Below, piece after piece: positions 1-64,000 of a stretch of DNA of 64,000 bases. The stretch's first letter is position 1; each line of letters opens with the position of its first letter. The position numbers and the translations under genes are program-made. Below the pieces are notes generated by a model, which made no database searches, was not told the origin of the DNA, and worked only from the letters and a program-made list of their open reading frames with translations. The DNA comes from Cellulophaga lytica DSM 7489 (GTDB lineage: Bacteria > Bacteroidota > Bacteroidia > Flavobacteriales > Flavobacteriaceae), in contig NC_015167.1 in assembly GCF_000190595.1 (NCBI RefSeq), forward strand, positions 2,283,501-2,347,500. The letters run 5' to 3'.

Positions 1-525
1 GATCTCTATAAGTGTAGTTGCATTATTTTTGGTAATTAGTTCTTTTAAAGCTTTTACTTTATTGTATGTGTTTTCAATAAAAGATTGCCCGCCAAAACCT
101 GGATTAACGCTCATTAGACATACAACATCAATATCGTTAATAATGTCTTCTAAAAGGTTTACGTTAGTATGCGGATTTAAAGCAACGCCAGCCATCATTC
201 CTTCTGCTTTAATAGCTTGTAAAGTTCTGTGTAAATGTGTGCAAGCTTCATAGTGTACAGATAATACGTTTGCGCCTAACTCAGCAAAGGTTTTTATATA
301 CCTGTCTGGGTCTACAATCATTAAATGCACATCTAATGTTTTTGTTGCGTGCTGTGCAATACTTTTTAACACAGGCATACCGTAAGATATGTTAGGAACA
401 AAAACGCCGTCCATAATATCTATATGGTGCCAATCTGCCTCGCTGTTGTTTACCATTTCTACATCTCTCTGTAGGTTTCCAAAGTCTGCTGCTAATAAAG
501 AGGGTGCAATTTTATTGTTGCTCAT
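1..525 (-). CDS. rpe: ribulose-phosphate 3-epimerase (C-terminus cut by window edge)
   Basis: Interconverts ribulose 5-phosphate and xylulose 5-phosphate in the non-oxidative pentose phosphate pathway; cytosolic TIM barrel. Only the first 175 residues are present, because the gene runs off the left edge of the window. The start ATG (523-525) opens with MSNNKIAPSLLAADFGNL, the usual family N-terminus. The metal ligands H34, D36 (HHIDIMDG) and H67 (DVHLMI) are all visible, as is the later SVNPGFGGQ phosphate-binding motif near residue 142. A -7 element lies 24 bp upstream. It reads as an ordinary housekeeping gene with no internal defect in the visible part. Confidence in the identity is high. 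Confidence 0.96.
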   Translation of the reverse strand, partial: MSNNKIAPSLLAADFGNLQRDVEMVNNSEADWHHIDIMDGVFVPNISYGMPVLKSIAQHATKTLDVHLMIVDPDRYIKTFAELGANVLSVHYEACTHLHRTLQAIKAEGMMAGVALNPHTNVNLLEDIINDIDVVCLMSVNPGFGGQSFIENTYNKVKALKELITKNNATTLIEI

Positions 526-548
526 TTTATTTTAGATTGATATTTGTA

Positions 549-556
549 CAAAAGTA
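549..556 (-). promoter_or_regulatory. -7 element of rpe
   Basis: TACTTTTG on the minus strand matches the Bacteroidetes -7 consensus TAnnTTTG and lies 24 bp before the rpe ATG. No clear -33 TTG is seen at the usual 17-23 bp distance, so the call rests on one element. Confidence 0.5.
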
Positions 557-624
557 CGCATTTGATATAAATTGAAATAGTGGAAATTAACCTTTATAAT
601 TTGTTTAAGATTGATACTTGTAAA

Positions 625-659
625 AACAAAAAAGCCTGTTGTTTTTAACAACAGGCTTT
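625..659 (-). terminator. terminator after the cold-shock gene
   Basis: An 11-bp perfect stem (631-641 with 649-659, 7-nt loop) is followed on the minus strand by a T-rich run (plus-strand A-run at 622-630). It sits just past the cold-shock stop and insulates rpe. Confidence 0.85.
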
Positions 660-687
660 GCATGTAATAAGTTAAATTCTTTATATA

Positions 688-879
688 TTAAAGGACTTCA
701 ACGTTTACTGCATTAGGTCCTTTTTTTCCTTCTTCAACGTCATAACTAACTTTGTCTCCTTCAGCTATTTCGTGTGTTAATCCACTAATGTGAACAAAAA
801 CGTCTTTACCACCATCATCTGGAGTGATAAAACCGAAACCTTTAGAGTCGTTAAAAAATTTTACTGTACCGTTACTCAT
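688..879 (-). CDS. cold-shock domain protein (CspA family)
   Basis: A 63-residue single cold-shock domain protein, a small beta-barrel that binds single-stranded RNA and DNA and acts as an RNA chaperone. Both nucleic-acid-binding motifs are present: RNP1 as KGFGFI (residues 13-18) and RNP2 as VFVHI (residues 27-31). The C-terminus ([10 protein letters not shown]) is also typical. Length is normal for bacterial CspA-like proteins. It has its own promoter (903-927) and its own terminator (625-659), so it is monocistronic. The 5' leader is only about 20 nt, much shorter than the long thermosensing leader of E. coli cspA, so that mechanism is unlikely here. Whether it is cold-induced cannot be told from sequence. 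Confidence 0.96.
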
Positions 880-902
880 AATTTTATTTTTAATTTAAAG
901 TG

Positions 903-927
903 CAAAGATAGTATAATATCAATACAA
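903..927 (-). promoter_or_regulatory. promoter of the cold-shock gene
   Basis: The minus strand carries TATCTTTG (903-910), a perfect Bacteroidetes TAnnTTTG element. A TTG lies at 925-927 with a 14-bp spacer, somewhat short. The predicted RNA start is near 898, about 20 nt before the ATG. Confidence 0.7.
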
Positions 928-947
928 AGCGTTTTTTATTTTTTTTT

Positions 948-2414
948 CTAAACTCTAGGTAAATCTCCTTCTCCTTTTAGTGGTAAAGTAGAGCTTCCTG
1001 TTAAGTAAACATCTACGTGATGCGCTGCCTGTCTGCCTTCAGAGATGGCCCATACAATTAATGACTGACCTCTTCTTTGGTCTCCTGCAACAAAAACACC
1101 GGGTACATTGGTCATATAGTTTTTTGCAGATGCTTTAATATTTGTTCTAGAGTCGGCTTCTAAGCCTAATTGCTGAGCTACAGTCATTTCTGACCCTGTA
1201 AAACCCATTGCAAGTAATACTAACTCACATTTCCATTCTTTTTCTGTTCCAGGAACTTCTTTTAATGTAGGTCTTTGTCCAGGTGTTTTTATCCACTCTA
1301 CTTCTGCGGTTATAAGCCCTTTTAAGTTTCCTTTTTCATCTCCAATAAATTCTTTGGTAGATATGCTAAAAAAGCGTTCTGCCCCTTCCTTATGAGAAGA
1401 ACTTGTGCGCAAACGCATTGGCCAAAACGGCCAAGGTTGGTCTGCTGGTCTTTCTGGAGTTGCTTTACTCATAATTTCAAAATTAGATACAGAGTTTGCT
1501 CCGTGGCGTATAGATGTTCCTATACAGTCAGACCCAGTATCACCACCACCAATAACAATAACATCTTTGTTGGTAGCCTTTATTTCTTCTCCTAGATCTG
1601 TAATACCATCTACACGTTTGTTGTTTTGCTTTAAAAAGTCCATTGCTTGTACAACCCCTTTTAAATCTGCTCCTTTAATAGGTAAATTTCTGCGTACTGT
1701 TGCCCCACCAGAAAGTACTACGGCGTCAAAATCTTCTTTTAGTGTGTTAGCATCTATATCTACTCCTATATGTGTGTTAGTCTTAAAAATTATTCCTTCC
1801 TCTTTAAGAACTTCTAATCTTCGGTCTATTACGTTTTTTTCCATTTTAAAATCTGGAATACCATAACGTAATAATCCTCCAACTTTTGCATCACGCTCAA
1901 AAACAGTAACTAGATGTCCGGCTCTGTTTAATTGTTGTGCAGTAGCTAAACCAGCTGGCCCAGAACCTATAACAGCAACTGTTTTACCAGTTCTTGTTTT
2001 AGGAGGTTGTGCTGTTATCCATCCTTTAGAAAATGCAGTTTCTACAATGTTTTTCTCTATATTTTCTATAGATACAGGATCTTCATTAATGCCTAGTACA
2101 CAGGCTTCTTCGCAAGGAGCAGGGCATAATCTGCCTGTAAATTCAGGAAAATTGTTAGTAGAATGTAGTATGGTTGCTGCTTTTTCCCATTTGCCTTTGT
2201 ATACAGCATCATTAAAATCTGGAATTAAATTTCCTAAAGGGCATCCGCTATGGCAAAACGGAACTCCGCAATCCATACAACGTGCACCTTGATTTTTTAA
2301 TTCAGTTTCTTTTAGTGGTTGTGTAAACTCTTTATAATTTTTTATGCGCTCTTCTACAGGAGCATAGTCTTCTATTTTTCTTTCGAACTCTAAAAATCCA
2401 GTTATTTTTCCCAT
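948..2414 (-). CDS. gltD: glutamate synthase small subunit (NADPH-GOGAT beta)
   Basis: Transfers electrons from NAD(P)H through FAD and iron-sulfur clusters to the large subunit, for reductive transfer of the glutamine amide to 2-oxoglutarate. The 488 residues match the family length. N-terminal cysteines for [4Fe-4S] clusters are visible: C46, C49, C54 and C58 (ARCMDCGVPFCHSGC), then C97, C101 and C105 (RLCPAPCEEAC). FAD binding is shown by VIGSGPAGLATAQQL from residue 148, and NAD(P) binding by GGGDTGSDC near residue 290. It starts 6 bp after the gltB stop, so the two are one operon. No internal disruption is seen. Confidence 0.97.
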   Translation of the reverse strand: MGKITGFLEFERKIEDYAPVEERIKNYKEFTQPLKETELKNQGARCMDCGVPFCHSGCPLGNLIPDFNDAVYKGKWEKAATILHSTNNFPEFTGRLCPAPCEEACVLGINEDPVSIENIEKNIVETAFSKGWITAQPPKTRTGKTVAVIGSGPAGLATAQQLNRAGHLVTVFERDAKVGGLLRYGIPDFKMEKNVIDRRLEVLKEEGIIFKTNTHIGVDIDANTLKEDFDAVVLSGGATVRRNLPIKGADLKGVVQAMDFLKQNNKRVDGITDLGEEIKATNKDVIVIGGGDTGSDCIGTSIRHGANSVSNFEIMSKATPERPADQPWPFWPMRLRTSSSHKEGAERFFSISTKEFIGDEKGNLKGLITAEVEWIKTPGQRPTLKEVPGTEKEWKCELVLLAMGFTGSEMTVAQQLGLEADSRTNIKASAKNYMTNVPGVFVAGDQRRGQSLIVWAISEGRQAAHHVDVYLTGSSTLPLKGEGDLPRV

Positions 2415-2420
2415 AGTGCT

Positions 2421-5400
2421 TTATATTATGCTAGCTTTTTGTTCTTCTTCTAATCTTTTTAGTGCTTGTCTGTATTCTTCAGGGAATACTTTTACAAACA
2501 TTGGTAGGCTGTTTTCCCAGTTTTCTAATAGACGTTGTGCTAAAGGACTCATAGTGTAGTTGTAATGACTCTCTATAAGGTCTTTTAACTCTGCAATGTC
2601 ATTAGCTTCTTCTACAGGTAGTAAATTAAGAGACTCTTTGTTGCAGTTTTTTTCAAATGTTTTATTCGGGTCTAAAACATAGGCAATACCACCACTCATA
2701 CCTGCTCCAAAATTACGGCCTACTTCACCTAAAATTACAGCAACACCGCCAGTCATATATTCACAACCGTGATCTCCAATTCCTTCTACCACGGTTTTTG
2801 CTCCTGAGTTACGTACACAAAAACGCTCACCTGCTTTACCATTAATATATGCTCTACCAGCTGTAGCACCGTATAAGGTAACATTACCAGTTATAACATT
2901 TTCTTCTGGTATAATAGTGGCGCCTTCTGGAACTTTTATTACTAGTTTACCTCCAGAAAGACCTTTTCCTAAATAGTCATTTGTATTACCATTAACAGTC
3001 ATAGTCAAACCTCTGGTTGCAAAGGCTCCAAAACTTTGTCCGGCAGAGCCAGTAAAATTTAAACGTAGCGTGTTTATAGGTAAGCCTTTTGCACCATAGG
3101 TTTTAGAAATTTCATTACTTATTATAGCGCCAACTGCTCTGTCTGTATTTTTAATAGGGAAATCTAAGGTTAGTTTCTCTTTTCTAAATAAAGATGGATG
3201 CGCTTTTTCTATGATTTTAAACTCAATAGATTTGTAAATGTCGTGCTCTTGTTTTTGAGTATTGTATAGTTTGGTTTCTTTAGGAACACTTACTTGGTGT
3301 AAAATTGGAGTAAGATCTATTCCTTCTGCTTTATAATGTTCTATAGCTTTCTTTCTATCTAATTTTTGAACTTGACCAACCATTTCGTTAACTGTTCTAA
3401 ACCCTAATTGCGCCATTATTTCTCTTAATTCTTGAGCAATAAAGTACATGTAGTTAACTACGTGTTCTGGTTTTCCTTTAAACTTTTTACGCAACTCTGG
3501 GTTTTGAGTAGCAATACCAACAGGGCAAGTGTTTAGGTGACAAACACGCATCATGATACAACCAGAAGCTACTAATGGTGCAGTTGCAAAACCAAATTCT
3601 TCTGCTCCAAGTAAACAAGCTATGGCAACATCACGACCTGTTTTTAATTGTCCGTCACATTCTACAACAACCCTGTTTCTAAGATCATTCATAACTAAGG
3701 TTTGCTGTGCTTCTGCAATACCAAGTTCCCAAGGTAAACCAGCGTGTTTTAATGAGGTAAGCGGAGATGCTCCTGTACCACCGTCGTGGCCAGAAACTAA
3801 TATAACATCTGCTTTAGCCTTAGCAACACCTGCGGCTACAGTGCCTACACCAACTTCTGATACTAATTTTACATTTATTCTTGCCTCTCTATTGGCAGAT
3901 TTTAAATCGTATATTAATTGAGATAAATCTTCAATTGAGTAAATATCATGATGTGGAGGAGGGGAAATAAGTCCTACATATGGAGTAGAATTTCTTGTTT
4001 TTGCAATAGACGGATTTACTTTTGGCCCAGGCAATTGTCCGCCTTCTCCAGGTTTGGCTCCTTGAGCCATTTTTATTTGTATTTCTTTTGCGCTTGATAA
4101 GTAGTTAGATGTAACACCAAACCTACCTGAAGCTACTTGCTTAATGGCACTGTTTTTCCAATCTCCAGTTTCATTTTTGTAAAATCGTTCTGCATCTTCA
4201 CCACCTTCTCCTGAGTTGCTTTTACCACCTATACGGTTCATAGCAATAGCTAAATTTTCATGAGCTTCTTTGCTTATAGATCCGTAAGACATTGCACCCG
4301 TTTTAAATCGTTTTACAATATCTGTCCATGGCTCTACTTCTTCAATAGGAATTGGATCGTAGTTAGAGAATTCAAACAAACCTCTAATGGTCATTAAATG
4401 TTTAGACTGCTCGTTAATAAGCTTTGAGTATTCTTTGTAAGTTTCTGGTTCGTTGTTACGAACAGATTTTTGAAGTTTAGCAATAGTAAGGGGGTTAAAC
4501 AAGTGTTTTTCTCCGTCTCTACGCCACCTATATGCGCCACCCATTTCTAGCTCTAAACTAGCAGCAACTTCTTTAGTGTTAAACGCTTTTTGGTGTCTTT
4601 TAGATATTTCTTTTTCAATTTGATACAAGCCAATACCTTGAATTCTTGTAGGGGTATTTGGAAAATATTTATCTACAACCTTGGTGTTTATACCAATACA
4701 CTCAAATAATTGCGAACCTCTGTAGGAGTTTAATGTAGAGATGCCTATTTTGTTCATCACTTTTAAAACTCCCTTGCCAATACCTTTGTTGTAATTTTTA
4801 ATTGCTTCATCAAAAGTAATGTCTGTAATGTCATTTTCTTCTATTTGCTCAGCAATAATTTCGTTTACCAAATATGGGTTTACTGCACTTGCTCCGTAGC
4901 CAAACAATAATGCAAAATGATGCACTTCTCTAGGTTCTGCAGACTCAATAATAATACTTAGCTTAGATCTTTTTCCTAGTTTTTGAAGTCCGCTATTTAC
5001 AAAAGATAAAGCCAGCAAAGCAGGTATAGGTGCGTTGTCTTTATCTACATTTCTGTCTGATAAAATAATTATGTTAGTTCCGTTATCTATTGCTTTAGAG
5101 GCTTGGTCTAATATGCTAGCTAAAGCTTCTTCTAAAGCATTGTGTCCACGTGCTATTTTGTATAAAATAGGAATAGATGTTACTTTGTAATCTGGACTAG
5201 CATCATAGTTTTTAATCTTATCTAAATCTTCTTTAGATATTACAGGATTTTGAATTTTAAGTTTGCGGCAATGCAATTCTGAAAAATCAAAAATATTATG
5301 ATCACTACCAAGAGTTAAGCTAATATCTGTAATTAACTCTTCCCTAATACCATCTAAAGGAGGGTTTGTTACTTGGGCAAATAATTGCTTAAAGTAGTTG

Positions 5401-6932
5401 TATATAAGTTGTGGTTTTTCTGATAAAACAGCAATTGGTGTATCAGACCCCATGGATCCAATAGGTTCTTTTGCTGTTTTGCCCATTGGTAGTATAATGG
5501 TATTTATGTCTTCTAAAGTGTAGCCAAAAAGAGATTTTCTTTTTTCTAAACTTTCTTCTCCTAAAAATAAAGGACAGTCGTTATAAGGTATGTCTTTTAA
5601 ATGCACCAAATTATTATCTAACCACTTTTGGTAAGGCTTTAATTGAGCAATTTTTTCTTTTATTTCTTCATCATTAACTATACGGCCTTCTTCCATATTA
5701 ACTAAAAACATTTTTCCAGGCTCTAAACGGCCGTGAAACTCAATGTTTTCTGGTTCTATATCTACTACACCAGTTTCTGATGACATAATTACGTAACCAT
5801 CTTTGGTTACAGAATATCTAGAAGGTCTTAATCCATTACGGTCTAAAACGGCACCAATGTAGTTGCCGTCTGTAAATGGTACAGATGCAGGTCCGTCCCA
5901 AGGTTCCATCATGCAAGAGTTGTACTCGTAAAATGCTCTTTTAGCAGGAGACATGTCTGGGTTTTTTTCCCAGGCTTCTGGCACCATAATCATCATTACT
6001 TCTGGTAAAGATCTGCCTGTCATTAATAACAGTTCTACAACCATATCCATAGTTGCGGAGTCAGATTTACCAGGTAATATTATAGGTAGTATATTTTTTA
6101 TTTCATCTCCAAATAAATCACTTTTTAATAACTCTTCTCTAGAGCGCATTCTAGAAACATTACCACGCAAGGTATTTATTTCTCCGTTGTGGCACATGTA
6201 CCTAAATGGTTGTGCAAGATCCCAAGTAGGGAAAGTGTTGGTAGAAAAACGTTGGTGTACTAATGCTAGTCTAGTAACAACTCTTGGATCCATTAAATCT
6301 TTAAAGTAAAATTTAATGTCTTGTGGCATTAATAGTCCTTTAAAAATAATAATTTTGGTAGATAAGCTTGGTACATAGAAAAAGCCACTTTCAGATAATT
6401 TAGAACTTAAAATTGTATGCTCTGTAACTTTACGAGCAATGTATAGTTTAAGATTAAAAGTAGCATAATCTTGTGAGCTGTCTTCTTTTGCTATAAATAT
6501 TTGCTTAACAAAAGGCTCTGTTTCCATAGCAATACGGCCAGGAACATTTTTGTTTACAGGTGCATCTCTCCAGCCAAGTAATTTTAACCCTTGTTTTTTT
6601 ATGTTTTCTTCAAAGACAGAAATACAAAAATCTCTTTGATTTTGTTTTTGCGGTAAAAAAATGTTTGCAACTGCATACTCACCAGGTTCTGGTAAGTTAA
6701 AATCACATACTTCTGTAAAATAATCATGTGGTATATCTATTAGTATACCAGCCCCATCTCCTGTTTTGCCATCAGAACTAACCGCTCCACGGTGTTCTAG
6801 TTTATCTAGTATTTCTAAGGCTTTATGTATTATGTCGTTAGACTTTTTTCCTTTTAAGCTACAGATAAAACCTGCTCCACAGTTGTCATGTTCAAAATCC
6901 GGTAGGTATAACCCTTGTTTTTTCAGCTTCAT
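2421..6932 (-). CDS. gltB: glutamate synthase large subunit (GOGAT alpha)
   Basis: Hydrolyses glutamine and aminates 2-oxoglutarate, producing two glutamates in ammonium assimilation. The 1503 residues match the family. Cys18 (HDNCGAGF) is the class II glutaminase nucleophile, which in studied enzymes is exposed by removal of a short N-terminal peptide; 17 residues precede it here. The central and FMN-binding synthase domains follow, with the [3Fe-4S] cysteines in [15 protein letters not shown] around residue 1125. The C-terminal GXGXG repeats (for example [13 protein letters not shown]) form the beta-helix. It is the first gene of gltB-gltD. A -7 element 18 bp upstream of the ATG gives a very short leader. 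Confidence 0.98.
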
Positions 6933-6949
6933 AAATTATCACATTTCTT

Positions 6950-6957
6950 CAAATATA
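6950..6957 (-). promoter_or_regulatory. -7 element of gltBD
   Basis: TATATTTG on the minus strand is a perfect -7 match, 17 bp before the gltB ATG (6930-6932). This implies a leader of about 10-15 nt. No clean -33 TTG is visible. Confidence 0.6.
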
Positions 6958-7103
6958 TTATAATTGTTAAATTATCTTTAAAGAATTATTGATAACCGAG
7001 AAATTAATTCAGCATTTTCAGTGTATTGATAAATTAAATGAAATTTTTAATTTTAAAGGGTGTGTAAATTATCAAATTCATAATGTTAATTTATGGATTT
7101 TGC

Positions 7104-7141
7104 ATAAAAAAATGCTGCACAATAATTATTGTACAGCATTT
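7104..7141 (-). terminator. terminator after the acyl-CoA dehydrogenase gene
   Basis: A long hairpin (7110-7117 with 7134-7141, plus the self-complementary core 7119-7132, one mismatch pair between them) is followed on the minus strand by TTTTTAT. It lies just after the acyl-CoA dehydrogenase stop and upstream of the gltB promoter. Confidence 0.85.
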
Positions 7142-7167
7142 GTATTAAAACAAAATATTATTTTAAG

Positions 7168-8310
7168 TTAATCTCTTAAAATACTTCTAGAAATTACAAT
7201 TTTTTGTATTTCAGAAGTACCTTCGTAAATCTGTGTAATTTTAGCATCTCTCATTAAACGCTCTACGTGGTAATCTTTAACAAAACCGTTGCCACCGTGT
7301 ATTTGTACAGCTTCTACAGCAACATCCATAGCAACTTTAGATGCATATAATTTGGCCATAGCACCGGATAAATCATAGTTCTCATGATTGTCTTTATCCA
7401 TTGCAGCTTTGTAAACTAACATTCTTGCGGCCTCAATAGAAGTGTGCATATCTGCTAATTTAAAAGCAATAGCTTGGTGGTTAGCAATCTCGGTACCAAA
7501 TGCTTTTCTTTGTTTAGAGTATTTTAATGCTAATTCATAAGCGCCTGCAGCAATACCTAATGCTTGTGCAGCAATACCAATTCTTCCGCCAGAAAGCGTT
7601 TTCATGGCAAATTTAAAACCAAAACCATCTTCTCCAATTCTGTTTTCTTTAGGTACTTTTACATCGTTAAAAATTAAAGAATGTGTATCACTACCTCTAA
7701 TACCTAGTTTATTTTCTTTTGGCCCAATTTCAAAACCTTCTGCACCTTTTTCAACAATAAGAGCATTAATTCCTTTGTGTCCTTTTTCTATATCTGTTTG
7801 TGCAATTACTAAATAAATATCCGCAGAGCTACCGTTAGTAATCCAGTTTTTAGTACCGTTTAAAACGTAGTGGTCTCCTTTATCTATAGCTGTTGTTTTT
7901 TGAGAAGTAGCATCACTACCAGCTTCAGGTTCAGATAAGCAAAAAGCACCAATACTTTCTCCTGTTGTTAAACGTGTTAAATATTTTTGCTTTTGTTCTT
8001 CTGTACCAAATGTTTCTAATCCCCAACAAACTAAAGAGTTGTTTACAGAAACAATTACAGAGCAAGAAGCATCTACTTTAGACAATTCTTCCATTACTAG
8101 TACATAAGAAAGTGTATCTAGGCCGCTTCCTCCGTATTTGGAGTCAACCATCATTCCTAAAAAGCCTAGTTCGCCCATTTTTTTTACCTCTTCCTTAGGA
8201 AACCTTTGGGCGTCATCTCTTTCAATTACTTCTGGTAATAATTCATTTTGAGCAAAATCTCTTGCTGCTTGTTGAATCATTAATTGTTCTTCTGTTAACT
8301 TAAAGTCCAT
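7168..8310 (-). CDS. acyl-CoA dehydrogenase, short-chain (butyryl-CoA type)
   Basis: FAD-dependent alpha,beta-dehydrogenation of acyl-CoA thioesters, in fatty-acid or branched amino-acid breakdown. The 380 residues are the usual length. The N-terminal all-helical domain opens with KLTEEQLMIQQAARDFA. The substrate and FAD region CLSEPEAGSDA is near residue 127, and the C-terminal signature QIYEGTSEIQ contains the expected catalytic base E363. A Glu at this position is the arrangement of short- and medium-chain enzymes. The gene has its own promoter (8340-8370) and terminator (7104-7141), so it is single. The exact chain-length preference cannot be read from sequence. Confidence 0.93.
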   Translation of the reverse strand: MDFKLTEEQLMIQQAARDFAQNELLPEVIERDDAQRFPKEEVKKMGELGFLGMMVDSKYGGSGLDTLSYVLVMEELSKVDASCSVIVSVNNSLVCWGLETFGTEEQKQKYLTRLTTGESIGAFCLSEPEAGSDATSQKTTAIDKGDHYVLNGTKNWITNGSSADIYLVIAQTDIEKGHKGINALIVEKGAEGFEIGPKENKLGIRGSDTHSLIFNDVKVPKENRIGEDGFGFKFAMKTLSGGRIGIAAQALGIAAGAYELALKYSKQRKAFGTEIANHQAIAFKLADMHTSIEAARMLVYKAAMDKDNHENYDLSGAMAKLYASKVAMDVAVEAVQIHGGNGFVKDYHVERLMRDAKITQIYEGTSEIQKIVISRSILRD

Positions 8311-8339
8311 CTTATTGCGATAATGTTAATTTATGTGTA

Positions 8340-8370
8340 CAAATATAGGTCTATATTGTGATATATTCAA
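8340..8370 (-). promoter_or_regulatory. promoter of the acyl-CoA dehydrogenase gene
   Basis: The minus strand shows TTG (8368-8370), a 20-bp spacer and TATATTTG (8340-8347). This is a full match to the Bacteroidetes TTG/TAnnTTTG promoter, 30 bp before the ATG. Confidence 0.8.
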
Positions 8371-8476
8371 CAACATAGCATTCTCTTTCTCTATGTTTTA
8401 GTACTGTTCAACGTAAAATTAATGAAAAATTAATCATTCTATGGTTGTTAAAAGTTTAAAAATGCCGCAATATTTT

Positions 8477-8484
8477 TATATTTG
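8477..8484 (+). promoter_or_regulatory. -7 element of the glutamate dehydrogenase operon
   Basis: TATATTTG is a perfect -7 match. It places the RNA start near 8489 and gives a leader of about 125 nt before the dehydrogenase ATG. The best TTG is 29 bp upstream, too far, so the -33 part is uncertain. Confidence 0.6.
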
Positions 8485-8523
8485 TTGAATTGAACTTTTA
8501 GTAATTGATTTAATATTAAAATT

Positions 8524-8613
8524 ATGAGACAGCAGTAACTCCCGTTTGGGAGGGATATTTTTAACAACAATAGCAATGCAATAAGAATGTTACATAATTT
8601 ACAATCAATTTAA
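8524..8613 (+). promoter_or_regulatory. leader with three mini-ORFs and a hairpin before the dehydrogenase gene
   Basis: Three consecutive tiny ORFs fill the leader: 8524-8538 (MRQQ, stop), 8576-8584 (MQ, stop) and 8587-8613 (MLHNLQSI, stop). All three contain glutamine codons (CAG CAG, CAA, CAA). A 5-bp hairpin (CTCCC 8539-8543 with GGGAG 8548-8552, loop GTTT) starts directly after the first stop. The third ORF ends one base before the dehydrogenase ATG, so translation could be coupled. Translation of these ORFs is inferred, not shown; short ORFs do arise by chance in AT-rich DNA. Confidence 0.4.
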
Positions 8614-8614
8614 A

Positions 8615-9841
8615 ATGAAAGATTTACTACAAAAATACGAGGATAAACAACCTGAAATTGTTTTTAATTGGAAAGATTCTGAGACTGAAGCCGAAGGGTG
8701 GACAGTTATAAATTCTTTGCGTGGCGGTGCTGCTGGTGGTGGTACAAGAATGCGTAAAGGATTAGATATGAACGAGGTTCTTTCTTTAGCTAAAACAATG
8801 GAAGTTAAATTTACGGTTTCTGGACCAGCAATTGGTGGTGCTAAATCAGGAATTAATTTTGATCCAAGTGACCCAAGAAAAAAAGGAGTTTTAAAACGTT
8901 GGTACAATGCCGTTGCACCATTATTAAAAAGTTATTACGGTACTGGTGGCGATTTAAATGTTGATGAAATACACGAGGTTATTCCTATTACCGAAGATGC
9001 TGGAGTGTGGCACCCACAAGAAGGGGTTTTTAACGGACATTTTAAACCTACAGAAGCAGATAAAATTAACCGTATTGGACAATTGCGTTTAGGGGTTATA
9101 AAAGTAATAGAAAGTAATACATATTCTCCTTCTGTAGAACGTAAGTATACAGTGGCAGATATGATTACAGGTTTTGGTGTAGCAGAAGCAGCCAAACACT
9201 ATTATGATATTTACGGCGGTACTGTAGAAGGTAAAAGGGCAATAGTACAAGGTTTTGGTAATGTTGGTGCAGCAGCAGCATATTACCTAAGTCAAATGGG
9301 AGCTAAAATAGTAGGTATTATAGACCGTGATGGCGGAATAATTAATAAAGAAGGCTTTTCTTTTGAAGAAGTAAAAGAGCTTTACCTTAATAAAAACGGA
9401 AATACTCTTGTAGCGGATAATATGATTCCGTTTGAAGAAATTAATAAACAAATTTGGGGTTTAGAAGCGGAAATATTTGCACCTTGTGCCGCATCTAGAC
9501 TAATAACCAAAGAACAAATAACACAGTTAATAAATACAGGCCTAGAAGTTATTACATGCGGGGCTAATGTACCATTTGCAGATAAAGAAATTTTCTTTGG
9601 TCCTATAATGGAATATACAGATGAACGCGTAAGTTTAATTCCAGATTTTATATCTAACTGTGGTATGGCAAGAGTATTTGCTTACTTTATGGAAAGAAGA
9701 GTAGAAATGAATGATGAGTTGGTTTTTAAAGATACTTCTGAAACCATTAAAAAGGCAATGCAAAATGTATATAAAAATAACGCTTCAAAAAAGCAGTTAA
9801 GTAAAACAGCTTTTGAGATAGCATTAAAACAATTAATATAA
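8615..9841 (+). CDS. Glu/Leu/Phe/Val dehydrogenase family enzyme (probable glutamate dehydrogenase)
   Basis: NAD(P)-dependent reversible oxidative deamination of an amino acid, most likely glutamate. The 408 residues are close to the usual length. The dimerisation/substrate domain contains the two family lysines: K65 (MEVKF) and K77 in GPAIGGAKSGINF, the glycine-rich catalytic segment. GTGGDLNVDE follows near residue 110. The Rossmann domain has GFGNVGAAAAYYL from about residue 213. The gene starts a run with nhaD 21 bp downstream. The leader contains three glutamine-codon mini-ORFs (see 8524-8613). Substrate specificity is inferred; leucine or phenylalanine dehydrogenase activity cannot be excluded. 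Confidence 0.88.
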   Translation: MKDLLQKYEDKQPEIVFNWKDSETEAEGWTVINSLRGGAAGGGTRMRKGLDMNEVLSLAKTMEVKFTVSGPAIGGAKSGINFDPSDPRKKGVLKRWYNAVAPLLKSYYGTGGDLNVDEIHEVIPITEDAGVWHPQEGVFNGHFKPTEADKINRIGQLRLGVIKVIESNTYSPSVERKYTVADMITGFGVAEAAKHYYDIYGGTVEGKRAIVQGFGNVGAAAAYYLSQMGAKIVGIIDRDGGIINKEGFSFEEVKELYLNKNGNTLVADNMIPFEEINKQIWGLEAEIFAPCAASRLITKEQITQLINTGLEVITCGANVPFADKEIFFGPIMEYTDERVSLIPDFISNCGMARVFAYFMERRVEMNDELVFKDTSETIKKAMQNVYKNNASKKQLSKTAFEIALKQLI

Positions 9842-9862
9842 ACTAAACTAAGAAGAAGAAGA

Positions 9863-11197
9863 ATGGAGACCATTATAATAATTATTTTTTTTGTTGGTTA
9901 TTTAGCAATAACCTTAGAGCACAATCTTAAAATAGATAAGTTAATACCTGCACTTGCAATGATGGCATTGTTATGGGCAGTAATAGCTTTAGCTCATATG
10001 CCAGTTTTTGAAGTAGATGCTGCTTTGCGAGAATTAGCGCCAAGCCACGTAGATGAAATTCTACTACATCACTTAGGGAAAACGGCAGAAATATTGGTCT
10101 TTTTACTAGGAGCAATGACTATTGTAGAAATTATAGATTACTTTAATGGTTTTGCTACTATTAAAGGATTTATAAAAACTAGAAGTAAACGTAAATTATT
10201 ATGGTTGTTCTCCATTCTTGCTTTTATCTTATCAGCAATTATAGATAACCTAACAGCTACTATTGTATTAATAACAATTTTACAAAAAGTAATTAGAAAC
10301 AGAGAAACTCGTTTGTGGTTTGCTGGGATGATTATTGTTGCTGCAAATGCAGGTGGAGCTTGGTCTCCTATTGGAGATGTAACAACAACAATGCTTTGGA
10401 TTGCAGATAAAGTTTCTGCAGCACAATTAGTAGAGCACGTATTTGTACCATCTGTAGTATGTATGGTTGTACCAACACTTATAGCAAGTAGATTTAAGGC
10501 TTTTCAGGGTAATATAGAAGAGGTTGAAGAAACAGCTAGTGAAAAGAAATCTAAATTTGGATCTACAATGTTGTATTTAGGTTTAGGAGCTATTGTTTTT
10601 GTTCCTTTCTTTAAAACTATTACACACTTACCACCATACGTAGGTATGATGTTGTCTTTAGCGGTAGTTGCAACTTTTGCAGAAATATACAGTAATTCTA
10701 AATTTAGTATTTCTAATGTAGACGGAGAAAGTGAAGCAGCTTCTCACCATAGTCCTGTTCATCATTCTTTATCTAAGATAGAGTTACCAAGTATCTTATT
10801 TTTCTTAGGTATTTTATTAGCTGTTGCAGCATTAGAATCTTTAGGTATGTTATTCCACTTTGCAGAAAACTTAAATGCTGCAATTCCAAATTCAGATTTT
10901 GTAGTAATGTTATTAGGTGCAGGTTCTGCAGTTATAGATAACGTTCCTTTAGTAGCAGCAAGTATTGGTATGTTCCCACAAGGTATGGATGATCCATTAT
11001 GGCACTTTATTGCATATTCTGCAGGTACAGGTGGTAGTATGTTAATTATTGGTTCTGCCGCTGGTGTAGTTGCAATGGGTATGGAAAAAATAGATTTCTT
11101 TTGGTATTTAAAGAAAATCACTTGGTTAGCTCTAGTAGGGTTTTTAGCAGGTGCAGGATCTTTTATTTTAATTAGAGATTTTATATTAAACGTATAA
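9863..11197 (+). CDS. nhaD: NhaD-type Na+/H+ antiporter
   Basis: Inner-membrane antiporter of the ArsB/NhaD ion-transporter superfamily that exports Na+ in exchange for protons, typical of marine and halotolerant bacteria. The 444 residues form about a dozen hydrophobic segments. Characteristic stretches include IIDNLTATIVLITIL (near residue 126), NAGGAWSPIGDVTTTMLW (near 160), and near the end GAGSAVIDNVPLVAA and GTGGSMLIIGSAAG, which are the repeated re-entrant motifs of the family. A charged His-rich loop (SHHSPVHHS) sits near residue 295. It begins 21 bp after the dehydrogenase stop and is probably cotranscribed; exbB follows after 50 bp. Confidence 0.92.
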   Translation: METIIIIIFFVGYLAITLEHNLKIDKLIPALAMMALLWAVIALAHMPVFEVDAALRELAPSHVDEILLHHLGKTAEILVFLLGAMTIVEIIDYFNGFATIKGFIKTRSKRKLLWLFSILAFILSAIIDNLTATIVLITILQKVIRNRETRLWFAGMIIVAANAGGAWSPIGDVTTTMLWIADKVSAAQLVEHVFVPSVVCMVVPTLIASRFKAFQGNIEEVEETASEKKSKFGSTMLYLGLGAIVFVPFFKTITHLPPYVGMMLSLAVVATFAEIYSNSKFSISNVDGESEAASHHSPVHHSLSKIELPSILFFLGILLAVAALESLGMLFHFAENLNAAIPNSDFVVMLLGAGSAVIDNVPLVAASIGMFPQGMDDPLWHFIAYSAGTGGSMLIIGSAAGVVAMGMEKIDFFWYLKKITWLALVGFLAGAGSFILIRDFILNV

Positions 11198-11247
11198 TTT
11201 TATTTACAAAATAGCGTTATAAGAGCAACTTAAATACTGGAAAATAT

Positions 11248-11940
11248 ATGTTATTGTTTCAAGATGCTGCTAATGAGGTAGTAATGGGAGAAAGTGTATC
11301 CGAAGAAAAAACACTATCAGTAATAGATTTAATTGTAAATGGTGGTGCAGGAAGCATTATTATTATAGCAATTTTAGGAATTCTTTTATTTGTTGCTCTA
11401 TATATTTATTTTGAAAGAATCTTTGCAATAAAGGCTGCTTCTAAAATTGATAAAAATTTTATGAATCAGATTAAAGATCACGTAACAAATGGCAAGCTAG
11501 AGGCTGCTCGTATGTTATGTGCGCAAACAGATTCTCCGGTAGCTAGACTAACAGAAAAAGGTGTTTCTAGAATAGGAAAGCCTTTAGATGATATTAATAC
11601 AGCCATAGAAAATGCGGGCACCTTAGAAGTTTACAAATTAGAAAAAAATGTAAGCGTTTTGGCAACTGTTGCTGGTGCAGCTCCAATGATTGGTTTCTTA
11701 GGAACCGTAATTGGTATGATTTTGGCATTTCATGAAATGGCATCTGCAGGCGGACAAGCAGAAATGGGGTCTTTAGCTTCAGGTATTTATACAGCAATGA
11801 CAACCACAGTGGCTGGTTTAGTTGTAGGTATTATTGCATATATTGGGTACAACCACCTTGTAAACAGAACAGGTAAAGTTGTGCACGCTATGGAGGCTAA
11901 TGCAGTAGACTTTTTAGATTTATTAAACGAACCACTTTAA
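11248..11940 (+). CDS. exbB: MotA/TolQ/ExbB proton channel family protein
   Basis: Inner-membrane proton channel subunit that powers TonB-dependent transport. The 230 residues contain three membrane helices: about 28-52 (SIIIIAILGILLFVALYIYF) and two in the C-terminal half in the conserved segments APMIGFLGTVIGMILAFHEM (from about 148) and SGIYTAMTTTVAGLVVGIIAYIGY (from about 176). The intervening cytoplasmic part contains the usual helical stretch LEAARMLC. It is followed directly by exbD and a TonB-like gene, so the three form the standard energising complex. TolQ function is an alternative reading, since the families are close, but the TonB-like partner favours ExbB. Confidence 0.93.
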   Translation: MLLFQDAANEVVMGESVSEEKTLSVIDLIVNGGAGSIIIIAILGILLFVALYIYFERIFAIKAASKIDKNFMNQIKDHVTNGKLEAARMLCAQTDSPVARLTEKGVSRIGKPLDDINTAIENAGTLEVYKLEKNVSVLATVAGAAPMIGFLGTVIGMILAFHEMASAGGQAEMGSLASGIYTAMTTTVAGLVVGIIAYIGYNHLVNRTGKVVHAMEANAVDFLDLLNEPL

Positions 11941-11951
11941 AATTCCTTTAG

Positions 11952-12338
11952 ATGAAATTAAAAGGAAGAAATAAAGTAAGTCCAGACTTTAGTATGTCGT
12001 CTATGACGGACATCGTGTTTTTATTGTTGGTGTTTTTTATGCTAACTTCAAATGCACCAAATGCACTAGATCTGTTGCTCCCTAAGGCAAGAGGGAAGTC
12101 AACCAACACACAAAATGTATCTGTAAGTATTAATAAAAACTTAGAGTATTTTGTGAATAATGAAAAAATAAACGGGAAGTATATAGAAATTGAATTAAAG
12201 AAAGCACTAGAAGGTCAAGAAAAACCAACAATTATTTTAAGGGCAGAAGAAACAGTGCCTGTAAAAGAAGCAGTAAACGTTATGGATATTGCTAATAAAA
12301 ATAATTATAAGGTAATCTTAGCTGTGCGAGCCAAATAA
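11952..12338 (+). CDS. exbD: ExbD/TolR family biopolymer transport protein
   Basis: Partner of ExbB; its single membrane helix carries the proton-binding Asp. The 128 residues start with a basic cytoplasmic tail, then SSMTDIVFLLLVFFMLTS with the conserved D20 at the start of the helix. A periplasmic domain of about 90 residues follows, ending KVILAVRAK. It begins 11 bp after exbB and its stop shares one base with the start of the tonB-like gene. The proteolysis or lipid signals seen in some relatives are absent. Length and organisation are typical. Confidence 0.93.
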   Translation: MKLKGRNKVSPDFSMSSMTDIVFLLLVFFMLTSNAPNALDLLLPKARGKSTNTQNVSVSINKNLEYFVNNEKINGKYIEIELKKALEGQEKPTIILRAEETVPVKEAVNVMDIANKNNYKVILAVRAK

Positions 12339-13249
12339 TGTCGTTCTTAGATACCAAACACAAGAAAAAATCTTTTACGCTTACAACGTTGTTGCTAAGC
12401 GTACTCTTGTTGTTGCTTTTTTATGTTGGATTAACTTATATGGATCCTCCAGAAGAAAAGGGTATTGCCGTAAATTTTGGTCAGATGGACTTTGGAAAGG
12501 GGAATGTACAGCCAAAGGAGAAAATAAAATCTGAGCCAATTAAAACAACTAAAGAAGTTGTTGAGGAACAACAAGAAGAAGTTAAGCCAGTTGCAGAGCC
12601 TCAAGTACAACAGGAGTCTGCACAAGAAAAGGCTGCAGAAAAATTGGTTACTCAAGATAATGAAGAATCAATTTTAATAAAACAAAAGCAAGAAGCTAAA
12701 CGCAAGGCAGATGCTGCAGCAAAAAAAGCAAAAGCAGAAGCAGAGCGTAAAGAGCAGCAACGTGTTGCTGCAGAAAAAGCTGAGGCAGAACGCAAACGTA
12801 AAGCAGAACAAGCCAAAAGGGATAAAGTAGATAATCTTTTTGGTGGTTTAGCAAAGTCTGACGGTAAAGCTACAGGAGGAGAAGGAGACGATAATAAAGC
12901 TGGTGATAAAGGTAATCCACAAGGTAACCCTTATGCAACTAGCTATTATGGTGCTCCAGGGTCAGGAAATGGTGGTTCTGGTTATGGTCTTTCTGGAAGA
13001 AAATTACTTGCTAAAGGTAAGGTAAAACAAGACTGTAATGAAGAAGGTAGGGTAGTTGTTAAAATAGTAGTAGACCGTAATGGTAAGGTGCTATCTGCAA
13101 CACCAGGTGTAAAAGGTACTACAAACAATCATCCTTGTTTACTAAAGCCTGCAGAGGCAACTGCACGTTTACATAAGTGGAACTTAGATGCTAATGCACC
13201 AAGCAGACAAATAGGATTTGTTGTTGTAAACTTTAAATTAGGAGAGTAA
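12338..13249 (+). CDS. TonB-like energy transducer
   Basis: Couples the ExbB-ExbD proton channel to outer-membrane receptors across the periplasm. The 303 residues show a short cytoplasmic tail, one membrane helix (about 14-31), a proline/glutamate/lysine-rich linker, and a long Lys/Glu/Ala-rich helical stretch (about 105-165) like the TolA stalk. A Gly/Ser-rich hinge (about 172-217) and a C-terminal TonB-like fold (about 218-303) follow. The C-terminus includes GRVVVKIVVDRNGKVLSA. Two cysteines, one in VKQDCNEE and one in NNHPCLL, could form a disulfide. The start overlaps the exbD stop by one base (TAATG). The TolA-like stalk makes a Tol-Pal role a possible alternative. Confidence 0.85.
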   Translation: MSFLDTKHKKKSFTLTTLLLSVLLLLLFYVGLTYMDPPEEKGIAVNFGQMDFGKGNVQPKEKIKSEPIKTTKEVVEEQQEEVKPVAEPQVQQESAQEKAAEKLVTQDNEESILIKQKQEAKRKADAAAKKAKAEAERKEQQRVAAEKAEAERKRKAEQAKRDKVDNLFGGLAKSDGKATGGEGDDNKAGDKGNPQGNPYATSYYGAPGSGNGGSGYGLSGRKLLAKGKVKQDCNEEGRVVVKIVVDRNGKVLSATPGVKGTTNNHPCLLKPAEATARLHKWNLDANAPSRQIGFVVVNFKLGE

Positions 13250-13303
13250 TTATCTAAAATTACTTTAATTTTACTCCTTATTTACTCAATTTAATAAACT
13301 TTA

Positions 13304-14515
13304 ATGACATATAGCCAAACGTTAGATTGGATGTTTGCTCAACTTCCAATATACCAAAACAAAGGAAAATCTGCGTTTAATGGTAAGTTAGATAATATAA
13401 AGCTATTTTCTAAAGCTTTAGGATCTCCAGAACAACAGTTTAAAAGTATACACGTAGCTGGTACTAATGGTAAGGGCTCTAGTAGTCATATGTTAGCGTC
13501 TATTTTGCAAGAGGCTGGCTACAAAGTTGGTTTGTATACTTCTCCGCATTTAAAAGATTTTAGAGAGCGCATAAGAATTAATGGCAGTAAAATTCCAGAG
13601 AATGCTGTTATTAGTTTTGTAAAAGATAATATGTCTTTTTTTAAAGATCATAAATTGTCTTTTTTTGAAATGACAGTAGCTATGGCATTTAAATATTTTG
13701 CCAATGAAGAGGTAGATATAGCAATAATAGAAGTTGGTTTGGGTGGAAGATTAGATTCTACTAACATCATAACACCAGAAATATCTTTAATTACAAATAT
13801 TGGATTAGATCATACAGATTTGTTGGGTGATACTCTAGAGAAAATAGCAGCAGAAAAAGCGGGTATTATTAAGGAAGGTGTTTCTGTTGTTGTTAGTGAG
13901 TACCAAACAGATACTGCTCCAATATTTAATACAATGGCTGCTTTAAAAAATGCGCCTATAATTTTTGCAGATTCTATTTCTGTAAAAACTTATAAAACAT
14001 CTTTACTTGGTAATTATCAACAAAAAAATATAAAAGGAGTAGTTGCGGTTTTGCAACAATTAAAAGAATTTGTAATTAATGATAAAGCAATAGAAAAAGG
14101 CTTATTACGTGTTGTAGAAAATACCGGATTAATGGGTAGGTGGCAACAATTACAAGACCAACCTAAAGTAATTTGTGACACGGCACATAATAAAGAAGGT
14201 CTAAGTTTAACTATAGAACAACTAAATCAGCAAACTTATAAGTCGCTTTTTATTGTGTTAGGAGTTGTTAAGGATAAGAATTTAGATGCTATTTTGCCTC
14301 TTTTTCCTAAAAATGCAAAATATTTTTTCTGCTGTCCAAAAATAGAAAGAGGGTTAAATGCAGCTGAGTTAAAAGCTAAGGCAAGTAGCTTTTTATTACA
14401 GGGAGATGCTTATTCATCTGTAAAAGAAGCACTTAAAAAAGCAAAATCTTTAGCCAAAAAAGAAGATTTAATTTACGTTGGCGGCAGTACTTTTGTTGTT
14501 GCAGAAATAGTTTAA
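13304..14515 (+). CDS. folC: bifunctional folylpolyglutamate synthase/dihydrofolate synthase
   Basis: ATP-dependent addition of glutamate to dihydropteroate and to folates; cytosolic Mur-ligase family enzyme. The 403 residues are the typical length. The P-loop is VAGTNGKGSSSH (about residues 50-61), followed by GLYTSPHLKDFRERIRIN, a FolC signature. Further conserved pieces are IIEVGLGGRLDSTN (near 145), ITNIGLDHTDLLG and the C-terminal Mur segment CDTAHNKEG (near 289). It follows the tonB-like gene by 54 bp with no visible terminator and could be the last gene of that run. Whether both activities are retained cannot be decided from the motifs. Confidence 0.94.
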   Translation: MTYSQTLDWMFAQLPIYQNKGKSAFNGKLDNIKLFSKALGSPEQQFKSIHVAGTNGKGSSSHMLASILQEAGYKVGLYTSPHLKDFRERIRINGSKIPENAVISFVKDNMSFFKDHKLSFFEMTVAMAFKYFANEEVDIAIIEVGLGGRLDSTNIITPEISLITNIGLDHTDLLGDTLEKIAAEKAGIIKEGVSVVVSEYQTDTAPIFNTMAALKNAPIIFADSISVKTYKTSLLGNYQQKNIKGVVAVLQQLKEFVINDKAIEKGLLRVVENTGLMGRWQQLQDQPKVICDTAHNKEGLSLTIEQLNQQTYKSLFIVLGVVKDKNLDAILPLFPKNAKYFFCCPKIERGLNAAELKAKASSFLLQGDAYSSVKEALKKAKSLAKKEDLIYVGGSTFVVAEIV

Positions 14516-14533
14516 TTTTTTTTCATTTTTTAT

Positions 14534-14564
14534 TTGCGGGAAACGAAAAACAGTTATATATTTG
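14534..14564 (+). promoter_or_regulatory. promoter of tRNA-Val
   Basis: TTG (14534-14536), 20-bp spacer, TATATTTG (14557-14564): a textbook Bacteroidetes promoter. The predicted RNA start near 14569 gives a 5' leader of about 36 nt before the mature tRNA. Confidence 0.8.
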
Positions 14565-14604
14565 CACTCGCAATACGGAAAACAAATTTCTAAATTGTGA
14601 ATGA

Positions 14605-14679
14605 GGGCTCTTAGCTCAGTTGGTTCAGAGCACCTGCCTTACAAGCAGGGGGTCACTGGTTCGAATCCAGTAGGGCCCA
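14605..14679 (+). tRNA. tRNA-Val (anticodon UAC)
   Basis: A complete 75-nt cloverleaf. The acceptor stem is GGGCTCT with AGGGCCC (one G-U pair). The D arm contains AGCTCAGTTGGTTCAGAGC. The anticodon stem is CCTGC/GCAGG around loop CTTACAA, with anticodon TAC at 14640-14642, which reads GUA valine codons. The T arm contains GGTTCGAATCC. The discriminator is A14679, and no CCA is encoded. It has its own promoter (14534-14564) and a strong terminator just downstream, so it is transcribed alone. Confidence 0.97.
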
Positions 14680-14686
14680 CAGTAAC

Positions 14687-14717
14687 AAAAGCTTCCGATT
14701 TTATCGGAAGCTTTTTT
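14687..14717 (+). terminator. terminator after tRNA-Val
   Basis: A 13-bp perfect stem (14687-14699 with 14703-14715, 3-nt loop) that runs into a T-tract. It begins 8 bp after the tRNA. Confidence 0.93.
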
Positions 14718-14961
14718 ATTTTGTATCGTTTTGTAAGTAAACTTCTTGTTATACAATCTTATACTGAAACTACAATATATCTTAATAAATTTAGGTATAA
14801 TTAAGCTTGTTAGTAGTTGTGTTTATTATTATTCTGTAATTTAAATAATAAATTATCATTTATGCAATATTAGTGTTAAACGTCAGAAATTACATCAATT
14901 CACGTGTTCTTAATTTTCCTTTTTTCTACCTTTACGTTATATTAACTTAAAACTAAATATT

Positions 14962-15822
14962 TTGAAACAAAGAGTAATATTATTAGTCGGTATTTTAATT
15001 AGTACTATGTCTTATGCTCAATTTGAAATTTCGGCAGGTACTGGATATGCAATTGGAAGCGCTGAGATGAAATTAGGAACAGAAACAACAACAACAAGTG
15101 TAGAGAATACTTATGGTAGTTATGGAGAGGGTGTAAACTTTCAACTAAGAGGAACTTATTTTTTTAATGAAAAAGTTGGTTTAGATGTTGGTGTTGGTTA
15201 CTTAAATGGTGTAGACCATACAATAAATAAAACAACTGTACCTGGAGTAGATGTAGATGCAATTGCAAGAGGTAGAGCTTATGGTGCTACTGTTGCTGTA
15301 GCTTACAAATTTACAGATAACTTTTATGGTCGTGCAGGTGCATTATTAAAAATTGCAGGTAAAACAGAAGCTGTAGTTTTTAGTAGTACATTATTGTCTG
15401 AGGCAGAGAGAGAACCATATAATCTTCCAGAAGGTTCTTATTCAGAAACTAACTATACAGAAGATTTTCACGGTAAGTTTCCATTAGGCTTTGTTGGTGC
15501 TTTAGGATATAAATTCCCTATAGATAACAACTTTAGTATTTATGTAGAAGCCGAGTATTACGGTATTAGCTTAAAACGTAAAGATTCTGAATTACAAGAA
15601 TTCAATACAAATCTTTTTACTCCAGACGGTAATATGGTTGCAGAAAGTGTTTATACTCTAGACAACTTACCTGCAGGTTACAATAAGAAAACTAACTATG
15701 TAGATGAGTTACCAAACGATAATACTGACCCATCTAAAAAATTATCTCAAAAAGTGCCTTATTCTTCTTTTGGAATTAATGTAGGTGTAACATACAAGTT
15801 TAAAAAGGCTGCTAAACAATAA
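14962..15822 (+). CDS. outer-membrane beta-barrel protein, unknown substrate
   Basis: A secreted 286-residue protein. An N-terminal signal peptide (KQRVILLVGILISTMSYA, then QFE) is followed by alternating hydrophobic strands such as GVNFQLRGTYFF, KVGLDVGVGYL, AYGATVAVAYKF and, at the end, SSFGINVGVTYKFKK. This is the pattern of a small outer-membrane barrel. The start is a TTG (14962-14964): no ATG lies upstream in frame near it, and the next Met (MSYAQ) would remove most of the signal peptide. It stands alone, closed by a terminator. The family resembles OmpW/OmpA-like barrels, but no specific role is recognisable. Confidence 0.75.
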   Translation: MKQRVILLVGILISTMSYAQFEISAGTGYAIGSAEMKLGTETTTTSVENTYGSYGEGVNFQLRGTYFFNEKVGLDVGVGYLNGVDHTINKTTVPGVDVDAIARGRAYGATVAVAYKFTDNFYGRAGALLKIAGKTEAVVFSSTLLSEAEREPYNLPEGSYSETNYTEDFHGKFPLGFVGALGYKFPIDNNFSIYVEAEYYGISLKRKDSELQEFNTNLFTPDGNMVAESVYTLDNLPAGYNKKTNYVDELPNDNTDPSKKLSQKVPYSSFGINVGVTYKFKKAAKQ

Positions 15823-15844
15823 GTAGTACTTTTTGCACATTACT

Positions 15845-15887
15845 AAAAGCTCCTAAAATGTATTTCGCATTTTAGGAGCTTTTTTTG
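15845..15887 (+). terminator. terminator after the beta-barrel gene
   Basis: A perfect inverted repeat (about 15846-15860 with 15868-15882, 7-nt loop) followed by seven T residues. Confidence 0.93.
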
Positions 15888-16213
15888 TGTTTAATAAATA
15901 TAAACTTACGTTTTATGTAAATGTATTACGTAGTGTCTTAATTTATTGTTAATTCTTTATTAGTATGTTAAATATACTTTGCTTCTAGCATAGTTAATTA
16001 TACCTTAGTTGGCTTATTGTTTTCAGAACATTATTTAGGTTCTACTAAGTAATAGGCCTCAATTTGTTTTACTAGCAATAAAAATTATGGTCTTTTACTA
16101 GATGTTTTTTAACCTATACTGTACCAAACATGGTGTTAGTCTAAAAACTATCAAATTATACAAAAAGACTTTTAATCTTTGATTTAATTAACCCCAAAAT
16201 AAATTGTGAGAAC
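15888..16213. other. AT-rich intergenic region before nagB fusion gene
   Basis: A 326-bp non-coding stretch. No ORF, tRNA-like fold or perfect TAnnTTTG element is seen. A weak inverted repeat (AGAAC at about 16024 with GTTCT at about 16038) is the only structure noticed. Presumably it holds the promoter of the downstream gene. Confidence 0.4.
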
Positions 16214-18142
16214 ATGTTGAAAAGTAAGATTGATAAGGCCACAGGTTTTGAAAAAAGATTTGAAAACATAAATACCGTTGTTTTTAAAAACTCAACAACA
16301 GCATCTAAGGCAGTAGCCCAAGAAATAGCCCAGCTTATTAAGGAAAAGCAAAAAGATAACAAACCTTGTGTTTTAGGTTTAGCTACAGGGTCTACACCAA
16401 AGGGATTGTATGCAGAATTGGTTAGGCTACATAAAGAAGAAGGCTTAAGTTTTAAAAATGTAGTTACATTTAATTTAGATGAGTACTACCCAATGGAGCC
16501 CGACTCTATACACAGCTACGTTAGGTTTATGAAAGAGTTACTTTTAGACCAAGTAGATATTTTACCAGAAAACTATCATATTCCAGATGGTACATTAGCA
16601 AAAGCTAACATATCTAAATATTGTAATGATTATGAATCTAAAATTGAAGCAGCTGGCGGTTTAGATTTACAAATTTTGGGTATTGGAGGTAACGGACACA
16701 TTGGATTTAACGAATCTGGTTCATTACAAAACTCTAAAACAAGACTGGTAGCCTTAGATCATATAACCAGAGTAGCGGCTAGTAAAGATTTTGGAGGTTT
16801 AAGTAATACACCAAGAACAGCAATTACATTAGGAGTTAAAAAAATAATGGAAGCCAAAAGAGTAATTCTTATGGCTTGGGGAGAGGGTAAATCTAACATA
16901 ATAGCACAATCTGTAGAAGGAGAGGTTACCAATAAAGTACCAGCATCATTTTTACAAGAACATAATAATGCAGTATTTGTATTAGATAAAGAATCAGCAT
17001 CAAAATTAAAAAGAATTAATACTCCTTGGCTAGTAGAAAAAGTAGTGTGGACAGACAAGCTTATACGTAAAGCAGTATTGGGCTTAGCATTGCGCTTAAA
17101 CAAGCCTGTTTTAATGCTTACCGATGCCGATTATATAGAAAACGGGATGAGTGATTTATTGGCAGATTCTGGTCCGGCTTACGACATTAATATAAAAATA
17201 TTTAATAAGCTACAAAGTACAATTACAGGTTGGCCAGGGGGTAAGCCTAATGCAGATGATAGTAACAGGCCAGAGCGTGCTACCCCAGAAAAAAAACGAG
17301 TATTAATTTTTAGTCCGCACCCAGATGATGATATTATTAGTATGGGAGGTACTTTTAAACGATTGGTAGAACAAGGCCATGATGTACATGTTGCTTACCA
17401 AACCTCTGGTAATATTGCTGTTGCAGATGATGAGGCTTTGCGTTTTGCTAGTTTTGTTTGTGATTATAATGAGAAGTTTGGTATTGATGACGATACAGCA
17501 AAGAGTATTTTTGCAAAAGCAGCCAAGTTTTTAGCCAATAAAAAAGCTAGTGAAGTAGATATTGAAGAAGTACGTTATATAAAAGGGTTGATAAGAAAAG
17601 GAGAAGCAAGGTCTACAAGTCATTTTGTAGGTTTAAATGATGATCAAATTCATTTTATGAATCTTCCATTTTATGAAACAGGAGCAATAGAGAAAAATCC
17701 TGTAGGAGAAGAAGATATAGAGTTAACGGTAGATTTAATAGCACAAATAAAACCACATCAAATTTACGCAGCAGGAGACTTGGCAGATCCTCACGGCACA
17801 CACAAGGTGTGTTTAGATGCTATTTTTGAAGCAGTTAAAAGGTTAAAAGCAGAACCTTTTATGAGCACTTGTTGGGTTTGGTTGTACAGAGGAGCTTGGC
17901 AAGAGTGGGGGATAGATGAAATTGAAATGGCAGTACCAATGGGACCAGACCAGGTATTAGAAAAGAGACGTGGTATTTTTAAGCACCAATCTCAAAAAGA
18001 CGGAGTAGTTTTTCAGGGTTCAGATAGCCGTGAGTTTTGGCAAAGAGCAGAAGACCGTAATAAAGAAACGGCAGATATTTATGACCAACTAGGTATGGCA
18101 CGTTATGCTGCTATGGAAGCATTTGTAAGGTGGCGTTTTTAA
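16214..18142 (+). CDS. nagB: glucosamine-6-phosphate deaminase fused to a PIG-L/LmbE deacetylase-like domain
   Basis: The N-terminal half (about residues 20-290) is a NagB deaminase converting glucosamine 6-phosphate to fructose 6-phosphate and ammonia. It has LATGSTPKGLYAEL (near 54), FNLDEYYPM (near 91) and GIGGNGHIGFNESGS (near 155). The C-terminal half (about 360-640) is a PIG-L/LmbE-type Zn-dependent N-deacetylase domain with SPHPDDDIISMGGT, where H369, D371 and D372 fit the metal-binding motif. At 642 residues it is about twice the length of a simple NagB. The fusion suggests that GlcNAc-phosphate deacetylation and deamination are coupled in one chain, but the deacetylase substrate is inferred. 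Single gene, terminator at 18157. Confidence 0.9.
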   Translation: MLKSKIDKATGFEKRFENINTVVFKNSTTASKAVAQEIAQLIKEKQKDNKPCVLGLATGSTPKGLYAELVRLHKEEGLSFKNVVTFNLDEYYPMEPDSIHSYVRFMKELLLDQVDILPENYHIPDGTLAKANISKYCNDYESKIEAAGGLDLQILGIGGNGHIGFNESGSLQNSKTRLVALDHITRVAASKDFGGLSNTPRTAITLGVKKIMEAKRVILMAWGEGKSNIIAQSVEGEVTNKVPASFLQEHNNAVFVLDKESASKLKRINTPWLVEKVVWTDKLIRKAVLGLALRLNKPVLMLTDADYIENGMSDLLADSGPAYDINIKIFNKLQSTITGWPGGKPNADDSNRPERATPEKKRVLIFSPHPDDDIISMGGTFKRLVEQGHDVHVAYQTSGNIAVADDEALRFASFVCDYNEKFGIDDDTAKSIFAKAAKFLANKKASEVDIEEVRYIKGLIRKGEARSTSHFVGLNDDQIHFMNLPFYETGAIEKNPVGEEDIELTVDLIAQIKPHQIYAAGDLADPHGTHKVCLDAIFEAVKRLKAEPFMSTCWVWLYRGAWQEWGIDEIEMAVPMGPDQVLEKRRGIFKHQSQKDGVVFQGSDSREFWQRAEDRNKETADIYDQLGMARYAAMEAFVRWRF

Positions 18143-18156
18143 AATATAAAAACTAT

Positions 18157-18190
18157 AAAAAAAAGCGAAAGATATTTCTTTCGCTTTTTT
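18157..18190. terminator. bidirectional terminator between nagB fusion and usp
   Basis: A stem (18165-18172 with 18177-18184) flanked by an A-run on one side and a T-run on the other. It can serve both converging genes. Confidence 0.9.
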
Positions 18191-18202
18191 TATAGCTAAT
18201 GG

Positions 18203-19045
18203 TTAGCTAGGTAAAACCAATAACGGAATTTTTGTGTGGTAATCTGCATTTTCTAGCACAGGCTCTTGTATTAATTCCTCCAAATAACTACGGTTATTAT
18301 ATACTAATGCCAATGTATCTATTGTGTGGTCTTTTATAAAACTACTTATAATTTCAGATTTGTTTGCGTAAAACGGTAGTAAATGCAGTTTTAAAGGGAT
18401 ACTAGCCAAGCAGTTTTGTATTATTTTTAAGTTAGATTTTTGAAAATCATCTAATACAGTATTAGTTTTTAAATGAAGAATATGTACTGTACAGTTACAC
18501 ATTTTTGTTATAAATAATAAAGCTTGTAATGCTTCAGGGCTTAAACTTCTTTTAAGGTCAGTGGCTAAAACTAATTGTTTTGGTATGCCAAAGTTATAAT
18601 GGTTTGGAATAGCTAAAACTGGGCAATCTTTAATTGCATTTATAATATGCATTGTATTTGCGCCAATAAAAACACGTTTAAAATTTGTAATTCCTTTAGT
18701 ACCAGATATCACAAAGTTTATATGCTCGTTTTTAATGATATCTATAACCTCATGGGTTAGCAAATCAAAAGAGGATATAGTTTTGTAATTGTGTAATGGG
18801 TTACTGTGTTTTTGCTTTATGTATTCTATTGTTTTTTTTAAACCGTTTTTAGAAGCTGTTTCTGTATTCTTTTCTAAAACTAAAGTTTTAGAGTTTTCTG
18901 CCATAAACCTGCTATGTGGTATAGCCGGCACATAGGTGTTTAATAAGTAAAAAGTACAATTTTCTTTTTTAAAAAGCTCTAGAGCATAAGAAATTGCATT
19001 GTTTGCATTTTCAGAAAAATCTGTTGGTAAAAGTATATTTTTCAT
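18203..19045 (-). CDS. tandem universal stress protein (UspA family)
   Basis: A 280-residue protein made of two Usp domains. The first begins MKNILLPTDFSENANNAISYAL and ends with the usual nucleotide-loop region GTKGITNFKRVFIGANTMHI and CPVLAIP. The second half (from about residue 150, KQLVLATDLKRSL) is more divergent and lacks the GxxG-type loop, so it may not bind ATP. An operator-like box (19100-19111) lies about 55 bp upstream of the ATG. It has the same sequence type and promoter spacing as the boxes of the crp, ccoI and cco promoters. This places the gene in a Crp/Fnr-controlled low-oxygen or stress regulon. The biochemical role is unknown. Confidence 0.88.
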   Translation of the reverse strand: MKNILLPTDFSENANNAISYALELFKKENCTFYLLNTYVPAIPHSRFMAENSKTLVLEKNTETASKNGLKKTIEYIKQKHSNPLHNYKTISSFDLLTHEVIDIIKNEHINFVISGTKGITNFKRVFIGANTMHIINAIKDCPVLAIPNHYNFGIPKQLVLATDLKRSLSPEALQALLFITKMCNCTVHILHLKTNTVLDDFQKSNLKIIQNCLASIPLKLHLLPFYANKSEIISSFIKDHTIDTLALVYNNRSYLEELIQEPVLENADYHTKIPLLVLPS

Positions 19046-19068
19046 CAGACTGTATTAAATATCCAATG

Positions 19069-19076
19069 TAAAAATA
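19069..19076 (-). promoter_or_regulatory. probable -7 element of usp
   Basis: TATTTTTA on the minus strand matches TAnnTTTG in 7 of 8 positions. Its last base (19069) is exactly 36.5 bp from the centre of the operator at 19100-19111, the same spacing as at three other promoters in this window. Confidence 0.6.
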
Positions 19077-19099
19077 AAAGTAGTAGCAACCGTAAACTA

Positions 19100-19111
19100 T
19101 GATATTTGTCA
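19100..19111. promoter_or_regulatory. Crp/Fnr-type operator of usp
   Basis: TGATATTTGTCA fits TGAYA-N2-TRTCA. The outer TGA/TCA triplets have the same separation as in Crp and Fnr sites. It is located between the crp stop and the usp start, in an activating position. Confidence 0.7.
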
Positions 19112-19137
19112 GTTTTAAAACAGAAGCTTTTATAAAC

Positions 19138-19824
19138 CTATAAGCCGCTTACTACATTTTGTAATTTAACTAAGTCTTTTATACGAACTTGTTTTCCTGA
19201 AGTCTCAATCATACCTTTCTTTTTAAACTCAGATATAATTCTAATGGTAGATTCTGTTGCCGTACCTACAACATTACTCATATCTTCTCTGCTTAAACTT
19301 AATTTTAAAAAACCATTTTCATCTTCACCAAACTCATTTTTTAAATAGATAAAGGCTTCTGCAATACGTTGTTTTACTGTTTTTTGAGACATATTTACAA
19401 TAACATCATCTGCCTCTCTTAAATCATTGGCCATATGGCGCAATACCTCAACAGCAAAATTAGGATTGGTGTTTAAAGTATGTAAAATACTTTCTTTAGG
19501 AATAAAACAAAGATCTACATCTTTAATAGCTACAGCGCTTAAGTTAGCAGATTCTTCTGCAATTACAGAACGTTGCCCTAAAATCTCTCCTTTAGTAGCA
19601 AGTTTTATTATTTGGTCTTTTCCGTTGGAGCTAAGTTTAGATAGTTTAGACACGCCATCTCTAACACAAAATACACCGTCTAGACGCTCTCCTTCTTCAA
19701 AAATTGCATCACCTTTTTTATAAGTTTTAGAAACTTTGGTGTCAGATACTTTTTTTAACTCGTCTTTGCTCATAGCTCGTAACGAATTAAACTGACGAAT
19801 AATACAATTTTCACACCTACTCAT
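19138..19824 (-). CDS. Crp/Fnr family transcriptional regulator
   Basis: An effector domain (about residues 20-130, cyclic-nucleotide-binding fold with YKKGDAIFEEGERLDGVF and GEILGQRSV) is joined by the dimer helix to a C-terminal winged helix. The recognition segment ATESTIRIISEF keeps Glu and Arg four residues apart, the pair that reads TGA in Crp and Fnr. An N-terminal C-x2-C (C4, C7) and two more Cys (VFCVRDG, DLCFIPK) could hold an Fe-S cluster as in FNR. I chose ATG 19824 over the upstream GTG at 19842, because the -7 element (19847-19854) would overlap the transcript start there. It is divergent from ccoI, sharing one operator. Confidence 0.9.
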   Translation of the reverse strand: MSRCENCIIRQFNSLRAMSKDELKKVSDTKVSKTYKKGDAIFEEGERLDGVFCVRDGVSKLSKLSSNGKDQIIKLATKGEILGQRSVIAEESANLSAVAIKDVDLCFIPKESILHTLNTNPNFAVEVLRHMANDLREADDVIVNMSQKTVKQRIAEAFIYLKNEFGEDENGFLKLSLSREDMSNVVGTATESTIRIISEFKKKGMIETSGKQVRIKDLVKLQNVVSGL

Positions 19825-19846
19825 AACATTGTTTTTGCTCACAATA

Positions 19847-19854
19847 CAAATTTA
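19847..19854 (-). promoter_or_regulatory. -7 element of the Crp/Fnr regulator gene
   Basis: TAAATTTG on the minus strand, a perfect -7 match. Its last base is 36.5 bp from the centre of the shared operator 19878-19889, so the gene may be autoregulated. Confidence 0.75.
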
Positions 19855-19877
19855 CGGTTAATGTTAAAATCAAAACC

Positions 19878-19889
19878 TGACATTTGTCA
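19878..19889. promoter_or_regulatory. shared Crp/Fnr-type operator between crp and ccoI
   Basis: TGACATTTGTCA has perfect TGACA/TGTCA arms. Its centre (19883.5) is exactly 36.5 bp from the end of the -7 element on each side (19847 minus strand, 19920 plus strand), so one dimer could activate both divergent genes. Confidence 0.8.
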
Positions 19890-19912
19890 TATTTTAAAAT
19901 AGCACTTTAACA

Positions 19913-19920
19913 GACCTTTG
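19913..19920 (+). promoter_or_regulatory. probable -7 element of ccoI
   Basis: GACCTTTG differs from TAnnTTTG at one base. The spacing to the operator (36.5 bp) mirrors the crp side exactly, which supports it despite the mismatch. A weak core fits an activator-dependent promoter. Confidence 0.6.
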
Positions 19921-19941
19921 TTTTGGTCTAAAATGTTAAAG

Positions 19942-22317
19942 ATGATAAAAGAAAAATGTTTTCATTGTGGAGATGATTGTGACACAATACCTATTGTATT
20001 TAAAGGTAAGCATTTTTGTTGCAATGGATGTAAAACAGTCTTCGAAATTTTTGAGTCTAACGACTTAACTTATTACTATGACTTACAATCTGCTGCTGGT
20101 ACAACACCAAATGAAGTAGCGGATAAGTATAACTTTTTAGATGATCCTATAATTTTAAATAAGCTTATAGAGTTTAATGAAAAAAAACATCAAATAGTAA
20201 ATCTTTACATACCTCATATACATTGTAGTTCTTGTATTTGGGTTTTAGAAAACTTAAATAAATTGCAACAATCCATAAGTTCTTCTCAGGTAGATTTTCC
20301 AAAAAAAATGGTGCGTATTGCCTATAACCCAGAAGATTTAAGTTTAAAGCAGTTGGTTATTTTATTGGCTAAAATTGGGTATGAGCCATACATTTCTTTA
20401 GATGATTATGACAAAGGTAAAAAAAACGTAGACCGTAGTCTTATTTATAAATTAGGGGTTGCAGGTTTTGCTTTTGGTAACGTTATGTTTTTGTCTTTTC
20501 CGGAGTATTTTGAGGTGCAAGAGTTTTGGTTAGATCAATACAAAAATGTATTTAGGTGGTTAATGTTTGCTTTTTCATTGCCTGTAGTTTTTTATTCTGC
20601 ACAAGACTATTTAATATCTGCTTACAAAAGTATTTCTTCTAAAATTTTAAATATAGATGTGCCTATTGCATTAGGTGTTTTGGTGCTTTTTGTACGTAGT
20701 ACATTAGAAATTATTTTTGATTGGGGAACTGGTTTTTTTGATAGTTTAACAGGGTTGATATTTTTTCTGCTGCTAGGTAAATTTTTTCAACAAAAAACAT
20801 ATTCCTTTTTATCTTTTGAGCGCGATTATAAGTCGTACTTTCCAATAGCAGTAACCAGAATTGCAACCGGAGGAAAAGAAGAAACTGTGCAGGTTTATGA
20901 TATTAAGCAAGGAGACCGACTTTTAATTAGAAATGAAGAATTAATACCAGTAGATGGTATTGTATTAAAAGGTAATGCACGTATAGATTATAGTTTTGTT
21001 ACAGGAGAGTCTGAGGCTGTTGTAAAAGAAAGCGGAGATAAAATTTTGGCAGGTGGTAAGCAGTTGCAAGGAGCAATAGAAATGGAAGCTTTAAAAACGG
21101 TATCACAAAGTTACTTAACACAATTATGGGGAAATTCTGTTTTTTCTATAGATAAAACAAGCAAGTTCCAAACCATTACAGATAAAATTAGTCAGCGTTT
21201 TACAATTGCAGTTTTAAGTATTGCTTTTATGGCTACATTTATTTGGATGTTTATTGATAGTAGTAAGGCTATAAATGTTTTTACTGCGGTTTTAATAATT
21301 GCTTGCCCTTGTGCAATAGCATTAGCAGCACCATTTACATTGGGTAATATGTTGCGCATTTTTGGGCGTAAAAAATTCTATTTAAAAAACACACAAACTA
21401 TAGAGCAGTTAGCACAGTTAACTACAGCTATTTTTGATAAAACAGGAACCTTAACAACAGCTCAAAAAAGCACAGCTAGTTATGAGGGTATGGCGTTAAG
21501 CGCAGAAGAAGAATCGTTATTAAAAAATACATTAAGAGCCTCTAACCACCCTTTAAGTAGAACCCTTTATAATTTATTAGCAGCGCAAGATATTTTAACC
21601 TTAGATGATTATGAAGAACATTTAGGAAAAGGAATAATAGGAGTTTTAGAAGATAATAATATAAAAGTAGGGTCTGCAAATTTTGTTGGAAATAACAGTG
21701 TAACCGCACAAGAGAATACAGCTGTATACATTAGTAGTAATGATGCATACAAAGGCAAGTTTGTTTTTAGTAACCAATATAGAGAAGGTGTGTCTAAATT
21801 GTTTGAAGAAATGAAACAAACTTTAGATTTGGGTGTTTTATCTGGTGATAATGAAGGAGAAAAAGAACGTTTGCAAGCTTTGTTACCCAAATTAACTCCA
21901 CTTTACTTTAACCAGAAACCAGAAGATAAATTAGACTTTGTAAAGAGTTTACAAGAGCAAGGAAAAAAAGTGCTTATGGTTGGTGATGGTTTAAATGATG
22001 CTGGTGCTTTGGCACAAAGTAATGTAGGTATTGCTATATCAGAAAATGTAAATGTATTTTCACCTGCCTGTGATGGTATTTTAGATGCATCAAAATTTAA
22101 GCAATTGTACCAGTATATAAACGCATCTAAAAGTGCAATGAAAATTATAAAATTAAGTTTTGGTTTTTCTTTATTGTATAATTTAATTGGATTGTATTTT
22201 GCTACTACAGGACAATTAATGCCTGTTATTGCAGCTATATTAATGCCTTTAAGCTCTATAAGTATTGTTTTGTTTACTACTATTGCAACGAATTTAGTGG
22301 GTAAAAAAATAGAATAA
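19942..22317 (+). CDS. ccoI: copper-translocating P1B-type ATPase for cbb3 oxidase assembly (CcoI/FixI type)
   Basis: Inner-membrane Cu+ pump thought to supply copper to cbb3 oxidase. The N-terminus has a cysteine-rich metal-binding module (C6, C9, C13, C26, C27, C30), then an HMA-like domain with HCSSCIWVLENL near residue 100. The membrane metal site is C455-P456-C457, the phosphorylated aspartate is D499 in DKTGTLT, and the hinge is GDGLNDAGAL. I chose ATG 19942: the in-frame TTG at 19918 lies inside the -7 element, and ATG 19933 is the only close alternative. Its neighbours are the Crp/Fnr regulator and, across a porin gene, the cco operon; it differs from CopA at 32029 in lacking the CPMHP-type modules. 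Confidence 0.9.
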   Translation: MIKEKCFHCGDDCDTIPIVFKGKHFCCNGCKTVFEIFESNDLTYYYDLQSAAGTTPNEVADKYNFLDDPIILNKLIEFNEKKHQIVNLYIPHIHCSSCIWVLENLNKLQQSISSSQVDFPKKMVRIAYNPEDLSLKQLVILLAKIGYEPYISLDDYDKGKKNVDRSLIYKLGVAGFAFGNVMFLSFPEYFEVQEFWLDQYKNVFRWLMFAFSLPVVFYSAQDYLISAYKSISSKILNIDVPIALGVLVLFVRSTLEIIFDWGTGFFDSLTGLIFFLLLGKFFQQKTYSFLSFERDYKSYFPIAVTRIATGGKEETVQVYDIKQGDRLLIRNEELIPVDGIVLKGNARIDYSFVTGESEAVVKESGDKILAGGKQLQGAIEMEALKTVSQSYLTQLWGNSVFSIDKTSKFQTITDKISQRFTIAVLSIAFMATFIWMFIDSSKAINVFTAVLIIACPCAIALAAPFTLGNMLRIFGRKKFYLKNTQTIEQLAQLTTAIFDKTGTLTTAQKSTASYEGMALSAEEESLLKNTLRASNHPLSRTLYNLLAAQDILTLDDYEEHLGKGIIGVLEDNNIKVGSANFVGNNSVTAQENTAVYISSNDAYKGKFVFSNQYREGVSKLFEEMKQTLDLGVLSGDNEGEKERLQALLPKLTPLYFNQKPEDKLDFVKSLQEQGKKVLMVGDGLNDAGALAQSNVGIAISENVNVFSPACDGILDASKFKQLYQYINASKSAMKIIKLSFGFSLLYNLIGLYFATTGQLMPVIAAILMPLSSISIVLFTTIATNLVGKKIE

Positions 22318-22357
22318 AAAAAGAGCAGTTTTACAATTTGTAAAACTGCTCTTTTTA
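22316..22357. terminator. bidirectional terminator between ccoI and the porin gene
   Basis: A 15-16-bp near-perfect inverted repeat (22321-22336 with 22338-22353, tight loop) flanked by A and T runs. It serves both converging genes. Confidence 0.92.
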
Positions 22358-22375
22358 TGTGTAAAACATTAAAGT

Positions 22376-23635
22376 TTAATTGCCATTATAACTAAAAAAA
22401 TGTGGTTTAAAAGTAATCATAGCCCAAGCCCAATTGTTGGTCATAGAGGCGTCTCCTCCTTTAATAATTTCCATAGAATCAGAAGCAAACATTTGTGAGT
22501 ATCCGGCATTAAAAACTATACTTTTAGATGCTTTGTACCCAAGAGTAAGGTCTATTTCTGTACCTAAATAGCTATCTTGCTCTATACCGTTACCATTTAC
22601 TATAGTAGCAGCAGAACTAAAAAAGTGAGGTGCTAAGTTGGCAGAAAACTTATTTTTACTGTAATTAATTTTAGCGTTAATATCAACTAAGCCAACAGAG
22701 TTACTGTGGTTACCAACATAAAAATAATCCATAATACCATTATACCTGTGGTTGGTTCCAAACCAAGGAGTAAAAGAATTTAAATCGCTAGTAGTTTCGT
22801 TCATATCTGTCCCAGACATATACTCGGCTCCAAGCCCTACTAAAAACTCAGAGTTTAAGCTGTAGTTTATGATTGCACTGGCATTTAAAGCAGATAAATC
22901 TGAATTTTCAATTTTACCAGTTTGCAAATAAATTGATGCATTTGCACTCCATCTATTATCATTTAAGGCACTTGTTAAACCAATGGTTTGGTTGTACGCT
23001 ATTTTTTGTTCGTTATTGTCATCAAAAGCAAAACCAGTATTTAAAAATAAAAAGCTTAAACCTATTTTGTTAAACTTAGTGTTGTACCATAAATACTGAA
23101 AGTTTTTGTAGTTATTTAGGGTGTAATCTTCTTCAAAAATAGATTGTGATGTCTCGTTTAGTGCAAAACCAATATCTATTCTGTTAGTTGCATTTGGTTT
23201 AAATTTTATTCTAAGAGCATCGTGGCTTCTACCTTGTTGGTTCCAGTCTGCACGTCCAAAAATACGCTCTGTATCATAAGCAATATGTTGTCTTCCCAGT
23301 TTAAAACTCCATTTTCCTAAAAAAGCTTCTGCCCAAGCTTGTTGTAATGTTATGCCATTTGCATCTGTAGTAGATAATGTAGCAGCATCTCCCCAAACCC
23401 TTACATTTTGTGCAGCAACAAAGGCGTTAAATTCAGTTCCTTTGTAGTCAAAATTTAATCTAGTTCTTTGTGATACAAAAGAAGCAGGGTCAACGGCATC
23501 AGAATTTAAGGTGCTGTAACCGTTTCTAAACTCAAAACGTGGTTTTATTTCTGCATCTAAATTAAACTGTTGTGCATTTACTTGCTGTATTAAAAGTATT
23601 AAACCAGTAAAAAATGCATTCTTCAATAACTTCAT
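22376..23635 (-). CDS. outer-membrane porin of the alginate-export type
   Basis: A 419-residue outer-membrane barrel. The signal peptide MKLLKNAFFTGLILLIQQVNA is followed by QQFNLDAEIKPRFEFRNGY and many amphipathic strands. The segment LQQAWAEAFLGKWSFKLGRQ followed by ERIFGRADWNQQGRSHDALR is the recognisable alginate-export/porin signature. I start at ATG 23635; the ORF extends 10 codons further but that adds charged residues before the signal peptide. The gene sits between ccoI and ccoS, on the opposite strand, with its own -7 element (23663-23670). The substrate is unknown; the location suggests a solute used or released during low-oxygen respiration, which is inference. Confidence 0.8.
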   Translation of the reverse strand: MKLLKNAFFTGLILLIQQVNAQQFNLDAEIKPRFEFRNGYSTLNSDAVDPASFVSQRTRLNFDYKGTEFNAFVAAQNVRVWGDAATLSTTDANGITLQQAWAEAFLGKWSFKLGRQHIAYDTERIFGRADWNQQGRSHDALRIKFKPNATNRIDIGFALNETSQSIFEEDYTLNNYKNFQYLWYNTKFNKIGLSFLFLNTGFAFDDNNEQKIAYNQTIGLTSALNDNRWSANASIYLQTGKIENSDLSALNASAIINYSLNSEFLVGLGAEYMSGTDMNETTSDLNSFTPWFGTNHRYNGIMDYFYVGNHSNSVGLVDINAKINYSKNKFSANLAPHFFSSAATIVNGNGIEQDSYLGTEIDLTLGYKASKSIVFNAGYSQMFASDSMEIIKGGDASMTNNWAWAMITFKPHFFSYNGN

Positions 23636-23662
23636 ATTAGTTCTCTTTTTGTAATGTTTTTT

Positions 23663-23670
23663 CAAATATA
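23663..23670 (-). promoter_or_regulatory. -7 element of the porin gene
   Basis: TATATTTG on the minus strand, a perfect -7 match, 27 bp before the ATG. No good -33 TTG at standard spacing. Confidence 0.6.
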
Positions 23671-23752
23671 CTAGCTTTTATTACATAGGCTAATTACAAT
23701 CACAATCTTAACAGCTTATACCTCATAAATGTTTTTTAAAATTTCTTTAAAG

Positions 23753-23768
23753 TATGATATATATCATA
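23753..23768. promoter_or_regulatory. Crp/Fnr-type operator of the cco operon (perfect 16-bp palindrome)
   Basis: TATGATATATATCATA is a perfect palindrome that contains TGATATATATCA, an exact TGAT-N4-ATCA Fnr-like core. Its centre (23760.5) is 36.5 bp from the last base of the cco -7 element (23797). Confidence 0.8.
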
Positions 23769-23789
23769 TTATAAGAAGTGCATAGCCGG

Positions 23790-23797
23790 TAATTTTG
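23790..23797 (+). promoter_or_regulatory. -7 element of the cco operon
   Basis: TAATTTTG, a perfect -7 match, 20 bp before the ccoS ATG. The palindromic operator takes the place of a -33 element, so the promoter is probably activator-dependent. Confidence 0.75.
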
Positions 23798-23817
23798 TCT
23801 TATAAATTCAGGTAGGT

Positions 23818-24018
23818 ATGAGTGTAATTTATGTGTTGCTGTCTATAAGTATTATAGTGGCGTTGTTTTTCTTTTTAGCATTTATAATATCGGTAAAGAG
23901 TGGTCAATATGATGATTCTTATACACCATCTATACGTATGCTTTTTGAAGACGAATTGGTACAAAAGAGCTCTGAGACTCAAGAAAGTAAAAAAATCGAA
24001 CAAACTAAGATGAATTAA
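23818..24018 (+). CDS. ccoS: cbb3-type cytochrome oxidase assembly protein CcoS
   Basis: A small (66-residue) single-span membrane protein needed for cofactor insertion into cbb3 oxidase in studied bacteria. One membrane helix covers about residues 3-27 (VIYVLLSISIIVALFFFLAF), followed by KSGQYDDSYTPSIRMLFEDE, the characteristic CcoS segment after the helix. It is the first gene of the operon, followed by ccoNO after 3 bp. Length and order are typical of Bacteroidetes. Confidence 0.93.
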   Translation: MSVIYVLLSISIIVALFFFLAFIISVKSGQYDDSYTPSIRMLFEDELVQKSSETQESKKIEQTKMN

Positions 24019-24021
24019 ATT

Positions 24022-26220
24022 ATGGAAGTACAACAGTTTTATTACGACAATAAAATCGTAAAGAAATTTCTCTATGCTACAATATTTTGGGGTATTGTAG
24101 GAATGTCAGTGGGTCTGTTATTAGCCTTTATGTTTCTTTTTCCAAATTTAACCGATGGTATTTCATGGTTAAGTTTTGGTAGGTTAAGACCATTACATAC
24201 AAACGCAGTAATTTTTGCCTTTGTGGGTAACGCTATTTTTGCGGGAGTATATTACTCTACGCAGCGTTTGTTAAAGGCACGTATGTTTAGTGATGGGTTA
24301 AGTAATTTTAACTTTTGGGGTTGGCAAGCCATAATTGTAGCCGCAGCTATTACATTGCCATTGGGTTACAGCACATCTAAAGAGTATGCAGAACTAGAGT
24401 GGCCAATAGATATAGCTATTGCAGTAGTTTGGGTAGCTTTTGGTTGGAACCTTATAGGAACAATGTTGCGTAGAAGACAAAGACATTTGTATGTAGCAAT
24501 TTGGTTTTACTTAGCTACGTTTGTTACTGTAGCTGTACTGCATATATTTAATAGTTTAGAGCTGCCAGTAAGTGCACTAAAAAGTTACTCTGTTTATGCA
24601 GGTGTACAAGATGCATTGGTGCAGTGGTGGTATGGACATAATGCGGTAGCATTTTTCTTAACAACACCATTTTTAGGGTTAATGTATTATTTTGTACCTA
24701 AGGCAGCAAACAGACCTGTGTATTCTTACAGGTTATCTATAGTACACTTTTGGTCTTTAATATTTATTTATATCTGGGCAGGTCCTCACCACTTGTTGTA
24801 TTCTGCTTTACCAGATTGGGCACAAAATTTAGGTGTAGCATTCTCTATTATGTTACTTGCTCCGTCTTGGGGAGGTATGATAAACGGACTTTTGACCTTG
24901 CGTGGTGCTTGGGATAAAGTACGTACAGATCCTACGCTTAAATTTATGGTAGTAGCCATTACAGGTTATGGTATGGCAACTTTTGAAGGTCCTATGTTAT
25001 CATTAAAAAATGTAAATGCAATTGCGCATTTTAGTGACTGGATTATTGCTCACGTACACGTTGGAGCCTTAGCCTGGAACGGGTTTTTAACTTTTGGTAT
25101 GATCTACTGGTTGGTGCCAAAAATGTTTAAAGCAAGGTTACACTCTACTGGTTTAGCAAATGCCCACTTCTGGATTGGTACCTTGGGTATTATTCTTTAC
25201 GCATTGCCAATGTATGTAGCAGGGTTTACACAAGCCTTAATGTGGGAAGATTTTAATCCAGATGGAACTTTAGTTTATGGTAACTTTTTAGAAACCGTAA
25301 AAGAAATTATACCAATGTATTGGATGCGTGCAATAGGTGGTAGTATGTACATATTAGGTGCATTTATTATGCTGTATAATGTGTTTAAAACAGTACGTTC
25401 TGGCCAAAAAGTAGAAGATGAATTGGCAGAAGCTGCACCCCTTACAAGAGTATCTAAAAAAAGAACAAAAGGAGAAACATACCACTCTTGGTTAGAGCGT
25501 AAGCCTGTGCAATTAACCATATTGGCAACAGTAGCTATTTTAATTGGTGGTATAGTGCAAATTATACCTACAATACTAGTAAAATCTAACATACCAACAA
25601 TAACAAGTGTAAAACCGTATACACCTTTAGAGTTAGAGGGTAGAGATTTATATATAAGAGAAGGTTGTGTTGGTTGCCACTCGCAAATGGTACGTCCGTT
25701 TAGAGGAGAGGTAGAGCGTTACGGTGAGTATGCTAAAGCAGGAGAGTTTGTTTATGATCATCCATTTTTATGGGGAAGTAAGCGTACTGGTCCAGATTTA
25801 TTAAGAGTTGGTGGTAAATATTCAGACAATTGGCACTTAAACCATATGTACGATCCGCAAAGTACCTCATCTGGTTCTATAATGCCAGCCTACCAATGGC
25901 TTATACGTAATGAACATGATAGGAGCAATGTAAAAAGCAAAATGGAGGCTATGGTTTCTTTAGGTGTGCCTTATACAAAAGAAGATATTGCTAACGCAGA
26001 AAAATCTATGGAGGAGCAAGCTACTAAAATAGAAAAGAACCTATATACAGACCCAGATTTTGCAAAGAGCTACGAGGCAGATAAAAAGTTTGCTAAAGAT
26101 AACGGAAAGCCTTTTGTAGAAATGAAAGACAGGGAAATTGTATCTCTAATAGCTTATTTACAGCGTTTAGGTACAGATATTAAAATAAAGAATACAGAAG
26201 AAACAACTGCTAAAAAATAA
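24022..26220 (+). CDS. ccoNO: fused cbb3 cytochrome c oxidase subunits I and II (CcoN-CcoO)
   Basis: A high-affinity terminal oxidase catalytic subunit joined in one 732-residue chain to the membrane-anchored monohaem cytochrome. The CcoN part (about 1-470) has a dozen helices and haem/CuB histidines in LHTNAVIFAF, WYGHNAVAFF, GPHHLLY and HVHVGALAWNG. After a linker and a helix near 490-515, the CcoO part has the haem c motif C549-V-G-C-H553 and the Met ligand in GSIMPAYQWL. Proteobacteria encode these as two genes; the fusion is known from Bacteroidetes. The operon is driven by the Crp/Fnr-like operator at 23753. Confidence 0.96.
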   Translation: MEVQQFYYDNKIVKKFLYATIFWGIVGMSVGLLLAFMFLFPNLTDGISWLSFGRLRPLHTNAVIFAFVGNAIFAGVYYSTQRLLKARMFSDGLSNFNFWGWQAIIVAAAITLPLGYSTSKEYAELEWPIDIAIAVVWVAFGWNLIGTMLRRRQRHLYVAIWFYLATFVTVAVLHIFNSLELPVSALKSYSVYAGVQDALVQWWYGHNAVAFFLTTPFLGLMYYFVPKAANRPVYSYRLSIVHFWSLIFIYIWAGPHHLLYSALPDWAQNLGVAFSIMLLAPSWGGMINGLLTLRGAWDKVRTDPTLKFMVVAITGYGMATFEGPMLSLKNVNAIAHFSDWIIAHVHVGALAWNGFLTFGMIYWLVPKMFKARLHSTGLANAHFWIGTLGIILYALPMYVAGFTQALMWEDFNPDGTLVYGNFLETVKEIIPMYWMRAIGGSMYILGAFIMLYNVFKTVRSGQKVEDELAEAAPLTRVSKKRTKGETYHSWLERKPVQLTILATVAILIGGIVQIIPTILVKSNIPTITSVKPYTPLELEGRDLYIREGCVGCHSQMVRPFRGEVERYGEYAKAGEFVYDHPFLWGSKRTGPDLLRVGGKYSDNWHLNHMYDPQSTSSGSIMPAYQWLIRNEHDRSNVKSKMEAMVSLGVPYTKEDIANAEKSMEEQATKIEKNLYTDPDFAKSYEADKKFAKDNGKPFVEMKDREIVSLIAYLQRLGTDIKIKNTEETTAKK

Positions 26221-26224
26221 TATT

Positions 26225-26416
26225 ATGCTAAAGTTTATAAAAGGACATATGGAGAGTATGGAGGGTATAGCAACCTATCCTATGATATCATTACTTATAT
26301 TTTTTGTGTTCTTCACCATACTTTTTTGGTGGGTGTTTACAGCAACAAAAGAACATATTAAGGAGGTAAGTAACATACCTCTAGAAGATGATGATAAAAC
26401 CAACCTAACAAAATAA
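26225..26416 (+). CDS. ccoQ: cbb3 oxidase small subunit CcoQ/FixQ-like
   Basis: A 63-residue single-span membrane protein. A short polar N-terminus precedes one helix (about 18-40, YPMISLLIFFVFFTILFWWV) and an acidic C-terminal tail (PLEDDDKTNLTK). Position between ccoNO and ccoP, 4 bp after the former, and the length fit CcoQ, which stabilises the oxidase in studied systems. Sequence conservation in this family is low, so the call depends mainly on size, topology and position. Confidence 0.85.
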   Translation: MLKFIKGHMESMEGIATYPMISLLIFFVFFTILFWWVFTATKEHIKEVSNIPLEDDDKTNLTK

Positions 26417-26423
26417 TAGTACT

Positions 26424-27311
26424 ATGAAAAATATGACACCTTGGTGGATAAGGATACCTCTAGTTTTCTTTATCGTTTTTGGATTAATGGAATACTTTAT
26501 AGACTCTGGTGACCAACCAGCGTTTATAGCCTATCCAATTGTTTTAGGTTTTTTAGTATTGGTATTACTAATATTAATAGCGTCTGAAGTAATAGTTAGG
26601 TCTATTGAAAATGTAATGTTCCAAACATTGCCAGAAGAGGCAAAACAGAAATATTTAGAAGAAGATACTAAAAAGGTTGAGTGGAAATGGGGGAAAAGAG
26701 TTTATGCTAAACTATTAGGATCTAAACCTATGGAAGAAGAGCATGAAATAATTTTAGATCATAATTATGATGGTATACAAGAGTTAGATAACAATTTACC
26801 GCCATGGTGGGTGTATCTTTTTTATGCAGGTATCATATTTGGAGCAGTGTACTTAGCTAGATTTCATGTTTTTAATGATTATGACCAAGCATTGGAGTAT
26901 GAGCAAGATGTTGCTGCTGCAAAAATAGAAATAGAAGAGTATAAAAAAACCGCTAAAGGTTTAGTAGATGTAAACACAGTTGAAGTTTTAACAGATGCTG
27001 CAGATATAAAAGCTGGTGAAAAAATATACCAAACAAGTTGTGTTGCTTGTCATATTGCAGATGGTGGTGGTGGTATAGGACCTAACCTAACAGATGAATA
27101 TTGGCTTTTAGGTGGTGGTATTAAAAACGTTTTTAACACCATATCTGAAGGTGGTAGAGATGGTAAAGGTATGGTTGCTTGGAAACAAATATTAAAGCCG
27201 TTGGAGCGTGCACAAGTAGCTAGTTATGTATTAACACTACAAGGTACAACACCAGCAAATCCTAAAGAACCGCAAGGAGAAATTTGGAAACCAGAATCAA
27301 CAGAAGAATAA
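26424..27311 (+). CDS. ccoP: cbb3 oxidase cytochrome c subunit CcoP (monohaem)
   Basis: A membrane-bound cytochrome c that feeds electrons to the oxidase. The 295 residues show two N-terminal helices (about 9-27 and 34-56), a cytoplasmic linker, a third helix near 127-145 after LPPWWVYLF, then one periplasmic cytochrome domain. The haem motif is C206-V-A-C-H210, followed by GGGIGPNLTDEYW; Met ligand candidates lie in GKGMVAW. Proteobacterial CcoP carries two haems, so this is the shorter one-haem form. It starts 7 bp after ccoQ. MKNMTPWW or MTPWW are both possible starts; the first ATG is used. Confidence 0.93.
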   Translation: MKNMTPWWIRIPLVFFIVFGLMEYFIDSGDQPAFIAYPIVLGFLVLVLLILIASEVIVRSIENVMFQTLPEEAKQKYLEEDTKKVEWKWGKRVYAKLLGSKPMEEEHEIILDHNYDGIQELDNNLPPWWVYLFYAGIIFGAVYLARFHVFNDYDQALEYEQDVAAAKIEIEEYKKTAKGLVDVNTVEVLTDAADIKAGEKIYQTSCVACHIADGGGGIGPNLTDEYWLLGGGIKNVFNTISEGGRDGKGMVAWKQILKPLERAQVASYVLTLQGTTPANPKEPQGEIWKPESTEE

Positions 27312-27341
27312 CAAAGGAGTATTACTAGTAAAAAAAACAAA

Positions 27342-28757
27342 ATGGCTGCAGATGAAAAGTTTAGGGATTCTATTGGTACAATAGATACTGACGGTAAAAG
27401 AGCTTGGGTTTTTCCAAAAAAACCTAGTGGTAAATTTTACAATTATCGCAAAATAGTTAGTTACACATTACTGTTGTTTTTGCTAGTATCTCCTTTTATA
27501 AAAATAAAGGGCAACCAATTTATATTGTTTAATGTAATAGATCGTCGTTTTAACATATTTGGTTTTCCTTTTTGGCCACAAGATTTTCATTTGGTCGTAA
27601 TATCAATGATTATAGGTGTGGTTTTTATCGCCTTATTTACTGTTGCTTTTGGGCGTATTTTTTGTGGTTGGATGTGTCCGCAAACCATTTTTTTAGAAAT
27701 GGTTTTTCGTAGAATAGAATATTGGATTGAAGGTGACCGTGGAGCACAAATACGTTTAGATAAGCAAAAGTGGGATGCTGTTAAAATTAGAAAAAGAGTA
27801 ACCAAATGGATTATCTTTTTTGTCATCTCGTTTATAATTGCTAACGTTTTTTTAGCATATTTAATTGGTAGTGATACGCTAATTAAATACATCACAGACG
27901 GACCATTGTTGCATACCAGTACAATGATATCATTATTAATTTTTACAGCAGTTTTCTATTTTGTTTTTGCTTGGTTTAGAGAGCAAGTATGTATTATAGC
28001 TTGTCCTTATGGGCGTATGCAAGGTGTACTTTTAGACAACAAATCTATTGTAGTAGCGTATGACCATAAAAGAGGAGAAGGGGAAAATGGAAGAAAAAAG
28101 TTTAGAAAAAATGAAGATCGTACAGCACTTGGTCATGGAGATTGTATAGACTGTGCCCAATGTGTAAACGTTTGTCCTACTGGCATAGATATAAGAAATG
28201 GTACACAACTAGAGTGTGTAAACTGTACAGCTTGTATAGATGAGTGTAATACCATAATGGAAAAAGTAAACTTGCCAAAAGGTTTAATTAGGTATGCTAG
28301 TGAAGATAATATAGAGAAAAAGACCAAGTTTAAATTTACACCAAGACTAAAAGGTTACTCGGCAGTTTTAATAATTTTAATAGGATTGCTTATTGGTATG
28401 CTGTTTTTAAGAAACGATTTAGAAGCAAATATTTTAAGACTTCCAGGTCAGTTATATGAACATAAAGAAGGAAACATAATTAGTAATGTATATACTTTTA
28501 AACTGGTGAACAAAACTACAGAGGATGTTACAGATGTTAGTTTTAAACTGTTATCCCATAAAGGAACAATTAAACTGGTTACACATAAAAACTTTAACGT
28601 GCCAGCACAAGAGCTGGCAGAAGGCACATTATTTATAGAAATTAATAATGCAGCTTTAAATGGTGACAAAGACAAGCTTAAAATAGGAGTGTATAGTAAT
28701 AATAAATTAGTAGAAACAACTACAGCACGTTTTTTAGCACCAAGAAGCTACAAATAA
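27342..28757 (+). CDS. ccoG: cbb3 oxidase accessory protein CcoG/FixG (polyferredoxin)
   Basis: An iron-sulfur membrane protein of 471 residues, implicated in copper reduction during cbb3 assembly. Membrane helices lie at about 35-52, 85-108, 150-172 and 190-215, then a ferredoxin region with CGWMCPQ (near 108), CIIACPYGRMQG (near 220), CIDCAQCVNVCPTG (near 268) and CVNCTACIDEC (near 290). The last helix (about 330-348) is followed by an IgG-like periplasmic C-terminal domain, as in other FixG proteins. All expected cluster cysteines are present. Fourth structural gene of the operon, 30 bp after ccoP. Confidence 0.95.
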   Translation: MAADEKFRDSIGTIDTDGKRAWVFPKKPSGKFYNYRKIVSYTLLLFLLVSPFIKIKGNQFILFNVIDRRFNIFGFPFWPQDFHLVVISMIIGVVFIALFTVAFGRIFCGWMCPQTIFLEMVFRRIEYWIEGDRGAQIRLDKQKWDAVKIRKRVTKWIIFFVISFIIANVFLAYLIGSDTLIKYITDGPLLHTSTMISLLIFTAVFYFVFAWFREQVCIIACPYGRMQGVLLDNKSIVVAYDHKRGEGENGRKKFRKNEDRTALGHGDCIDCAQCVNVCPTGIDIRNGTQLECVNCTACIDECNTIMEKVNLPKGLIRYASEDNIEKKTKFKFTPRLKGYSAVLIILIGLLIGMLFLRNDLEANILRLPGQLYEHKEGNIISNVYTFKLVNKTTEDVTDVSFKLLSHKGTIKLVTHKNFNVPAQELAEGTLFIEINNAALNGDKDKLKIGVYSNNKLVETTTARFLAPRSYK

Positions 28758-28769
28758 AAAAAATAAGTT

Positions 28770-29216
28770 ATGAAAATAAATTGGGGAACAGGAATAGTAC
28801 TGGCATTTGTAGGCTTCATTAGCTTTATATTATACTTTGTTGTTAGAATGAATTCTGAGAACAGGGCTAAACATGATTTGGTTACAGAGGAGTATTATAA
28901 GGCAGAGTTAGGGTATCAAAAAGAAATTAATGACGTTACCAATGCGTATAAATTAACCAATAAACTAGCTGTAGAAAAAACTGAAGATGGCTTATTAATA
29001 GCTTTTCCAAAGGATCAAGATTTTAATAAAATAACAGGTAAGGTGTCCCTATATAGACCATCTAATAAACAATTGGATTTTAGCTTACCCATAAGTTTAT
29101 CCAAAACACATTTGCTCATACCTGACAAACGTTTGTTAGATGGTCGGTGGGACATTAAAATTGCATGGGAATACAATAAAAAAGAATTTTTACACAAACA
29201 AAGTATAACGTATTAA
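28770..29216 (+). CDS. ccoH: FixH/CcoH family protein
   Basis: A 148-residue membrane-anchored protein. One N-terminal helix (about 5-25, WGTGIVLAFVGFISFILYFV) is followed by RAKHDLVTEEYYKAELGYQKEI, the recognisable FixH segment, and a beta-rich periplasmic domain. FixH/CcoH is needed for stable cbb3 oxidase in studied bacteria. The gene is 12 bp after ccoG and 2 bp before the next gene, so it is part of the operon. Confidence 0.9.
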   Translation: MKINWGTGIVLAFVGFISFILYFVVRMNSENRAKHDLVTEEYYKAELGYQKEINDVTNAYKLTNKLAVEKTEDGLLIAFPKDQDFNKITGKVSLYRPSNKQLDFSLPISLSKTHLLIPDKRLLDGRWDIKIAWEYNKKEFLHKQSITY

Positions 29217-29218
29217 GT

Positions 29219-29920
29219 ATGTTACTATCTGCTTTTATATTAGGGTTAATGGGAAGTTTGCACTGCGTAGGTATGTGTGGGCCCATAGCCTTTATGTTAC
29301 CAGTAGATAGGCATAGCAAACTAAAAAAAACTGTTCAGATCTTTATTTATCATATTGGTAGGTTGCTTGCTTACGGAGTAATAGGTCTTGTTTTTGGGCT
29401 GCTAGGTAAAGGTTTGTATGTTTTTGGTTTGCAACAAAAACTATCAATTGCAATAGGAATTTTAATGATTGTTATAGTATTAATTCCATCTGAAAAAATA
29501 CAAAAATACAATGTGTCTAAACCTATTTATAAGCTTATTTCTAAAGTAAAATCTAAATTAGGAAAGGAGCTTAAAAAAAGAACTCCAGATACGTTTTTAA
29601 CTATTGGTTTTTTAAACGGATTTTTACCGTGTGGCTTGGTATATATGGCATTGTTTGGAGCCATAGCTATGGGTAATGCAGCACAAGGCTCTTTGTATAT
29701 GATAATCTTTGGTGTAGGTACCATACCACTTATGACAATTGCTGTTTATTTTGGCGGAATGCTAAAAGGTGTTGCGCGTAAAAAAGTACAACAGTTAATT
29801 CCTGTTTTTGTAATTGTAATTGGAGTGTTGTTTATTCTTAGAGGCTTGGGCCTTGGTATTCCTTATGTGTCTCCTAAACCTGTTGTAGAAATGGTTTCTA
29901 CCAATATGGAGTGTCACTAA
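29219..29920 (+). CDS. TauE/SafE-type (DsbD_2-like) membrane protein of the cco operon
   Basis: A 233-residue protein of about six membrane helices. Cysteine motifs at equivalent places in the two halves, HCVGMCGPIAF (about 15-25) and NGFLPCGLVYMALF (about 137-150), are typical of the DsbD_2 / sulfite exporter TauE-SafE group found next to cbb3 genes. In other bacteria such proteins are linked to copper or thiol supply for cytochrome oxidase; that role here is inferred from position. It starts 2 bp after ccoH and appears to be the last operon gene. The next gene begins 20 bp later but has an unrelated function. Confidence 0.82.
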   Translation: MLLSAFILGLMGSLHCVGMCGPIAFMLPVDRHSKLKKTVQIFIYHIGRLLAYGVIGLVFGLLGKGLYVFGLQQKLSIAIGILMIVIVLIPSEKIQKYNVSKPIYKLISKVKSKLGKELKKRTPDTFLTIGFLNGFLPCGLVYMALFGAIAMGNAAQGSLYMIIFGVGTIPLMTIAVYFGGMLKGVARKKVQQLIPVFVIVIGVLFILRGLGLGIPYVSPKPVVEMVSTNMECH

Positions 29921-29940
29921 TTACTAAAAAATTTAATGTT

Positions 29941-31209
29941 ATGAATATTGTTTCTGCAGCGCAAGCCGCAAAATCTATAAAATCTGGTAATAGAGTTTTT
30001 TTGCAAGGAGCTGCAATGACGCCAAATGTGCTAATAGATGCTTTGTGTAATAGGTATGAAGAATTAAAAAACGTAGAAATTGTATCTATACATACAGAGG
30101 GGCAAGCAAAATATGCACAAGAGCCTTATAGTAAAAGTTTTAAAATGAATAGTTGCTTTGTTGGTAGCAATGTTAGGCAATTAATAAATACAACTCAAGG
30201 AGATTATATTCCAATTTTTTTAAGCGAAATTAACCTGCTTTTTAGAAACGGAATTCTTCCGTTAGATGTTGCTGTTGTGCAAGTGTCTCCACCAGATAAA
30301 CACGGGTATTGTTCTTTAGGTGTTTCTGTAGACATAACATTACCAGCCATACAAACAGCAAAAAAAGTTATAGCACAAATAAACCCTTGCGTGCCCAGAA
30401 CTCACGGTGATGGTATTATACACATAAAAGATATAGACTGTGCTGTTGAGGTTAATACACCAATACATACGCACGGTATTTCACCAATATCTAACATAGA
30501 ACAACAAATTGGTAAACACGTAGCAGGTTTAATAGAAGATGGTGCTACCTTACAAATGGGTATAGGTAATATACCAAACGCAGTGTTAAGTAATTTAGGC
30601 AACCACAAACGTTTGGGTATACATACAGAAATGTTTTCTGATGGTGTTTTGCCTTTAATAGAAAGTGGTGTAATTACAGGCGAAGATAAAGTAGTAAAAC
30701 ACGGTAAAATTGTAACCTGCTTTGCTGTAGGATCACAAAAACTTTACGATTTTGTAGATGATAATCCATTGGTGCATTTTAAAGAAGCTGCTTATACTAA
30801 TGATACTTCCATTATACGCAGAAACCCTAAGGTTACAGCCATTAATAGCGCTATAGAAATAGATCTTACAGGTCAAATTTGTGCAGATACAATTGGTAGC
30901 AGGCAATATTCTGGTGTAGGCGGACAAATGGATTTTATACGTGGTGCATCTTTGTCTAAAGGTGGTAAACCTATTTTTGCAATGCCGTCTATTACCGCTA
31001 AAGGCATTTCTAAAATAACACCGTTTTTAAAACAAGGAGCGGGTGTTACTACAACACGTGCTCACGTACACTATGTAGCCACAGAATACGGAGTGGTTAA
31101 TTTATATGGTAAAAATTTACAAGAAAGAGCAAAGGCATTAATATCTATTTCTCACCCTAATTTTAGAGAGGAGTTAAGTAAAGAAGCTTATAATCGTTTT
31201 AAAAGCTAG
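29941..31209 (+). CDS. acetyl-CoA hydrolase/transferase family protein
   Basis: A 422-residue CoA-transferase of the acetyl-CoA hydrolase/4-hydroxybutyrate CoA-transferase group. Conserved features are the N-terminal RVFLQGAAMTPNVLIDAL, GNIPNAVLSNLGNHKRLGIH followed by TEMFSDGVLPLIESG (the likely catalytic-glutamate region), and the C-terminal YSGVGGQMDFIRGASLSKGG. I start at ATG 29941; an in-frame GTG at 29911 overlaps the previous gene and would add an unlikely leader. It lies 20 bp downstream of the cco operon and may be read through from it, so it could help acetate or CoA balance under low oxygen, but the substrate is unknown. Confidence 0.88.
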   Translation: MNIVSAAQAAKSIKSGNRVFLQGAAMTPNVLIDALCNRYEELKNVEIVSIHTEGQAKYAQEPYSKSFKMNSCFVGSNVRQLINTTQGDYIPIFLSEINLLFRNGILPLDVAVVQVSPPDKHGYCSLGVSVDITLPAIQTAKKVIAQINPCVPRTHGDGIIHIKDIDCAVEVNTPIHTHGISPISNIEQQIGKHVAGLIEDGATLQMGIGNIPNAVLSNLGNHKRLGIHTEMFSDGVLPLIESGVITGEDKVVKHGKIVTCFAVGSQKLYDFVDDNPLVHFKEAAYTNDTSIIRRNPKVTAINSAIEIDLTGQICADTIGSRQYSGVGGQMDFIRGASLSKGGKPIFAMPSITAKGISKITPFLKQGAGVTTTRAHVHYVATEYGVVNLYGKNLQERAKALISISHPNFREELSKEAYNRFKS

Positions 31210-31401
31210 TTGCAAAACTTTAAAAGCATTGTTTTAAGAGGTTTATAACACTAGTAATTCTTTTTTTTAAGTAATTTTGAAGCATTGTTTACAATGTATT
31301 CATTATAAAAAAATACACCATTGTAGCAGTTTTAAAATTGCCCATTTGTGTATTTTTTTTATGTCAATTTTTTTTAAAAAAAATAGCACCCTCAATTAAT
31401 T

Positions 31402-31959
31402 ATGCAAGAAACAATTTATATAAAAAATATGGTTTGCAACCGTTGTATAGCTTCGGTTTTAGATATTTTTAATGCTGAAGGTTATGTGGTGGAGTCTGTA
31501 GAATTAGGAAAAGTTATTGCTACAAAAGGTGCTAAAAGTAGTTTTAAAAACTTAAGTAAAATGCTTACCCAAATTGGTTTTGAAGTAATAGCTAACAAGA
31601 CAGATACTTTAATTGAACAATTAAAAGTGGCTATAATTCATAAGATCGAAAATGGAGAAACAGCTCATATTTTTCAGGCTTTAGCAAAAGAATTTGGTAA
31701 AACAGAAACAGCTCTTAGTAAGCTTTTTAGTAAGTCTGAAGGTGTAACGTTAGAGAAATACACCATCAACTTAAAAATAGAAAAAGTAAAGGAATACATA
31801 CAGTTAGGACAACTAAATTTTTCTGAAATAGCTTATAGTTTAAATTATAAAACAAGTAGCCATTTAGCCCGCCAGTTTAAAACTGTTACAGGAATGTCTA
31901 TGAGCGATTATAAAAATTTGGAGAATTGGGATAGAAAAACACTAGACCAAATTGTATAA
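31402..31959 (+). CDS. AraC-family regulator with N-terminal HMA-like metal-binding domain
   Basis: A 185-residue transcription regulator in two parts. Residues about 1-70 look like a heavy-metal-associated domain: YIKNMVCNRCIASVLDIF with C12 and C15 aligned exactly with the C12 and C15 of CopA next door. Residues about 85-180 form an AraC-type DNA-binding domain with two helix-turn-helix units (ALAKEFGKTETALSKLF, and FSEIAYSLNYKTSSHLARQF). This suggests that metal binding directly controls DNA binding of the copA region. No known effector domain of the classical AraC family is present. Copper as the metal is inferred from the neighbour. Confidence 0.85.
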   Translation: MQETIYIKNMVCNRCIASVLDIFNAEGYVVESVELGKVIATKGAKSSFKNLSKMLTQIGFEVIANKTDTLIEQLKVAIIHKIENGETAHIFQALAKEFGKTETALSKLFSKSEGVTLEKYTINLKIEKVKEYIQLGQLNFSEIAYSLNYKTSSHLARQFKTVTGMSMSDYKNLENWDRKTLDQIV

Positions 31960-32001
31960 ATAAGAATCGGAATTGTGAAAGTGCAACAAAGACTGTGTGC
32001 T

Positions 32002-32009
32002 TAATTTTG
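32002..32009 (+). promoter_or_regulatory. -7 element of copA
   Basis: TAATTTTG, perfect -7 match, 19 bp before the copA ATG. The nearest TTG is 26 bp upstream (31973-31975), longer than usual; stretched spacing would fit an activator-controlled promoter. Confidence 0.55.
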
Positions 32010-32028
32010 TAGTGTAAAAAGAAACAAA

Positions 32029-34524
32029 ATGAAACATACCTATCATATACACGGAATGACTTGTAATGGTTGCCGTGGGCACGTAGAAAAAACACTGGCT
32101 AATGTAGATGGTGTTACTAATGCTAGCGTTAATTTAGAAAAAGCAGAAGCTACAATAGAATCCGAATCTCATATACCTATAAATACTTTTAAAGAAGCTT
32201 TAAAAAAAGATGGTGACAGGTATAGTATACATAATGTAGGTGAGCACGTGCATACTCCAAAAAAAGAAGCACAGCCAAAAGGGCAAGGCACAGGTGTTTT
32301 TTATTGTCCTATGCATTGTGAAGATGATAAAACTTACGATGAGGCTGGTGACTGTCCTGTCTGCGGAATGGATTTGGTAGAGGAACAAAATTTAAACCCT
32401 GTTACTCAACAACAATATACGTGTCCAATGCATCCAGAGGTTGTAAAAGATGAGCCCGGATATTGCCCTATTTGTGGTATGGACTTAGTGCCAATGGAAC
32501 CTAGTCTTTCCGCAGAAGAAAAAACATATAAAAAACTAATACATAAGTTTTGGTTGTCCTTAGGTTTTACATTACCTATTTTTTTAATAGCAATGAGCGA
32601 GATGCTGGTTAACAACCCATTGTATACCATTTTAGATCAAAAATATTGGAATTGGGTACAATTAGTGTTGTCTATACCTGTAGTTTTTTATGGTACGTGG
32701 ATGTTTTTTGAACGTGCTTACAGAAGTGTGAAAACGTGGAATTTAAATATGTTTACACTGGTTGGTATTGGCGCAGGTGTAGCTTGGTTATTTAGTGTTT
32801 TTGGCTTATTGGTACCAGATTTTTTTCCTGCTGAGTTTAAAACACAAAGTGGAGCAGTACATGTATATTTTGAAGCTGCAACGGTAATATTAACATTAGT
32901 TTTAATGGGGCAGGTGTTAGAGGCACGCGCGCACAGTAAAACTAATGCAGCTGTTAAAGAGTTACTTAAACTTGCACCTAACAAAGCAGTTAAGGTTGTT
33001 AACGGAGTAGAAGAAGAAGTTGCTATAAATAACGTTGTTAAAGGTGATGTTCTAAAAGTGAAACCAGGAGAAAAAATCCCTGTTGATGGTTATATTACAG
33101 AGGGTAGCACAACGGTAGACGAGTCTATGATTTCTGGAGAACCCATTGCTGTTAGTAAAACTGTAAAAGATGAGGTTAGTAGTGGTACTATTAACGGTAA
33201 CCAGTCTTTTTTAATGCAAGCAGAAAAAGTGGGTGCAGATACATTGCTTTCTCAGATTGTTAAAATGGTGAATGATGCCAGTCGTAGTAGAGCGCCAATA
33301 CAAAAATTAGCAGATAAAATATCTAGTTATTTTGTGCCAGTAGTGGTTATTGTTTCTATACTAACCTTTATTGCTTGGGTAATTTGGGGTCCAGAGCCTG
33401 CTTATGTTTTTGCCTTAGTAAATGCTATTGCGGTATTAATAATAGCGTGTCCTTGTGCATTAGGCTTGGCAACACCAATGTCTATTATGGTTGGTGTTGG
33501 TAAAGGAGCCCAAAACGGTGTTTTAATAAAAAATGCTGAGGCTTTGGAGTTAATGAATAAAGTAGACGTTTTAATTGTAGACAAAACAGGAACAATTACA
33601 GAAGGGAAGCCCACAGTAGAAAATGTAGGTGTTTTTAATAAAGATTTTACGGTAGATAAAGTAACACAATTTATAGCTTCATTAAATAATTCTAGTGAGC
33701 ACCCTTTAGCAGAAGCTACAGTAAATTATGCTAAAGAAAATAAAGTTGATTTTTTAAAAACAAAAAACTTTAATGCTGTTACAGGTAAAGGTGTAGAAGG
33801 TGTTATTTCTGATACTAAAATAAGTTTGGGTAATGCATTAATGATGAACTATGCTAATGCTACTATTTCTTCTGTAATGGAAGAGGAAGTACAAAAATAT
33901 CAAAAACAAGGAAAAACAGTTTCTTATGTAGCAATAAATAAAGAGGTCATAGGTTATGTTGTTATTGCTGATAAAATTAAAGAAACAAGCGCTAAAGCAA
34001 TAAAGGAACTACAAAATAGAGGAGTAGACGTAATTATGCTTACTGGTGATACTTATGAAACTGCTAAGGCTGTAGCAGACTCACTTAATTTAAATAGTTT
34101 TAAAGCCGGTATGTTGCCAAAAGATAAGTTAAAAGAAGTTGAAAAATTACAACAACAAGGTAAAATAGTTGCTATGGCTGGTGATGGAATTAATGATGCG
34201 CCTGCATTAGCAAAAAGTGATGTTGGCATTGCAATGGGTACTGGTACAGATGTGGCTATAGAGAGCGCAATGATTACACTTGTAAAAGGAGATTTACACG
34301 GTATAGTTAAAGCACATAACTTAAGTAGTGGAGTACTTAAAAACATTAAACAAAACTTATTTTTTGCGCTAATTTATAATACTATAGGTGTACCAATTGC
34401 AGCAGGTGTTTTGTATCCTGTCTTTGGTTTGTTGCTTTCCCCTATGATAGCAGCTTTAGCTATGAGTTTTAGTTCTGTGTCTGTAATTGCAAATGCATTA
34501 CGATTAAAAAACATAAAAATATAA
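32029..34524 (+). CDS. copA: copper-exporting P1B-type ATPase
   Basis: Cu+ exporter of the inner membrane, 831 residues. N-terminal HMA domain with GMTCNGCRGH (C12, C15), then two small metal-binding modules: YCPMHCEDDKTYDEAGDCPVC (from about 88) and YTCPMHPEVVKDEPGYCPIC (from about 125), each followed by GMDLV. Eight membrane helices, the metal site C474-P475-C476, phosphorylation D518 in DKTGTITEG, and hinge GDGINDAPALAKSD are all present. The gene follows the HMA-AraC regulator by 69 bp with its own -7 element, and the HMA lipoprotein gene follows 73 bp later. It is distinct from ccoI at 19942, which serves oxidase assembly. Confidence 0.96.
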   Translation: MKHTYHIHGMTCNGCRGHVEKTLANVDGVTNASVNLEKAEATIESESHIPINTFKEALKKDGDRYSIHNVGEHVHTPKKEAQPKGQGTGVFYCPMHCEDDKTYDEAGDCPVCGMDLVEEQNLNPVTQQQYTCPMHPEVVKDEPGYCPICGMDLVPMEPSLSAEEKTYKKLIHKFWLSLGFTLPIFLIAMSEMLVNNPLYTILDQKYWNWVQLVLSIPVVFYGTWMFFERAYRSVKTWNLNMFTLVGIGAGVAWLFSVFGLLVPDFFPAEFKTQSGAVHVYFEAATVILTLVLMGQVLEARAHSKTNAAVKELLKLAPNKAVKVVNGVEEEVAINNVVKGDVLKVKPGEKIPVDGYITEGSTTVDESMISGEPIAVSKTVKDEVSSGTINGNQSFLMQAEKVGADTLLSQIVKMVNDASRSRAPIQKLADKISSYFVPVVVIVSILTFIAWVIWGPEPAYVFALVNAIAVLIIACPCALGLATPMSIMVGVGKGAQNGVLIKNAEALELMNKVDVLIVDKTGTITEGKPTVENVGVFNKDFTVDKVTQFIASLNNSSEHPLAEATVNYAKENKVDFLKTKNFNAVTGKGVEGVISDTKISLGNALMMNYANATISSVMEEEVQKYQKQGKTVSYVAINKEVIGYVVIADKIKETSAKAIKELQNRGVDVIMLTGDTYETAKAVADSLNLNSFKAGMLPKDKLKEVEKLQQQGKIVAMAGDGINDAPALAKSDVGIAMGTGTDVAIESAMITLVKGDLHGIVKAHNLSSGVLKNIKQNLFFALIYNTIGVPIAAGVLYPVFGLLLSPMIAALAMSFSSVSVIANALRLKNIKI

Positions 34525-34597
34525 ATAAGTAGATGCATTTTTTAAATGTATAAAAAATAAAAATTACTATATTAACATCGATTAATAAATATCTACT

Positions 34598-35011
34598 ATG
34601 AAAAAGATGATTTTGACTACAGCTGTACTTGGCTTATTAGCCTTTACCAGTTGTAAAAATGATGCAAAGCAGACTACAGATGGTGGTAACAGCACTAGTG
34701 TAAATGTAGAAGATGAGTTGGCTACGGCTAAAACTACTTTTGGTGTGCGTGGTAACTGTGGTATGTGTAAAAGTACTATAGAAAAAGCAGCAAAATCTGT
34801 AGACGGTGTAGCTAGTGCAAATTGGGATGTTAAAAAGAAACAAATTACAATTGCTTTTAATGATGATAAAACTAATGAAGATGCATTTCATAAAGCTATA
34901 GCAGAATCTGGTTACGATACAGAAAAGTCTTCCGGAAGTGAAGAAGCTTATAAAGAATTACCTGCCTGTTGCAAGTATGATCATGAAATGGCAATGAGTG
35001 TAGAAGAATAA
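34598..35011 (+). CDS. HMA-domain lipoprotein, likely periplasmic copper binder
   Basis: A 137-residue exported lipoprotein. The signal peptide ends in the lipobox LAFTSC, with lipidated C19. A heavy-metal-associated domain follows with RGNCGMCKSTIEKA (metal ligands C54, C57) and the usual betaalphabeta pattern to about residue 115. The tail contains CCKYDHEMAM, offering extra Cys, His and Met ligands. It is placed directly after copA, so it probably buffers or hands over copper outside the inner membrane; that role is inferred. A hairpin terminator follows at 35026. Confidence 0.85.
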   Translation: MKKMILTTAVLGLLAFTSCKNDAKQTTDGGNSTSVNVEDELATAKTTFGVRGNCGMCKSTIEKAAKSVDGVASANWDVKKKQITIAFNDDKTNEDAFHKAIAESGYDTEKSSGSEEAYKELPACCKYDHEMAMSVEE

Positions 35012-35025
35012 TATGCAAATAACTT

Positions 35026-35068
35026 AAAAAAGCGGCAATCTGGTAGACCTAGTTTGTCGCTTTTTTTA
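35026..35068. terminator. terminator between the HMA lipoprotein and exonuclease genes
   Basis: An inverted repeat with one G-U pair (about 35026-35036 with 35055-35066) flanked by A and T runs. It lies between converging genes and can serve both. Confidence 0.7.
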
Positions 35069-35075
35069 TGCTGTT

Positions 35076-35741
35076 TTAATAAATGCGGAGTAACTGTTTT
35101 AAAGTGGTAATTTTTTTCTCTTTTAATTTTACCAAAATCTTTAAAAAAGCAATAGCAGTAATATACGCATCACCAAGAGCGGTATGCCTATCTTTTACAG
35201 ATATACTAAACTTTTCTGCCAATTCATCTAAAGAATAATGCTCTTTTTTCACCAATAAATTAGAGCGTATAAGTGTTTTTTTATACAAGGTAGAGGTATC
35301 TAAAATTTTGTTTTTTAATTTGGGTAAGCTATGGCGCTCTAATGCCATATTTATAAAAGTAACATCAAAACCAGCGTGGTGGGCTACAATGACACTGTTT
35401 TTTAGGTACGCTAAAAACAGTTTTAAGGTTTCTAGCTCTTCAAGTCTAGTAGTTTTACCTTCTTTTAATATTCCGTGTATTTCTGCCGTTTCTTGGTTGT
35501 AATGATCTTGGTGTATAAAAACCTCAAAACTATCACCTATATTAATATCATTATTTTTAAGTTTTAAAGCACCAATACAAAGCATACGATCTTCTTGGTA
35601 ACTAAAGCCAGTAGTTTCTGTATCTAAAACAACAAACGTAATATCTTGTATGTTTTCTGGTTGTTTGGTTTTAAAAAGATTTTCATATTCAAGCCAATAA
35701 TCTGGTAAATCTAATTTACTTTTTTTAAAGAAATTTATCAT
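35076..35741 (-). CDS. DnaQ-like 3'-5' exonuclease
   Basis: A 221-residue DEDDh exonuclease. Motif I is VVLDTETTGFS with D40 and E42; motif II lies in VAHHAGFDVTFIN; motif III is DRHTALGDAYIT with the His and Asp. These match the polymerase III epsilon exonuclease fold, but the protein lacks epsilon's polymerase-binding tail and is preceded by about 30 extra residues, so it is a stand-alone nuclease rather than the replicative proofreader. Its start overlaps the stop of the upstream DUF294 gene by 4 bp, so the two proteins are made together. Such pairs recur in bacteria; the joint function is not known to me. Confidence 0.87.
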   Translation of the reverse strand: MINFFKKSKLDLPDYWLEYENLFKTKQPENIQDITFVVLDTETTGFSYQEDRMLCIGALKLKNNDINIGDSFEVFIHQDHYNQETAEIHGILKEGKTTRLEELETLKLFLAYLKNSVIVAHHAGFDVTFINMALERHSLPKLKNKILDTSTLYKKTLIRSNLLVKKEHYSLDELAEKFSISVKDRHTALGDAYITAIAFLKILVKLKEKKITTLKQLLRIY

Positions 35742-37660
35742 CTTAATAGGTTTGATACTTTAAATCTAATATACACTAATTCTTGTATTTCCTTAATAGT
35801 TCTAAAGGTTCGTTTAAGTTTTATTTTCTCTGCTTTAGTTAGTTTGCTTAATGATATGTACCTGCCAGAATCGTTATGTAATAAACCTTGTTTGGTTCTA
35901 AATTTTAGTAATGCTTTGGTAGCATATGATGCAGCAATAAATAGTTCTGCGTTATTGGGTTCTAACTCGGCTAATTTTTCAAAACGCTCTGCAGTATAAT
36001 TAATAGACTTTATAGAGTGAGATAATATTAAAACTCTAGCTGCATCTGTTAATGGCATAAGCGCACGTCTTTTAATATCAAAAAAGTCTTTATTTGCACC
36101 ATCTTGCTCTACTAAAAATTGTCTAAAAAAACCGGTAGGAGATGGGTTTTGTAAAGATCCGCTAGCTAAATGTAAAAAGAAATTTGGGTAATTTTTAGCT
36201 GTTTCAAATATATGGTTTGATAGTTCTGTAACCAACTCTTGGTTGCCATATACATTGTTATAATCAAAAAATATAGATGATAACAATACTTCATCTTTAC
36301 CAGGATTTGTAATCCAAGATGTAACATTTGTTTTCCACTCACTAAGGCTTAAGCACCAATTTGGGTTAGAAGCCATCATTTCTGCAGGGCAATACTCGTA
36401 GCCAATAACGTTTAGTCTTTGTGTTACTTGTTTGGCAAAATTTATAAATATTGCTTTTGTTTCTTCTAGTTTTTCTGGTGGTACATCTTCAAAAACCAGA
36501 GCATTGTCTTGGTCTGTGTGCAATAATTGTTCGCTTCTGCCTTGGCTACCTAATGCAAGCCAACTAAAAGATACAGGTAACGGAGTACCTAACTTAGCAA
36601 TAGAATTTTTTATAATTTGTTTAATACAGGCATCATTTAACTCAGAAATAATTTTAGAAATTAATGTCATTGGTATATTCTGGTTTAAATATCCCTTTAA
36701 CAGCATCATAATACTTTTTCTTACCTGCTTAATTTCCTTAGTTCTAGTGGCTCTTTTTATTGCCTTAATTAGTACTGTTGGGTTATTGCCAACCGCAAGC
36801 ATAACATCATGTTTAGATAAAATACCAACAGCCTTAGAATTAACAGTACCATCTTTTGTTAAGCATAAATGGCTAATATTACTTTTTATCATTGCCATTT
36901 GTGCCTGCGTAATGGTTAATTTTTTTGAGTAAGTAATTACTGGAGATGTCATTATCTCTCTTGCAGGAGCAGAAATAGGTAGTTTCCCAGTAACAATTTT
37001 GTTACGCAAATCTTTGTCTGTAATAATACCAATGGGTAATTTGTCTTCTAAAACTAAAATAGCACCAACATTTTTGCTTGTCATTTTTGCAGCTAGCACT
37101 TTTGCTTGTGTTTTAGGAGAGCAACTTACTAGTTTTTTAGAATATTTTACAGGCTGCAAGTCAAACAACTCTGCACTAGGGTTGTAAACTTCTCCGCTTT
37201 CAGGCTCTCCGTATAAGGTACCTCTGTAGCTTTTAGAATAAGGGTTTCTAGTGTTAGAGGCAAAACTATCTATTAAAAAATTACCAACATCTCTGTTGCT
37301 AGTAGCAAATGGTTTAAAAGTAACAATAGGTATGGCGTATAATATACTTTCTTCATGTGCCTTTGCTTGCATTTTATAATTTTCATTAGCAATTAAAGGG
37401 CGTAAACCAAAAATATCTCCTTCATCACAAATATCTACAATAGTATTGGTTTCTGTTTTATTTAAAGATACGGCACCTTTATGTATAATATAAAAATGAG
37501 TATGTGGCGCATCATTTTCATTAAAAATAATAGCATCTTTTTCTTTATAAACAATAGATATTTGTGTAGCTAATTCTTGTAATTCTTCTAATAATAATTG
37601 ATTAAAAGGAGGGTAGTTTTTTAAAAAATCTGCTACTCTATGTGATATGGTATTTTTCAT
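35738..37660 (-). CDS. cNMP-binding/CBS/DUF294 nucleotidyltransferase-like protein
   Basis: A 640-residue cytosolic signalling-type protein. Order of domains: cyclic-nucleotide-binding fold (about 10-130, with HFYIIHKGAVSLNKTE and GDIFGLRPLI), two CBS repeats (about 165-295, adenine-nucleotide sensing), a DUF294 nucleotidyltransferase-like domain (about 320-450, with LGSQGRSEQLLHTDQDNA), and a helical C-terminal DUF294 domain (about 490-635). It resembles GlnD-type nucleotidyltransferases in the GSxGR...DxD pattern. It overlaps the exonuclease gene by 4 bp. No promoter consensus stands out in the 584-bp gap to the divergent speA. The target of any transferase activity is unknown. Confidence 0.85.
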   Translation of the reverse strand: MKNTISHRVADFLKNYPPFNQLLLEELQELATQISIVYKEKDAIIFNENDAPHTHFYIIHKGAVSLNKTETNTIVDICDEGDIFGLRPLIANENYKMQAKAHEESILYAIPIVTFKPFATSNRDVGNFLIDSFASNTRNPYSKSYRGTLYGEPESGEVYNPSAELFDLQPVKYSKKLVSCSPKTQAKVLAAKMTSKNVGAILVLEDKLPIGIITDKDLRNKIVTGKLPISAPAREIMTSPVITYSKKLTITQAQMAMIKSNISHLCLTKDGTVNSKAVGILSKHDVMLAVGNNPTVLIKAIKRATRTKEIKQVRKSIMMLLKGYLNQNIPMTLISKIISELNDACIKQIIKNSIAKLGTPLPVSFSWLALGSQGRSEQLLHTDQDNALVFEDVPPEKLEETKAIFINFAKQVTQRLNVIGYEYCPAEMMASNPNWCLSLSEWKTNVTSWITNPGKDEVLLSSIFFDYNNVYGNQELVTELSNHIFETAKNYPNFFLHLASGSLQNPSPTGFFRQFLVEQDGANKDFFDIKRRALMPLTDAARVLILSHSIKSINYTAERFEKLAELEPNNAELFIAASYATKALLKFRTKQGLLHNDSGRYISLSKLTKAEKIKLKRTFRTIKEIQELVYIRFKVSNLLR

Positions 37661-38000
37661 ACGTTTTATTACTATTGTTTTGTAAATTTAAGAGAGAATA
37701 AGTTATAAACGGCATTAAAATAACTTAAAGTAACAAGTGTTTTTGACTTTAAAAAGAACTTTTTTTTAAAAATATAAGATTTTTAAGACTTATTTTTAAA
37801 TTGATTACAACTCTTGTATTCCTTGTTTTAAAGGGGTTTTTAAGTGTTCTGTTAGCTTTGTGTTATCAGAAAATTATTTTTTTTATTTTTTTTGATGGAA
37901 TATTAGTTTTTTCATTTTTTTTGTTTTCATTTGTCCCGTCAAAATAAAGGATTAAATTTTGGCAATTTAGCACATAGCTGAGCATAAATGTATAATGTTT
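37661..38000. other. AT-rich intergenic region upstream of the speA leader RNA
   Basis: About 340 bp without an ORF. It must hold the divergent promoters of the DUF294 gene and of the speA transcript. TATAAT at 37991-37996, just upstream of the leader structure, is the best core-promoter candidate but does not match the Bacteroidetes TAnnTTTG form. Confidence 0.35.
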
Positions 38001-38004
38001 CTAT

Positions 38005-38218
38005 GTTCGGGTTTTTGGGAATTAGGAAGTCATACCCAAAAACAACCTATAAGATAGGAAACCGAATTTTAAAGCTAACTTCCGGTAACACCTCTATAGT
38101 CTGCAGCCAGCATGACTACTTTTTCGTGCCAACCACGGAACGTCAAATCATTGTTTAGTATTTTAAAATTTTAGTCGCAAAAAACGCCCAAAAGCACAAG
38201 GTTTTCCTGTGTTTTAAA
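38005..38218 (+). ncRNA. candidate structured leader RNA (riboswitch-like) upstream of speA
   Basis: Complementary segments visible by eye: P1 38006-38010 with 38062-38066; P2 38011-38019 with 38035-38043 (9 bp, perfect); P3 38046-38050 with 38054-38058. Together these form a three-way junction. The P2 loop GGAAGT (38025-38030) pairs perfectly with ACTTCC (38078-38083), a pseudoknot. Further hairpins follow at 38097-38118 (TAGTC, TGC / GCA, GACTA) and 38125-38137. A last hairpin (38191-38201 with 38206-38215, one bulge) ends in T residues 30 bp before the speA ATG and looks like a weak terminator. I do not recognise the RNA class; it could instead be a separate small RNA ending at the terminator. 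Confidence 0.5.
38191..38215 (+). terminator. terminator-like hairpin in the speA leader
   Basis: About 10 bp including one G-U pair and one bulged A, loop TTTT, with a short T-run inside the 3' arm and then AAAATTTT. Position between the structured leader and the start codon suggests attenuation. Confidence 0.45.
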
Positions 38219-38244
38219 ATTTTAATTTATCAAATAATAATTTA

Positions 38245-39648
38245 ATGAATACTAAATATATTGATTTAATTGACCAGACTTATCATTTTCCGCAAGAAGA
38301 ATTTAAGTTAGATGGTGAAAACTTAATGTTTCATGACATACCATTAAAACAACTAGTAGAACAATACGGTAGCCCGTTAAAGTTTACATACTTACCAAAA
38401 ATCTCTGATAATATTTCTAGAGCTAAAAATTGGTTTGCTATAGCAATGGAAAAATACCAATATAAAGGTAAATACCATTACTGTTATTGTACTAAAAGTT
38501 CTCATTTTAAACCAGTATTGCATGAGGCCTTAAATAATAATATACATATAGAAACGTCTTCTGCGTTTGATATTAATATTGTTGAGCACTTAAAACAAGA
38601 AGGTAAAATTAAAGATGATACTTATGTAATATGTAACGGCTTTAAAAGAGACCAATACATAACAAACATAGCAAGGTTAATTAATGAAGGACACCGTAAT
38701 TGCATACCAATTATAGATAATTATGAGGAAATAGACTTGTTGTCTAATGAAATTAATGAAGACTTTAAAGTAGGAATTCGTATAGCGTCTGAAGAAGAAC
38801 CAAAATTTGAGTTTTATACTTCTCGCTTAGGAATTGGCTACAAAAACATTGTTCCTTTTTATGAAAATCAAATTAGAGATAATGATAAGGTACAGTTAAA
38901 AATGTTGCACTTTTTTATAAATACAGGTATAAAAGACAATGCATATTACTGGAACGAGCTTTTAAAGTGTTTAAAGGTTTATGTAAAATTAAAAAAGATT
39001 TGTCCGTCTCTAGATAGTTTAAATATAGGTGGTGGTTTTCCAATCAAAAACTCTTTAGTTTTTGATTATGATTACCAATATATGATTGATGAAATCATTA
39101 ATCAGATTAAATTAACATGTGATGAGGCAGGCGTAGATGTGCCAAATATTTTTACTGAGTTTGGTAGTTTTACTGTGGGTGAAGCAGGTGGTGCTATTTA
39201 TGAAATTTTATACCAAAAACAACAAAACGATAGAGAAAAGTGGAATATGATAGACTCTTCTTTTATTACAACATTGCCAGATACTTGGGCAATAAATAAA
39301 AGGTTTATTATGCTGCCAATTAATAGGTGGAATGATGAGTATGAGCGAGTATTGCTTGGTGGTTTAACTTGTGATAGTGATGATTATTACAACAGTGAGC
39401 AACACACAAATGCTATTTATTTACCAAAATATAAAAAAAATAAACCTTTATACATTGGGTTTTTTAATACTGGAGCTTACCAAGAAAGTATTGGTGGTTA
39501 TGGCGGTTTACAACATTGCTTAATACCACAGCCAAAGCACATATTAATAAACAAAGATGCAGAAGGAAAAATAACAACCAAATTATTTAATGAACAACAA
39601 AAGGCAGAAGATCTGCTTAAAATTTTAGGATATGAGCACAACAAATAA
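38245..39648 (+). CDS. speA: arginine decarboxylase (PLP-dependent, alanine-racemase fold)
   Basis: Decarboxylates arginine to agmatine, the first step of polyamine synthesis by this route. The 467 residues form a PLP barrel: the likely Schiff-base lysine is K84 in YCTKSSHFKP, a glycine-rich phosphate loop is NIGGGFPI (near 258), and CDSDDYYN (near 376) is the C-terminal dimer-site motif with the catalytic Cys. It is shorter than E. coli SpeA (about 658), as in other Bacteroidetes. The next gene is an agmatinase overlapping by 17 bp, which strongly supports arginine over diaminopimelate as substrate. A structured leader with a terminator-like hairpin precedes it. Confidence 0.88.
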   Translation: MNTKYIDLIDQTYHFPQEEFKLDGENLMFHDIPLKQLVEQYGSPLKFTYLPKISDNISRAKNWFAIAMEKYQYKGKYHYCYCTKSSHFKPVLHEALNNNIHIETSSAFDINIVEHLKQEGKIKDDTYVICNGFKRDQYITNIARLINEGHRNCIPIIDNYEEIDLLSNEINEDFKVGIRIASEEEPKFEFYTSRLGIGYKNIVPFYENQIRDNDKVQLKMLHFFINTGIKDNAYYWNELLKCLKVYVKLKKICPSLDSLNIGGGFPIKNSLVFDYDYQYMIDEIINQIKLTCDEAGVDVPNIFTEFGSFTVGEAGGAIYEILYQKQQNDREKWNMIDSSFITTLPDTWAINKRFIMLPINRWNDEYERVLLGGLTCDSDDYYNSEQHTNAIYLPKYKKNKPLYIGFFNTGAYQESIGGYGGLQHCLIPQPKHILINKDAEGKITTKLFNEQQKAEDLLKILGYEHNK

Positions 39649-40576
39649 TTACGCAGGCATTCCAGATGAGTTTGCGCAATTGGAGACCGCAAAAGTAGTT
39701 TTAATCCCAGTTCCTTATGACGGAACAAGTACATGGGGAAAAGGAGCAGATAAAGGGCCAGAGGCTTTTTTAGTTGCATCAGAAAATATGGAATTGTACG
39801 ATATTGAAACCGGTACAGAACCATACCAACAAGGAATATACCTTGCTGATGCAATTACAGAAAATAGCTCGCCAGAAGCTATGGTAGACGAGGTGCATAA
39901 AATCACTAAAAAGTACATTAAGCGTAACAAGTTTGTAACGTTATTTGGTGGTGAACATTCTATTTCTATAGGTACTATTAGGGCTTTTAATGAGTGTTTT
40001 AATAACCTAACTGTTTTGCATATTGATGCACATGCAGATTTAAGAGCATCTTATGAGGGAACAGCTTGTAACCACGCTTGCGCAGTGCATGAGGCAAGTC
40101 AACAAACTAATTTGTTACAAGTAGGTATACGTAGTATGGATGCTATAGAAAAAACATATATGGATGAAGAAAAAACATTCTTTGCTCATGATATGGTTAA
40201 TGATGAGTATTGGATGGATAAGGTTGTAGACCAAATGACAGAAAACGTTTTTATTACCTTAGATTTAGATGCTTTAGACCCATCTATATTACCATCTACA
40301 GGAACACCAGAACCAGGAGGTTTGTTTTGGTATGAAACTCTAGAGTTTTTAAAACAAGTATTTACAGAAAAAAATGTTGTAGGTTTTGATATTGTTGAAC
40401 TTTGCCCAAATAAGGCAGATAAATCGTCAGATTTTTTAGCAGCAAAATTATACTACAAAATGTTAAGTTATAAATTTATGGGTGAAGGTGTAGATGATGC
40501 TTATGATAATACATATGCTATAGATCTAAAAGCTGGTAACTCTACTATTTCAAAATTTGAAGAAGATGAAGACTAA
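39632..40576 (+). CDS. speB: agmatinase (ureohydrolase family)
   Basis: Hydrolyses agmatine to putrescine and urea with a binuclear manganese site. The 314 residues contain all the metal motifs: GGEHSIS (near residue 109), HIDAHADLR (near 131) and TLDLDALDPS (near 210). The N-terminal VPYDGTSTWGKGADKGPEAF loop is also typical. The start overlaps the speA reading frame by 17 bp, and the stop overlaps the next gene, so the three are translationally linked. Arginase or guanidinobutyrase are alternatives in this family, but the neighbour decarboxylase makes agmatinase the best call. Confidence 0.93.
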   Translation: MSTTNNYAGIPDEFAQLETAKVVLIPVPYDGTSTWGKGADKGPEAFLVASENMELYDIETGTEPYQQGIYLADAITENSSPEAMVDEVHKITKKYIKRNKFVTLFGGEHSISIGTIRAFNECFNNLTVLHIDAHADLRASYEGTACNHACAVHEASQQTNLLQVGIRSMDAIEKTYMDEEKTFFAHDMVNDEYWMDKVVDQMTENVFITLDLDALDPSILPSTGTPEPGGLFWYETLEFLKQVFTEKNVVGFDIVELCPNKADKSSDFLAAKLYYKMLSYKFMGEGVDDAYDNTYAIDLKAGNSTISKFEEDED

Positions 40577-41540
40577 AGGAGCTATCTCTAATTTTATAGA
40601 AAAATACTACTTACACTTTAATTCTGCTGCTTTGGTAGATGCTGCAAAAGGGTATGAAGATCAGTTAAACAAAGGATCTAAAATGTTAGTTTCTTTGGCT
40701 GGTGCAATGAGTACTGCAGAGTTAGGAAAAATATTTGCAGAGATGATTCGTCAAGACAAAGTGCAAATTATATCCTGTACTGGTGCAAACCTAGAAGAAG
40801 ATATTATGAACTTGGTAGCACACTCACATTACAAACGTGTGCCTAATTATAGAGATTTAACTCCGCAACAAGAGTGGGATTTGCTAGAAAAAGGCCTAAA
40901 CCGTGTAACAGATACGTGTATACCAGAAGAAGAAGCTTTTAGACGTTTGCAAGAGCATATTGTAAAAATTTGGAAAGATGCAGAAGCTGCTGGTGAGCGT
41001 TACTTGCCTCATGAATATATGTACAAAATGCTACTTTCTGGTGTTTTAGAAGAGTATTATGAGATAGATTTAAAAGATTCTTGGATGTATGCAGCAGCAG
41101 AAAAAAACTTACCAATAGTTTGTCCTGGTTGGGAAGACAGTACAATGGGTAACATTTTTGCATCATATGTGTTAAAAGGTGAGCTTAAAGCTAGTACTAT
41201 GAAATCTGGTATAGAATATATGACATTCTTGGCAGATTGGTATACAGAGAATTCTGAAAACGGAATTGGATTTTTTCAAATAGGTGGTGGTATTGCAGGT
41301 GATTTTCCTATTTGCGTAGTGCCAATGTTATACCAAGATATGGAGCGTACAGATACACCATTCTGGAGCTATTTTTGTCAAATTAGCGATTCTACAACAA
41401 GTTACGGATCATACTCTGGTGCAGTGCCAAATGAAAAAATTACTTGGGGTAAATTAGATATAGATACGCCTAAATTTATAATAGAGAGTGATGCTACAAT
41501 TGTTGCGCCATTAATTTTTGCTTACTTATTAGATATGTAA
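40566..41540 (+). CDS. deoxyhypusine-synthase-like protein, probably a polyamine enzyme
   Basis: A 324-residue homologue of deoxyhypusine synthase, an NAD-dependent aminobutyl transferase. The conserved active-site lysine is present in ITWGKLDID (K296), and there are NAD-fold motifs such as VSLAGAMSTAELGK and FFQIGGGIAGDFPI. Bacteria do not make eIF5A, so the protein substrate is absent. Homologues in bacterial polyamine operons are candidates for homospermidine or related polyamine synthesis. I use ATG 40566, which overlaps the speB stop; a TTG three codons earlier is the alternative. Third gene of the speA-speB operon. Confidence 0.87.
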   Translation: MKTKGAISNFIEKYYLHFNSAALVDAAKGYEDQLNKGSKMLVSLAGAMSTAELGKIFAEMIRQDKVQIISCTGANLEEDIMNLVAHSHYKRVPNYRDLTPQQEWDLLEKGLNRVTDTCIPEEEAFRRLQEHIVKIWKDAEAAGERYLPHEYMYKMLLSGVLEEYYEIDLKDSWMYAAAEKNLPIVCPGWEDSTMGNIFASYVLKGELKASTMKSGIEYMTFLADWYTENSENGIGFFQIGGGIAGDFPICVVPMLYQDMERTDTPFWSYFCQISDSTTSYGSYSGAVPNEKITWGKLDIDTPKFIIESDATIVAPLIFAYLLDM

Positions 41541-41542
41541 CT

Positions 41543-41842
41543 ATGGATAATTTAAAAAGAGTTATTGTAGATTTTAAAAAGCTTACTCCAGAAGTTTTAA
41601 AACTTTTGGTAGAGAAGTATCCAGATGGTTATGATGACCTTAATGTTATAAGTTTTTACAACGCAAAAGGAGAGCGCATAGAAGCTGTAGAGGTACTAAC
41701 AGAAGATACTAAGTATTTGGTTAAAATTAGTGAAAAGTTAGAGGTGACTATGGCTAATTATGATGAGGATGATTATGAAGATTTTGATGATGACGATCCT
41801 AACGCTATACCAGATATTCCTATAGACGATGTTGAAGATTAG
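41543..41842 (+). CDS. small conserved-looking acidic protein, unknown function
   Basis: A 99-residue protein. Residues 1-65 (VIVDFKKLTPEVLKLLVEKY, VISFYNAKGERIEAVEVL) look like a compact alpha/beta fold. Residues 70-99 are an extremely acidic tail, with 19 Asp/Glu in the last 30. No signal peptide or membrane helix. It lies 2 bp after the deoxyhypusine-synthase-like gene and 2 bp before the RMD1 gene, so it is cotranscribed. The acidic tail could bind cations, polyamines or a basic partner, but this is a guess; I do not recognise the family. Confidence 0.75.
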   Translation: MDNLKRVIVDFKKLTPEVLKLLVEKYPDGYDDLNVISFYNAKGERIEAVEVLTEDTKYLVKISEKLEVTMANYDEDDYEDFDDDDPNAIPDIPIDDVED

Positions 41843-41844
41843 CC

Positions 41845-42621
41845 ATGTATAGCGTAGATGCATACCAAATTGCAGCCTCTATAAGTATTAGAGAATGCAA
41901 GCGTAGTTTAACTTGGGAGCTCCTTTTTTCAGACGGAGACGAGTTATTTTATAAAATGGGAAATGAAAAATTTGTTTACATTTTTCAATATGGTATGGTT
42001 GGCTTTTTTAATCATACTTTAGAAGAAAAAAGAACAATTTTAGATAGTATTAAACCCTTTTGTAAAGGCTTAAAAGATGAACGTTTTTCTGAAGAAGTAA
42101 ATGTTGTTATAGAACCAGAAAAACAAGAGGTGTCATTTAACAAGGTAATAATACCTTTTTTTGATTATGAGGCTATACGTTTAATAGTGTTAAATGCATC
42201 GCAGTCTGTGGCTTTAGATAATTATTTTGATATTACAGAGCAATTATTGGGAGAAACAAATGAGCACACAAAGTATTTGGAGCAAAAAGGAAAACTAGAT
42301 ATCTCTGGTAATAAACTAAAAAGATTTATAGGTAGAGTTTTAAATATTAAAAATGAGATTTCTGAAAACCTATATATTTTTGATTCTCCAGATATAACTT
42401 GGGATAATGAAGCTTTAAGTCTTTTAAACCTTGAACTTAAAAAAACGTTTGACCTAAAAGATAGGTATAGGTATATTCATGAACGATTAGAGATTATTAA
42501 AGAAAATCTAGAATTGTTTAAAGATATTATGGACCACAAAGAAAGCAGTAGGCTAGAGTGGATTATTATAATACTTATTGTAATAGAAGTATTAGATATG
42601 CTTATTTTAAAAATTTTTTAA
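41845..42621 (+). CDS. RMD1/DUF155 family membrane-anchored protein
   Basis: A 258-residue protein of the RMD1 (DUF155) family. Soluble N-terminal domain (for example KFVYIFQYGMVGFFNHTL), the conserved segment SQSVALDNYFDITEQLLGE (near 130), a helical stretch DLKDRYRYIHERLEIIKENL (near 205) and a C-terminal membrane helix (about 235-256, WIIIILIVIEVLDMLIL). The tail anchor topology matches yeast and bacterial RMD1 proteins. Their biochemical function is not established. It ends the run that begins with speA, closed by a strong terminator at 42627. Confidence 0.85.
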   Translation: MYSVDAYQIAASISIRECKRSLTWELLFSDGDELFYKMGNEKFVYIFQYGMVGFFNHTLEEKRTILDSIKPFCKGLKDERFSEEVNVVIEPEKQEVSFNKVIIPFFDYEAIRLIVLNASQSVALDNYFDITEQLLGETNEHTKYLEQKGKLDISGNKLKRFIGRVLNIKNEISENLYIFDSPDITWDNEALSLLNLELKKTFDLKDRYRYIHERLEIIKENLELFKDIMDHKESSRLEWIIIILIVIEVLDMLILKIF

Positions 42622-42626
42622 AAACT

Positions 42627-42656
42627 AAAAACCTCTCTGAAAAGAGAGGTTTTTTT
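42627..42656. terminator. bidirectional terminator between RMD1 gene and murF
   Basis: A 12-bp perfect stem (42627-42638 with 42643-42654), loop GAAA, with A and T runs on either side. It serves both converging genes. Confidence 0.93.
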
Positions 42657-43932
42657 ATAATATATCTAAAATGCGTTCCAAAGCCATACCTCTAGATCCT
42701 TTTATTAAAAGGCTGCTATTGGGTTGTAAAGGATGCTTTTTTAAATACTCTTCTAAATCTTTAAATGTGGCTAGTTGTGTAGCTTCTGTTTTTGCTTTTG
42801 CAAAATTTTCGCCTACTAAAAAAGTAGTGGTAAAATTCATTTTACAAGCCTTATCTGCTATATGCTGGTGCTCTGTTTCTGCAGTAGTACCAAGCTCAAA
42901 CATATCTCCCAAAAAAACAATTTTATGTGCGGCTTTTATACCATTAAAATTATCTAATGCTGCAGCCATACTTGTTGGGTTAGCATTGTAGGCATCTAGT
43001 ATTATTTTGTAACCGTTTTGTTCTAGTATCTGAGATCTGTTATTTGCTGGTGTATAACCTTCTATAGCTTCTTTAATTAATGGTAGTGCTATGTTAAAAT
43101 ATTTACCCATAATTATAGCAGCACAACAATTGGTAAAATTATAAGCACCAACCAACTTAGTGGTTATTGTAATATCTTTTACTTTAATAGTAACAAACGG
43201 GTCTGCGCTAAGTAATTCTATTTTAAAATAATTGCTATTGTTACTGCTAAACCCTATTTTTTTTACATACGTACCAAGCTTACTTTCTTGTATAGGATCA
43301 TCTGCATTTAAAAAAACGTGTTTTTGGTTTGTGGTTAGGTACTTGTACAATTCACTTTTACCTTGTATAACACCTTCAGTACTGCCAAAACCTTCTAAAT
43401 GTGCTTTTCCAAAATTGGTAATATACCCATAATCTGGTTCTGCTAAGCTACTTAAAAATGCTATTTCTTTAAGGTGATTAGCGCCCATTTCTACAATTGC
43501 AATTTCTGTATCTTTTTGTATGGTTAAAAGCGTTAAAGGAACACCAATGTGGTTGTTTAAGTTACCTACAGTTGCAACGGTTTTATATTTTTTTTGAATA
43601 ACAGCTTTAATAAGTTCCTTGGTTGTTGTTTTTCCGTTACTACCCGTTAAGCCTATTACTTTTGCCTTACATTGTTTACGATGATACTTGCCAAGTTGCT
43701 GTAATGCTTGTAATACGTCATCAACCAAAATAAACTTGTTGTTAATTGCGTATTCTTTTTCATCTACAACTGCATAAGCAGCACCTTTTTCTAAAGCTTC
43801 TGAAGCGTATGTATTACCGTTAAAATTATCGCCTTTAAGCGCAAAAAAAATACAGTCTTTAGTTATTTTTCTAGTGTCTGTACAAACGGTAGAATGTGTT
43901 AAAAATAGTTGATGGATTTGTGCTATTGTCAT
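42655..43932 (-). CDS. murF: UDP-N-acetylmuramoyl-tripeptide--D-alanyl-D-alanine ligase
   Basis: Adds D-Ala-D-Ala to the peptidoglycan precursor, the last cytoplasmic Mur ligase step. The 425 residues contain the N-terminal MurE/F domain, the ATP-binding IGLTGSNGKTTTKELI (near residue 95), TVGNLNNHIGVPLTLL, EMGANHLKEI (near 150) and the C-terminal domain with LDAYNANPTSM (near 315) and GDMFELG. All match MurF rather than MurC/D/E. It lies downstream of gldJ on the same strand but separated by a terminator (43944-43980). The murF-gldJ neighbourhood is conserved in Flavobacteriia. Confidence 0.96.
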   Translation of the reverse strand: MTIAQIHQLFLTHSTVCTDTRKITKDCIFFALKGDNFNGNTYASEALEKGAAYAVVDEKEYAINNKFILVDDVLQALQQLGKYHRKQCKAKVIGLTGSNGKTTTKELIKAVIQKKYKTVATVGNLNNHIGVPLTLLTIQKDTEIAIVEMGANHLKEIAFLSSLAEPDYGYITNFGKAHLEGFGSTEGVIQGKSELYKYLTTNQKHVFLNADDPIQESKLGTYVKKIGFSSNNSNYFKIELLSADPFVTIKVKDITITTKLVGAYNFTNCCAAIIMGKYFNIALPLIKEAIEGYTPANNRSQILEQNGYKIILDAYNANPTSMAAALDNFNGIKAAHKIVFLGDMFELGTTAETEHQHIADKACKMNFTTTFLVGENFAKAKTEATQLATFKDLEEYLKKHPLQPNSSLLIKGSRGMALERILDIL

Positions 43933-43943
43933 AAAGCGAATAT

Positions 43944-43980
43944 AAAAAAAAAAGACTGCTCAAAGGAGCAGTCTTTTTTA
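43944..43980 (-). terminator. terminator after gldJ
   Basis: An 8-bp perfect core stem (43954-43961 with 43966-43973), extended by A/T pairs. On the minus strand it ends in a T-run and lies between gldJ and murF. Confidence 0.88.
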
Positions 43981-43999
43981 AAAAATATGTTGTGGTAAA

Positions 44000-45667
44000 T
44001 TATTTTACTTTTTTACCTCTAGCAGTTTTGTTTTTTGTTTTAGACTTAGAACCAACTCTAGACATTGCACATCTAAATCCAATATCATCTGTAGCCATAT
44101 ACTGTGGTAAGTATCTACGTTGTGCAGGATCTAACCAAAATGCACGGTCTCTCCATGATCCACCTTTGTATACTCTAACTTCATCATTAATTAAAGACGT
44201 TCTGTAGTTAGACTTGTCATAGTTTCTAACAAAATTACCAGCGCTATCTCTTTCTATTTTATTAGTAGGAGAGTTGTACATAGATATCTTGTTTTCTTCA
44301 TCACCATCAGCTTCATTAAATCTGTCATAAAATCTTGTAGATCCAGGCTCACCATCTCTATAACCTCTGTTATCACTAGAAGAGAAATTAGTTCTTAAAT
44401 AAGTTTCTTCTTCATCTACGGCAACCATTTTAATTTCACCAGGCAAATTAACAGCTACTATTTTTCCGTTAGGTAAGGTGTCATAAACAACAGAATCTCT
44501 AAGTACGTTTACTTTACCGTCTTCACCAATTGCTGTTTTCATATAAATGTTACCTCTATAGTAGTTAAAGTCACTAATTTCATCATCTACTATTGGTCTG
44601 TATACATCTGCAACCCATTCAGACACGTTACCTGCCATATCATAAAGACCTAAATCATTTGGTTTGTATGACATTACTGCGTTTGTAATATCTGCACCAT
44701 CGTCAGACCAACCAGCAATTCCACCATAATCACCTTTTCCTTGTTTAAAGTTAGCTAGTTGATCACCTCTACCAACACGTTGTCCGTTACGAGTGTAATC
44801 TCCTTCCCAAGGATATTTTTTTCTACCTCTGTAGTTATTGTATTCTCTAGAACCTTGGTTAGCTTGTGCAGCATATTCCCATTCTGTTTCTGTAGGTAAT
44901 CTATATTCTGGTAAAATTACACCACTACTTCTTTTAGCAAAAGAAGGTACAGAGTCGTTCTTTTTAGCTTTACCTTGTAAAGAATCTATTTGTCCGCCAT
45001 AAACAGACTCTGGTCTGTTTAGGTAAGCTTCAGTACTAAAAGTACCAGCAGCTTCACCATTTAATGCTTTGTATTTAGCTTCTTTATTAAGGTAGCCTTC
45101 TTTTTCCAACATTAATTCGTTAACACGGTCTGTACGCCATTCTGCAAATTGCGTAGCTTGTACCCAGTTAACACCAACTACAGGATACTCTGCATAGCCA
45201 GGGTGTCTTAAATAGTTGTTAGTCATAGTTTCGTTAAAACCAAGTCTGTTTCTCCATACCAAAGTATCAGGCAAAGCCCCTTTGTAAATATTTGCATATT
45301 TAGGGTCTTCTGGTGGGTAAACAGATTTTAAGTAATCTAAAAATTGTAGGTACATTTTATTAGTTACTTCAGTTTCATCCATATAAAAGGATTGTACATG
45401 TTGTTGCGTTGGAGTATTATTCCAATCATGCATAACATCATCCTGTACCTTACCTTTGGTAAATGTACCACCTTCTATAAATACAAGTCCCGGTGCGGTA
45501 ACTTGTTCTTTAAAATCAGAGTTGTGCTGAAAACCACCCTCTTTGGCATTTATCTTCCAACCTGTGGCACGAGATACATCTTTAGATGAAGATGATTTTT
45601 TACAACTAGTTATGCTACCTGCTACAACAGCACACGAGAGTACAACTTTAATGAATTGTTTTTTCAT
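44000..45667 (-). CDS. gldJ: gliding motility lipoprotein GldJ
   Basis: A periplasmic lipoprotein needed for gliding and for stability of type IX secretion components such as GldK in Flavobacterium. The 555 residues have a signal peptide ending SITSCKK (lipidated C22), followed by a formylglycine-generating-enzyme-like fold: FIEGGTFTKG, FYMDETEVTNKMYLQFLDYL, YPVVGVNWVQATQFAEWRT, RLPTETEWEYAAQ, GLYDMAGNVSEWV, RVYKGGSWRD and DDIGFRCAMS. Length agrees with known GldJ. It is intact, in contrast to the neighbouring porV, and the usual divergent partner porU is not found beside it. Confidence 0.93.
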   Translation of the reverse strand: MKKQFIKVVLSCAVVAGSITSCKKSSSSKDVSRATGWKINAKEGGFQHNSDFKEQVTAPGLVFIEGGTFTKGKVQDDVMHDWNNTPTQQHVQSFYMDETEVTNKMYLQFLDYLKSVYPPEDPKYANIYKGALPDTLVWRNRLGFNETMTNNYLRHPGYAEYPVVGVNWVQATQFAEWRTDRVNELMLEKEGYLNKEAKYKALNGEAAGTFSTEAYLNRPESVYGGQIDSLQGKAKKNDSVPSFAKRSSGVILPEYRLPTETEWEYAAQANQGSREYNNYRGRKKYPWEGDYTRNGQRVGRGDQLANFKQGKGDYGGIAGWSDDGADITNAVMSYKPNDLGLYDMAGNVSEWVADVYRPIVDDEISDFNYYRGNIYMKTAIGEDGKVNVLRDSVVYDTLPNGKIVAVNLPGEIKMVAVDEEETYLRTNFSSSDNRGYRDGEPGSTRFYDRFNEADGDEENKISMYNSPTNKIERDSAGNFVRNYDKSNYRTSLINDEVRVYKGGSWRDRAFWLDPAQRRYLPQYMATDDIGFRCAMSRVGSKSKTKNKTARGKKVK

Positions 45668-46069
45668 AATTAAGACTTGAGTTCTATACTTTACTGCTAA
45701 TTGCAGTTATACTATACTTATTTTCTATTTAAACTTTGCTTACTATCGGCTTATTAAACGCAAATTTTCTTAGAATATTTTACAATTCCCAAAAAATTAT
45801 AAAACAAGCTATAAAACAATGTTCAACAAATCTATAACGGCGTAAATATTATATTAGTATTATTTTATGAATTCTTTTTAATAGAAATTTATAGTTGCTT
45901 AATAATAAGTAAATAAGGAGTTTTATTTTTTATAGTATATTGGGCATTGTTATGTATTATTAAAAATAAAGTTCTTAATTTATAAGATATTTTGAAAAAG
46001 AGCGTTTATTAAAATATTGCACTATTTATTGTAGTGACATTTGGATAAAGAACAGATATTATAAAATTG
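45668..46069. other. intergenic region where porU would be expected
   Basis: A 400-bp AT-rich gap between gldJ and porV. In related flavobacteria the very large porU gene (over 3 kb) lies here. Only short fragments are seen, such as TTG-AAA-AAG-AGC-GTT-TAT-TAA near 45992, a signal-peptide-like start that stops after six codons. A possible promoter for porV, TTG 46017-46019 with GACATTTG 46036-46043 (one mismatch to the -7 consensus), sits near the right end. Nothing else is recognised. Confidence 0.5.
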
Positions 46070-47224
46070 ATGATGAAAAAAATACTAGCCTTAGCACTTT
46101 TGGTGTCCGTATATTTTGGTAATGCTCAAGAGCAGAACAGAGCAATTACAACAGCAGTACCTTTTTTAAATATAGCCGCAGACGCCAGAGCTGCAGGTAT
46201 GGGAGATATGGGGGTTGCCACTTCGGCAGATGCTTATTCCTTACAATGGAACGCTTCAAAATTTGCTTTTGCAGAGTAAAAAATGGGATTTGGTATAAGT
46301 TATACTCCTTACCTAGAAAACATAGTTACAGATGTAGCTTTACTTAATGCAACTTTTCATAATAAAATTAATGATAGAAGTGCATTTGCATTTGGACTCC
46401 GTTATTTTGGTTTAGGAGAAGTAGAACTTAGGCAAACTATAGATGAACCAGCTAGAATAGCAAAACCAAATGAGTTTGTTTTAGAAGGTGCTTATGCATT
46501 AAAATTATCTAATACCTTTTCTATGGGTGTTGGTGGTAGATTTATTACGTCTAATTTAAAATTTCCTTCAGATGATTCTAGTGAAGATACTAGTGCAGCT
46601 ACAGCTTTTGCCGTAGATATATCTGGTTTTTATAGATCTCCAGAAATTGCTTACGAAAAGTTTGATGGAAGATGGAGAGCAGGGTTTAACATATCTAACC
46701 TTGGAAGTAAAATATCATATGACAACAACGGACAAGAAAACTTTTTGCCAGGAAACTTAAAATTTGGAGCAGGGTTTGATTTTATTTTAGATCAAGACAA
46801 TGTATTATCTATAAATACAGAATTTAATAAGTTATTAGTGCCAACACCACAAGATTTTAATGAAGATGGCCAAATTGATAGTGAAGATAATGAGCGTTAC
46901 CAACAAATTAGTTTCTTAGAAGGTGCTTTTGATTCTTTTACAGATGCACCAGATGGTTTTAGTGAAGAAATAAAAGAAGTAACATGGGCACTAGGAGCAG
47001 AATACACCTACCAAGATGCATTTATGCTTAGAACAGGTTATTTTAATGAAAATGAACAAAAAGGAGCTCGTAAATTCTTTTCACTAGGAGCCGGATTTAA
47101 ATTTAAAGCTGCACAGGTAGATTTATCTTATTTATTTTCTACATCAAAAATAAAAAATCCGTTAGAAAATACTTTACGTTTTTCTCTTACCTTTAACTTA
47201 GGTGAAGAATTATTAAACGACTAA
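46070..47224 (+). pseudogene. porV: porV (LptO-like) with an in-frame TAA stop
   Basis: PorV is an outer-membrane barrel of the type IX secretion system that shuttles substrates to PorU. The reading frame begins with a signal peptide (MMKKILALALLVSVYFGNAQ), then the PorV segment AVPFLNIAADARAAGMGDMG and SLQWNASKFAFAE. It is cut by TAA at 46277-46279. The same frame resumes as KMGFGISYTPYLEN and continues without fault to the normal barrel end SLTFNLGEELLND. Both parts together give a full-length PorV, so one substitution explains the break. A restart at ATG 46283 would lack the signal peptide. It could be a true pseudogene, a readthrough gene or a sequence error. Confidence 0.85.
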
Positions 47225-47707
47225 ATGAAAAAACATACCTTATCTTTTGATATGTCTGTTTACGACTCTATAAATGAGTTGCCTGAAACAGACAAAAAAA
47301 TAATGCTCAAAGCCGTAGAAGCACGTAATAATGCATACGCACCTTACTCTAGTTTTTTTGTAGGTGCTGCAGTTTTATTAGAAAACGGAAAAATTGTTTT
47401 AGGTAATAATCAAGAAAATGCCGCTTACCCTTCTGGTTTGTGTGCAGAACGTGTAGCTATTTATCAAGCAGCAGCAATATACCCCAATGTTAAAATATGC
47501 TCAGTAGCAATTTCAGCTACATCTAAAAATTATAAAGTTTTGGAACCTGCCGCACCTTGTGGTAATTGCAGACAATCTATGATTGAGTATGAGCAAAAAC
47601 AAAAAGAACCTATGACTTTGTTGTTAATGGGAGAAGAAGGTACTGTGGTAAAATGCAATTCTATCTCTGATATTTTACCGTTAGCATTTAGTAATTCTTT
47701 CTTATAA
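47225..47707 (+). CDS. cdd: cytidine deaminase
   Basis: Zinc enzyme that deaminates cytidine and deoxycytidine in pyrimidine salvage. The 160 residues have the Zn ligands and catalytic Glu: C73-A-E75 (GLCAERVAIYQAA) and P-C112-G-N-C115 (APCGNCRQSMIEYE). The N-terminal segment AYAPYSSFFVGAAVL is characteristic. It begins directly after the porV stop with no gap, so it is normally cotranslated or cotranscribed with porV. Intact. Confidence 0.96.
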   Translation: MKKHTLSFDMSVYDSINELPETDKKIMLKAVEARNNAYAPYSSFFVGAAVLLENGKIVLGNNQENAAYPSGLCAERVAIYQAAAIYPNVKICSVAISATSKNYKVLEPAAPCGNCRQSMIEYEQKQKEPMTLLLMGEEGTVVKCNSISDILPLAFSNSFL

Positions 47708-47811
47708 GCTGTTTTTTTTGATGAATTATTTTTTTATTCCTAATTTTTTGATAAAAATTTAATTAAAAAAAACATTCATCAACTAGTCTGTGCTTTTTCT
47801 TTAATTTTTTT

Positions 47812-47839
47812 TTGATAGTGGATTTAATGTGTATTTTTG
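47812..47839 (+). promoter_or_regulatory. promoter of pdhA-pdhC
   Basis: TTG (47812-47814), 17-bp spacer, TATTTTTG (47832-47839): a full Bacteroidetes promoter. Predicted RNA start near 47844, about 30 nt before the ATG. Confidence 0.82.
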
Positions 47840-47875
47840 CTATTCTGTAAAACAGACTTTTTAAAATAGTTTTCA

Positions 47876-48874
47876 ATGAAAAAAATAACCAAAGAAGTTT
47901 ACCTTAATTGGTACAAGGATATGTTATTCTGGAGAAAGTTCGAGGATAAACTTGCTGCAGTATATATTCAACAAAAAGTTAGAGGTTTTCTACACTTGTA
48001 TAACGGACAAGAAGCTGTTTTAGCTGGCTCGTTACATGCAATGGATCTTACTAAAGATAAAATGATTACGGCTTACCGTAACCACGTACAACCTATTGGT
48101 ATGGGTGTAGACCCTAAAAAAGTAATGGCAGAACTTTATGGTAAAGTAACTGGTACATCTAAAGGGATGGGTGGTTCTATGCACATATTTTCTAAAGAAC
48201 ACCGTTTTTACGGTGGTCACGGTATTGTTGGTGGTCAAATTCCTCTAGGAGCTGGTCTTGCATTTGGAGACAAATACGCTGGTAATGATGCTGTTACATT
48301 ATGTTATATGGGAGATGGTGCTGTAAGGCAAGGATCTTTACATGAAACATTTAACTTAGCTATGCTTTGGCAATTGCCTGTTGTTTTTATTTGTGAAAAC
48401 AATGGTTACGCAATGGGTACATCTGTAGAAAGAACATCACATTCTACAGAAATTTGGAAACTTGGTTTAGGATATGAAATGCCTTGTAAAGCAGTAGAAG
48501 GTATGAACCCTGTAACTGTTGCAGAAGAGGTTAGTAAGGCTGTAGAAAGAGCAAGATCTGGAGGCGGACCAACGTTTTTAGAAATTAAAACATACCGTTA
48601 CAGAGGACACTCTATGTCTGATGCACAACACTACAGAACTAAAGCAGAAGTAGAGGAATACAAAAAAATAGATCCTATTACTCAAGTTTTAGATGTAATA
48701 AAAGAAAATAAATACGCTACAGATGATGAGATTTCAGCTATAGATAAAGAAGTTAAGCGTATGGTAAAGGAGTGTGAAGAATTTGCTGAAAGTTCTGATT
48801 ACCCACCAGTAAACCAATTATATGATATGGTTTACGAACAAGAAGATTTTCCATTTGTACAACATAAATTATAA
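47876..48874 (+). CDS. pdhA: pyruvate dehydrogenase E1 component, alpha subunit
   Basis: Thiamine-diphosphate-dependent decarboxylation of pyruvate, in complex with an E1 beta subunit not encoded here. The 332 residues contain RGFLHLYNGQEAVLAG, AYRNHVQPIGMG, GGSMHIFS and GGHGIVGGQIPLGAGLAFG. The TPP motif is MGDGAVRQGSLHETFNLA (near 144), ending in CENNGYAMGTS. TYRYRGHSMSDAQHYR contains the serine loop phosphorylated in eukaryotic enzymes. It is followed by pdhC after 3 bp, with E1 beta missing from the operon, as in other flavobacteria where it lies elsewhere. Confidence 0.94.
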   Translation: MKKITKEVYLNWYKDMLFWRKFEDKLAAVYIQQKVRGFLHLYNGQEAVLAGSLHAMDLTKDKMITAYRNHVQPIGMGVDPKKVMAELYGKVTGTSKGMGGSMHIFSKEHRFYGGHGIVGGQIPLGAGLAFGDKYAGNDAVTLCYMGDGAVRQGSLHETFNLAMLWQLPVVFICENNGYAMGTSVERTSHSTEIWKLGLGYEMPCKAVEGMNPVTVAEEVSKAVERARSGGGPTFLEIKTYRYRGHSMSDAQHYRTKAEVEEYKKIDPITQVLDVIKENKYATDDEISAIDKEVKRMVKECEEFAESSDYPPVNQLYDMVYEQEDFPFVQHKL

Positions 48875-48877
48875 AAG

Positions 48878-50503
48878 ATGGCAGTTATAGTAAATATGCC
48901 AAGACTTAGCGATACCATGGAAGAAGGTACCGTTGCTGCTTGGCTTAAAAATGTTGGTGATAAAGTAGAAGAAGGAGATATTCTTGCAGAAATAGAAACT
49001 GATAAGGCTACAATGGAGTTTGAGTCTTTTAATGAAGGTGTTCTTTTGCATATAGGAATTCAAGAAGGAGATACAGCTCCTGTTGATTCTCTTTTAGCTA
49101 TTATAGGAGAAGAAGGTGAAGATATTTCTGGATTATTATCTGGTGATGCTTCAGCCAATACTGCTACAGAGGAAAAAGAAGAAGAACCTAAAGATGCTGC
49201 TTCGCCTGCAACAGAAAGTTCTACAGCTGCTATTCCTGAAGGAGTAGAGGTTGTAAAAATGCCACGCCTTAGTGATACTATGGAAGAGGGTACTGTTGCT
49301 GCTTGGTTAAAACAGGTTGGTGATAAAGTAGAAGAAGGAGATATTCTTGCAGAAATAGAAACAGATAAAGCTACAATGGAGTTTGAGTCTTTTTACTCAG
49401 GTACTCTATTATATGTAGGTATAAAAGAAGGAGAATCTTCTCCCGTTGATGAAGTTTTGGCAATTATTGGTCCAGAAGGGACAGATGTAGATGCTGTACT
49501 TAAGGCAGGTAGTGGTTCTGCTACTGCTAGTGCACCAGCTGAGGCTCCAAAAGAAGAAACTAAAAAAGAAGAAAAGTCGGCTCCAGTAGAAAATGTAGCT
49601 ACAGATGGTAAACGTATTTTTGCATCTCCATTAGCTAAGAAAATTGCAGCAGACAAAGGAATAAATTTATCAGACGTAACTGGTTCTGGTGATAACGGAA
49701 GAATTATTAAAAAAGATGTAGAAAACTATAAGCCGTCTGCGGCTGCTAATTCTACAACTGCTTCTTCTAGTTCAGTAACGTCAGCTACGCCTCAACCAGC
49801 GATTTATGCACCTGTAGGAGAAGAAGGTTTTGAAGATGTTAAAAACTCTTCAATGCGTAAGGTTATTGCAAAAGTTCTTGGTCAGTCTAAATTTACAGCG
49901 CCACATTTTTACCTAACTATAGAGGTAGATATGGATAACGCTAAAGCATCTAGAGCACAAATTAATAGTTTGCCAGATACTAAAGTATCATTTAATGATA
50001 TGGTTTTAAAAGCCTGTGCAATGGCATTAAGAAAACATCCGCAAGTAAATACAACTTGGAAAGATGATGTAACACGTTACAACAAACATATTCATATGGG
50101 TGTTGCTGTTGCTGTAGATGAAGGTTTAGTTGTTCCTGTACTTAAGTTTGCAGATCAAATGAGTTTAACAACTATTGGTGCTTCTGTAAAAGACTTAGCA
50201 GGTAAGGCAAGATCTAAAAAAATTGCTCCTTCAGAAATGGAAGGCAGTACATTTACAGTATCTAACTTAGGTATGTTTGGAATACAAGAGTTTACGTCAA
50301 TAATTAATCAACCTAACTCAGCAATACTATCTGTTGGTGCAATTGTAGAAAAACCAGTTGTTAAAAACGGAGAAATTGTAGTAGGTAATACAATGAAGTT
50401 AACATTAGCTTGTGATCACAGAACTGTAGATGGTGCTGTTGGTGCTCAGTTTTTACAAACATTAAGAAGTTATATTGAAAATCCTGTTACTATGCTTGCA
50501 TAA
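48878..50503 (+). CDS. pdhC: pyruvate dehydrogenase E2, dihydrolipoyl acetyltransferase with two lipoyl domains
   Basis: Core of the pyruvate dehydrogenase complex, transferring the acetyl group to CoA. The 541 residues have lipoyl domain 1 (about 2-80, lipoylated K43 in ETDKATMEF), lipoyl domain 2 (about 122-200, K164), and a peripheral-subunit-binding domain (about 245-285, RIFASPLAKKIAADKGINL). The catalytic acyltransferase domain runs from about 310 to 541, with C-DHRTVDGAVG where H514 and D518 are catalytic. Ala/Pro/Glu-rich linkers separate them. The two lipoyl coding stretches are almost identical in DNA. Closed by the terminator at 50527. Confidence 0.96.
   Translation: MAVIVNMPRLSDTMEEGTVAAWLKNVGDKVEEGDILAEIETDKATMEFESFNEGVLLHIGIQEGDTAPVDSLLAIIGEEGEDISGLLSGDASANTATEEKEEEPKDAASPATESSTAAIPEGVEVVKMPRLSDTMEEGTVAAWLKQVGDKVEEGDILAEIETDKATMEFESFYSGTLLYVGIKEGESSPVDEVLAIIGPEGTDVDAVLKAGSGSATASAPAEAPKEETKKEEKSAPVENVATDGKRIFASPLAKKIAADKGINLSDVTGSGDNGRIIKKDVENYKPSAAANSTTASSSSVTSATPQPAIYAPVGEEGFEDVKNSSMRKVIAKVLGQSKFTAPHFYLTIEVDMDNAKASRAQINSLPDTKVSFNDMVLKACAMALRKHPQVNTTWKDDVTRYNKHIHMGVAVAVDEGLVVPVLKFADQMSLTTIGASVKDLAGKARSKKIAPSEMEGSTFTVSNLGMFGIQEFTSIINQPNSAILSVGAIVEKPVVKNGEIVVGNTMKLTLACDHRTVDGAVGAQFLQTLRSYIENPVTMLA
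48896..49030 (+). repeat. lipoyl-domain direct repeat, copy 1
   Basis: A 135-bp in-frame repeat inside pdhC, paired with 49259-49393. It includes 47 consecutive identical bases, and differences elsewhere are mostly synonymous. Confidence 0.9.
49259..49393 (+). repeat. lipoyl-domain direct repeat, copy 2
   Basis: Second copy of the 135-bp repeat, 363 bp (121 codons) downstream of the first and in the same frame. Confidence 0.9.
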
Positions 50504-50526
50504 TTATAACAGTATTAAATTATATT

Positions 50527-50562
50527 AAAAAGCATCTCATTAATTAATGAGATGCTTTTTTT
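50527..50562 (+). terminator. terminator after pdhC
   Basis: A perfect inverted repeat of about 16 bp (50527-50542 with 50545-50560), ending in a T-run. Confidence 0.93.
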
Positions 50563-50588
50563 ATCTTTAGTGCTTAAATAAATTAAAT

Positions 50589-51551
50589 ATGAAAAAGACG
50601 TTTTATTTTTTAGGGTTATTAGCTGTAGTTTCTTGTTCTAGTGTTGCTCAGAATACAGCAGTAAAAGAGTCTGTAACAGAGGCAACAGAAGTAGATATAA
50701 AAAAAATAGTTAGCTTTTTAGCTTCTGATGATTTACAAGGCCGTATGTCTGGATCAGATGGTATAGCAGAAGCAGCTACTTTTATAGAAAATAACTTTAA
50801 GGCTAACGGAGTAAAGCCTTTTTTTAAAACGTACAAAGATACATTATCAAATTTTGACTCTAGCAAAGGTGTTGCCTATAATGTAGTGGGTTTTGTAGAA
50901 GGTAATGATCCTAAATTAAAAAAAGAATTTATAATTATAGGAGCTCATTATGACCATATTGGTACTGCAAAGGCAGATGGCGATGATGTAATAGCAAATG
51001 GAGCTAATGATAATGCTTCTGGTACTGCTGCAGTTATGGAGTTTGCTCGTTATTTTGGAAAAACAAAATCTAACAAAAGGAGCATAATTTTTGCACTATT
51101 TTCTGCTGAGGAAATGGGCTTATTAGGCTCTAAACATTTGGCAAAAAAATTAAAGGGAGATAACCTTAACTTGTACACTATGCTTAATTTTGAGATGATA
51201 GGTATTCCTATGCAAAATAAAGATTATTTAGCATATTTAACAGGGTTTAATAAGTCTAACTTGGCATCTGTAACAAATACTTACGCTGGTGAAAAAATTG
51301 CAGGTTTTTTACCAAAAGCAGGTGACTTTAGGTTGTTTATGAGATCTGATAATTATCCATTTCATAACGAATTTAATGTACCATCACAAACCTATTCTAC
51401 TTTTGATTTTACAAATTTTGACCATTACCACAAAGTAGGTGATGAGCCAAGTGTAATGGACTTTAATCATATGGCTAGTTTAATAAATAAATTTGCTCCT
51501 ATAATAAAAAGCATTGCAAATTCAGACACAAAAGAAATACAATACAATTAA
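50589..51551 (+). CDS. M28-family metallopeptidase, predicted lipoprotein
   Basis: A 320-residue exported zinc aminopeptidase-type enzyme. The signal peptide MKKTFYFLGLLAVVSC has a lipobox with C16. The two-zinc ligands are visible: GAHYDHIG (His, near 118), NGANDNASGTAAVMEFAR (Asp, near 137), FSAEEMGLLGS (catalytic Glu pair, near 170), NFEMIGI (near 202) and FDHYHKVGDEP (His, near 287). All five are in order. It stops one base into the start of the SDR gene (ATG overlapped), so the two are linked. Peptide substrates are unknown. Confidence 0.9.
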   Translation: MKKTFYFLGLLAVVSCSSVAQNTAVKESVTEATEVDIKKIVSFLASDDLQGRMSGSDGIAEAATFIENNFKANGVKPFFKTYKDTLSNFDSSKGVAYNVVGFVEGNDPKLKKEFIIIGAHYDHIGTAKADGDDVIANGANDNASGTAAVMEFARYFGKTKSNKRSIIFALFSAEEMGLLGSKHLAKKLKGDNLNLYTMLNFEMIGIPMQNKDYLAYLTGFNKSNLASVTNTYAGEKIAGFLPKAGDFRLFMRSDNYPFHNEFNVPSQTYSTFDFTNFDHYHKVGDEPSVMDFNHMASLINKFAPIIKSIANSDTKEIQYN

Positions 51552-52231
51552 TGGCAAATATTATAATAACAGGTAGTAGTAGAGGTATAGGTTACCAAAT
51601 GGCACAGCTATTTGCAAACAACGGACACCAAGTTTTGGCCTTGTCCAGGAATAGTGACCCTATAGCCTCCCTTAAAAATCCTAATATTTTTTCTTTTCCT
51701 TTTGATATTTCTGCAGAGGAAGATTTACAAAAAGTTGAAGATTTTATTTCTGCAAACTGGAAACAGGTAGATGTATTAATTAATAATGCAGGAAAATTAG
51801 CGAATAAACCCTTTTTAGAAACTACAACAGCAGATTTTGAAGTTGTTTATAAAGTAAATGTTTTTGGTGTAGCAAGTATAACCAAGTTGGTAATACCTAA
51901 AATGCCAAAAAACGGACACGTAGTAACTATCAGTTCTATGGGTGGTGTGCAAGGTAGTTTAAAATTTGCTGGCTTATCTGCATACAGTTCTAGTAAAGGA
52001 GCCGTAGTTACGTTAACAGAGCTTTGGGCAGAAGAGTTTAAAGAAACGGGCCCGTCTTTTAATGTGCTTGCATTAGGAGCCGTGCAAACAGAAATGCTAG
52101 AAGAAGCTTTTCCTGGCTATAAAGCACCAATTACTGCTTTAGAAATGGCAGAATATATTCAAAATTTTGCCCTTACTGGACATAAAATGTACAATGGTAA
52201 ATTGTTGCAAGTAAGCAATAGTACACCATAA
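51551..52231 (+). CDS. short-chain dehydrogenase/reductase (SDR)
   Basis: A 226-residue NAD(P)-dependent oxidoreductase of the classical SDR type. The cofactor motif is ITGSSRGIGYQMA (T-G-x3-G-I-G, residues 5-17), followed by INNAGKL (near 77), VTISSMGG with the catalytic Ser, and SAYSSSKGAVV with the Tyr-x3-Lys. All active-site residues are present. The start overlaps the peptidase stop by one base. The substrate is not predictable. A terminator follows at 52254. Confidence 0.9.
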   Translation: MANIIITGSSRGIGYQMAQLFANNGHQVLALSRNSDPIASLKNPNIFSFPFDISAEEDLQKVEDFISANWKQVDVLINNAGKLANKPFLETTTADFEVVYKVNVFGVASITKLVIPKMPKNGHVVTISSMGGVQGSLKFAGLSAYSSSKGAVVTLTELWAEEFKETGPSFNVLALGAVQTEMLEEAFPGYKAPITALEMAEYIQNFALTGHKMYNGKLLQVSNSTP

Positions 52232-52253
52232 CTTTATAAATAATTTAATTGTA

Positions 52254-52291
52254 AAAAACTGCCTGTTAGTGCTAATAGGCGGTTTTTATTT
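52254..52291 (+). terminator. terminator after the SDR gene
   Basis: A stem with one G-T pair (about 52256-52264 with 52276-52285), followed by TTTTTATTTT. Confidence 0.82.
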
Positions 52292-52399
52292 TGTTGTACA
52301 TTGTTTAAAAAATTAGAATATCAAATAAATAATAAGAAGAAAAGTTGTATTTTACTACAAAATATACTGTAGTGTACGCCTGTAAAAGGTAGAATCTGT

Positions 52400-52407
52400 T
52401 ATTTTTG
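52400..52407 (+). promoter_or_regulatory. -7 element of the SprT-like gene (nearly leaderless transcript)
   Basis: TATTTTTG, perfect -7 match, ends only 5 bp before the ATG at 52413. The predicted RNA start is therefore at or within a base or two of the start codon. Confidence 0.6.
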
Positions 52408-52412
52408 TATAT

Positions 52413-53012
52413 ATGGAGAAAATCCTTCTTAAATACTTACCTGAAAGGGCTGTAACACCTTGCGCTTCATTAATAAAAGTTAATGCAGTGCATCTTAAAA
52501 TTGTTGGAGATAGAATTACCCGACACGGAGATTATAGAAGATTACCAAACGGAAAGCATCAAATAACAGTAAATGCATCATTAAATAAATATAGATTTTT
52601 AATCACTTTAGTACATGAAATAGCACATTTAGTCGCTTTTGAAAAGTATGGAAGAAGAATAAAACCACACGGCCTAGAGTGGAAAAAAACATTTCAGGCA
52701 TTGATGTTACCTTTTATTAGACCAGAAATTTTTCCAACAAAAGTACTACCAGTTGTAGCAAATCATTTTAAAAACCCAAAGGCAAGTAGTGATACTGATG
52801 CTAAATTATCGTTAGCATTAAAGCAATTTGATCCAGTATCAAATAAAACGTATATTTTTGAGTTACCTATTGGTAGTGTATTTAGAATTTACAATGGTAA
52901 GCTATTTAAAAAAGGACCAAAAAAAATAAAGAGATACGAATGTGTTGAGCTTTCTAGTGGGAGAACTTATGTTTTTCAGCCAAATGCAGAGGTAGAACTT
53001 ATTAAAGACTAA
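52413..53012 (+). CDS. SprT-like zinc metalloprotease-domain protein
   Basis: A 199-residue protein with the SprT/Spartan zinc motif H68-E-I-A-H72 (LVHEIAHLVAF) and a third ligand H86 in KPHGLEWKK. Basic and soluble, with a beta-rich C-terminus (about 145-199, FRIYNGKLFKKGPKKIKRYE) that replaces the zinc ribbon of Spartan-type enzymes. A role in cleaving DNA-protein crosslinks is known for eukaryotic Spartan; for bacterial SprT-like proteins it is not established. It begins a plus-strand run with manC 4 bp later. The -7 element suggests a very short leader. Confidence 0.85.
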   Translation: MEKILLKYLPERAVTPCASLIKVNAVHLKIVGDRITRHGDYRRLPNGKHQITVNASLNKYRFLITLVHEIAHLVAFEKYGRRIKPHGLEWKKTFQALMLPFIRPEIFPTKVLPVVANHFKNPKASSDTDAKLSLALKQFDPVSNKTYIFELPIGSVFRIYNGKLFKKGPKKIKRYECVELSSGRTYVFQPNAEVELIKD

Positions 53013-53016
53013 TCAT

Positions 53017-54087
53017 ATGAACAGTAATTATTACGCAGTTATAATGGCAGGCGGTATAGGGTCAAGGTTTTGGCCTGTAAGTACGGCAGAATACCCTAAA
53101 CAATTTCATGATATGTTAGGCTCTGGCTTTTCATTGATTCAAAAAACTTTTAATAGACTACATAAGTTTATTCCAAAAGAAAACATATTAGTGTTAACTA
53201 ATGAGAGTTATAACGATTTAGTTTTGGAGCAATTACCTATGCTAACACAAGAGCAGGTAGTTTTAGAGCCAGCAATGCGTAATACAGCTCCTTGTATTTT
53301 ATATGCAGCACTAAAAATTAAAAAAAGTAATCCTAATGCAGTAATGATTGTTGCGCCTAGTGACCATTGGATAGAAGATGAAAACGCTTTTGAAAATGAC
53401 GTAAAACAATGTTTTACTAAGTGTGAAAATGAAGATGTGCTTTGTACATTAGGTATAAAACCAACATTTCCTAATACAGGTTTTGGATATATAGAGTTTG
53501 ATAAAAATCCTGCTGCAGAAATCAAGAAGGTAAATCAGTTTAGAGAAAAACCAGATTATATCACAGCAAAAGAATTTATTAGCCAAGGTAACTTTTTATG
53601 GAACGCAGGTATATTTATGTGGAGCGTTAAAACAATAGTTGATGCATTTAAAGCGTTTCAGCCAGAGCAATACCAGTTGTTTAATTCGGGAATAGAAGCT
53701 TATAATACTCCAGAAGAGAAAAAATTTATAGCTAAAAATTATGCTTTAGCAGAAAATATTTCTATAGATTATGCCATATTAGAACACTCTAAAAGTATTT
53801 ATGTGTTGCCCGCAACTTTTGACTGGAATGATTTAGGTACTTGGGGATCTTTGTATGATAAGTTAGATAAAAACGAAAGTAGTAATGCTGTAGTTGGTGC
53901 GCAATTGTTAGACCGTAATGCTAGTGGAAACATTGTACGTACAAAAAATGATAAAGTAGTAGTTTTAGATAGTTTAGATGATTTTATTGTAGTAGATAAA
54001 GATGATGTTTTATTAATTTGCCCAAAAGAAAAAGAGCAAGACATAAAAGTTATCTTAAACGAGGTAAAAGACAAGTTTGGTAAATAA
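53017..54087 (+). CDS. manC: mannose-1-phosphate guanylyltransferase
   Basis: Makes GDP-mannose from mannose 1-phosphate and GTP, for polysaccharide synthesis. The 356 residues contain the nucleotide-binding IMAGGIGSRFWPVSTAEYPKQF (residues 9-30), PAMRNTAPCI, MIVAPSDHWI (near 110), GFGYIEF, FREKPDY, FLWNAGIFMW and TFDWNDLGTWGSL. It is the single-domain form without a C-terminal mannose-6-phosphate isomerase domain. It starts 4 bp after the SprT-like gene. No other sugar genes lie near, apart from the glycosyltransferase at 58910. Confidence 0.94.
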   Translation: MNSNYYAVIMAGGIGSRFWPVSTAEYPKQFHDMLGSGFSLIQKTFNRLHKFIPKENILVLTNESYNDLVLEQLPMLTQEQVVLEPAMRNTAPCILYAALKIKKSNPNAVMIVAPSDHWIEDENAFENDVKQCFTKCENEDVLCTLGIKPTFPNTGFGYIEFDKNPAAEIKKVNQFREKPDYITAKEFISQGNFLWNAGIFMWSVKTIVDAFKAFQPEQYQLFNSGIEAYNTPEEKKFIAKNYALAENISIDYAILEHSKSIYVLPATFDWNDLGTWGSLYDKLDKNESSNAVVGAQLLDRNASGNIVRTKNDKVVVLDSLDDFIVVDKDDVLLICPKEKEQDIKVILNEVKDKFGK

Positions 54088-54098
54088 TACCATTGTGT

Positions 54099-55604
54099 AT
54101 GAATAATAATACAGAGCAGAATAATAACGTAGCTGGTAATGAAACATCAGATAACGTAAAAAAAGATTTTCAGGGTTTATTAGGATCTACTAAAAAGTTT
54201 TTAAAAGAGCTTCTAGATATTCGTAATAACACCGACCAAGAAGCTACTAGAGAATCTATAGTGGCAGATATTCCCTTTAAAGGGCATACTTCTTGGATTT
54301 TAATTTGCTCAATTTTTATAGCATCTATAGGGTTAAATGCCAATTCTACAGCGGTAGTAATTGGAGCCATGTTAATTTCTCCGTTAATGGGGCCTATTTT
54401 AGGTATGGGGTTGTCATTAGCAATTAATGATATTGATACGCTACGCCGTTCATTAAAAAACTTTGGGGTAATGGTAGTATTAAGTATACTTACCGCCTTT
54501 TTATTTTTTAAATTTTTTCCATTAAGAGATGAGTCGTCAGAGCTCCTAGCCCGTACAGCACCAGACATTAGAGATGTTCTTATTGCATTTTTTGGTGGTT
54601 TGGCTTTAGTTATTGCTCGTGCTAAAAAAGGAACAATAGCTAGTGTTATTTTTGGTGTGGCAATTGCAACTGCTTTAATGCCTCCTTTATGTACTGTAGG
54701 TTTTGGTTTGGCAATTGGTAATTGGGACTATGCTAGTGGTGCAATGTATTTGTTTATTATTAATACTATTTTTATAGCGCTAGCAACATTTTTAGTTATA
54801 AAAATATTACGTTTTCCTATGGTGCGTTATGCCAATTCTGAGCGCCGTAGATTAATTAGTAGATTAGCATCTATAGTAGCAATATTAGTTATGGTACCTG
54901 CTAGTTGGACGTTTTTTAAGGCTTGGGAAGAGTCTAAGTTTAAAAGTCAAGCTCAACAGTTTATATCAGAAAATATAGCTAAATATAAATTCTCTGGTAA
55001 TGGTTTGTATTTAAATAATTTGACTAATATAGAGTACCACGGAGGTGATACATCCTTGTTTGATAAAATATTTAGTAAAAATAAAAACGAACAAAAATCT
55101 GTAATAGAAGTAATGTTTATGGGTGAAGAACTAGTGCCAGATAATATTATTGCAAGTTGGAATGAAATAAAAAATGAAGATTTTCAAGAGCTACAAAATA
55201 CAGAGTTAAAAATTATACAAGGTTCTAAAAACAATGAAGTAGACCAAATTAAGTATGTAGATGAGCTTTACCAGGCTAAAAAAGCAGAATTAATGGGTAA
55301 AGAAGAAAAAATTGCTTTGTTAGAGAAAGAGTTAATTCAATTGCAAAAAATTGTATCTAAGCAAATACCTTTTAATGATGTAAGCGCAGAAGCCAAAGCT
55401 AATTACGAAAATTTAGCATCTATAGGTTACTCTTACACAATACGTACAGACTTTAAAAAGGTAGATACTATTCCTGTTTTTGAGATTAATTGGAAGCCTA
55501 AAACAAAATCAAAAGATAAACAAACCGATATTAAAAAAATAGCAGAGTGGTTAAAATTAAGGTTAAAAGATAAAAATATTCAAGTAAGGGAACTTGCTAA
55601 TTAG
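54099..55604 (+). CDS. DUF389/TIGR00341 family membrane protein
   Basis: A 501-residue protein. A cytoplasmic N-terminus is followed by several membrane helices between about 67 and 275, containing the DUF389 hallmark ANSTAVVIGAMLISPLMGP (near 90) and ATALMPPLCTVGFGLAIGNWD (near 195). The last 200 residues are soluble with a coiled-coil stretch (about 385-430, KKAELMGKEEKIALLEKELI) and a C-terminal alpha/beta part. I start at ATG 54099 rather than the in-frame TTG at 54093. Function is unknown. Its stop codon overlaps, tail to tail, that of the ABC gene on the other strand. Confidence 0.87.
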   Translation: MNNNTEQNNNVAGNETSDNVKKDFQGLLGSTKKFLKELLDIRNNTDQEATRESIVADIPFKGHTSWILICSIFIASIGLNANSTAVVIGAMLISPLMGPILGMGLSLAINDIDTLRRSLKNFGVMVVLSILTAFLFFKFFPLRDESSELLARTAPDIRDVLIAFFGGLALVIARAKKGTIASVIFGVAIATALMPPLCTVGFGLAIGNWDYASGAMYLFIINTIFIALATFLVIKILRFPMVRYANSERRRLISRLASIVAILVMVPASWTFFKAWEESKFKSQAQQFISENIAKYKFSGNGLYLNNLTNIEYHGGDTSLFDKIFSKNKNEQKSVIEVMFMGEELVPDNIIASWNEIKNEDFQELQNTELKIIQGSKNNEVDQIKYVDELYQAKKAELMGKEEKIALLEKELIQLQKIVSKQIPFNDVSAEAKANYENLASIGYSYTIRTDFKKVDTIPVFEINWKPKTKSKDKQTDIKKIAEWLKLRLKDKNIQVRELAN

Positions 55605-56368
55605 TTACGTTCCTCAATATACATTTGTCTTACTTTTTTAAACAACTCAGAAGAATACACAAAATCTGTTACAGCTACGTTGTCTGTCTTAAAAATTTCT
55701 TTATTGGTGCCTTCCCATTCTTTATGACCGTTTTTTAGAAAAAGTATTTTTTCACCAATTTCCATAACAGAGTTCATATCATGAGTATTAATTATTGTAG
55801 TAATATCGTATTCCTGAGTAATTTCTTGAATAAGATTATCTATTAATATTGCTGTTTTGGGGTCTAATCCAGAGTTGGGCTCATCACAAAATAAGTACTT
55901 AGGGTTCATTACTATTGCCCTTGCAATTGCAACCCTTTTTTGCATACCTCCAGATATTTCTGAAGGATATTTATGGTGAGCGTCTATTAAGTTAACACGT
56001 TTTAAAACAGTATTAACACGGTCTTGCATTTCAGATTTAGATTGTTTGGTAAACATTTCTAAAGGAAACATTACGTTGCCTTCTACCGTAAGAGAGTCAA
56101 ACAAGGCACTTCCTTGAAAAACCATACCCATTTCTTGTCTTAGGTTTCTTTTTTGGTCGGCAGATAAATCGTTGTAAATATCTCCGTTGTAACAAATATA
56201 GCCTTCATCTGGAGTAAATAAGCCTAGTAAGCACTTTAAAAATACAGTTTTACCAGAACCACTTTGCCCAATAATTAAGTTTGTTTTTCCTTTTTCAAAA
56301 TCTGTAGTTACACCTTTTAAAATGTGTGCTTCTCCAAAAGATTTGTGTAGGTTGTTTACTTCTATCAT
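55601..56368 (-). CDS. ABC transporter ATP-binding protein, MlaF-like
   Basis: A 255-residue ATPase paired with an MlaE-type permease for lipid transport between membranes. Walker A is GQSGSGKTVFL (near 38), the Q loop is MGMVFQGSALFDSLTVEGNV, the signature is SGGMQKRVAIARA (near 140), and Walker B is YLFCDEPNSGLDP with the catalytic Glu. The longer ORF start would add about 20 residues that overlap the permease gene; ATG 56368 fits the family start (MIEVNNLHKSFG). Its ATG shares one base with the permease stop (TAATG). The substrate-binding MlaD partner is not in this window. Confidence 0.92.
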   Translation of the reverse strand: MIEVNNLHKSFGEAHILKGVTTDFEKGKTNLIIGQSGSGKTVFLKCLLGLFTPDEGYICYNGDIYNDLSADQKRNLRQEMGMVFQGSALFDSLTVEGNVMFPLEMFTKQSKSEMQDRVNTVLKRVNLIDAHHKYPSEISGGMQKRVAIARAIVMNPKYLFCDEPNSGLDPKTAILIDNLIQEITQEYDITTIINTHDMNSVMEIGEKILFLKNGHKEWEGTNKEIFKTDNVAVTDFVYSSELFKKVRQMYIEERN

Positions 56369-57105
56369 TATCCTAATAATAATTGGGTTAATATGTAATT
56401 TAAAATAATAATAGCAACACTTGTCCAAACAAAGGCAGTGGTACTTGCTTTACCAACTTCTAATGCGCCACCTTTCATGTAATACCCATGAAAAGATGGT
56501 ATGGTAGCTATAACAAAAGCAAATATTATAGACTTTATAAAGGCATATGTAACGTGGTAAGGAATAAAGTCTAGCTGTATTCCTTCAATAAAACTTGCGC
56601 TTGTAGTAAAACCTCCAAAAACACCAGCTATCCAACCTCCAAAAATGCCAACATACATTGCAATGGCTATGGCAAATGGGTACAATAGCAATGCTATAAT
56701 TTTAGGAAAAACCAAATAATTTAAAGAGTTTACACCCATAACCTCTAAGGCGTCAATTTGTTCTGTTACACGCATTGTGCCTATGCTAGATGTAATGTAA
56801 GAACCAACTTTACCTGCCATTATTATAGAGGTAAACGTGGGAGCAAACTCTAAAATAACAGATTGTCTAGCGGCAAAACCAATTAAACTTTCTGGTATTA
56901 ACGGGTTGGTAAGGTTTAAAGCAGTTTGTATGGTTACTACACCACCAATAAAAAACGAAATAAATATAATGATACCTAAGGAACCAAAAACCAATTCGTC
57001 TATTTCTTTTAAAATAAGTTTTTTCATAATAGACCACTTTGTAGGTTTTTTAAAAACCTCCTTAATCATTATAAAATAACTACCAATAGATGCTATGTAA
57101 TTCAT
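56368..57105 (-). CDS. MlaE-family ABC permease
   Basis: A 245-residue membrane permease of the MlaE family with about five to six helices. The family signatures GGVVTIQTAL (near 58), FAPTFTSIIMAGKVGSYITSSIGTMRVTEQIDALEVMG (about 88-127) and SFHGYYMKGGALEVGKASTTAFV (near 205) are clear. I start at ATG 57105 (MNYIASIGSYFIMIKEV), the usual family start, and not at the upstream ATG 57150. It is the first gene of a two-gene operon with the ATPase. Known relatives move phospholipids between the inner and outer membranes; the direction here is unknown. Confidence 0.92.
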   Translation of the reverse strand: MNYIASIGSYFIMIKEVFKKPTKWSIMKKLILKEIDELVFGSLGIIIFISFFIGGVVTIQTALNLTNPLIPESLIGFAARQSVILEFAPTFTSIIMAGKVGSYITSSIGTMRVTEQIDALEVMGVNSLNYLVFPKIIALLLYPFAIAIAMYVGIFGGWIAGVFGGFTTSASFIEGIQLDFIPYHVTYAFIKSIIFAFVIATIPSFHGYYMKGGALEVGKASTTAFVWTSVAIIILNYILTQLLLG

Positions 57106-57218
57106 ATAAAATAGACTTCTGTCTGTAAAAATAATAATATTAACTTTCATTTGACATCCAAATAAAAAAATTAAAAGTTTATTTATTTACATTTACGCTA
57201 TCAATAAAATTATTTGCA

Positions 57219-58913
57219 ATGAAAAGAAGTCTATTTGTAGCATTATTAGCTGTTTGTTTTTTTACAAATACAGACAATGTTAATGCACAAAAAAAATCTA
57301 AAAGAAAAAATAAAAATACTGTTGAGGAATTAGCTTCTGTATCTGTAAAATCTAACCCTAAGTTAGTTGTAGGTATTGTGGTAGACCAAATGAGGTATGA
57401 TTATCTTACACGCTTTTACAACCAGTATGGAGAAGGTGGTTTTAAACGTATGGTTAATGAAGGTTTTAATGCCAAAAATCATCATTTTAACTATGCACCT
57501 ACAAGTACTGGTCCAGGACATACATCTGTTTACACAGGGACCACACCGTCTATGCATGGCGTAATTGGTAACAATTGGTACGACAAAAATTTGGGCGTAA
57601 ATGTTTATTGTGCAGGAGATAGTAATTACAACTCTGTTGGTACTGACGGTAGTGAAGGAAAAATGAGTCCGCACAGAATGTTAACTACAACTGTTACAGA
57701 TCAGTTGCGTTTACACACTCAAAAAAAAGGTAAGGTAATAGCAGTTGCTATAAAAGATAGAGGAGCTGTTTTACCTGGTGGCCACGCGGCTAATGCAGCG
57801 TATTGGTTTGTTGGTAAAGATGAAGCTAATTTTATTACAAGCTCTTACTATATGAACAGTTTACCTGCTTGGGTAAACAATTTTAATGCTTCAGACGCAG
57901 CAGAAAAATATAAAAAACCTTGGACTACTTTAAAAGATATTAGTACGTACCAAGAAAGCGGTAGTGATGAAAATAACTACGAGGGAAAATTTAAAGGAGA
58001 GACAACAACTTCTTTTCCTCATAATTTGCCTGCTTTATGGGATAAAAATAGAGGTTTTGATATTATTAAGGCAACACCTTACGGAAACAGTTTAACTGCA
58101 GATTTTGCTATAGCTGCTTTAAAAGGAGAGCACTTAGGAAAAGATAATATAACCGATTTTTTAGCAATTAGCTTTTCTTCTACAGATTATGTTGGTCATC
58201 AATTTGGAGTAAACTCTAAAGAGATTGAAGATACTTACATTCGTCTAGATCAGGACTTAGAAAGATTATTTAATGAATTAGATGCAGAAGTTGGTAAGGG
58301 AGAGTATACTGTATTTTTAAGTGCAGATCATGCAGCTATACAAGTTCCTACGTATTTAAAAGATAGTAAAATACCTGGTGGTTATGTAAATTATAAGGAC
58401 ATGTCTACTAAGTTAAATGAATGGGCTAAATTTAAATTTGGTTCTGAGGATTTAATTAAAAATATATCTAATAATCAAATATTTTTAGACCATAAAGTTA
58501 TTGCTAATCTTGATTTAGATTTGCAAACAGTACAAGAAGCTTTTGCTCAAGAATTACTTACTTTTAGTGATGTAGATATGGCTTATACAGCTTACCAAAT
58601 GTGGCAGAATGAGTACACAAGAGGTATACCATACATATTGCAAAATGGATACAATCAAAAACGATCTGGTGATGTTTTAGTAGTGTTAAAGCCTGGTTAT
58701 ATAAGTTACTCTAGAACAGGGTCTACACACGGTTCTCCTAGGGTTTATGATACTCATGCGCCTTTATTGTTTTTTGGAAAAGGAATTAAACAAGGGAGCA
58801 CAGTTGCACCAACTGAAATACCAGATATTGCACCAACAATTTCTGCATTGTTAGGCATAGCATCACCAAATGGTACAACAGGAAAACCTATTGAGGCTGT
58901 ATTAGAGAATTAA
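57219..58913 (+). CDS. pafA: PafA-type alkaline phosphatase
   Basis: A periplasmic or outer-membrane-associated phosphate monoesterase of the alkaline phosphatase superfamily, 564 residues. The signal peptide MKRSLFVALLAVCFFTNTDNVNA is followed by a Lys-rich stretch. The nucleophile is T97 in PTSTGPGHTSVYTG; metal ligands occur in VGIVVDQMRYDY (D), SFSSTDYVGHQFG (D, H), FLSADHAA (D, H) and STHGSPRVYDTHAPL (H). This order and spacing match PafA of flavobacteria rather than PhoA or PhoX. No T9SS C-terminal domain is seen. Its stop codon overlaps that of the glycosyltransferase on the opposite strand. Confidence 0.9.
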   Translation: MKRSLFVALLAVCFFTNTDNVNAQKKSKRKNKNTVEELASVSVKSNPKLVVGIVVDQMRYDYLTRFYNQYGEGGFKRMVNEGFNAKNHHFNYAPTSTGPGHTSVYTGTTPSMHGVIGNNWYDKNLGVNVYCAGDSNYNSVGTDGSEGKMSPHRMLTTTVTDQLRLHTQKKGKVIAVAIKDRGAVLPGGHAANAAYWFVGKDEANFITSSYYMNSLPAWVNNFNASDAAEKYKKPWTTLKDISTYQESGSDENNYEGKFKGETTTSFPHNLPALWDKNRGFDIIKATPYGNSLTADFAIAALKGEHLGKDNITDFLAISFSSTDYVGHQFGVNSKEIEDTYIRLDQDLERLFNELDAEVGKGEYTVFLSADHAAIQVPTYLKDSKIPGGYVNYKDMSTKLNEWAKFKFGSEDLIKNISNNQIFLDHKVIANLDLDLQTVQEAFAQELLTFSDVDMAYTAYQMWQNEYTRGIPYILQNGYNQKRSGDVLVVLKPGYISYSRTGSTHGSPRVYDTHAPLLFFGKGIKQGSTVAPTEIPDIAPTISALLGIASPNGTTGKPIEAVLEN

Positions 58914-59761
58914 ACTAATTTACGTTTAATATTTTTCCAACGAAGATTACGAATAAAATTGCCTTCTTCTGGTGTTACCAGAAAGGGCAATTTTTCTTTT
59001 TTAGCATTTTTATAGCCTGTTAAGTTGTCTAAAAATACTGCTGCTTTTTTCTGCTTTAAAGCCATTTTTAAAGAAGCAATACAACTTATTGTAAAACCAT
59101 AGCGCATACGGTACATTGCCTGTCCTTGTAATAGTTTTGCTTGTTTATTATAGGCATTACCCGTTGGTCTAAGGTGTTTTACTTTTAAATTGTTGTTTGT
59201 AACTATTGTAAAATTGTGGTATTGTGCTAGTAGCTCATCTACGGTATCCCAACCCATAGCGCTGCGTAAGCCATTAATTTTATTAAAACAAGATTTGCTA
59301 TATGCCTTAAATGCACCGCGAACGTGGTCCTTGTTCATTGGGTGGTTTAGTATCCAGTTGCCATCCTTGTCTTCTTCGTAAGCAAAACCACCAGCTATGC
59401 CAATTTTTTGATTAGACATAAATATAGAAGCAATTTCTTCAAAGTAATTATTAGGTAAAATTATGTCTGCATCTAATTTTACAATAAAGTCATACTTAGA
59501 ATCTATAACGGCTAACCCTTTGTTAAAAGCATTTACAACTTTACTGCCAGGCATATGCTTAGTAGATGAAGTAGTGTTTACTATTTTAAAAATTGGGTAT
59601 TTTTTTGCGTAAGAATTAATAATAGACGCGGTAGTGTCTGTAGAGTTATCATTTACAATAACTACTTGTTTTGGTTTTTTGGTTTGATGAAGAATAGAAT
59701 CTAGTGTTTTTGCAATAAAGGCTTCTTCATTGTGAGCAGGAATTATAATGTAGTACATCAT
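58910..59761 (-). CDS. family 2 glycosyltransferase
   Basis: A 283-residue GT-A fold enzyme. IIIPAHNEEAFIAKTLDSIL (from about residue 5), the nucleotide-binding VVIVNDNSTDTTASI (near 33) and the metal-binding VKLDADIILP (DxD, near 94) are clear. No membrane helix. It is the last gene of a minus-strand trio with the methyltransferase (21 bp upstream) and the KAS III enzyme. The acceptor and sugar are unknown; a lipid or surface glycan is suggested only by the neighbours. Confidence 0.88.
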   Translation of the reverse strand: MMYYIIIPAHNEEAFIAKTLDSILHQTKKPKQVVIVNDNSTDTTASIINSYAKKYPIFKIVNTTSSTKHMPGSKVVNAFNKGLAVIDSKYDFIVKLDADIILPNNYFEEIASIFMSNQKIGIAGGFAYEEDKDGNWILNHPMNKDHVRGAFKAYSKSCFNKINGLRSAMGWDTVDELLAQYHNFTIVTNNNLKVKHLRPTGNAYNKQAKLLQGQAMYRMRYGFTISCIASLKMALKQKKAAVFLDNLTGYKNAKKEKLPFLVTPEEGNFIRNLRWKNIKRKLV

Positions 59762-59782
59762 ACTTAAAAAGATAAAAAGATA

Positions 59783-60307
59783 TTATTTTTTTCTTTCTGC
59801 ATATACAATATAATATCTAGGTGTAAAACTACGTAGAATTGGTCTAATGCCAATTTTATTTATAGGATTAGTCCATTTGGCAGAATCTTTTATTTCCCAG
59901 CCAGCTTTTTCTAAAAGCCAGTCAAACTGCCAATCTTCAAACTCGTGGTAGTGTCTATCCCATTTATCAGTTTTACTTCTATAGGCAGGAGCAAACCATA
60001 AGTTAAGCGGAATGCTAGCAACAAGCTTATCACTCTTTATTTCTTTTAAAATATTAAGTGGAGCTAATAAATGCTCAAAAATTTCAAATGCAGTTACAAC
60101 TTCTGTTTTAGAAGTAGTTACAGAAGAAAAATCTACGTCTAAATCTTCTCCGCTAGTATTAGTTACATTAAAGCCTTGTGAGGTCATTAATTTAGATAAA
60201 GGGTTTTTAACTCCTAAATCTAAAATACTCTCTGTAGTATTAATGTGTTTATTAAGAAACTTTAGCGTATGTTTAAAACGTTTGCTAGGATATGTTTTTT
60301 CGTACAT
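59783..60307 (-). CDS. class I SAM-dependent methyltransferase
   Basis: A 174-residue protein with a Rossmann methyltransferase outline: ESILDLGVKNPLSKLM (motif I in a degenerate form, without the GxGxG), DVDFSSV, TAFEIFEHLLAPLNIL (motif II/III) and KLVASIPLNLWF (post-motif). It is compact, about the size of a minimal methyltransferase core. It starts 1 bp after the stop of the KAS III gene, so the two are translated together. Substrate unknown. Confidence 0.78.
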   Translation of the reverse strand: MYEKTYPSKRFKHTLKFLNKHINTTESILDLGVKNPLSKLMTSQGFNVTNTSGEDLDVDFSSVTTSKTEVVTAFEIFEHLLAPLNILKEIKSDKLVASIPLNLWFAPAYRSKTDKWDRHYHEFEDWQFDWLLEKAGWEIKDSAKWTNPINKIGIRPILRSFTPRYYIVYAERKK

Positions 60308-60308
60308 T

Positions 60309-61367
60309 TTAATATCTGTAAACTATGGCATTGATGTTCATACCAGCGCCAACACTCGCAAATATAACAACATCTCCTTTTTTTACAGCGTGATTTTCTA
60401 ATTTTCCTCTTTTAACCAAATCAAACAGGGTAGGCACGGTAGCAACAGAGCTGTTACCAAGCTTGTAGATATTCATAGGCATAATATCTTCAGGCATTGG
60501 TTTGTTGTAAAGTTTGTAAAACCGTTGCACAATTGCTTCATCCATTTTTTCATTGGCTTGGTGTATAAATATTTTTTTTACATCGTTTATATCTACACCA
60601 CTTTTATCTAAGCAATCTTTCATAGCCTGCGGTACATGAGTAACTGCAAACTCATATATTTTACGGCCGTGCATTTTTATGTACCTAGTATTGTTGTTTT
60701 CTTCCTTGTTGTAAGATTCTCCAAAGAACAAGTAATTAGCCTCGTTATGAGCAAAAGTTGCAGCATTGTGTGCTAAAATATCACCTGTATTTTCTGTGTT
60801 TTCTACTATTGTTGCCCCAGCACCATCAGAATATATCATAGAGTCTCTATCATAAGGGTCTATAACCCTAGATAAAGTTTCTGCACCAATAACTAAACAT
60901 TTATTGGCTAGGCCAGCTTTTATAAATGCGTAAGCTTGTATCATACCTTGTATCCAACCAGGACATCCAAATAAAATATCATACGCAATACATTTTGGAT
61001 TTTTTATTTGCAATAAATGTTTTACTCTGGTAGCTAAACTCGGCAGTGTATCTGCTTGTGTTTGTCCGTATGTTACATCACCAAAGTTATGGGCAACTAT
61101 AATATAATCTATAGTTTCTTTGTCTATTTTAGCATCCTCAATAGCTCTTTCTGCTGCTAAATAGGCAATATCTGATGTGTTAAGTTCTTTTTTTGCGTAT
61201 CTCCTTTCTGCTATTCCGGTTATTTTTTTAAATTTTTCAATAATAACTTCATTAGAATTAGGAATAGGAGACCCATCTGTGTTTAAAAAAGTATGATTGA
61301 TAAAGTCTGTGTTTAAGGTAGTTATGGTAGGTATATAGCTACCTGTTCCTGTAATTCCGATATGCAT
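60309..61367 (-). CDS. 3-oxoacyl-ACP synthase III-like (FabH family) ketosynthase
   Basis: A 352-residue thiolase-fold condensing enzyme. The FabH triad is present: C135 in ILFGCPGWIQG, His in KKIFIHQANEKM (about 261) and Asn in KLGNSSVATVP (about 293). N-terminal GITGTGSYIPT and TGIAERRYAKKE are typical. C-terminal SVGAGMNINAIVYRY matches FabH GAG endings. The sequence is more divergent than housekeeping FabH, and it sits with a methyltransferase and a glycosyltransferase, so a specialised role in lipid or secondary metabolite synthesis is likelier than primary fatty-acid initiation. That distinction is inference. Confidence 0.85.
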   Translation of the reverse strand: MHIGITGTGSYIPTITTLNTDFINHTFLNTDGSPIPNSNEVIIEKFKKITGIAERRYAKKELNTSDIAYLAAERAIEDAKIDKETIDYIIVAHNFGDVTYGQTQADTLPSLATRVKHLLQIKNPKCIAYDILFGCPGWIQGMIQAYAFIKAGLANKCLVIGAETLSRVIDPYDRDSMIYSDGAGATIVENTENTGDILAHNAATFAHNEANYLFFGESYNKEENNNTRYIKMHGRKIYEFAVTHVPQAMKDCLDKSGVDINDVKKIFIHQANEKMDEAIVQRFYKLYNKPMPEDIMPMNIYKLGNSSVATVPTLFDLVKRGKLENHAVKKGDVVIFASVGAGMNINAIVYRY

Positions 61368-61465
61368 AATTAGATTTTAATTTAACACGATGAAGTTACA
61401 AAAAACACTTTTAAAAAACTATGCATGCATAATAAATTGTATGATGTTCAAGCTTAAAAAAAGAA

Positions 61466-61499
61466 ATAAAAAAAGCCGTTTAGTTAATGCTAAACGGCT
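61466..61499 (-). terminator. terminator after gcvP
   Basis: A 10-bp perfect stem (61474-61483 with 61490-61499, 6-nt loop) followed on the minus strand by a T-rich run. It lies 26 bp past the gcvP stop. Confidence 0.9.
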
Positions 61500-61524
61500 G
61501 TAAGGTATTGTATTTATTGATGTT

Positions 61525-64000
61525 TTAAGCTTCCATATAAGCTTCAATAGGAGCGCAAGTACAAATTAAATTACGGTCTCCATACGCTTCATCTACACGT
61601 CTAACTACAGGCCAAAATTTGTTATCTGCAATGTGCTCTAACGGAAATGCTGCTTTTTGTCTGCTATAAGGAAAATCCCAAACATCATTAGTAACCATAT
61701 CTAATGTGTGTGGAGAATTTTTTAAAACATTGTTAGGGTTGTCTAAAGTAGCTTCATCAATTTCTGCTCTAATAGACAACATTGTGTCACAAAAGCGATC
61801 TAACTCTGCTAAACTTTCACTTTCTGTAGGTTCTATCATTAGGGTTCCTGCTACAGGGAAAGACACTGTTGGTGCATGAAAACCATAGTCCATTAAACGT
61901 TTGGCAATATCTGTAACTTCTATACCATTTTGTTTAAATGGTCTACAATCAATAATCATTTCATGTGCAGCTCTTCCTTTTTCTCCAGTATATAAAACAT
62001 CAAACTTACCACTTAACCTTTCTTTAATATAGTTGGCGTTTAAAATTGCTATTGATGTAGATTGTCTTAAGCCTTCTTCGCCTAGCATAACAATATAACC
62101 GTAAGAAATTAAACAAACCAATGAGCTACCCCAAGGAGCAGAAGATATTGCCGTTATAGCTTTTTCTCCTCCGGTTTTAATTACTGGGTTGCCAGGTAAA
62201 AACGGAACCAATTGTGGTGCAACACAGATAGGGCCAACACCAGGACCTCCACCGCCATGAGGAATAGCAAAAGTTTTATGTAAGTTAAGGTGGCAAACAT
62301 CTGCGCCAATATTACCAGGGTTTGTTAAGCCAACTTGTGCATTCATATTAGCGCCATCCATATAAACTTGGCCACCATTGTCATGTATAAGTTGTGTAAC
62401 TTCTTTAATAGAAGACTCAAAAACACCGTGTGTAGATGGGTATGTTACCATTAAGGCCGCTAAATTATCTTTATGTAATTCTGCTTTTTCTCTTAAGTCA
62501 TTAACATCTATATTTCCGTAATCATCTGTTTTGGTAACTACAACTTTCATACCTGCCATTACAGCAGAGGCAGGGTTTGTACCGTGTGCAGAAGCAGGAA
62601 TAAGACATATGTTTCTGTGCGCTTCGTTTCTAGACTCATGGTATGCTCTAATTACCATTAAACCTGCATATTCTCCTTGTGCGCCAGAGTTTGGTTGTAA
62701 AGATGTTGCGGCAAAACCAGTAATTTCACTTAAATGATCTTCTAATCTTTTTAATAAAATTTGATATCCTTCTGCTTGGTCTACAGGAGCAAACGGATGA
62801 ATGTTACCCCATTGTGCTGAGCTTAACGGAAGCATTTCTGATGCAGCATTTAGTTTCATAGTACAAGATCCTAAAGAAATCATAGAATGATTTAATGCTA
62901 AATCTTTACGTTCTAATTTTTTTATGTAACGCATTAATTCTGTTTCTGAGTGATAAGAATTAAAAACTTCATTTTCTAAAAATGGAGTATTACGTTGTAA
63001 AGAAGAAGGAATAACAGTTTGTACATCTTCAGTAAATGAAGCAGTATTTTCAGCTTTATTAAGTTCTGCAAAACAAGCTGCTATAGCTTCAAAATCTTTT
63101 TTAGATGTAGCTTCATTAATAGATATAGATACGGTAGTATCATTAATATAGTTAAAGTTTATTTTTTTGCTTTCTGCAATTGTTTTTAATGCACTGGCAT
63201 CCTTAACTTCTATCTTAATTGTATCAAAATAAACAGTATTAAGTTGTTTAAAACCTAATTTTTCAATTGCTGTTGCAGTATTTATTGTAGTGTTGTGTAC
63301 TTTGTTAGCAATATACTCTAACCCTTTTGGACCGTGATATACAGCATACATACCAGCCATAACAGCTAGTAAAACTTGTGCTGTGCAAATATTAGATGTA
63401 GCCTTGTCTCTTTTAATATGTTGCTCTCTGGTTTGTAAGGCCATACGCAATGCTGGTTTACCATCTGTATCTTTGGTAACACCAATAATTCTGCCAGGAA
63501 TATTTCTTTTATAGGCTTCTTTTGTTGCAAAAAAAGCAGCATGTGGGCCACCGTATCCTAACGGAATACCAAAACGTTGTGTAGTACCAACAACAACATC
63601 TACTCCAAATTCTGCAGGAGCTTTAAGCTTTACTAAGCTTAATATATCTGCGGCAACGGCAACTTTTATGTTATTTTGGTTGCAATTATCTACAAAACTA
63701 GCATAGTCATTTACTTGTCCGTATTTACCTGGATATTGAAGTAAGGCACCAAAGAAATCTGCACCAAAAGTAAACTCTTCATGATTACCAATTACAAGTT
63801 CTATACCTATTGGTGTAGCACGTGTTTGTAATAATGATAATGTTTGTGGTAGTATTTCTTCAGAAACAAAAAACTTAACTACATTTTCCTTTTTCTGAGG
63901 TCTGCTACGTACATCAAAAAGCATAGCCATTGCTTCTGCAGCAGCTGTACTTTCATCTAATAATGATGCGTTAGCTAATTCCATACCTGTTAAATCACAA
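61525..64000 (-). CDS. gcvP: glycine dehydrogenase (P protein of glycine cleavage), N-terminus cut by window edge
   Basis: PLP-dependent decarboxylation of glycine in the glycine cleavage system. 825 codons are present and the frame stays open to the window edge: CDLTG precedes the internal MELANASLLDESTAAAEAM, a conserved internal segment, so the apparent ATG at 63984 is not the start. The PLP lysine is in LNLHKTFAIPHGGGGPGVG, and AHGTNPASA, NSGAQGEYAGL and SAPWGSS are all present. The length fits the large single-chain P protein rather than the two-subunit form. The C-terminal stop and terminator are intact. Confidence 0.97.
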   Translation of the reverse strand, partial: CDLTGMELANASLLDESTAAAEAMAMLFDVRSRPQKKENVVKFFVSEEILPQTLSLLQTRATPIGIELVIGNHEEFTFGADFFGALLQYPGKYGQVNDYASFVDNCNQNNIKVAVAADILSLVKLKAPAEFGVDVVVGTTQRFGIPLGYGGPHAAFFATKEAYKRNIPGRIIGVTKDTDGKPALRMALQTREQHIKRDKATSNICTAQVLLAVMAGMYAVYHGPKGLEYIANKVHNTTINTATAIEKLGFKQLNTVYFDTIKIEVKDASALKTIAESKKINFNYINDTTVSISINEATSKKDFEAIAACFAELNKAENTASFTEDVQTVIPSSLQRNTPFLENEVFNSYHSETELMRYIKKLERKDLALNHSMISLGSCTMKLNAASEMLPLSSAQWGNIHPFAPVDQAEGYQILLKRLEDHLSEITGFAATSLQPNSGAQGEYAGLMVIRAYHESRNEAHRNICLIPASAHGTNPASAVMAGMKVVVTKTDDYGNIDVNDLREKAELHKDNLAALMVTYPSTHGVFESSIKEVTQLIHDNGGQVYMDGANMNAQVGLTNPGNIGADVCHLNLHKTFAIPHGGGGPGVGPICVAPQLVPFLPGNPVIKTGGEKAITAISSAPWGSSLVCLISYGYIVMLGEEGLRQSTSIAILNANYIKERLSGKFDVLYTGEKGRAAHEMIIDCRPFKQNGIEVTDIAKRLMDYGFHAPTVSFPVAGTLMIEPTESESLAELDRFCDTMLSIRAEIDEATLDNPNNVLKNSPHTLDMVTNDVWDFPYSRQKAAFPLEHIADNKFWPVVRRVDEAYGDRNLICTCAPIEAYMEA

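Follow-up and report, generated by a model that had tools for sequence, protein, structure and literature searches.

Why do four neighbouring promoters of the marine bacterium Cellulophaga lytica DSM 7489 carry the same operator at the same distance from their −7 elements, and could the CRP/FNR-family regulator encoded among them use it to respond to oxygen? The window analysed here (64 000 nucleotides of contig NC_015167.1) holds the regulator gene, a universal stress protein gene (usp; 18203–19045, minus strand; PF00582) and, on the plus strand, a gene for a CcoI-type heavy-metal P-type ATPase (19942–22317; subfamily matches, with the copper ATPase model below its cut-off). The name ccoI was assigned from position and likeness, and the start at 19942 was preferred to 19933 or 19918 on leader length. 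Further along the plus strand lies a likely cbb3 oxidase operon: ccoS (23818–24018; PF03597, TIGR00847 above cut-off), a ccoNO fusion for subunits I and II (24022–26220; NF011053 above cut-off), a small open reading frame named ccoQ by position only (26225–26416; no family match), a ccoP-like cytochrome c subunit (26424–27311; TIGR00782 below cut-off), ccoG (27342–28757; TIGR02745 above cut-off), ccoH (FixH; 28770–29216; PF05751) and a DsbD_2 membrane protein to which the operon probably extends (29219–29920; PF13386).

Our preferred reading, to which we give a probability of roughly 0.7, is that this locus is the core of a low-oxygen regulon of the Flavobacteriaceae, driven by the encoded regulator at boxes centred on −41.5 and governed by [4Fe-4S] oxygen sensing. 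A dimer of the regulator would bind a 24-bp operator whose centre is fixed at −41.5, contact RNA polymerase on the Bacteroidota −7 element (TAnnTTTG/A at −12 to −5) and activate usp, its own gene, ccoI and ccoS-NO-Q-P-G-H. Oxygen would be sensed through a cluster on Cys4, Cys7, Cys53 and Cys106, a ligand set in which a β-roll cysteine would replace the third N-terminal cysteine of Escherichia coli FNR. At the level of sequence, the box, its exact spacing, its conservation, the identity of the targets and the invariance of the cysteines are established.

Three boxes fitting TGAYA-N2-TRTCA are present around these genes, centred at 19105.5, 19883.5 and 23760.5, and in each of the four promoters exactly 36.5 bp separate the box centre from the final base of the −7 element. 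The usp promoter has its operator TGATATTTGTCA at 19100–19111 and its −7 element TATTTTTA at 19069–19076 (minus strand; last base 19069). The central box, TGACATTTGTCA (19878–19889), is kept in relatives and is common to the divergent crp and ccoI promoters, being read in both directions: towards the crp −7 element TAAATTTG at 19847–19854 (minus strand; last base 19847) and towards the ccoI −7 element GACCTTTG at 19913–19920 (plus strand; last base 19920). The cco operator TGATATATATCA (23755–23766) sits within TATGATATATATCATA, a perfect 16-bp palindrome at 23753–23768, and its −7 element TAATTTTG lies at 23790–23797 (plus strand; last base 23797). The boxes, the four spacings and the palindrome of the original prediction were all recovered at the coordinates it had given.

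Within the window, a relaxed pattern fits these four promoters only. Divergent use of the cco box by a porin gene (22376–23635) was considered and rejected: at the required distance stands the 8-mer CATTTATG, there is no fitting −7 element, and the porin was found in just 2 of 80 relatives' loci. The number of boxes in the window, counted without spacing, is 3 against 0.30 expected and was reached in 2 of 100 shuffles; within the window alone, it is only suggestive of enrichment.

The whole C. lytica genome contains 16 TGAYA-N2-TRTCA sites, 8 intergenic and 8 intragenic (within an open reading frame of at least 80 aa); one of the 'intergenic' boxes covers the last 3 bases of the preceding gene. 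A TAnnTTT[A/G] element exactly 36.5 bp from the centre, on at least one side, accompanies 8/8 intergenic and 0/8 intragenic exact boxes, a scan result that bears out the predicted pairing of box and spacing. The exact box without spacing is not enriched in this genome (16 sites against 22 of the reversed pattern), and the weight therefore rests on the combination. In 149 Flavobacteriaceae genomes from different genera, C. lytica and its 8 sites included, box plus spacing gave 754 matches against 4 for the reversed pattern. The pattern of box and spacing holds to the exact base and greatly exceeds chance.

This regulon had been described as local, a restriction that has to be dropped, as the pattern is found genome-wide and family-wide in the sequences scanned. 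Further targets include hemN and, in a genome of another genus, pyruvate formate-lyase, pta, hemA, the NiFe hydrogenase small subunit and hypA; judged by their sequences, the target genes are of FNR type. In Proteobacteria, FixK2, FnrL and FnrN control fixNOQP. The regulator described here is predicted to resemble them in being a CRP/FNR protein that switches on cbb3 oxidase genes when oxygen is low, and differs from them in the Bacteroidota −7 element, the cysteine set and the presence of usp among its targets. Another parallel is F. psychrophilum, in which, according to the main text of one report, oxygen limitation strongly induces the cbb3 oxidase and heme-synthesis enzymes and the same −7 element is used (PMC9723704); that main text contains no word beginning with CRP or FNR.

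Orthologous promoters were searched with a relaxed box (TGA-N6-TCA plus two of the four degenerate bases). It was present in 75/77 usp promoters of relatives (strict in 57), 77/77 ccoI promoters (strict in 62), 66/67 ccoS promoters (strict in 45) and 62/80 crp promoters (strict in 53), and was absent from the other 18 of the 80 crp promoters. The operator logo was built from 262 promoter readings with a near −7 element, the shared crp/ccoI box being read both ways. All three boxes of the window fit the TGAYA-N2-TRTCA first proposed, but the full operator is longer, a palindrome of 24 bp whose flanks are A- and T-tracts, AAAAnM-TGAYAWWTRTCA-Kn-TTTT. The FNR operator is TTGAT-N4-ATCAA, and the base before TGA is T in the FNR box and G in the CRP box. 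The TGA-N6-TCA core is shared here, whereas the preceding base is C or A (C 0.69, A 0.30, G 0.01, T 0.00 in the 262 readings) and the operator is accordingly not that of classical FNR.

Which protein reads this box is less clear-cut. Box plus spacing occurs in 31 of 32 genomes whose homologues are all more distant (E between 1e-44 and 1e-20); the box is therefore not diagnostic of the regulator beside ccoI, its use as a marker for that regulator alone is ruled out, and paralogues probably read it too. Where a homologue reaches E 1e-44 or better (91 genomes), 4 genomes lack a strict box; in 3 of these a box with one mismatch precedes ccoNO at gap 23, the −7 element being imperfect in one case (TAATTTCG), and in the fourth no such box was found there. 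The 26 of 149 genomes without a homologue include small ones, which makes genome size a partial confounder. Of 8 hand-picked genomes, 4 have both the cbb3 oxidase and this regulator (or a 40–42% homologue) and 4 have neither.

The boxes could, then, be an operator common to several paralogous CRP/FNR regulators, with the one beside ccoI being one reader among several or a secondary one, an explanation that we regard as possible but rather unlikely. Besides the distant-homologue genomes, it draws on the frequency, among the matches, of homologues with open frames of approximately 350–370 aa, two of which (L164 and L166) begin with receiver-like sequence as seen by eye, and on a C. lytica paralogue (G000:843013) with a similar helix, TTEEQVIR. 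Against it, no receiver-CRP fusion appeared among the C. lytica homologues found, and the box in the orthologue's own promoter, whose presence in C. lytica had been predicted correctly, is kept in the 62 loci of relatives given above. A genome of the same genus (G006) points the same way, having a paralogue (33% identity), no close orthologue and, among the matches listed, a single one with gap 24 rather than 23; it also lacks ccoNO, so that it is not a clean test of a paralogue reading the box.

The regulator itself (19138–19824, minus strand; PF00027 and PF13545) is 228 aa long from its most likely start, ATG 19824. The longest frame begins at GTG 19842, which would coincide with the predicted transcription start. 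Both the cNMP-binding β-roll and the HTH_Crp domain exceed curated cut-offs, placing the protein in the CRP/FNR superfamily, and the best NCBIfam match is FNR, at a score below cut-off that leaves it outside the curated classical-FNR family (NF008365, 97.5 bits against 228). As predicted, the recognition helix TATESTIR keeps the Glu/Arg pair: E191 and R195, four residues apart, occur together in 100 of the 101 near rows, the window's among them, and the one other row has a gap at this place. The predicted structure has a pLDDT of 93.8.

The extra cysteines of the original prediction are present and form an invariant set, Cys4, Cys7, Cys53 and Cys106, with no fifth invariant cysteine; the third N-terminal cysteine of FNR is lacking. 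The C-x2-C pair, Cys53 and Cys106 occur in 123/123 collected rows at 45% identity or more, a count in which the window's own protein appears twice and close species are included, and a third N-terminal cysteine (C-x2-C-x3-7-C) in 0/123, with Asn13 there in the window protein. In all 214 rows were collected, 45 of them at 30–45% identity and 46 in neither count (below 30%, or second matches of a locus below 45%). One of the six seed peptides contains Cys106 and may favour such rows; rows from the genome search are free of this bias. A set of rows chosen for carrying the four cysteines was given no weight as support for their invariance. A second CRP-like match was seen in 14 of the 80 loci, in some between ccoI and crp. 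Among C. lytica cNMP-domain matches (n = 12), 10 were aligned, and of these only the regulator beside ccoI has the four-cysteine set; one of the other two was too long and one was not read.

The protein shares with E. coli and A. fischeri FNR the fold, the E-x3-R helix reading TGA, the class II position at −41.5, the target logic (cbb3 oxidase, hemN, pfl, hydrogenase) and the equivalents of Cys20, Cys23 and Cys122 in FNR numbering: in the alignment, known cluster ligands of A. fischeri FNR stand opposite Cys4, Cys7 and Cys106. It differs in having no equivalent of Cys29, in an invariant Cys53 where A. fischeri FNR has Ala, and in Ile rather than Ser before the Arg. By these residues the regulator resembles FNR without being a classical member. 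In a further class, C-x2-C-x4-C plus Cys106, Cys53 is absent from 22/22 rows; the paralogue at G000:843013 has this arrangement (CxxCx4C plus Cys106). The contrast between Cys53 and the third N-terminal cysteine may be one evolutionary event: on a tree of 94 sequences, the exchange amounts to 3 independent pairs on starred branches, too few for statistical proof that one replaces the other, and this argument was abandoned. The structural model aligns with holo-FNR from residue 1–2; its alignment with the apo or degraded form begins only at residue 22–30. It also aligns from residue 1–2 with CRP-type proteins (e.g. GlxR, MtbCRP), and its best match in both sequence and fold, the closest solved structure, is P. 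gingivalis 2gau, which has neither Cys53 nor Cys106; the fold, therefore, does not speak for a cluster.

We infer that the boxes are bound by this regulator, that it acts as an activator, and that it senses oxygen with a [4Fe-4S] cluster in which one ligand is displaced. Sensing of redox state or of a gas by another chemistry, through a dithiol/disulfide switch among the four cysteines or through heme, seems to us a doubtful alternative, a little less probable than a shared operator. Cys53 and Cys106 lie on predicted strands 50–56 and 103–109, which are neighbours in the standard β-roll topology and would suit such a switch. The Bacteroidota CRP/FNR-family regulators of P. gingivalis include CrpPg, HcpR and PgRsp, and the last two, unlike what we propose here, bind heme according to PMC12040651. 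In F. psychrophilum, the main text of PMC9723704 also places hypoxia genes within the iron-scarcity response, which a simple Fe-S-activated switch does not predict and which counts against our reading. The alignment of three cysteines with those of A. fischeri FNR, and a set of exactly four invariant cysteines, argue for the cluster.

The promoters themselves bear on the direction of control. Around the 80 named relatives' loci, both strands counted, TAnnTTTR stands at gap 23 in 149 of 338 strict box readings, with 2 at gap 22 and 0 at gap 24; among the other gaps from 5 to 59, 17 readings fall at gap 9, 6 at gap 17 and no more than 2 at any of the rest. The fixed class II phase that had been proposed is upheld by this spacing. 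For each of the −7 element's three T positions, the count of T among the 62 box-bearing crp promoters is 46 or 47. The ccoI element had been called a near match, and its spacing is indeed exact; its first base in relatives, however, is C in 49, G in 15, A in 13 and T in 0 of 77 promoters, so that it is best read as a conserved VAnnTTTG and not a decayed TAnnTTTG. For F. psychrophilum, PMC9723704 places the −7 element at −12 to −5; with that position carried over to C. lytica, 36.5 bp becomes 41.5 and the operator is centred at −41.5, as in class II activation. A box that represses, for instance by blocking the promoter in air, is improbable: its overlap with the −33 region would permit blocking, but a repressor needs no rigid spacing, and a conserved off-consensus ccoI −7 element fits dependence on an activator. 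Chance matching in an AT-rich genome, for which the window shuffles and the unenriched exact box might speak, is ruled out for practical purposes by the box-plus-spacing counts (754 against 4) and by the 8/8 intergenic sites.

The original interpretation, taken as a whole, is partly supported. A wider version, in which an FNR variant throughout the Bacteroidota phylum would sense oxygen through a [4Fe-4S] cluster that takes its fourth ligand from a β-roll strand (Cys53) instead of the N-terminal arm, and would activate TAnnTTTG-type promoters at a rigid −41.5 with strength tuned by the conserved off-consensus ccoI −7 element, stands at about even odds. Flavobacteriaceae are major members of communities in soil, the sea and fresh water, as PMC9723704 notes. 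One published analysis attributed a role in carbon sensing to CRP/FNR homologues of Flavobacteriales (PMC8510549). No description of an FNR-type oxygen regulon of the Flavobacteriaceae, or of its operator, was found among the open-access papers that the searches listed. An operator, a promoter rule and a gene list are now ready for the whole family. The regulator is also a natural case in which to examine whether a displaced ligand can serve to rebuild the FNR cluster site and, if the fourth ligand is indeed displaced, the loss of the cluster would be transmitted to the dimer in a changed way.

The original prediction described three copies of the box TGAYA-N2-TRTCA serving four promoters (usp, the divergent crp and ccoI, which have one box in common, and the cco operon starting with ccoS), each box centre lying 36.5 bp from the last base of a −7 element. 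Rechecked in the window sequence, all three boxes and all four distances prove accurate to the base. Taken by itself, the window is thin evidence for the box, with three matches versus 0.30 expected and three reached in 2 of 100 shuffles. Across the genome (one contig of 3,765,936 bp), the exact box is not in excess either, with 16 sites versus 22 for the reversed pattern. These 16 sites are split between eight located between genes and eight inside ORFs (of at least 80 aa). Position tells them apart: 8/8 intergenic and 0/8 intragenic sites are flanked, on one or both sides, by a TAnnTTT[A/G] element whose last base and the box centre are exactly 36.5 bp apart.

Other C. lytica genes behind intergenic boxes include hemN (oxygen-independent coproporphyrinogen oxidase, TIGR00538 over the cut-off); a metallo-beta-lactamase/rhodanese-like protein and a thioredoxin-reductase-like flavoprotein (names given by likeness, since the family matches of both fall below the cut-off); a 152-aa protein with no family match, followed on the same strand by ArsC-like and usp-like ORFs; and a 43-aa membrane peptide. 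At locus L017, a 43-aa membrane-like peptide (10145–10273, minus strand) has an exact box and −7 element immediately upstream, and hemN and a usp-like gene nearby.

The arrangement was then compared across 80 loci from named Flavobacteriaceae records, the closest being that of Cellulophaga omnivescoria (regulator 98% identical). A box (TGA-N6-TCA plus two of the four degenerate bases) was found in 75 of the 77 usp promoters examined (strict, i.e. exact, in 57), 77 of 77 for ccoI (strict in 62), 66 of 67 for ccoS (strict in 45) and 62 of 80 for crp (strict in 53). The −7 element follows the strict box at a gap of 23 nt, corresponding to 36.5 bp, in 149 of 338 readings, versus two for gap 22, none for gap 24, 17 for gap 9 and six for gap 17. 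Among 149 Flavobacteriaceae genomes, each from a different genus and with C. lytica among them, the strict box followed at gap 23 by TAnnTTTR gave 754 matches versus four for the reversed pattern, with at least one match in 123 genomes. Of the 123 genomes in which the regulator has a homologue (E 1e-20 or better), 118 show the pattern, versus 5 of the 26 that lack one (Fisher p = 1.8e-16); genome size is a partial confounder of this test, since several of the 26 are small. Eight genomes were hand-picked for having no strict box, among them another Cellulophaga with one match, at gap 24. Four possess ccoNO and the regulator or a 40–42% homologue; the other four have neither. In three of the four ccoNO-bearing genomes, ccoNO is preceded by a box with one mismatch at gap 23, the −7 element being imperfect in one of them.

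From 262 promoter readings, the operator consensus is AAAA-n-[C/A]-TGAYA-[A/T][A/T]-TRTCA-[T/G]-n-[T/G]TTT, a 24-bp near-palindrome flanked by an A-tract and a T-tract, whose register matches that of the CRP and FNR consensus. In 99% of readings the base 5′ of TGA is either C or A, whereas the FNR box has T there and the CRP box G.

Start sites mapped in F. psychrophilum place the sigma-A element TAnnTTTG at −12 to −5 (PMC9723704). With the last base of the −7 element at −5, the distance of 36.5 bp would put the box centre at −41.5, the class II position. In the same numbering, the right-hand T tract of the operator falls at −33 to −30, the site of the upstream element in Bacteroidota promoters. 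Transcription in the window would then start at 19064, 19842, 19925 and 23802 and give leaders 16 to 19 nt long, which favours ATG 19824 over GTG 19842 as the translation start of the regulator.

The ccoI −7 element (window 19913–19920, and its counterparts in relatives) is off-consensus alike throughout, reading VAnnTTTG. Its first base is C in 49, G in 15, A in 13 and T in none of 77 promoters, unlike the T-first elements of usp (75/75) and ccoS (66/66); the remaining bases are A (77/77), TTT (77/77) and G (76/77). The conservation of this off-consensus base hints that ccoI stays silent unless an activator is present.

Under oxygen limitation, F. psychrophilum strongly induces the cbb3 oxidase and heme synthesis (PMC9723704). 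Its hypoxia-induced genes also belong to the iron-scarcity response (PMC9723704), an overlap not expected of a simple Fe-S activator and one that counts against it. In a genome of another genus (G141), where the regulator has a 58% identical orthologue, 17 strict sites precede genes including those for pyruvate formate-lyase, hemN, glutamyl-tRNA reductase, a phosphotransacetylase-like protein, HypA, the NiFe hydrogenase small subunit and several usp-like proteins (so named by likeness), some of these target proteins being incomplete at the ends of the stretch analysed. No description of this regulon was found among the open-access papers listed by the literature searches; regulators may be named in the supplements of the F. 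psychrophilum study.

A second CRP/FNR match occurs at 14 of the 80 named loci. At L070, L074, L087, L089, L101, L105, L108, L109, L122, L123, L125 and L127, this paralogue keeps Cys53 and mostly Cys106; in its recognition helix Asn replaces Arg in 12 of the 12 helices listed, and L128 has His. A relaxed box lies at the right spacing upstream of the L070 copy. C. lytica has a second FNR-like paralogue (L147/L241, G000:843013–843681) with C-x2-C-x4-C and an E-x3-R helix. Elsewhere in the window, a 618-aa ORF on the minus strand contains a cNMP-binding domain (approx. 37307–37543) followed, by our reading, by CBS-like sequence. Near the cco operon, an AraC-type HTH protein (31402–31959), of which only the HTH part gives a family match, has an N-terminal metal-binding-like MVCNRC stretch. 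By reading of the sequence, L164 and L166 (genomes G013 and G004) encode a receiver-like N-terminus followed by a CRP-like part.

The box is carried by 31 of the 32 genomes having only more distant homologues of the regulator, and the paralogues too thus probably use it; homologues of receiver-CRP length, frequent in the family, may share the operator.
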